21,379 bases of DNA from a virus: positions 1-21,379 of the IMG/VR virus record IMGVR_UViG_3300025131_006650; one strand, given 5' to 3'. Numbering within the stretch: the stretch's first letter is position 1; each line of letters begins with the position of its first letter. The notes under the pieces are model-generated. The model saw nothing but the letters and a program-made list of their open reading frames with translations, did no database searches and was not told the origin of the DNA. Position numbers and translations under genes: made by a program. This document shows, one piece after another, positions 1 through 21,379 of this stretch.

Positions 1-1
1 T

Positions 2-415
2 CTAAAAGAATTCCAGATGCTGGGGTTTATGATGACTGCTCTTCATAATTTCGCTATCCGATACAATGTGCCAATCCTCGCCTTCATTCAATTAAATAGA
101 GACGGGATTACAAAAGAATCTACAGACGCCGCTAGTGGTTCAGACAGAATTGTCTGGCTCTGTTCTAACTTCTCAATCTACAAACTTAAATCAGACGAAG
201 AGATAGCTAATGATGGGCCAGACGAAGGCAATAGGAAACTTGTGCCTATCGTGTCAAGGCATGGGGCGGGACTAGAGCATGGAGACTATATTAATGTCAA
301 GATGAAAGGAGAATATGCCAAGCTAATTGAGGGGAACACGGCTCTACAAATTCAAGAAGGGAAATCATATGAAGAACAGTCCGCAATCGTTGACGAAGAC
401 GACATTCCTTTCTAA
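2..415 (+). CDS. DnaB-type replicative helicase, C-terminal part (5' end outside window)
   Basis: This is the C-terminal end of a hexameric replicative DNA helicase, the ATP-driven motor that unwinds DNA at the fork. The reading frame is open to the left window edge (codons from base 2), so the ATG at base 17 is most likely internal. Seen in the sequence: NVPILAFIQLNR, which matches the DnaB/RecA-fold strand with the QLNR motif, followed by a serine-glycine segment (AASGSDRIVW), and RHGAGLEHGDYINVKM, which matches the RxG arginine-finger region near the end of DnaB proteins. The tail is acidic (IVDEDDIPF). The Walker A part must lie upstream of the window. It overlaps the primase gene by 47 nt, which fits coupled production of helicase and primase. 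Family assignment is fairly secure; how the full protein is built cannot be seen. Confidence 0.8.
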   Translation, partial: LKEFQMLGFMMTALHNFAIRYNVPILAFIQLNRDGITKESTDAASGSDRIVWLCSNFSIYKLKSDEEIANDGPDEGNRKLVPIVSRHGAGLEHGDYINVKMKGEYAKLIEGNTALQIQEGKSYEEQSAIVDEDDIPF

Positions 416-1550
416 GTATTCGGATCAGGCGAAGCTTAATCAGCTAACTAATAAAGTAAGAGAGAATATAGATGGGATCTATGACTACTTTGGTGAGCGG
501 CCAAGATACAATGGGTCTGACAAAGTGATCCTATCCCCGTGCTTTATTCACGGCGGCGATAACGAGGGTGCTCTGAACCTATATCATAATGCTGATTATC
601 GCATACATTATAAATGTCGTACTCACTTATGTGAGGAGCATTTCGGTAGCTCACTGCTTAGCATGGTTCGGGGTGGACTATCCCATATGAAATACGACTG
701 GCAAGCCGCTGGGGATCAAACTCTTACATTCGATCAAACAGTTGACTGGCTACTAGAGAAGCTAGACCTTAACTTCTACACCCTGAAGGACGCTGAAACT
801 GTTGACCTGAGTAACTCTGAGTTCCTTCGAACTATTAACGCGGTTACAGAGCAGGAACGCCCAAAAGGTACAATAGAAGAGAGCCTATATAGAAGTAAAG
901 CCGAGATCCCCTCTCCTTATCATTTAGGTAGGGGATATTCAAAAGAAGTGTTAGAAAGATACGGTGTGGGGCTATGTAGTACAAAGGGCAGGCTTATGTA
1001 CGACAGATCTATGGTACCTATTTATGATGATGGGGGAGATTATATACTGGGGTTCAGTGGAAGAAGCATACATGGCAAGTGCGAAGAGTGCAACCATTAT
1101 CATTCTCCCAGTAATGATTGCCATGTTTTTCCGAAATGGAGGCACACCAAAGACCTCAAAACGCATAAATTGTTGTATAATTATTGGAACGCCCAACAGT
1201 ACATACAGGAATCAGGCGTAATAATCCTAGTCGAGTCTCCGGGTAATGTATGGAGACTTGAGGAAGCGGGCGTAAAGAATTCGGTAGCTATCTTCGGGAC
1301 AAGTTTAGGTAGCGATCAACAAAGACTAATCGATGAGTCAGGAGCACTTTCTGTGATATTAATAATGGATCAGGATAATAATCAGGCGGGGCAGAGAGCC
1401 GCCGAAGTTATAAAGAGGAAATTGGAAAAACTGTATAGGGTCTACATAGTAGACATTAACAAAAACGACATAGGCGAGATGAGCACTAACGAAGTGACTG
1501 AAGACATTAAGCCTTGGATTGAACAAGCAAGAGAGGTGTATGCATTATGA
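369..1550 (+). CDS. DnaG-like DNA primase with zinc finger and TOPRIM domain
   Basis: This should make RNA primers for the phage replication fork. I chose the ATG at 369 (393 aa) because AGAAGG lies 7-8 nt upstream; a longer form from 327 has no comparable site. An N-terminal zinc-binding region shows C58-x2-H61 and C83-x4-C88. The TOPRIM core follows, with the glutamate in ILVES (E289) and the DxD motif in MDQDNN (D334, D336). Between them is GFSGRSI, typical of the RNA-polymerase-like basic subdomain, followed by an additional Cys/His-rich stretch (C238, C241, H245, C251, H252) that could hold a second metal. There is no helicase domain in the same chain; the helicase is the gene just upstream. 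It overlaps the following dNMP kinase by 4 nt (ATGA). Confidence 0.85.
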   Translation: MKNSPQSLTKTTFLSKYSDQAKLNQLTNKVRENIDGIYDYFGERPRYNGSDKVILSPCFIHGGDNEGALNLYHNADYRIHYKCRTHLCEEHFGSSLLSMVRGGLSHMKYDWQAAGDQTLTFDQTVDWLLEKLDLNFYTLKDAETVDLSNSEFLRTINAVTEQERPKGTIEESLYRSKAEIPSPYHLGRGYSKEVLERYGVGLCSTKGRLMYDRSMVPIYDDGGDYILGFSGRSIHGKCEECNHYHSPSNDCHVFPKWRHTKDLKTHKLLYNYWNAQQYIQESGVIILVESPGNVWRLEEAGVKNSVAIFGTSLGSDQQRLIDESGALSVILIMDQDNNQAGQRAAEVIKRKLEKLYRVYIVDINKNDIGEMSTNEVTEDIKPWIEQAREVYAL

Positions 1551-2383
1551 CACAAATAATAGGGCTTGCCGGAAGAAAACAAAGTGGCAAGAACGCCTGC
1601 TGTAATTTCCTGACCATGCTTAAACTCACAGAGTCTGGTGTATGCGAGCGGGTCAAGCAGGACACTGAGACAGGGGAGCTTCTTGTGTCTGATGTATTCG
1701 GAGAGAGAAGCCCCGAGTCCGAGTTCATGCCATTCAAAAAGCCGTATATCGATGTTGAAGCTGCTTTAGACACTGCAAATGTAGTAAAGATATATTCTAT
1801 TGCTGGCTCCCTTAAAAGAATAGCTATAGATGTTTTAGGACTAGATGAGAGCAAGGTCTATGGCACAGACGCAGATAAAATGACACATACCTCCTTTAGA
1901 TGGGAGAATATGCCCGGTGTAATGTCTACAGAGAAGGCTGATACTTTATTCAACGCAATATATGGATATAAATCTTTTGAGAAATTAAAGGGTTTGCCTA
2001 TGACTGTTCATCAACCCGGCCCAATGACAATCCGCGAAGTCCTTCAGTATGTCGGCACCGATATCTTTCGCAAAATAAATCCTAACATATGGATTGATAC
2101 GGCGATTAGGCGAATCGAAGAAGACCGGCCAGAAGTTGCTCTTGTCTGTGATGCTAGGTTCGATAATGAAATCAATATTCTCAAGGAAAAGAATGGGATC
2201 GTAGTTGGACTTCGCAGAGACATATTCAACTCTAAAGATACTCATGCAAGCGAACGAATCAATTTCGATCTATGCAACGGGGTAATCGACAATCGCAAAA
2301 TGAGTATGGACGAACAGAACGAGGCCCTATTTAATATGCTTAGGGAGCACAATTGTAAAAATATTCGCAGTTTGGGGATTTAA
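1547..2383 (+). CDS. Deoxynucleoside monophosphate kinase (T4 gp1-like)
   Basis: Predicted to phosphorylate dNMPs to dNDPs and so feed the phage DNA precursor pool in the cytoplasm. The N-terminus has the P-loop GLAGRKQSGKN (residues 6-16). This resembles phage dNMP kinases, where the residue after GK is often not S/T. Further family-like segments are GSLKRIAIDVLGL, the run TIREVLQYVGTDIFRKINPN with following WIDTAIRR, and VCDARFDNE (about 201-209), the last typical of the dNMP-kinase lid and core region. At 278 aa it is slightly longer than T4 gp1 (241 aa). It starts in an ATGA overlap with the primase stop and is followed after 3 nt by a small zinc-finger-like gene. The substrate range cannot be read from the sequence. 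Confidence 0.85.
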   Translation: MTQIIGLAGRKQSGKNACCNFLTMLKLTESGVCERVKQDTETGELLVSDVFGERSPESEFMPFKKPYIDVEAALDTANVVKIYSIAGSLKRIAIDVLGLDESKVYGTDADKMTHTSFRWENMPGVMSTEKADTLFNAIYGYKSFEKLKGLPMTVHQPGPMTIREVLQYVGTDIFRKINPNIWIDTAIRRIEEDRPEVALVCDARFDNEINILKEKNGIVVGLRRDIFNSKDTHASERINFDLCNGVIDNRKMSMDEQNEALFNMLREHNCKNIRSLGI

Positions 2384-2386
2384 TAA

Positions 2387-2662
2387 GTGGGTTCTAAAGA
2401 AGAGAAGCTATATGTAGATCGAGTTAAAGATCGAGATATTGAAATCAACGAGACAGTAGACGCCCTCATTAAAAAACATAAACGCAAAATCGACAACGCA
2501 TCTAAAAAGGTAAAATCAATCGGATGCCAGCACCATTTTTATTCTAGATTTCAAACAATGGATGATAATGGTTACGGTAAATGGTATGAGATAGAAATCA
2601 AAACCTGTAGAGTCTGCGGTGAAAAAGACGTTTACTCAAAATGGCCGCTAAAAGAAAGGTAA
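2387..2662 (+). CDS. Small putative zinc-binding protein, unknown function
   Basis: A 91-aa basic protein that I do not recognise. The start is GTG at 2387, with GGGGA eight bases upstream; no ATG lies early in this frame. The first half is charged and probably helical (many K, D, E). The second half contains C47-x-H49-H50 and C74-x2-C77 (CRVCG), a plausible single zinc site joined by aromatic, beta-type residues (KWYEIEIKTC). It sits 3 nt after the dNMP kinase and 1 nt before the Cas4-like nuclease, so it belongs to the replication operon. It could be a nucleic-acid-binding accessory factor, but that is inference from the zinc motif only. Confidence 0.6.
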   Translation: MGSKEEKLYVDRVKDRDIEINETVDALIKKHKRKIDNASKKVKSIGCQHHFYSRFQTMDDNGYGKWYEIEIKTCRVCGEKDVYSKWPLKER

Positions 2663-2663
2663 T

Positions 2664-3761
2664 ATGACAATTCCGATAGTCTACTTTAGGAGTAGCTCTT
2701 TCAACGCCTGTAGGACTTGTGAACTACTAGGCTATATTGAATATACGTTAGGCATCAGAGGCAAAGGCAATAAAGCCGCCGACAAAGGAACGATAGTCCA
2801 TAAGGCTCTTGAGATATGTGCGTTAGCACAAAAGGCAGAACAAGATGGTATCAAGCTTATAGTAGATGAAGATATAGGTGAAGTAGAAACAGATAACTAT
2901 ACAGAGGAGTATCTGGAAAATATCTGCTCACGAGCGTACCGCCATTACACAAAGCAGTTTGACTATCACGAGTGGCTACCTCTTGACTATAAACACTGTC
3001 TGGCTTGGACTTGGGAAGCTCTTAGGTATAAGGACGGGATGTTTGACCCTCGAAACCGCAAAATAGTTGCGGCAGAGCCCTTCTTTGATTTTAAGATAGA
3101 AAAGGACTGGGCAGCTTACGATTATACGGTTGGTGGTGAGAGGCTAAAGGGGAACTTGGGCCTTAAGGGGGCTATCGACTTGATCACCGATCTAGGTGAG
3201 GGAGTTTACGAAGTGATAGATTGGAAGTCCGGTTCTTCCAGAAAAGATTGGGCTACAGGTAAAGAAAAAGACCAATGGAGCCTATTCTCAGATCCACAGC
3301 TACGATTATATCATTATGCCTGCAAACAGATGTACCCTGATGTTCATACATTCCTTGTTACTATATTTTTTATTAGAGCAGGCGGCGCTTATACAGTTCA
3401 CTTTCAAGACTCAGATCTGGAAAAAACAGAAGAGCTGATTAAGAAAAGATTTGAGCACACAAGAGATATAGAGGTTCCAAAAACAGTGAGACAAACTCGA
3501 CCTAGTCAGGGATGGCGATGTAAGAGAATGTGCTATGCTGGACAAACAACTTTTGAAGATACTAAAGGAATAAAGGCAGAGGAAGAGAAGCGGTTCGGTC
3601 AATATACGAGATACGGCGAGACTATGAGTAAGTGTGAACAGATACGCCATATGATTGACAAGTATGGGATTGAGTGGGTTACTGATAACTATAAGAATCC
3701 AGACCATGCGATTGGTGATTATGGTCATGGTGGTGGTAAACTAAGAGATGAAGGTATTTAA
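2664..3761 (+). CDS. Cas4/RecB-like PD-(D/E)XK nuclease
   Basis: A 365-aa nuclease of the Cas4/RecB-nuclease branch of the PD-(D/E)XK fold, likely an exonuclease used in DNA replication or recombination. Motifs seen in order: N-terminal C16-x2-C19; H46 in KGTIVHKALE; D172 in KGAIDLI; D186-x-K188 in YEVIDWKSG; and Q212-x3-Y216 in DPQLRLYHYA. This H-D-DxK-QxxxY order is diagnostic for the RecB-like group. Two further cysteines, C286 and C290 (WRCKRMC), together with C16/C19 could hold an iron-sulfur cluster, as in Cas4 and AddB, although the spacing differs from the usual one-plus-three cysteine pattern. No helicase domain is fused. The C-terminal 60 residues after the cysteines look like an extra helical region. 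Its stop overlaps the next start by one base (TAATG). Confidence 0.85.
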   Translation: MTIPIVYFRSSSFNACRTCELLGYIEYTLGIRGKGNKAADKGTIVHKALEICALAQKAEQDGIKLIVDEDIGEVETDNYTEEYLENICSRAYRHYTKQFDYHEWLPLDYKHCLAWTWEALRYKDGMFDPRNRKIVAAEPFFDFKIEKDWAAYDYTVGGERLKGNLGLKGAIDLITDLGEGVYEVIDWKSGSSRKDWATGKEKDQWSLFSDPQLRLYHYACKQMYPDVHTFLVTIFFIRAGGAYTVHFQDSDLEKTEELIKKRFEHTRDIEVPKTVRQTRPSQGWRCKRMCYAGQTTFEDTKGIKAEEEKRFGQYTRYGETMSKCEQIRHMIDKYGIEWVTDNYKNPDHAIGDYGHGGGKLRDEGI

Positions 3762-3934
3762 TGATGCCAATTGATGTGGTATGCCCTGAATGCGAATTGG
3801 AATTCGAGGCTGATTGGGATACTGACAAGTGCCCAAAATGTAAGAATGGACTTATCTTTGACGAGCAATGTACAGAAGACTATAGCGACTGTTGGACAGT
3901 TGTTCTTTGGGAAAGTTGGGGATATAATTATTAA
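3761..3934 (+). CDS. 57-aa zinc-ribbon protein
   Basis: A short reading frame beginning ATGATG right at the stop of the upstream nuclease (TAATG overlap). The peptide contains C8-x2-C11 (CPEC) and C24-x2-C27 (CPKC), a clear rubredoxin-like or zinc-ribbon pair of knuckles, followed by an acidic and tryptophan-rich tail ending in WESWGYNY. AAGG at 3751-3754 gives a Shine-Dalgarno site at the right distance. A longer open frame in another phase (3771-3971) lacks cysteines and has no such start context, so I take this shorter one as the real gene. Function is unknown. By analogy with other small phage zinc ribbons it may bind nucleic acid or a host protein; that part is inference. Confidence 0.7.
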   Translation: MMPIDVVCPECELEFEADWDTDKCPKCKNGLIFDEQCTEDYSDCWTVVLWESWGYNY

Positions 3935-3957
3935 AACTATAATAGCTGGAGAAATAG

Positions 3958-4209
3958 ATGACGGCAATTAGAAAGAGAACATGCGATCTTTGCAATAAGG
4001 GAATTACAAGTGGAGATAAATATTATTTTATCTCTATGAAAAAAGAATCTCATGAGGAGACAGACGGTCAATATGAGCCTTGGAAGTCGCAATTTACGAC
4101 TGTGATGTATGGAATAACACAGTCACCAAAAAATTATGATGTATGCGAAAAATGTTTCCCCAAGATAGACAAGATTTTCTCTAATCCTAAGAAAGGTTTG
4201 TTTTCATGA
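3958..4209 (+). CDS. Small putative zinc-binding protein with two CxxC knuckles
   Basis: An 83-aa protein with C9-x2-C12 (CDLCNKGI) near the N-terminus and C63-x2-C66 (CEKCFPKI) near the C-terminus, together a likely four-cysteine zinc site. The pattern CDLC-x-K-x-I...GDKYYF resembles small treble-clef or zinc-ribbon proteins found in phages and bacteria, but I cannot assign a family. The start ATG at 3958 is preceded by GGAGA with a good spacing. It overlaps the next nuclease by 4 nt (ATGA). Role unknown; the setting suggests a DNA-metabolism accessory. Confidence 0.65.
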   Translation: MTAIRKRTCDLCNKGITSGDKYYFISMKKESHEETDGQYEPWKSQFTTVMYGITQSPKNYDVCEKCFPKIDKIFSNPKKGLFS

Positions 4210-4703
4210 TCGAAGTAGAGATTACAGACAAGATGAAGAAGAACGCTCAGGCCAAAGCTAGGCGAATGGGCAAGCTTAAGAACTCGATTACCAAAGGCAG
4301 CGGGAATGTGGCGGGGTTTCTCGGGGAATACCTAGTCAACGAGATCCTTAAGGGTAAAATCGAGAACACTAAGGATTACGATATCGTACACGAGGGCGTC
4401 AGATACGACGTTAAGACGAAGCGGTGTACTAGCGAGCCAAAGCCAGAGTATGATTGCTCTGTAGCCGCGTACAATACGGTCCAAAAATGTGACGCCTATA
4501 TTTTCGTGCGCGTCCAACAAAACAAAACCACTAAAAAGTGGGAGAAGGCTTGGATATGCGGCTACTATGATAAGGAAGAATACTACAAGGATTCTCGCAA
4601 ACTATTTAAAGGACAAAGAGACGGGTCCAATTGGTTTAGGGTAAAGGCCAACTGTTATAATTTACCTATAAGTGATTTAAATTCTATTGAGGATTTAGTG
4701 TGA
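4206..4703 (+). CDS. Small PD-(D/E)XK endonuclease-like protein
   Basis: A 165-aa protein with the layout of a small restriction-endonuclease-fold nuclease. An N-terminal helix carries E41 in GFLGEYLVNEIL. This is followed by the strand-turn-strand YDIVHEGVRYDVKTKR, with D68-x-K70 as the probable catalytic DxK. A hydrophobic strand, CDAYIFVRV, follows, as expected for the fold's core. Size and motif order resemble Hjc-type resolvases and other small phage nucleases, so Holliday-junction or branched-DNA cleavage is possible but not shown. Cysteines in the second half (YDCSVA, WICGYY) show no clear metal pattern. It is translationally coupled on both sides (ATGA upstream; GTGA overlap into the polymerase gene). 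Confidence 0.65.
   Translation: MIEVEITDKMKKNAQAKARRMGKLKNSITKGSGNVAGFLGEYLVNEILKGKIENTKDYDIVHEGVRYDVKTKRCTSEPKPEYDCSVAAYNTVQKCDAYIFVRVQQNKTTKKWEKAWICGYYDKEEYYKDSRKLFKGQRDGSNWFRVKANCYNLPISDLNSIEDLV
4689..4693 (+). promoter_or_regulatory. Ribosome binding site that fixes the GTG start of the polymerase gene
   Basis: GAGGA, six bases before the GTG at 4700, lies inside the end of the upstream nuclease gene. It supports the unusual GTG start of the first polymerase fragment and a GTGA stop-start overlap. Confidence 0.6.
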
Positions 4704-6586
4704 CTAAAAAGTATACAGTTCTCCACTCCCATTCTGAGTACAGCTTAATGAGAGGGCTGCCCTCTTGTGGAGATATAAAAGAGCGCATTACCGAAATAGG
4801 GTCTAGCGCTTGTGCGATAACTGACCATAACGGTGTCAGTGGGTGTATGGATTTTGATCATGAGATGAGAGAGGGGGAGATAAAAATAAAGCCTATATTG
4901 GGCAGCAAATTCTCCATATGTAGGGATAAGGTAACTCGCCAAGTGTCAACCAATCGTGCTCTTGACCATCAAATCATACTGGCTAAAAATCTTGCCGGTT
5001 GGAAAGACCTACTTAAGCTTACAAGTGTAGCTAATCAGAAAGAACACTACTACTGTAAGCCTCGCCTTGACATGGAATCTATAGTGGAATATGCTAATAA
5101 GGGTAATTTGATTTCCTTTAGCGGACACTTGGGATCTACCCTAGCTAATGAGATTAGCTGTGATGGGGAACTAGTAGATAATTGGAAAAATATGGGGATG
5201 AGAAAGGCCCTAGAGCTACAGAGTATGTTCGGGAAGGGCAACTTTTTCATTGAGATCCAACTGATTGATCGTGGCAACGAAAAAATGGAGACAATGGCGG
5301 GCTGTATGCGAGACATCGCGGCAACTACGGGTATCCCAGTGGTCGCCACTCCGGCGTCCCGCTATTGCCGTCAGGAAGACGCGGGCGACCAAAGGGTGCT
5401 CCTGTGCACATCTTATAAAACATCGCTCCCAGAGGTCTCTCACGAGCTAAAAACGGGTGAGGCGAACGATACCCTCAGTACCTTTTTCGGCTCTGACAAC
5501 TATCACATCCCAACCTATGAAGAAATGGCCGAACTCCACACCCCAGAGGAGCTAGGTAACACCAATTTGATTGCAGATATGTGCGAAGATTATAGCGTGA
5601 CCAATCCCCTTGATCCCCCAAAATTCAAGTGCCCTGATGGGATGAGCCCAGAGGACTACTTGAGAAAGTCTTGTGGGATTGGCTGGGTAGAGAAGATGGG
5701 TCATGTTAAAAAAGGAACGGAACTATTTAAAGAATACGGAGACAGAGTAAATGAAGAGCTTGGAACTTTTGGACCCATTGGATTATCTAGCTATTTCCTT
5801 ATTGTTAATGATATTATTGACTTTGTAAAAAGTAGGGGATATCTGACTGGCGTAGGCAGAGGATCGAGCAGTGGCTGTATGATTTCTAACCTGTTGGGGA
5901 TTACTCAAGTTGATCCTATACCTTATGATTTGATGCTTAGTCGATTCTATAATACAGGCAGAAATACTCCGGGTAAAATCTCTTGGCCTGATATCGACTT
6001 TGATATACCCAAGCGTGCTCGTGATGAGGCTATTGAGCATGTTCGAACTAAATACGGCGAAGATAAAGTAGCTCAAATTATTACCTTCCAAACCCTTGCG
6101 GGGAAAGCAGCCCTGACTAGGGTGATGCAGTCTCGTGGGAATATCGACTTCGCGGAGCAAAAGGCTTTAACCAAGCACATCGAAGATACCAGCAAGATCG
6201 CTGATGAGCTTAAAGGGATTGAAGACGAATACGGCGTCTCTTCTCCTATTATGTGGGCTTTAGAGAATAAGCGGGGTAAACTTAAAGAGTGGTGCTATAT
6301 AGGAAAGGACGGCAAGTTAGAGGGGAGATTTGCAAAGATCTTTGAGCAGGCTATTCGTCTTGAAGGCACCAAGATTATTTCGGGGCGTCACGCCGCAGGC
6401 GTTGTGGTATCTAATAATCCTATTAGCGATGTTGCTCCGATGGTATTAGACAATAAGGGTAAGATCTATTTGGCGGGCCTCGAAGGTCCGTGGTGCGAGG
6501 CGGCTGGATTACTCAAGCTAGATTGCTTGGGCCTCAGAACACTAGACAAGACAATGGATGCAGTTAAAATTGTGGGAGGAGAATAG
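4700..6586 (+). CDS. dnaE: DNA polymerase III alpha, N-terminal fragment (PHP + palm)
   Basis: The first of two chains that together make a C-family replicative DNA polymerase. Starting from GTG, the 628-aa product has an N-terminal PHP domain with HSHSEYS (H9, H11) and ITDHN (D42, H43), so the metal ligands at these motifs look intact, unlike in E. coli DnaE. The polymerase palm follows: GVGRGSSSG (phosphate-binding motif), PDIDFD with D433 and D435 matching E. coli D401/D403, then QIITFQTLAGKAA. The third catalytic aspartate is D608 in LKLDCLGLRTL, matching E. coli D555. The chain ends only 20 residues later, at VGGE followed by TAG. Fingers, helix-hairpin-helix and OB regions are absent here and are encoded separately at 8236-9861. 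No intein N-terminal block follows the break. The protein should be inactive alone and need its partner chain. Confidence 0.9.
   Translation: MTKKYTVLHSHSEYSLMRGLPSCGDIKERITEIGSSACAITDHNGVSGCMDFDHEMREGEIKIKPILGSKFSICRDKVTRQVSTNRALDHQIILAKNLAGWKDLLKLTSVANQKEHYYCKPRLDMESIVEYANKGNLISFSGHLGSTLANEISCDGELVDNWKNMGMRKALELQSMFGKGNFFIEIQLIDRGNEKMETMAGCMRDIAATTGIPVVATPASRYCRQEDAGDQRVLLCTSYKTSLPEVSHELKTGEANDTLSTFFGSDNYHIPTYEEMAELHTPEELGNTNLIADMCEDYSVTNPLDPPKFKCPDGMSPEDYLRKSCGIGWVEKMGHVKKGTELFKEYGDRVNEELGTFGPIGLSSYFLIVNDIIDFVKSRGYLTGVGRGSSSGCMISNLLGITQVDPIPYDLMLSRFYNTGRNTPGKISWPDIDFDIPKRARDEAIEHVRTKYGEDKVAQIITFQTLAGKAALTRVMQSRGNIDFAEQKALTKHIEDTSKIADELKGIEDEYGVSSPIMWALENKRGKLKEWCYIGKDGKLEGRFAKIFEQAIRLEGTKIISGRHAAGVVVSNNPISDVAPMVLDNKGKIYLAGLEGPWCEAAGLLKLDCLGLRTLDKTMDAVKIVGGE
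6574..6582 (+). promoter_or_regulatory. Strong Shine-Dalgarno at the polymerase split
   Basis: GGGAGGAGA, about seven bases before the ATG at 6587. It is built from the last sense codons of the polymerase fragment (Val-Gly-Gly-Glu), so the end of that protein is shaped by the next gene's ribosome binding site. Confidence 0.7.
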
Positions 6587-6745
6587 ATGGTAAATTTACT
6601 TGCAGAGTACTCTTTATCGGCCCAACTTAATCATTTAGATGAACATAAATGGGAAATACTTGCTATCATGGTAATCGTTCCTGTGGTGGGTCCATTGGTG
6701 GCTTCCGTTTTCGTTCGATTATGCTTTGGACATTGGCCGAAGTAA
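6587..6745 (+). CDS. 52-aa single-span membrane protein
   Basis: A short gene starting at the base directly after the polymerase fragment's TAG, with a strong Shine-Dalgarno (GGAGG, spacing 7). The peptide has a polar first half (about residues 1-22, with LNHLDEHKWE) and one hydrophobic stretch at about residues 24-47 (ILAIMVIVPVVGPLVASVFV), long enough to cross the membrane, followed by the short polar tail HWPK. There is no cleavage site, so it would be anchored. Function unknown. A membrane peptide inside a replication operon could act on the host membrane or in superinfection exclusion, but nothing in the sequence decides this. Confidence 0.65.
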   Translation: MVNLLAEYSLSAQLNHLDEHKWEILAIMVIVPVVGPLVASVFVRLCFGHWPK

Positions 6746-6746
6746 T

Positions 6747-7004
6747 ATGAAATTAACTGATATATTCAATAAGAAGCCAGAACATCACGGACTAATGTGG
6801 CGATGGCAATCAGCGTATGCGGACGCCGACGATGACCACTATGTATTATACGGTCAGTTATGGGACTTATTAAGAGGTCAAGAGGGTGATCTCGGCATAT
6901 ATAAGTACTATAAAACAGAGTACAAGGCTAAGAAAGATTTAATGAGAGCTACAAGTATATATTTAGGCAAATTAAGCAAGGAATACCTAAGAGGAGATAG
7001 ATGA
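6747..7004 (+). CDS. 85-aa hypothetical protein
   Basis: A soluble 85-aa protein, unrecognised. I start it at the ATG at 6747, one base after the previous stop; a longer form from 6726 would overlap the membrane peptide and has no ribosome site. The N-terminus MKLTDIFNKKPE is followed by aromatic and acidic residues (WRWQSAYADADDDHYVLYGQLWDLL) and a basic, tyrosine-rich helical C-terminus (YKYYKTEYKAKKDL). No cysteine, signal or transmembrane segment. It overlaps the exonuclease gene by 4 nt, and its last codons (GAGGAG at 6991-6996) form that gene's ribosome site. Confidence 0.5.
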   Translation: MKLTDIFNKKPEHHGLMWRWQSAYADADDDHYVLYGQLWDLLRGQEGDLGIYKYYKTEYKAKKDLMRATSIYLGKLSKEYLRGDR

Positions 7005-7678
7005 GAAATACAAGATGGATAATCTGCTACGACTTCGAGACAGATCTTCCCGATCCTGACGAATGTAACGTGACAGAATTGGCGGCTGTTCCTATTGATC
7101 CAGATACTTTAGAGATTAAGAAAGAGCATGCTTTTAGTGCTATGATTAAGCCTCCGGGCATCAACAAAGAAGAATACTTTACTGATGCTAGAAATAAGAC
7201 TATTAAGTGGCACGCTAATAATGCGAGCTGCACTTCAGAAGAGATAGTAGAGGGGTGGAAAAAGGGCACGGCGGAAAAAACGGCTTGGAAAAGTTTCGTC
7301 GCCTACTGCAAAAAATACGAAGTGGAAAAAAGGCCCGGTCTCTGGTATCCCCAGCCAATCCCTGCGGGGTACAATATTATAGGGTTCGACGCGGTCATCC
7401 TCGACCGTCTGGTCGATAAGCATAAAACGAAGAATCCATTCTCGGCTGTTCAAAAAATGGACATTATGGATCTAATGTTTTACTGGTTTGAGAGTTTAGA
7501 TGAACCGAATGACCTAAAAATGGACACTTTACGAAAGTGGCTGGGAATGCCATCACAGGGGTTGGCCCATACAGCTATAGCTGATGTATTTGAAGAAGCA
7601 GAACTACTTGTACGATTCCTTAAGTTTATGAGACGACAGGCTTCTGTTGAGAAATTTAAGGGGAGTTTTGCGAAATGA
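7001..7678 (+). CDS. DEDDh 3'-5' exonuclease (DnaQ-like proofreading subunit)
   Basis: Predicted to remove misincorporated 3' nucleotides for the phage polymerase. All three exonuclease motifs are visible. ExoI is YDFETD (D11, E13). ExoII is YNIIGFDAVILDRL (N125, D130), as in classic NxxxFD. ExoIII is HTAIADVFEEAELLV (H190 and D195, five apart), which defines the DEDDh rather than DEDDy group. The 225-aa length is typical of stand-alone epsilon-type exonucleases; DnaQ of E. coli is 243 aa. Its place between the two polymerase fragments suggests it works with that polymerase, since C-family enzymes lack an internal exonuclease domain in most DnaE types. No clamp-binding or PHP-binding peptide is obvious at the C-terminus. 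ATGA overlaps on both sides. Confidence 0.88.
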   Translation: MRNTRWIICYDFETDLPDPDECNVTELAAVPIDPDTLEIKKEHAFSAMIKPPGINKEEYFTDARNKTIKWHANNASCTSEEIVEGWKKGTAEKTAWKSFVAYCKKYEVEKRPGLWYPQPIPAGYNIIGFDAVILDRLVDKHKTKNPFSAVQKMDIMDLMFYWFESLDEPNDLKMDTLRKWLGMPSQGLAHTAIADVFEEAELLVRFLKFMRRQASVEKFKGSFAK

Positions 7679-8058
7679 ATAATCCATACAGAAGAGGCGG
7701 GCCGAGACCTCAAACCTTAGAGGAAAGAACGATTGAAAAATATCACCCTACTCTCAGAGACAGTGTTAAGGAAAGAATAGCGAAGTATAATTTTAAGATC
7801 CAGTTTAAAGAGCGAACTTGGGTGTTAAAAGAAGAAACCGTGTGTGGGTTCACAGGGCATACGGCTGTCAAAGCGACTCAAATAGATCCAGAGCCTTTTG
7901 GCGTACTCTCAGTCACTAGAGACAAAAAAACACAATGCTCTCAAATATGGGTGTGGTCTGACGGTGCCGCTGACGGTGCCAACTATTGGCTAGTTAATGT
8001 TCCTAATGGATTATTTAAGGAAATTCATGATGAAGAAAAAACTACAAACACTACCTGA
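7675..8058 (+). CDS. 127-aa hypothetical protein
   Basis: An unrecognised, basic-to-neutral 127-aa protein that starts in an ATGA overlap with the exonuclease stop. The N-terminal third is charged (RRGGPRPQTLEERTIEKY), the middle is rich in lysine and beta-type residues, and the C-terminal half has an aspartate/tryptophan-rich segment (SQIWVWSDGAADGANYW). The DNA for that segment holds a 12-base direct duplication (7958-7981) giving DGA-ADGA. No cysteine pairs, signal peptide or membrane span. The final 32 nt overlap the next zinc-ribbon gene. Function cannot be given. Confidence 0.5.
   Translation: MNNPYRRGGPRPQTLEERTIEKYHPTLRDSVKERIAKYNFKIQFKERTWVLKEETVCGFTGHTAVKATQIDPEPFGVLSVTRDKKTQCSQIWVWSDGAADGANYWLVNVPNGLFKEIHDEEKTTNTT
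7958..7981 (+). repeat. 12-base tandem duplication inside a coding region
   Basis: Two copies of CTGACGGTGCCG side by side (second copy differs at its last base), in frame, giving the peptide repeat D-G-A. It probably arose by slippage. Confidence 0.6.
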
Positions 8059-8239
8059 ATTCAATGATCACCGAAGAAAACTTTACTCTCAAGATGGACC
8101 ATATTTAAACGGTATAGAATGTCCTATTTGCTTTTACGAGCTATATGATATAAATGACGGTACTGTTATGTGTAGTAGTCCCCCGCAAGTTAGTATAACA
8201 TGTTTTCAGTGCAAATGGAGTGGGACCAGAATAGCATGA
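8027..8239 (+). CDS. 70-aa zinc-ribbon protein
   Basis: Starts at the in-frame double ATG at 8027-8032 with AAGG at 8017-8020; an upstream ATG at 7997 lacks a ribosome site. The peptide has a basic N-terminus (MMKKKLQ), then C32-x2-C35 (CPICFYEL) and C59-x2-C62 (CFQCKWSG), a standard zinc ribbon, with C49 between. The TCFQCKWSGT ending is typical of a zinc ribbon's second knuckle. The stop is overlapped by the second polymerase fragment's start (ATGA). Function unknown; it may bind nucleic acid or a polymerase subunit, but this is inference from position. Confidence 0.65.
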   Translation: MMKKKLQTLPEFNDHRRKLYSQDGPYLNGIECPICFYELYDINDGTVMCSSPPQVSITCFQCKWSGTRIA

Positions 8240-9861
8240 TTGAATTCCCCTGCGGCTGCAAATTTGAAGAGAACGAAAAAGGTCGCCCTATCTTCGATCC
8301 CAATATCTATAGTATCCCTCTTGATTGTGAAGCTACTTGGGACATGATAAGCAGTGGGAATACTAAGGGCGTATTTCAACTTGACTCCCAATTAGGCCAA
8401 GGGAAAGCGGCAGAGATTAAGCCAAGGAATATAGCAGAACTATCAGATCTTATCTCGGTCATTAGGCCGGGCACAGCTAATGCTATGCTTGATGGGAAGT
8501 CTCTTACTAAGCACTATATAGATAGAAAAGCGGGGAGAGATGAGGTAAAGTACTTCCACCCTGCGTTAGAGGGCGTACTTAAATCAACTTACGGCATCCT
8601 TGTATATCAAGAGCAAACCCTCCGCATAGCTAGAGATATAGCTGGGTATTCCCTACAGGAAGCTGAACTCCTTAGAAAAGCATTGGGTAAGAAGAAAATT
8701 GAGTTGATGGCTGAAATCGAGGAGACCTTCATCGCTCGGTGTATTGCTAAAGGTATCGTCTCAGAGAATGATGCTAAGGAAATCTTCGGCTGGATCAAAG
8801 AGGGTCAGAACTACCTGTTCAACAAAAGCCACGGCATCTCTTACGCCTACAACGCCTATCAAACTGCCTACACAAAGGCCCATTTCCCCAGAGCGTTCCT
8901 TACTTCATGGCTTCGTCATGCTGATGGAAAGATCAAGCCTTTACTCGAAGTTAATGAGTTAATCAATAATGCCCGCTTCATGGACATAGAAGTTTTACCT
9001 CCTTGCATACTTAACATGAATTTAGCCTTCTCTTTGGTTGATGAAAAGCCAGCGTTCGGTTTAACTAGTATCAAGAACGTGGGCGAGATAGTGTATCAAA
9101 AGATAAAAGGAGTAGTCAAGGACAATGGGTACCACCTGAGTGATATGGGATGGGGAGAGTTCCTCATGCGGATTGGCCGTTTTATCAGAACGGACTCTTT
9201 CACTAACCTAATCTCTGCGGGAGCGCTAGACTGCTTCTCAGTGAGCAGGAATAGAATGCTTTACGATTTCGGCATGTATCGAGACCTAAGAGATCCCCAT
9301 AAAGACTTCCTTGTCGAAGACGATTCTTTGACGTTCACAGATGGGCTTAAGAACCTTATTTCCTATCTTGAGAACCTTGAAGACAGAAACGCTCATACTG
9401 ATAGGTATATTGAAGAGGCAAAGGGTTATATTGTAGCTATAAATAGTCCCCCATACTCCTTAGTTGATATGCCTGCGTGGAAAGGTAAACTTGAGAAAGA
9501 GCTTCTCGGGATTGAAATGACAGGTTGTGAACTAGATGAATACGATACGGGACAGGCTAATTGTACGTGCTTGGAGTATGTCAAGGGATTTGATGCAAAG
9601 AATATCAGAATTGCCGCCCAAATCACAGATGTGAGAGAGTGGAAGATAAAAGCTGGGAAGAACAAGGGAAATGCTATGGGATTTCTAAAGATAGATGATA
9701 TGACTTGCTCTATGGATAATATAACTATCTTCTCACAAGAGTGGGAGAAGTGTAAGAAAGAAGCGATAGAAGGTGCGGTTGTGATACTAAGAGGCTCTAA
9801 GGATAAAAACCGGGGAGATTTCTTGGTAAAAGGGGTGCAAAAACTTAAACGATGTGTATAA
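8236..9861 (+). CDS. dnaE: DNA polymerase III alpha, C-terminal fragment (fingers + HhH + OB)
   Basis: The second chain of the split C-family polymerase, 541 aa from an ATG at 8236 in an ATGA overlap. An extension from 8200 is open but has no ribosome site. After a short non-family head (EFPCGCKFEENEKGRPIFD) it picks up the DnaE sequence at SIPLDCEATWDMI, the segment that follows the catalytic D555 helix in E. coli (IPLDDKKSFDML). The fingers come next: NTKGVFQLDS (about 42-51) and ISVIRPGTANAML. Then YQEQTLRIARDIAGYSLQEA, KALGKKK and FNKSHGISYAYNAY (F195-N196...), an uninterrupted version of the block where cyanobacterial DnaE carries its split intein. A tandem helix-hairpin-helix region (LTSIKNVGE) and an OB-fold (RIAAQITDVREWK onward, about 457-541) complete it. 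No tau-binding tail is apparent. Confidence 0.9.
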   Translation: MIEFPCGCKFEENEKGRPIFDPNIYSIPLDCEATWDMISSGNTKGVFQLDSQLGQGKAAEIKPRNIAELSDLISVIRPGTANAMLDGKSLTKHYIDRKAGRDEVKYFHPALEGVLKSTYGILVYQEQTLRIARDIAGYSLQEAELLRKALGKKKIELMAEIEETFIARCIAKGIVSENDAKEIFGWIKEGQNYLFNKSHGISYAYNAYQTAYTKAHFPRAFLTSWLRHADGKIKPLLEVNELINNARFMDIEVLPPCILNMNLAFSLVDEKPAFGLTSIKNVGEIVYQKIKGVVKDNGYHLSDMGWGEFLMRIGRFIRTDSFTNLISAGALDCFSVSRNRMLYDFGMYRDLRDPHKDFLVEDDSLTFTDGLKNLISYLENLEDRNAHTDRYIEEAKGYIVAINSPPYSLVDMPAWKGKLEKELLGIEMTGCELDEYDTGQANCTCLEYVKGFDAKNIRIAAQITDVREWKIKAGKNKGNAMGFLKIDDMTCSMDNITIFSQEWEKCKKEAIEGAVVILRGSKDKNRGDFLVKGVQKLKRCV

Positions 9862-9873
9862 TAAGGATATAAT

Positions 9874-10332
9874 ATGGATGATGCCATTAAAGAACATATG
9901 GGGCTTGTAAAGACCATAGTCGAAAGATTCAATCCAAAAAACGATACGATCAGAGAAGATTTGATTTCTGCGGGTACAATTGGATTATGGAAGGCTCTAG
10001 AGAAGTATGATGAAAGCAAAAACAAGGGCGGCAAGATCTCTACCTTCCTATGGAATCCTATCAGGTGGCATGTAATACATGAGATGAAAAGGATTAAAAA
10101 GGGATCAGCGGTAAGCCTATCTAAATGCCCTGAACCTATAGCTCCAATAGATTCGCAACTCTGGGAGTATATGGATTCACGGACTATCACTGATGAGGAA
10201 AGAAAAATAGTAGCCCTCAGAGCAGAAGGTTACAAATTTAGGGAAATCGGATATGAAATCGGCAAGACTAAAGCCGCCGCAGAAAATAAATTCTACAGAA
10301 CTATCAGAAAAATCAGGAAACTAAATGGCTAA
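9874..10332 (+). CDS. Sigma-70-family RNA polymerase sigma factor (phage type)
   Basis: A 152-aa sigma-like protein that would redirect host RNA polymerase to phage promoters. Region 2 covers roughly residues 5-75. It includes LVKTIVERF, the typical EDLISAGTIGLWKALEKYD of region 2.1-2.2, and ISTFLWNPIRWHVIHEMKR for the DNA-melting part of region 2.3-2.4. A linker follows, then region 4 (about 105-150), with a helix-turn-helix at KFREIGYEIGKTKAAAENKF. Regions 1 and 3 are missing, giving the compact region 2 plus 4 form seen in ECF-like and phage sigma factors. AAGGAT lies just upstream of the ATG. It overlaps the first glycosyltransferase gene by 8 nt. Confidence 0.85.
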   Translation: MDDAIKEHMGLVKTIVERFNPKNDTIREDLISAGTIGLWKALEKYDESKNKGGKISTFLWNPIRWHVIHEMKRIKKGSAVSLSKCPEPIAPIDSQLWEYMDSRTITDEERKIVALRAEGYKFREIGYEIGKTKAAAENKFYRTIRKIRKLNG

Positions 10333-11965
10333 AAAGAAGGTTTTGTTTGTCGCTGAGTCGCACAAACTAGCGTCTGGCTTTGGCACATATGCAAACGAAA
10401 TCCTACCATTACTTCATGCAACAGGTAAATACGAACTTGCTGAGTTCGCATGCTACTCTAGTGCTGAGATGTTTTCAGACACAGACTGGTTGATATACGC
10501 TAATGCTCCGTCTACTGCGGACGGCGAAGCATATGACAAAGAACACACTAGCAATACGGCTGTGCAATGGGGCATCACAAGACTTGAGTACGCAATTTTA
10601 GACTTCAAGCCGGATGTAGTATTGGCATATAGAGATCCTTGGATGGATGCTTATATAGCTGATAGCTCCCTGTTGCCATTTTTCAATTGGGTATGGATGC
10701 CTACCGTTGACAGTGCCCCTCAAAAAACAGAATGGTTGCACTGGTTTAATAGATGCGATAAACTCCTTACTTATTCAGAGTTCGGAGTTAAAACACTCAA
10801 GGATCAAACACGGGGAAGACTCTCACCTGAAGGGTGCGCCTCTCCATTTCTAGACTATACCCTGTTTGATATAGTAGCTGACAAGAAGAAACATAAAGCT
10901 TCTATGGGGCTAGATCCAGAATCGTTCATTGTTGGCTCAATAATGCGCAATCAAAAGCGCAAGATGTTTCCAGAGTTGATGAAATCTTTTAAGCGATTCA
11001 CAGAGGAGGCCCCAAAGGAAATATCCGAGAGGGCGTTCTTATACCTGCATACTAGCCACCCAGAGAGATTCGGTTGGGATATTACCTCACTGACCCATGA
11101 GTATGGTCTAGGTTCTAAACTGCTATGCACATACACATGCCAAGGATGTAGCAAATTCTTTATATCTCACTATCGAGACGCTATCTCAATATGCAGTCAT
11201 TGTGGGCGAAACTCAGCAGTCCTTCCCGGTGTTACGAATGGCCTTAGTTATTCAGACCTACCTAAAATATATAATGTAATGGATCTATACGTGCAGTACG
11301 CGATAACCGAGGGATTCGGATATCCTGTAATGGAAGCAGCCGCCTGTGGCGTTCCTACCGCTGCTATAGATTATAGCGCGATGGAGGATACTATCCATCA
11401 CACAAAGGGGTACCCTATAAAGGCTAATCTTGCTAGAGAGCTTGAAACAAACGCTGATCGGTCAGGCCCTAACAATGATGCCTTGGTTAAAATATTCCAT
11501 ACCCATTCTAAGAAAACACCCCAACAAATTAAGAAGATGCGGCTTGAAGCGAGAAAAGGATGCAAGAATAGGTATACCGCAAAGAATGCTGTTAAAGCTT
11601 GGGAAGAAGCGATAGATAATAGCAAGAATAAATTGCCGTGGAATCATCCAAGGTTAATGAGGCTGCTACCAGCAGGACCGCCAGAGGGCCTATCTAACCA
11701 GCAGTTTTGTGAATGGATATGCTCCTCACTAGTCCAAGACGAATATCACCTGTTCAATTATAAGATGCTATCTATGTTGCGGGATTTAAACTTCGGTGCC
11801 TCTGTATCTAAGGATATGATAGAGAAGTGTGACCATAAGACCCTATTCGAGGAGAACGCTAGTTTAGCCAAAAGACGACTCCACTATGATATGGTGAGGT
11901 GCGGAGATCTCCAAGTACAGCCCCCAAGATTTATAACGGAAGCGCATAATAGGATGAAAAAATAA
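10325..11965 (+). CDS. GT4-type glycosyltransferase with an inserted zinc ribbon
   Basis: A GT-B-fold glycosyltransferase, 546 aa, expected to move a sugar from a nucleotide donor to an unknown acceptor. The N-terminal Rossmann domain begins with VLFVAESHKLASGFGTYANE, with a glycine-rich loop after the first strand. The C-terminal donor domain has the retaining-GT4 motif E-x7-E (E329 and E337 in EGFGYPVMEAAACGVP), followed by AIDYSAMEDT. Between them the C-terminal domain carries C272-x2-C275...C290-x2-C293 (TCQGCSKF and CSHCGRNS), a zinc ribbon placed just before the catalytic motif. About 120 further residues at the C-terminus are helical and unrecognised. It overlaps the sigma factor upstream and, by one base (TAATG), the next gene. 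Confidence 0.8.
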   Translation: MAKKKVLFVAESHKLASGFGTYANEILPLLHATGKYELAEFACYSSAEMFSDTDWLIYANAPSTADGEAYDKEHTSNTAVQWGITRLEYAILDFKPDVVLAYRDPWMDAYIADSSLLPFFNWVWMPTVDSAPQKTEWLHWFNRCDKLLTYSEFGVKTLKDQTRGRLSPEGCASPFLDYTLFDIVADKKKHKASMGLDPESFIVGSIMRNQKRKMFPELMKSFKRFTEEAPKEISERAFLYLHTSHPERFGWDITSLTHEYGLGSKLLCTYTCQGCSKFFISHYRDAISICSHCGRNSAVLPGVTNGLSYSDLPKIYNVMDLYVQYAITEGFGYPVMEAAACGVPTAAIDYSAMEDTIHHTKGYPIKANLARELETNADRSGPNNDALVKIFHTHSKKTPQQIKKMRLEARKGCKNRYTAKNAVKAWEEAIDNSKNKLPWNHPRLMRLLPAGPPEGLSNQQFCEWICSSLVQDEYHLFNYKMLSMLRDLNFGASVSKDMIEKCDHKTLFEENASLAKRRLHYDMVRCGDLQVQPPRFITEAHNRMKK

Positions 11966-13050
11966 TGACTAAGAAGGATGTATTATATGTGGGGCCGTAT
12001 AGGCAAACGGACGATTGGGGATGTACTAGCAAGGCTCTCCTTCAACTACTTACCCTTCAAGAAGATTTAAATGTAGTGGCGAGACCTGTTTGGTTCAATA
12101 ATCAAAGAGGTCAAGGGCTTGCTCAAGATCTAGAGGCTAGTGAGAACAATACACTTCAAGGGACGCACGATGTAGTTATTCAGCATGGAATACCCACCAA
12201 TCTGAATTACAATGGGAACTTCAAAGAGAACATCGCCGTACTAAGTCTCGATTGCAACATATCGAATACAGAGTGGCCGACGCACTTAAACCTATTCGAT
12301 AGGGTGATTTGCTTCAGTAGGTTTGAAGAGATTATACTCTTAGAGTCTAAAGTAACCACTCCAATTGAATCTTTTAACCATCCTCCGTTTTTTATAGAAG
12401 CAAGAAAGACCTCTTTGGACTATGACTATACAGGAACAAAGTTTTATACAACGGGCTCGGCTGAACCGAAGTCAGGACTTGTAGAAACGATGGCGGCGTT
12501 TCTGTCAGGGTTTAGTATATCTGATGAGGTGATCCTAATAATAGCTACAAGTAATAGCGATAAGGTGTCAAAGTTAGCTGAGCACATTAAGCATTCCCTT
12601 GGTATATACAAAGACCACAAAAGATATCCCAATATCGCAATAGTCAATACTACAGATCCCACAGTTATGAACTACCTCCATGACATTTCAGACTACTTTA
12701 TTGATCTGTCTTATAACGCGAAGGTCTCACAAGCACAATTAGCAGCTATCTCCTATAACAACCATGTGATAACGACAAGTCATATTGGGCTTGGTGTTTT
12801 TAATGATAATTATTCCTTTAGAGTGAGCCACACTAACGAGATACAGTTATGTCCAGAAAGACCACTAGATGACCTATATACTGGAGAGCACTGTTGGACT
12901 TGCCCAAGTATAAGATCAGCACAGGAAGTAATGCAGTATGCCTACGCACACGGGCCTAACGAGCATGACAAAGAGATGCTAGAAAAAATCAAGTCCCAAA
13001 TGTTCATCCACCCCCATGCAAGGATTAAGGAAATATTATGTATACAATAG
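11965..13050 (+). CDS. Glycosyltransferase-like protein (GT-B fold likely)
   Basis: A 361-aa cytoplasmic protein with GT-B-like alternation of strands and helices. Seen: DVLYVGPYRQTDDWG at the N-terminus (first Rossmann strand and loop); FDRVICFSRFEEIILL with following SFNHPPFF, the pattern found before the inter-domain linker of GT-B enzymes; FYTTGSAEPKSGLVETMAAF, typical of the start of the donor domain; and FIDLSYNAKVSQAQLAAISY near the place of the usual donor loop. No E-x7-E motif, so mechanism and donor are open. The next gene starts inside this one (13-nt overlap, AAGGAAA ribosome site). I am fairly sure of the fold class, not of activity. Confidence 0.6.
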   Translation: MTKKDVLYVGPYRQTDDWGCTSKALLQLLTLQEDLNVVARPVWFNNQRGQGLAQDLEASENNTLQGTHDVVIQHGIPTNLNYNGNFKENIAVLSLDCNISNTEWPTHLNLFDRVICFSRFEEIILLESKVTTPIESFNHPPFFIEARKTSLDYDYTGTKFYTTGSAEPKSGLVETMAAFLSGFSISDEVILIIATSNSDKVSKLAEHIKHSLGIYKDHKRYPNIAIVNTTDPTVMNYLHDISDYFIDLSYNAKVSQAQLAAISYNNHVITTSHIGLGVFNDNYSFRVSHTNEIQLCPERPLDDLYTGEHCWTCPSIRSAQEVMQYAYAHGPNEHDKEMLEKIKSQMFIHPHARIKEILCIQ

Positions 13051-13955
13051 AAGGGGTAATACAGCGGGCTGTCGGACGAAAAAGATTAAAGATCCTATTA
13101 CTTCATGAGTTATTCGATGGCTACATAGAGAATCTAGCGCTCCTGCCCCATGACTTCTATATCATAACCGATTTTCACACAGGCCCACAATGGGTAAGTG
13201 AAACTACTCCCGCCAATCTACATGTGTCAAAAGGACTTGGAGAGACATGTGTTAAGAACTTCGACCTAATCATATGCTTTGGAAGAGGTAACATATGTGA
13301 TAAAGCGGAAGAGCTATCAGCCTTATGGCACGTCCCTATAGTCATTGTGGATATCGTTGGAGCGGCTGTCCTTTCACCATCTCCGTTCTTCAGCCAAATA
13401 CATATAGACCATGAAAGAATTTTATTCGAGCGCAATGCTATAGCATCAGTTGCGGTAGATGATTCAATAAAAGAATCTTGGGTCTCTAGCGGAACTCCAA
13501 TCACTGTGACAATCGAACATGTCATTAATACCTTCGATGTTAATCCAGAAGCGACAAAAATATTGATAGACCCGTATCTGCCAAAAGCATATATAGATAG
13601 CTTGCCTATAGATATAAATAATACCATCTTCACTACTAACGTGGCAGAGGCGGCGATATACCTTCACCTATGGCAATCGACCACACCTAAGATGCTTAAT
13701 TGTATCAAATCTAAGTTGCCGGTGGTTACATTTAAAAGTGATGATATGCTGGATCTCTTGGAAAAGAACCTATGTATCACAATAGAAGACCTTAGAGATA
13801 TTTCTCCAACCTTTATTCAGGAACTAAAAGGGTTTGAAAAAATAGAGCACGTAATGGAGCAAGTTGATATGTACCAATCCTCTTCTATAGCAGAGTTCAT
13901 AAACAGGTGGGAAAACATAATTGATTACACAAGACACAGTTTCTATATAAAGTAA
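13038..13955 (+). CDS. Probable degenerate GT-B-like protein, function unknown
   Basis: A 305-aa protein in the glycosyltransferase block. The N-terminal half has Rossmann-like strands (RLKILLLHELFDG, FDLIICFGRGN, VPIVIVDIVGAAVL). The C-terminal half ends in the donor-domain-like AAIYLHLWQSTTPKMLNC followed by KLPVVTFKSDD, similar to the way GT-B enzymes close their sugar-binding pocket. Neither an E-x7-E motif nor a clear catalytic base is visible, so it may be a non-catalytic partner or an uncharacterised transferase. No signal peptide or membrane helix. AAGGAAA just before the ATG supports the start, inside the upstream gene. Followed after 8 nt by the methyltransferase-like gene. Confidence 0.5.
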   Translation: MYTIEGVIQRAVGRKRLKILLLHELFDGYIENLALLPHDFYIITDFHTGPQWVSETTPANLHVSKGLGETCVKNFDLIICFGRGNICDKAEELSALWHVPIVIVDIVGAAVLSPSPFFSQIHIDHERILFERNAIASVAVDDSIKESWVSSGTPITVTIEHVINTFDVNPEATKILIDPYLPKAYIDSLPIDINNTIFTTNVAEAAIYLHLWQSTTPKMLNCIKSKLPVVTFKSDDMLDLLEKNLCITIEDLRDISPTFIQELKGFEKIEHVMEQVDMYQSSSIAEFINRWENIIDYTRHSFYIK

Positions 13956-13963
13956 GGAAGAAG

Positions 13964-14365
13964 ATGAAGACTAAAAATGTTAGGGTGATGATTAATAAGC
14001 AGATTGATGGGGACAAGACCGATGTAGAGATGGCGAATGCCCCTGACGCTTGGTTCACAGAGATCAAGGTGGTCGATGCGCTAGAGAGATCTGAAGACGA
14101 CAATATCCTAGAGAACCTGTGTTCAAAAGTCAAGCTTGGTGGTAAGATAATTCTTAGTGGAATAGACGCCCACGAGATCTGCCGCAGAGTGCATTATGGT
14201 AAGCTGGGATTGGCAGCGGCAGCAGAACATCTATTCAAGAATGCTAATAGGTTAAACTCAATCGCGGACCTTAAAGATTATCTTGTTAATCAAAAGAAAT
14301 GGAAAATTTTATTCGCCGGTCTACAAGACGGCAGGTATCTAGTCGAAGCCGAAAGAAATCAATGA
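13964..14365 (+). CDS. Truncated or degenerate SAM-methyltransferase-like protein
   Basis: A 133-aa protein resembling the C-terminal half of a class I SAM-dependent methyltransferase. EIKVVDALE followed by ILENLCSKVKLGGKIILSGIDA matches strand 4, the helix, and the LKpGGxhhh strand 5 that these enzymes share. The glycine-rich SAM-binding motif I that would precede it is missing, and so are most of the first 60 residues of the fold. Catalytic competence is therefore doubtful; it may have become a structural or regulatory part of the glycan cassette. AAGGAAGA precedes the ATG. The last bases overlap the next gene's ATG (ATGA). Confidence 0.5.
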   Translation: MKTKNVRVMINKQIDGDKTDVEMANAPDAWFTEIKVVDALERSEDDNILENLCSKVKLGGKIILSGIDAHEICRRVHYGKLGLAAAAEHLFKNANRLNSIADLKDYLVNQKKWKILFAGLQDGRYLVEAERNQ

Positions 14366-15204
14366 ATGACAAAAAAGAAGAACTCATCATAAGCCAAATA
14401 CATACTCCGTGCAAGGAATGTGTCTTCGCCATGTGGAAAAAATCCACACAGATAGGGTGCAAGCTAGGAAGAATCGAGGCATATAGAAACGCCGGGATTG
14501 AGGTAATGGAAGTTTACGATGATACAGATAGAGAGTTCTGCCTGATAAACGGGAGGGTGTGCCTGTCCTACAGGACAGAAGCCGTCATGAGTGACCACCC
14601 CAAGCAGTGCTGGGAAGAAATAGTAAGACTCCAAACAAAGATCCCTTATCAGGCTATAGTTTTTATAAATAAAGAAGACACGGTCACTACTATAAAGGCA
14701 TCTATAAAAAGATTAAAGGCCCAAGATGTCCAGCCCAACCTAGTAACCTTTGTTAATAAGCAATACTTGCTCTACTCTGAAGACCCAGATAAGTACACTA
14801 AGCCAAGCACAATGTTGGAGTGCCTACAAAACGCAGAGTTCCATCAGTTCAACTTCAAGAACGTCTATGACGAGACCCTTGATGATAGGAGCTTGATAGA
14901 TCTGGTATTCGATAGTACGAAGAACCTTCCGTATCCCTTCTATGTTTCGTTTGATGCATCATTTGATATTCCACAGGGGTTCAGTAAAGAGCTGAATGAG
15001 TCTGTATCTATGAAGATGATCCAGCTAGGATTCGCTTCACCAGTAGATGGGATTAACGGAATGATCGTCAATAGGATAGCTCATAAGAAACACGCCGGTA
15101 ATAGCTTTGGTGTTAACATAGAGAAGAAGATAGAGGCTAATGAAGATGAAGGTCACAAATTCATATTTAAGGCGGTAGATATATGTCCAAGTTTAAAGTC
15201 TTAA
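14362..15204 (+). CDS. Cysteine-cluster protein with possible GT-A-like domain
   Basis: A 280-aa protein starting at the ATGA overlap at 14362; a longer form from 14299 would run inside the upstream gene. The N-terminal region has a compact cysteine set: C17-x2-C20 (CKECVFAMW), C33 (QIGCKLGR), C60 and C67 (GRVCLSYR), which could hold zinc or an iron-sulfur cluster. The second half begins YQAIVFINKEDTVTTIKASI, like the first strand and helix of a family-2 (GT-A) glycosyltransferase, and continues with LVTFVNKQYLL and PFYVSFDASFDIP, the latter with aspartates that could stand for the metal-binding DxD. The C-terminal part is cut short relative to GT2 enzymes. The next, smaller gene may supply the rest. 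Assignment tentative. Confidence 0.5.
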   Translation: MNDKKEELIISQIHTPCKECVFAMWKKSTQIGCKLGRIEAYRNAGIEVMEVYDDTDREFCLINGRVCLSYRTEAVMSDHPKQCWEEIVRLQTKIPYQAIVFINKEDTVTTIKASIKRLKAQDVQPNLVTFVNKQYLLYSEDPDKYTKPSTMLECLQNAEFHQFNFKNVYDETLDDRSLIDLVFDSTKNLPYPFYVSFDASFDIPQGFSKELNESVSMKMIQLGFASPVDGINGMIVNRIAHKKHAGNSFGVNIEKKIEANEDEGHKFIFKAVDICPSLKS

Positions 15205-15554
15205 GCAATATAAACGATAATCTAGATAAGGTAATCCCCGATGAGATCTGCTTCTTTATTGACGAGAAAACAACGATAACAGAAGAGAATATGGATCGAA
15301 TGGCTGCTGAGTTCAAAGATCCTAAGATAGGCTTCGTTTATACAGATGCAGTAATAAAAACTGAGGAGTACTCCTTTGTCGAGTACCTTAGTGGGAAGGA
15401 TTTACCTGATATAGCTTTCGCTATGAGGGTTCCCGAGGGTATAACTTTAGAGAAAGTCAACGGAGAGTCTAAGTCTTTACTAATGAGACAACTTGCCGCA
15501 TATGGACTTTATTTCATACATATAGCAGATCCTCTTATAGAAATAAATGAATGA
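15183..15554 (+). CDS. Small GT-A-like fragment
   Basis: A 123-aa protein that overlaps the preceding gene by 22 nt, with AAGG upstream of the ATG inside that gene. The segment IPDEICFFIDEKTTITEENM and the following FKDPKIGFVYTDAV resemble the middle of family-2 glycosyltransferases (strand, acidic turn in place of DxD, helix, then a strand ending in a tyrosine). LLMRQLAAYGLYFIHIADPL is compatible with the end of such a domain. Full GT2 enzymes are twice as long, so this looks like half of a transferase and may act with the 280-aa protein encoded just before it. It could also be a decayed remnant; the coupled, well-spaced start argues that it is still made. Confidence 0.45.
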   Translation: MSKFKVLSNINDNLDKVIPDEICFFIDEKTTITEENMDRMAAEFKDPKIGFVYTDAVIKTEEYSFVEYLSGKDLPDIAFAMRVPEGITLEKVNGESKSLLMRQLAAYGLYFIHIADPLIEINE

Positions 15555-16252
15555 GTATCAGACATATAAAGGCCATCAATAGGCCAAATGAAATAGATAT
15601 AATAATACCGGCGGCTGGGCTAGGGAGAAGAATGAAATCCTACGGCCCTAAGTCGCTGATAAAAATAGCTGACAATGAAACGATCCTGAGTCGCCAACTC
15701 AAAATCCTAAAAGCCACGATCCCGAACTCTAACATCATATTGGTATGTGGATTTGAGGCCAATAGGTTAATGAACAAGTCACCGGACGACATAATTAAGA
15801 TTGAGAATGAGAGATACCAAGAAACGAATGTGGCTCGCAGTATAGGGATGGGACTCAGGGCGTCTTCTAAAGATGTGCTAGTAGTGCATGGAGATCTAAT
15901 TTTTAACCAAGCCTGCATAGAAGAATTGAATCTAAATAGATCTTCTACTGTAATCGGCACGGATATAATGGGGAAGGGAGAAGTGGGCTGTGTACACAAT
16001 AACAATCGCTTAGAGAGCATGATGTTTGACCTAGAGCCTAGATGGAGTCAGATAACATTCTTTACAGGTAGAGAGTTGGCCTCTTTGAAGAAGATATGTT
16101 GGAATAGAGAGAACGACTTGCTTTTCGGATTTGAGGTCATCAATAAAATCATTAGCGCTGGAGGCAAGATAAAAACTGTCACCGCCAAGAACGCGAAGGT
16201 TATAGATATAGATATGTCGAAGGATATACTTAAAGTCAAGGATATAGTATGA
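15551..16252 (+). CDS. Nucleotidyltransferase of the sugar-/choline-phosphate type (LicC-like)
   Basis: A 233-aa NTP-transferase that would activate a sugar-1-phosphate, phosphocholine or similar compound by coupling it to a nucleotide, making a donor for the neighbouring transferases. Visible motifs: IIIPAAGLGRRM (residues 17-28), the G-x-G-x-R signature; then PKSLIKI (33-39), with K34 as the likely phosphate-binding lysine. NERYQETNVARS (86-97) corresponds to the substrate-recognition loop of LicC-type enzymes. VVHGDLIF carries the metal-binding D115, and VIDIDMSKDIL near the end carries the second metal aspartate. No acyltransferase or left-handed helix domain follows, which favours the short LicC/RmlA-core form. 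The exact substrate is not decidable. ATGA overlaps at both ends. Confidence 0.8.
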   Translation: MSIRHIKAINRPNEIDIIIPAAGLGRRMKSYGPKSLIKIADNETILSRQLKILKATIPNSNIILVCGFEANRLMNKSPDDIIKIENERYQETNVARSIGMGLRASSKDVLVVHGDLIFNQACIEELNLNRSSTVIGTDIMGKGEVGCVHNNNRLESMMFDLEPRWSQITFFTGRELASLKKICWNRENDLLFGFEVINKIISAGGKIKTVTAKNAKVIDIDMSKDILKVKDIV

Positions 16253-17043
16253 AGATAGTAATCAGTGCAAAAAACTCCTCTCACCCTAAAGTTCAAGGGT
16301 TAGCTCAGGCATTAGCTACGGACCATCAAGTGGGGTACTGGGCAGTAGAAGAATCTCCCTTGGTAGATATGATAACTAGACAGTCTCCTGACCTATTTAT
16401 AGCAGATGACGAGGACAAGACTGTTGAGTACCTTATCGATGACGAAGATTTCAAGAGCACTAAGATAGTGACACTAAACACTAAAAAGAAGAGGCTTGAG
16501 AATCACTCTGGGCTAATCATTAATCTAGAAGAATTTACCGGGATGACTATGACCGATTTATTCGTTCCTTATAGCTCAAACGATTTTCTAGCTGGAGGTG
16601 AACCAACTCGACAGTATATGGCAGACATAACAGTATTCACAGATGGTATGGAGGATGTGAAATTCTCTGAATGGATATCCGCCCTTGCGTGTAAGTACAC
16701 AGTAAAGGCTTACGGCTCACATCAGCCTAGCTTAATAGAATATTTGGGTAGCCCAGATACCGAAGACTATAAAAAGATACTAGCCTCGGGAAGAGTGGGG
16801 ATAGCGTTCGATGAGCGATGGCTTCCTGACATCAGTAGGGCAGGGATGATTCCGCTCCTTTACACTCTCGCCCCTTCCACTCATTGGGAGTTTTCCACAT
16901 ATAAGGAGTTAGCAGAGGCGTGTTCTCACGTTACGAACCCAGAGTTTTACACATATTTATGGGCAGAGGGGCTTAGGGATAAATACGAGAAAGAGACCTA
17001 CGGTAAAATTGCCAAGTCTATACTTGAAAGGATATTCGAATGA
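16249..17043 (+). CDS. GT-B-like protein of the glycan block, unknown specificity
   Basis: A 264-aa cytoplasmic protein. It opens with KIVISAKNSSHPKVQGLAQA, a Rossmann-type first strand and helix, and contains the probable second-domain start at ADITVFTDGM (about 125-134). YKKILASGRVGIAFDERWLP followed by DISRAGMIPLL is similar to the donor-site stretch of CgeB-like and other GT-B proteins, where a motif of this kind surrounds the nucleotide sugar. It is short for a two-domain GT-B enzyme and shows no E-x7-E. It may be a reduced transferase or an accessory. Coupled by ATGA to the nucleotidyltransferase upstream and to the next gene downstream. Confidence 0.5.
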   Translation: MKIVISAKNSSHPKVQGLAQALATDHQVGYWAVEESPLVDMITRQSPDLFIADDEDKTVEYLIDDEDFKSTKIVTLNTKKKRLENHSGLIINLEEFTGMTMTDLFVPYSSNDFLAGGEPTRQYMADITVFTDGMEDVKFSEWISALACKYTVKAYGSHQPSLIEYLGSPDTEDYKKILASGRVGIAFDERWLPDISRAGMIPLLYTLAPSTHWEFSTYKELAEACSHVTNPEFYTYLWAEGLRDKYEKETYGKIAKSILERIFE

Positions 17044-17483
17044 TAGGTGTTATAACAAACACTGTAATGAGTGACCCTGAAAACCATTTGATATTCAAGG
17101 CATTAAACGAGCTTTCTAAAGATACTAACTGTTTCTTATTCACTAATATAGTTCAGTCACTACCTTGCCCCCACAAGTTTGCTATAATGCAGCAGGTGGA
17201 GGCGCTAAGTCACAAAGGTATTTTGATTAGTACAGATATCATAACTTCACAAATACTAAAAAACAACCTGATGGCAAAGAAGAAATACTACTATGTGTGG
17301 GGGCCTGAGTGGAGGAACCTAAGCAACTTCTCCCCAAACCAACTCGGTAGCATATTCTACAACGATGAAGTATCATTGATTGCCAGAAGTGTATCACACC
17401 ACTCCATGCTATCTGGATTATTTAAAGAGCCAGAGCACGTAGTGTATAATTGGAACGTAAATGAAATGAGGAAAATATTATGA
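17040..17483 (+). CDS. 147-aa hypothetical protein of the glycan block
   Basis: An unrecognised protein starting MIGVITNTVM, a hydrophobic first strand, followed by a helix (LIFKALNELS) and a second strand (CFLFTNIV), as in the first part of a Rossmann-like domain. A third segment, GILISTDIITSQIL, and the motif KKYYYVWGPEWRNL look conserved in character (aromatic, Gly-Pro). It is too short for a full GT-B enzyme and may represent an isolated N-terminal domain. ATGA overlaps with both neighbours tie it to the cassette. Function cannot be stated from sequence. Confidence 0.45.
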   Translation: MIGVITNTVMSDPENHLIFKALNELSKDTNCFLFTNIVQSLPCPHKFAIMQQVEALSHKGILISTDIITSQILKNNLMAKKKYYYVWGPEWRNLSNFSPNQLGSIFYNDEVSLIARSVSHHSMLSGLFKEPEHVVYNWNVNEMRKIL

Positions 17484-18295
17484 GCAAAAGTAAAAAGAGA
17501 AGTAACCCCGGTGAGTTCTTCACCCTACCAGAAGAAGAGAGACTTGAGACTTATGAGCTACTTTATTATGAGTCTAAGAATAGCTGGGCCGAGATAGCCA
17601 AACTTCTAGGCACATATCCAAACAAGGCAAGACGAGACGCTGCTAAGCTAGGTATGTCCTCTAGGGATAAGTCTAAGGCTCAGCAGCTCGCTATATCAGA
17701 AGGTAGGTGTGAACATCCGACTGAGGGGAAACAGCAGTCAGAGAAAACCCGCATCAAGATCAGTGAAAGTCAAGGTAAAGTATGGGACGACCTCAGTGAG
17801 GAGGATCGGGAGTATCGATCAGAAATAGGCAAGAAGTCTTGGGATGATAAGACAGATCTAGAGAAAGAGAACTTTTTCAAGAAGTCTGTTGACGCTATTC
17901 AGAAGGCTTCTAAAGAGGGATCAAAAGTAGAGTTGGAGCTGTTCAATTACTTAATAGAGGAAGGATATAAAGTACTAAAGCATAAGGAGCACTTCCTAAA
18001 GAACGAAAAATTCCACCTTGACTTATACCTGCCGGAACAACGTATAGCAATCGAGGTTGATGGGCCAATGCACTTCAAGCCTGTGTATGGAGAGGAGAAA
18101 CTTAACAAGCGACAGGCGGCGGATTCCTCCAAGAACGGGCTGGTTTTATCAGGAGGGATGGTATTAATCAGGGTAAAGTTAGATAAGAGGCAATCGCAAA
18201 GGTATATACGATCTCTTAAGGCTAAGCTATTAGGTCTTATTAAAGAGATAGGAATTAAGTTCCCAATAGAAAATGAAAGGTATTTTGAAATATGA
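17480..18295 (+). CDS. DUF559/Vsr-like endonuclease with NUMOD-like region (candidate free-standing homing endonuclease)
   Basis: A 271-aa protein with three parts. Residues 35-60 (SWAEIAKLLGTYPNKARRDA) form a probable helix-turn-helix. Residues 78-120, with GKQQSEKTRIKISESQGK, resemble NUMOD3-type DNA-binding repeats of homing endonucleases. The C-terminal nuclease domain (about 148-255) has E151/E153, D181 in FHLDLYLPEQ, and E192-x-D194...H198 in IAIEVDGPMHF. This matches the Vsr-related DUF559 fold, in which the ExD and H residues serve metal-dependent DNA cleavage. This architecture fits free-standing phage homing endonucleases; a repair or DNA-processing role is the alternative. Unlike many homing genes it is fully coupled (ATGA both sides), suggesting it has been part of the operon for some time. 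Confidence 0.7.
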   Translation: MSKSKKRSNPGEFFTLPEEERLETYELLYYESKNSWAEIAKLLGTYPNKARRDAAKLGMSSRDKSKAQQLAISEGRCEHPTEGKQQSEKTRIKISESQGKVWDDLSEEDREYRSEIGKKSWDDKTDLEKENFFKKSVDAIQKASKEGSKVELELFNYLIEEGYKVLKHKEHFLKNEKFHLDLYLPEQRIAIEVDGPMHFKPVYGEEKLNKRQAADSSKNGLVLSGGMVLIRVKLDKRQSQRYIRSLKAKLLGLIKEIGIKFPIENERYFEI

Positions 18296-19026
18296 GTAAA
18301 GATGATATGAAGGTTACTGATATGGTAGAAGAAGTTATTGAAGAAGCTACTCCCCACCTGATGGGGAACGTCCCCATGTTGAACACTGTCGAGTGGGCAG
18401 AATATATCCTAAACCAACTGTTCGATAGCGAGCTTGTTATGGGCTCCCCTACAACAGATGGGTTAAGAAGAGTTGCTGATAATGTGTTTGGTGAGATCTT
18501 AGAGTCTAACTCTACAGTCTTAGAAGTCCCTACTCGGGCCGCTAATGCGAAGGCAACGGTCCAACACACCCTTGTAATTAGGAAGTACAGTACGGGCTCT
18601 CTTATTAAGGTTGGAGCCTGTGTTGACGTACTATGTGATAAACTACCTCATCCATTTAATCAGCACTTAATATCTACAGCCTGCACTAGAGCAGAAGGAA
18701 AAGCTTTAAGGCGCGCTTTAAAGATTCGCGTACAAACAGCCGAAGAACTATCAAACTCCGAGGACATTGAGGACATGACGAAAAACGATCCGCTAACCGA
18801 TCAGCAAATACTTGCCATTAAGCAAATGTGTAAGAGGAATAATGTTGATCTGGTGAAACTTCTGAAGGATAACTCAGAAAAGAATAAGACGATTAAAGAC
18901 ATTAAGAATATTGAGGGCCGACATATCATGAACAAACTCTCCCACTACCAAAGAGAAGGTACCCCGGAAGAGTTCACTGGTTATGATGAAGGCTGGGCTG
19001 ATAGTAAATTTGGAGGTAATAAATAA
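18292..19026 (+). CDS. Putative single-strand DNA annealing protein (Rad52-like group)
   Basis: A 244-aa protein that probably binds single-stranded DNA and promotes annealing in phage recombination. The best clue is STACTRAEGKALRRALKIR (about 128-146), a motif shared by phage annealing proteins annotated as Rad52/22-like, followed by the TAEEL link. The C-terminal region DPLTDQQILAIKQMCKRN with a later IEGRHIMNKLSHYQ is the helical module often found at the end of these proteins. The N-terminal half has a hydrophobic strand (ATVQHTLVIRKYSTGSLIKV) compatible with the beta-sheet core. I see no Walker motif, so it is not a Sak4/RecA type. It lies directly after the endonuclease and before a zinc-binding protein. 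Confidence 0.55.
   Translation: MSKDDMKVTDMVEEVIEEATPHLMGNVPMLNTVEWAEYILNQLFDSELVMGSPTTDGLRRVADNVFGEILESNSTVLEVPTRAANAKATVQHTLVIRKYSTGSLIKVGACVDVLCDKLPHPFNQHLISTACTRAEGKALRRALKIRVQTAEELSNSEDIEDMTKNDPLTDQQILAIKQMCKRNNVDLVKLLKDNSEKNKTIKDIKNIEGRHIMNKLSHYQREGTPEEFTGYDEGWADSKFGGNK
19013..19017 (+). promoter_or_regulatory. Consensus Shine-Dalgarno before the 131-aa gene
   Basis: GGAGG, eight bases before the ATG at 19026. It is embedded in the final codons of the annealing-protein gene, whose TAA shares its last base with that ATG. Confidence 0.6.
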
Positions 19027-19421
19027 TGAGAGTTAAAGTAGAAGTAACTGATGGTCTTTGGGTGGAAGAAGATGTTGATAAAGAAGTTGATGCATTTAAA
19101 ACCATCGCCAGAATAACAGAACTCTTCAAGCACAGTGAATGTGGAATGTGCAAATGCAAGGATGTAAAATTTGTTTGTCGTCAAGACAAAAGTGAGAACG
19201 ACTGGATTGAGGTTGTGTGTAATGACTTCAAAAACTGCGGAGCGAAACTGATTTTCGGTCAAAAGAAAGGTAAAGGCGGCGAGATTTACCCCAAGATCAG
19301 ATGGAACAATCTTTCTGAAACACAGCAGAAGGAAAGGCACGAGGAAGAAGAGTATTCGGAGAAGCATTTTGGATTCCTGCCCAACAAAGGCTGGTTCATC
19401 TATAAGCGTAAGACCGACTAA
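19026..19421 (+). CDS. 131-aa zinc-finger protein, unknown function
   Basis: The last gene of the plus-strand train. The N-terminal 35 residues are acidic (VEEDVDKEVDAFK). A central metal site is likely formed by C39-x2-C42-x-C44 (ECGMCKCKD), C51 (FVCRQ), C65 (VVCNDF) and C70 (KNCGAK). The region CGAKLIFGQKKGKGGEIYPK and the ending LPNKGWFIYKRK resemble a family of small phage and cyanobacterial proteins with a cysteine finger and a terminal GWxxY motif, whose role I do not know. TAATG start overlap and a strong GGAGG ribosome site point to high translation. An intrinsic terminator follows 25 nt after the stop. Confidence 0.6.
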   Translation: MRVKVEVTDGLWVEEDVDKEVDAFKTIARITELFKHSECGMCKCKDVKFVCRQDKSENDWIEVVCNDFKNCGAKLIFGQKKGKGGEIYPKIRWNNLSETQQKERHEEEEYSEKHFGFLPNKGWFIYKRKTD

Positions 19422-19446
19422 GATTTTTATAAAAAGCAGATACCAC

Positions 19447-19481
19447 AAGAGGGCTAGGATATAACCTAGTCCTCTTTTTTT
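19447..19481 (+). terminator. Intrinsic (rho-independent) terminator between converging genes
   Basis: An almost perfect 12-bp hairpin: the arm AAGAGGGCTAGG (19447-19458) pairs with CCTAGTCCTCTT (19465-19476) through a 6-base loop, with one G-T wobble. A T tract (19475-19481) follows on the plus strand, so it ends the long plus-strand operon. On the minus strand the same hairpin lacks an adjoining T tract (the nearest T run starts about 12 bases beyond), so it would stop converging transcription only weakly. The last codons and stop of the minus-strand 80-aa gene lie inside it. Confidence 0.88.
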
Positions 19482-19708
19482 GTTCTATATGGGAAGACCT
19501 TGTTAAGAAACTGCTTTCTTTTACTACAACCGCAGCCTCGCCCGCCCAAAGCCTGAGATACCAATTCTTCGGTTATTCCGAAAGACGAGAAGACTCTCTC
19601 TAAAGTGTCCCCTAGTCCTACAGGGTCTTTATGCCTAAAGTTAGTTATATTGATATCCTCTTCTTTTTCAAGATGCTCAATAGCTTCATCTATCTTTTCA
19701 ATACCCAT
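19466..19708 (-). CDS. 80-aa protein with C-terminal CGCxxRKxxLNxxFPY motif
   Basis: A small minus-strand protein, ATG preceded by AAAGGG. It begins with a helical acidic segment (MGIEKIDEAIEHLEKEED). PVGLGDTLERVFSSFGI follows, and then a C-terminal block GCGCSKRKQFLNKVFPYR. That combination of GLGD...E and CGC..RK..LN..FPY is one I associate with short hypothetical proteins of environmental phages; no function is known to me. The two cysteines with the basic helix could bind a metal. Its gene ends inside the terminator hairpin, where the codons for the final RTKKED come from the T tract. It follows the large virion-like gene after 12 nt, probably in the same transcript. Confidence 0.6.
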   Translation of the reverse strand: MGIEKIDEAIEHLEKEEDINITNFRHKDPVGLGDTLERVFSSFGITEELVSQALGGRGCGCSKRKQFLNKVFPYRTKKED

Positions 19709-19720
19709 ATCCCTTTGCCT

Positions 19721-21379
19721 TTATATAATTGGCTCTTCGCCTTCACATGCAGGAGCTGTGCCCGCCGTGCAGGTATTATCGATTGAATTACTGCTAGTTA
19801 TCCAATAAAGACTCTCATCACAATTACTATATAGACTTATTTGACCACATGATGCAGCAACATCTGTGACATACCCATTACCATCTTTGGTGACGCAGAT
19901 CCCTGTAACCATGTGAATCGTCCCGCCGGAACCTCCAATATTTATATCCACCATAGCATGTAGTGTCTCGTCACCACAGCTAAATGAGGTTTCACACTTC
20001 CCACCCGCCGTTGATCCCGCCGAAATTTGAAAAGCATTACTATATTCATGCGTTGATGTTTGTATTACACCATAAGGGTCGCATTGCGAGTCAACCCCCG
20101 TCACTATAGTATTATTAAACAGGATTAATGAGCACTCATCACACGACGACATCCCTATGCCTCGACCAGCTATTATACGGTTCAAATATTTAGGAGGTAT
20201 TCTATGGCAGTATGGCCCTGCCGTACTAACCGGGGAGCCGGGCGAACATCGAGCACAGCTCTCTGTGCGGCGCTGAGTTACTGCTTCACAATCTGCATCA
20301 TAATTAAAATGCTGACCACAAAGGATTCCATCGGTAAAAAAGGTCATAGGATGGGTTATATGCATATAGCAGCCATCATAATTAGATGTAAGGCCAGAGG
20401 CAAATACAAATCCTTGATTGCACTCTCTTTCTATACTGGTCGTATTACATGTGTCTTCATAACCACTAGTATAAATACACGAATCTATCTGTACCTGACC
20501 ACATGTAGCACCCGCGACATCATAAACGGCTAGTCCAGATCCAAAGGATATTTTCTCCACACAATCTTCTGCATAAGCTGATATATCACAGCCAGCAATA
20601 CCTTCAACATAAACGGTATTCGCTATATTAAGACCTACAGTCGCGATCTTGTTGCCGCACCCATCAGTCTCTTCGATCATTGTGAACCCAGCACCACCGC
20701 AACAACTGTTACCTGTACTAAAACATATCTTCTTAATGTCTTGTATATCACCCGAGCCATCAATACATGCATCTAATCTATTAACTGGAAAAGCATAATA
20801 TTTACAGTCAACATTATCATAATATACAGGGATCTTCCCAAGCCCAGATGGCGCATCAATATCCCAAGGCCATTCAACGTCAATAGTCTTAGTCGATACC
20901 GTGCCACCTGTAGCGTCATAAACGGTTTTACCATTCTCTAAATCATATTTGCCAACAGTGTCTAAACACCCGGTGATAGTAGCGTGAACTGGTCGCGGAG
21001 GTTGAGGAGTAACCCAAACCCCTCTCTCTCTATCTAATACGAGGTCTAGTGGGGCGACGGGCCATGTTTTAGGTTTTTGTAGCCAACCATCTAGGAATTT
21101 ATCTTGCAAAGCCAAGCTAGTAAACGTACCACCAGCCGCTGCTGCCTCAGAATCAGCTTTATTAGGAATAGGCTTGCCGCACATGTCACGGCCCCATTGT
21201 TGAATCATCAACGGTCCACGGATAGCCATGAAGCTATAGTCTGAAGCATAGCCTCCTGCACCACCCGCTTCGCCTTCTGGAATAGCCCAACCAGATGTTG
21301 GAGCAGATGTTCCACGACCTAACACCTCTATATCGTGGCCGCTTGTGGCAGTGTCTGATCTATTAGTAAGCAAAGTACT
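19721..21379 (-). CDS. Cysteine-rich, fibre-like virion protein (N-terminus outside window)
   Basis: The frame is open to the right window edge on the minus strand; a TTG near 21373 is unlikely to be the start. About 550 residues are visible. Near the N-terminal end is GGYASDYSFMAIRGPLM followed by QQWGRDMCGKPIPN, a pattern I associate with structural proteins of environmental tailed phages. The rest is glycine-, serine- and threonine-rich with beta-type strands and at least four loose repeats of a GxG[LFI] turn followed by a cysteine and a hydrophobic strand (GSGLAVYD, ASGLTSNYD, GRGIGMSS, GGAGFTMIEE). It contains 30 cysteines (more than 5 percent), very high for a phage fibre. No signal peptide or membrane span is visible. 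A tail-fibre, spike or head-decoration role is likely; the receptor or fold cannot be inferred. Confidence 0.65.
   Translation of the reverse strand, partial: STLLTNRSDTATSGHDIEVLGRGTSAPTSGWAIPEGEAGGAGGYASDYSFMAIRGPLMIQQWGRDMCGKPIPNKADSEAAAAGGTFTSLALQDKFLDGWLQKPKTWPVAPLDLVLDRERGVWVTPQPPRPVHATITGCLDTVGKYDLENGKTVYDATGGTVSTKTIDVEWPWDIDAPSGLGKIPVYYDNVDCKYYAFPVNRLDACIDGSGDIQDIKKICFSTGNSCCGGAGFTMIEETDGCGNKIATVGLNIANTVYVEGIAGCDISAYAEDCVEKISFGSGLAVYDVAGATCGQVQIDSCIYTSGYEDTCNTTSIERECNQGFVFASGLTSNYDGCYMHITHPMTFFTDGILCGQHFNYDADCEAVTQRRTESCARCSPGSPVSTAGPYCHRIPPKYLNRIIAGRGIGMSSCDECSLILFNNTIVTGVDSQCDPYGVIQTSTHEYSNAFQISAGSTAGGKCETSFSCGDETLHAMVDINIGGSGGTIHMVTGICVTKDGNGYVTDVAASCGQISLYSNCDESLYWITSSNSIDNTCTAGTAPACEGEEPII
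20132..20698 (-). repeat. Degenerate repeats of a GxG-turn plus cysteine strand in the fibre-like protein
   Basis: Four related units read on the minus strand, at 20657-20698, 20501-20545, 20369-20404 and 20132-20170. Each has a small-residue turn (GGAGF, GSGL, ASGL, GRGIG), 6-13 residues often including D or N, then a cysteine. Spacing between units is irregular, so these are structural repeats in the protein, not DNA-level repeats. Confidence 0.45.

Follow-up and report, generated by a model that had tools for sequence, protein, structure and literature searches.

A conserved nine-gene glycosyltransferase and nucleotidyltransferase cassette in the replication region of uncultured phages

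A block of nine genes, termed A to I (10325-17483), is encoded in the window, a complete IMG/VR record of 21,379 bases, and recurs collinearly in no fewer than 15 further, divergent phage contigs. It combines a predicted GT4 glycosyltransferase (A) and a predicted nucleotidyltransferase (G), both apparently intact, with accessory proteins, several of which resemble degenerate glycosyltransferases. Our best guess, a tentative one, is that these proteins assemble with A into a soluble cytoplasmic complex for glycosylating virion proteins. In this phage group, whose metagenomic members number at least in the hundreds and which lacks a close isolate, the replication region has a multi-gene glycosylation block as a fixed component.

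Gene content and genomic context

An ORF check confirmed nine frames, with neighbours overlapping or abutting. Overlaps of 4 bases occur at five junctions (D/E, F/G, G/H, H/I, and I/HNH), and from the sigma-like gene to position 19421 the genes nearly abut or overlap throughout. The features are as follows.

4700-6586 and 8200-9861, + strand: split DnaE polymerase
7001-7678, + strand: epsilon-like exonuclease between the DnaE halves, an arrangement shared by relatives (PHROG 405 and 192 across 4700-9861)
9874..10332, + strand: sigma-factor-like gene (PHROG 351, 2e-16), with an 8-base overlap with A; syntenic in the window clade
10325..11965, + strand: gene A, GT4 glycosyltransferase with an inserted zinc-ribbon motif, 546 aa (Pfam PF00534, PHROG 2170)
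11965..13050, + strand: gene B, GT-B-fold protein, 361 aa (AlphaFold2, Foldseek)
13038..13955, + strand: gene C, probable degenerate GT-B-like protein, fast-evolving, 305 aa (weak profile-profile similarity)
13964..14365, + strand: gene D, probable methyltransferase remnant, 133 aa (sub-cut-off match of a distant orthologue)
14362..15204, + strand: gene E, GT-A-like core plus four invariant cysteines, 280 aa (partial AlphaFold2 model, alignment)
15183..15554, + strand: gene F, truncated GT2 derivative, 123 aa (full GT2 in the equivalent slot of distant cassettes)
15551..16252, + strand: gene G, small nucleotidyltransferase, 233 aa (PF12804, motifs)
16249..17043, + strand: gene H, probable degenerate GT-B-like protein of the fastest-evolving class, 264 aa (orthologues in 16/16 loci)
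17040..17483, + strand: gene I, small protein, possible isolated GT-B N-terminal domain, 147 aa (by-eye reading)
17480..18295, + strand: HNH/homing-endonuclease-like gene (PHROG 559, 3e-14), 3' of I in nearly all loci
18292..19421, + strand: Erf-type annealing-like and ssDNA-binding-like genes (by-eye reading), syntenic in nearly all loci

The most likely start of gene E is 14362, in an ATGA overlap with D, rather than 14299, where the longest ORF begins. The Erf-like and ssDNA-binding-like genes gave no Pfam match over the cut-off, and no part of the window matched Rfam. A dNMP kinase gene adjoins the replication/recombination gene block to which the cassette belongs.

We collected 16 divergent loci, including the window, and detected orthologues of every gene from A to I in all of them. 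Nearly all loci share the same context, with the split DnaE upstream and the HNH/annealing/ssDNA-binding trio downstream. Compared with the window, A, E, and G of close relatives show about 50-60% protein identity, whereas F and H fall to 16-40%. The preliminary description had proposed a nine-gene block; the collinear orthologues in divergent contigs, together with synonymous change that, where measurable, far exceeds non-synonymous change, bear this out and indicate that the ORFs did not arise by chance.

These data also bear on the idea that the accessory genes are functionless, decaying remnants. The catalytic motifs missing from B and F and the lack of family matches would fit decay, but order and open frames are kept for nine genes in 16 divergent loci, and the dN/dS ratios of the cassette are mostly 0.1-0.45 wherever dS can be measured and there are more than a few substitutions. 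On these grounds we rejected the idea, which we regard as very improbable.

Predicted activities of the encoded proteins

Gene A is predicted to encode an intact GT4 glycosyltransferase, in agreement with the preliminary description. Its product matched Pfam PF00534 at 46.3 bits (cut-off 26.4) and PHROG 2170 at 4e-20, and the RNQxR and E-X7-E (E329, E337) motifs were invariant in 88/88 distinct sequences. The four cysteines of the inserted ribbon were kept in 81/88 sequences. The gene A of L040 carries an intein-like insertion located precisely within the E-X7-E motif.

Gene G likewise appears to encode a nucleotidyltransferase that is intact in the window clade. The match to PF12804 (NTP_transf_3) reached 41.7 bits against a cut-off of 27, upholding the earlier proposal that the cassette possesses its own nucleotide-activating enzyme. 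The GxGxR and GD motifs, K34, N86/N93, D115, and D219/D221 were kept in 16/16 close relatives. The nearest PDB proteins were GlmU (1e-6), PntC (7e-6), LicC (2e-5), and IspD (3e-5), which have the GxGxR...K signature in common with G; every match was partial, and the NCBIfam equivalog cut-offs were not approached.

The transferred group had been described as a sugar or a phosphocholine-like moiety. Two distant cassettes (L134 and L137) additionally carry an HddA-type heptose kinase, a GDP-fucose-synthase-like gene, and epimerases, so a nucleotide-sugar donor is likelier than a phosphocholine-like one, and phosphocholine transfer is disfavoured as the leading idea. The core genomes of relatives encode a GDP-mannose dehydratase and a GT90 directly before the terminase gene, as well as another GT4.

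Profile searches of Pfam, PHROG, and PDB with B and E gave nothing useful. The AlphaFold2 model of B (mean pLDDT 86) adopts a GT-B fold, matching GT4 structures in Foldseek (3oy2, E 3e-9, prob 1.00), and the B profile also matches a separate phage GT4. The catalytic E-X7-E motif is absent from B in 16/16 window-clade members and present in the freshwater and most marine relatives, suggesting that it was lost in the window clade. Loss of E-X7-E alone does not prove loss of activity.

The preliminary description had read several of the proteins as GT-B-like, which the predicted structure supports for B and which is likely, though less secure, for C, H, and I. These three lacked any family match, and an all-against-all profile comparison of A to I yielded weak links only, including those that join C to A and to the C-terminal half of B (probability 43.8%). 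The identity values for gene H are 18-30%. Gene I, read by eye, is possibly an isolated GT-B N-terminal domain. The suggestion that D is a methyltransferase remnant is weakly supported by its orthologue in L127, which matched Methyltransf_12 with an E-value of 0.0035, under the Pfam cut-off.

A GT-A-like assignment, also made earlier, gains support from a partial model for E and from full-length counterparts for F. The AlphaFold2 model of E (mean pLDDT 58) has a core that Foldseek matched to GT2-type enzymes and IspD/TarI; the matches to GT-A enzymes had a probability of 1.00 with TM-scores near 0.3. The four cysteines of its CxxC...C...C motif are invariant, no invariant DxD was found across 16 members, and the placement of the site is uncertain. 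When bacterial and archaeal genomes were scanned with E, one contig was returned, from a Lokiarchaeota bin; it is most likely a mis-binned phage. In distant cassettes the F slot is occupied by a complete GT2 (e.g., L144; DDGSTD, PF00535 5e-23), implying that F is a shrunken GT2 derivative. Based on these motifs, complete catalytic signatures are probably confined to A and G in the window clade; F appears degenerate, as probably does E. The original view of a glycan or modification cassette with a nucleotide-activating enzyme was right as to gene content.

Distribution, stepwise decay, and divergence

Scanning IMG/VR with the A profile identified 493 stretches that code for related proteins, and the best 80 of 493 were retained; scanning with G gave 69 loci. 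Among 50,697 GenBank phages, A matched only the GT4 proteins of the Synechococcus phages S-CBS4 and S-EIVl, which are distant (21-25% identity) and represent the sole isolate matches. A search of the literature yielded no match to the phage group or the cassette.

Reading the motifs along the tree of A gave a series of clades, for which 'freshwater' and 'marine' are convenience labels not derived from sample metadata. Members of the freshwater clade combine a B bearing E-X7-E/D, a complete GT2 with DDGS as F, and an intact G. B and G persist in an intermediate group, where F is shortened. The window clade retains A and G, plus the cysteines of E, with B and F degenerate. The marine clade (contigs up to 230 kb) is missing E and F, its G is without GxGxR, and most of its B proteins keep E-X7-E. 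The retention of the remaining genes despite this stepwise decay fits structural subunits. The marine-clade G looks inactive, and the donor there must therefore come from elsewhere. Because the cassettes form a natural gradation, with catalytically complete ones at one end and degenerate ones at the other, pseudo-glycosyltransferase function becomes testable.

Among the rows with a scored G, G was intact wherever E was detected (58/58) and lost wherever E was undetected (21/21). The co-loss may be a single event, since the cases are clustered in one clade. At the E position, L149 and L225 each contain an ORF that is unassigned.

Across five genome pairs, the median identities of cassette proteins were 37-55%, compared with 64-93% for other shared proteins (Mann-Whitney p 5e-5 to 0.01, with genes taken as independent; one additional paralogue is included in the G005/G007 set, and certain F genes carried no label). 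The lower conservation was driven by B, C, D, F, and H, whose divergence equals or exceeds that of the adjoining tail proteins and far exceeds that of the replication genes. In the L051/L053 pair, dN was 0.038 for polC versus 0.49-0.62 for B, C, and H, with synonymous sites mostly saturated. It is possible, though doubtful, that the cassette of this widespread phage family specifies an ancient complex for glycosylation, with a single active GT4 and several pseudo-glycosyltransferases that lost catalysis in lineage-specific steps and have since become rapidly diversifying subunits of specificity. Fast divergence would fit relaxed constraint or counter-defence as well.

Candidate targets and proposed mechanism

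The preliminary description had left virion proteins, phage DNA, and the host surface as possible targets, and among these DNA has lost ground. Glycosylation or hypermodification of phage DNA, in the manner of the T4 glucosyltransferases and through a base hydroxylase belonging to none of the known families, would suit a cassette inside a replication/recombination block with a dNMP kinase alongside. The T4 alpha- and beta-glucosyltransferases adopt the GT-B fold and, like the cassette, are encoded amid replication genes; the beta-glucosyltransferase and dCMP hydroxymethylase genes are adjacent, near the polymerase gene. Whereas T4 possesses the dCMP hydroxymethylase gp42, no hydroxymethylase or Tet/JBP partner was found in the cassette phages. 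No gene of the window was recognised as a thymidylate or cytosine hydroxymethylase, as had been noted before, and the proposed search for pyrimidine hydroxymethylases beyond it, run on relatives' contigs, turned up no known base hydroxylase. PF00303 occurred in just 6/45 contigs (possibly incomplete), and 5/5 of the proteins examined have the Asn of thymidylate synthase where T4 gp42 has Asp, as expected of canonical thymidylate synthases. The Tet/JBP hydroxylase (PF12851) was not found among 14 contigs, also possibly incomplete. A dU/dC hydroxymethylase from an unknown family may still exist.

Palindrome counts also weigh against DNA. GCGC is wholly absent from G001 (0 vs about 152 expected in 130 kb), G005 (0 vs 73 expected), G012, and G013. 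GATC is wholly absent from L104, L126, and L148 (0 vs about 43 expected in one relative), as is ACGT from L127 and L136, and TCGA is almost absent from L003 (1 vs 32 expected). Such complete purging in relatives implies that the sites are exposed to restriction, a further difference from T4, as is the organisation of the cassette as a nine-gene block with a nucleotidyltransferase. Some lineages have purged sites with T and others sites without T, so a modified C or T is unlikely to protect their DNA generally. It is the relatives that carry this argument, since GCGC is just mildly depleted in the window (19 vs 37 expected) and GATC is partly depleted in the T4 control too. The case is strong but not decisive. 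DNA glycosylation, dropped as the leading idea after the PF00303 and PF12851 searches and the palindrome analysis, is disfavoured, and we consider it distinctly improbable. For uncultured phages, restriction-site evidence of this kind is a cheap way to tell whether DNA or something else is the target of modification.

No consistent hydrophobic or membrane segment was detected in any of the nine proteins, and the target should therefore be cytosolic. Alteration of a host-surface glycan, leading to superinfection exclusion or receptor masking, would fit the rapid divergence of the accessory proteins as part of a surface arms race, and separate surface-glycan-like gene clusters are present in G001 and G007. 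However, along with consistent membrane segments, the cassette lacks any flippase-like or polyprenyl-linked partner, and the known phage serotype converters (gtrA/gtrB), which modify the host O-antigen, depend on membrane proteins, namely a flippase and a membrane-bound transferase. Export to the host surface appears unlikely from the protein sequences, and a host-surface role overall seems quite unlikely.

Alternatively, the cassette might yield a small glycosylated or nucleotide-activated molecule, or modify a host protein soon after infection, in counter-defence or host takeover. The unbroken, overlapping gene run with the replication genes suggests early expression, and the accessory genes evolve fast, but neither a specific partner nor a link to a defence target was found, and we judge this reading unlikely.

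With DNA and the host surface disfavoured, virion proteins are the best-known precedent among the cytosolic targets left. For the favoured complex around A, we infer its formation, its donor chemistry, and a virion acceptor along the following lines. G would activate a phosphorylated sugar, or a similar group, into a nucleotide donor, and A would transfer the activated group onto the acceptor. E, the degenerate glycosyltransferase-like B, C, F, H, and I, and D would act as non-catalytic subunits that shape the choice of donor or acceptor. The acceptor would most likely be a virion protein, the first candidates being the fast-evolving tail proteins encoded convergently beside the cassette. In most relatives, the product of the convergent gene adjoining the cassette is a large, fast-evolving protein of structural type, a candidate acceptor solely by its position. 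The location of the cassette in an apparent replication operon, not a structural one, speaks against a virion acceptor.

Mycobacteriophage-encoded glycosyltransferases that act on capsid and tail proteins are reported in PMC12619734, which cites Freeman et al. 2023. The same mechanism is proposed here, for a gene set that is far larger, includes degenerate members, and is sited in a replication block. The moraphages are jumbo phages, likewise uncultured and aquatic, whose core genes include glycosyltransferases of four groups; they also have tail-sheath (contractile) genes and DNA polymerase I (PMC12619734). They resemble the cassette phages as uncultured aquatic large phages with glycosyltransferases among their core genes. 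We considered moraphages as the identity of the cassette phages, but their polymerase and tail genes look different: the cassette phages have a split DnaE and a tape-measure-like gene of 3,000 aa, a distinction that rests on gene content and not on glycosyltransferase identity.

Possible exchange and variant forms of the cassette

Synonymous divergence between L005 and L006, two contigs with relatives of the cassette genes, was 0-0.02 in the cassette versus 0.05-0.11 in polC, the HNH gene, and the annealing-protein gene, with small counts throughout. Because the divergence is lower in the cassette than in these three genes, the comparison hints at a recent exchange of the block. In L040 (2741-5593), an intein-like insertion of ~400 aa interrupts the GT4 gene A precisely at the catalytic YAI-C-EGFG motif. 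The locus L173 (8001-12321) carries a reduced cassette, in which only genes A, E, G, H, and I were detected.

Polymerase and other sugar genes

Further loci are listed here.

window 4700-9861, DNA polymerase III alpha split into a pair of genes that flank one for an epsilon-like exonuclease
G001:C1:46842-52118, GDP-mannose 4,6-dehydratase and GT90 gene, immediately 5' of a large gene read as terminase
G005:C1:84421-86578, the same pair, likewise immediately 5' of a large gene read as terminase
G001:C1:7752-20610, separate large surface-glycan-like cluster (mostly by-eye reading)
G007:C1:67965-86975, separate large surface-glycan-like cluster (mostly by-eye reading)

The two-gene polymerase arrangement is also kept in relatives of the window. 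The surface-glycan-like clusters, again read mostly by eye, contain HAD and nucleotidyltransferase, epimerase, and sulfotransferase-like genes.

Hosts of the relatives

Palindrome counts revealed zero GCGC sites in G001, G005, G012, G013, L004, L033, and L041, while GATC, rather than GCGC, is the site without occurrences in L104, L126, and L148. These differing absences suggest that the respective hosts possess different restriction systems. DUF1501 genes, a family common in Planctomycetota, were found in five of 14 contigs (L058-L062), weakly hinting at hosts from this phylum. L054, a contig assigned to a Lokiarchaeota MAG, carries a gene E relative with 52% identity and most likely represents phage DNA mis-binned into that MAG.
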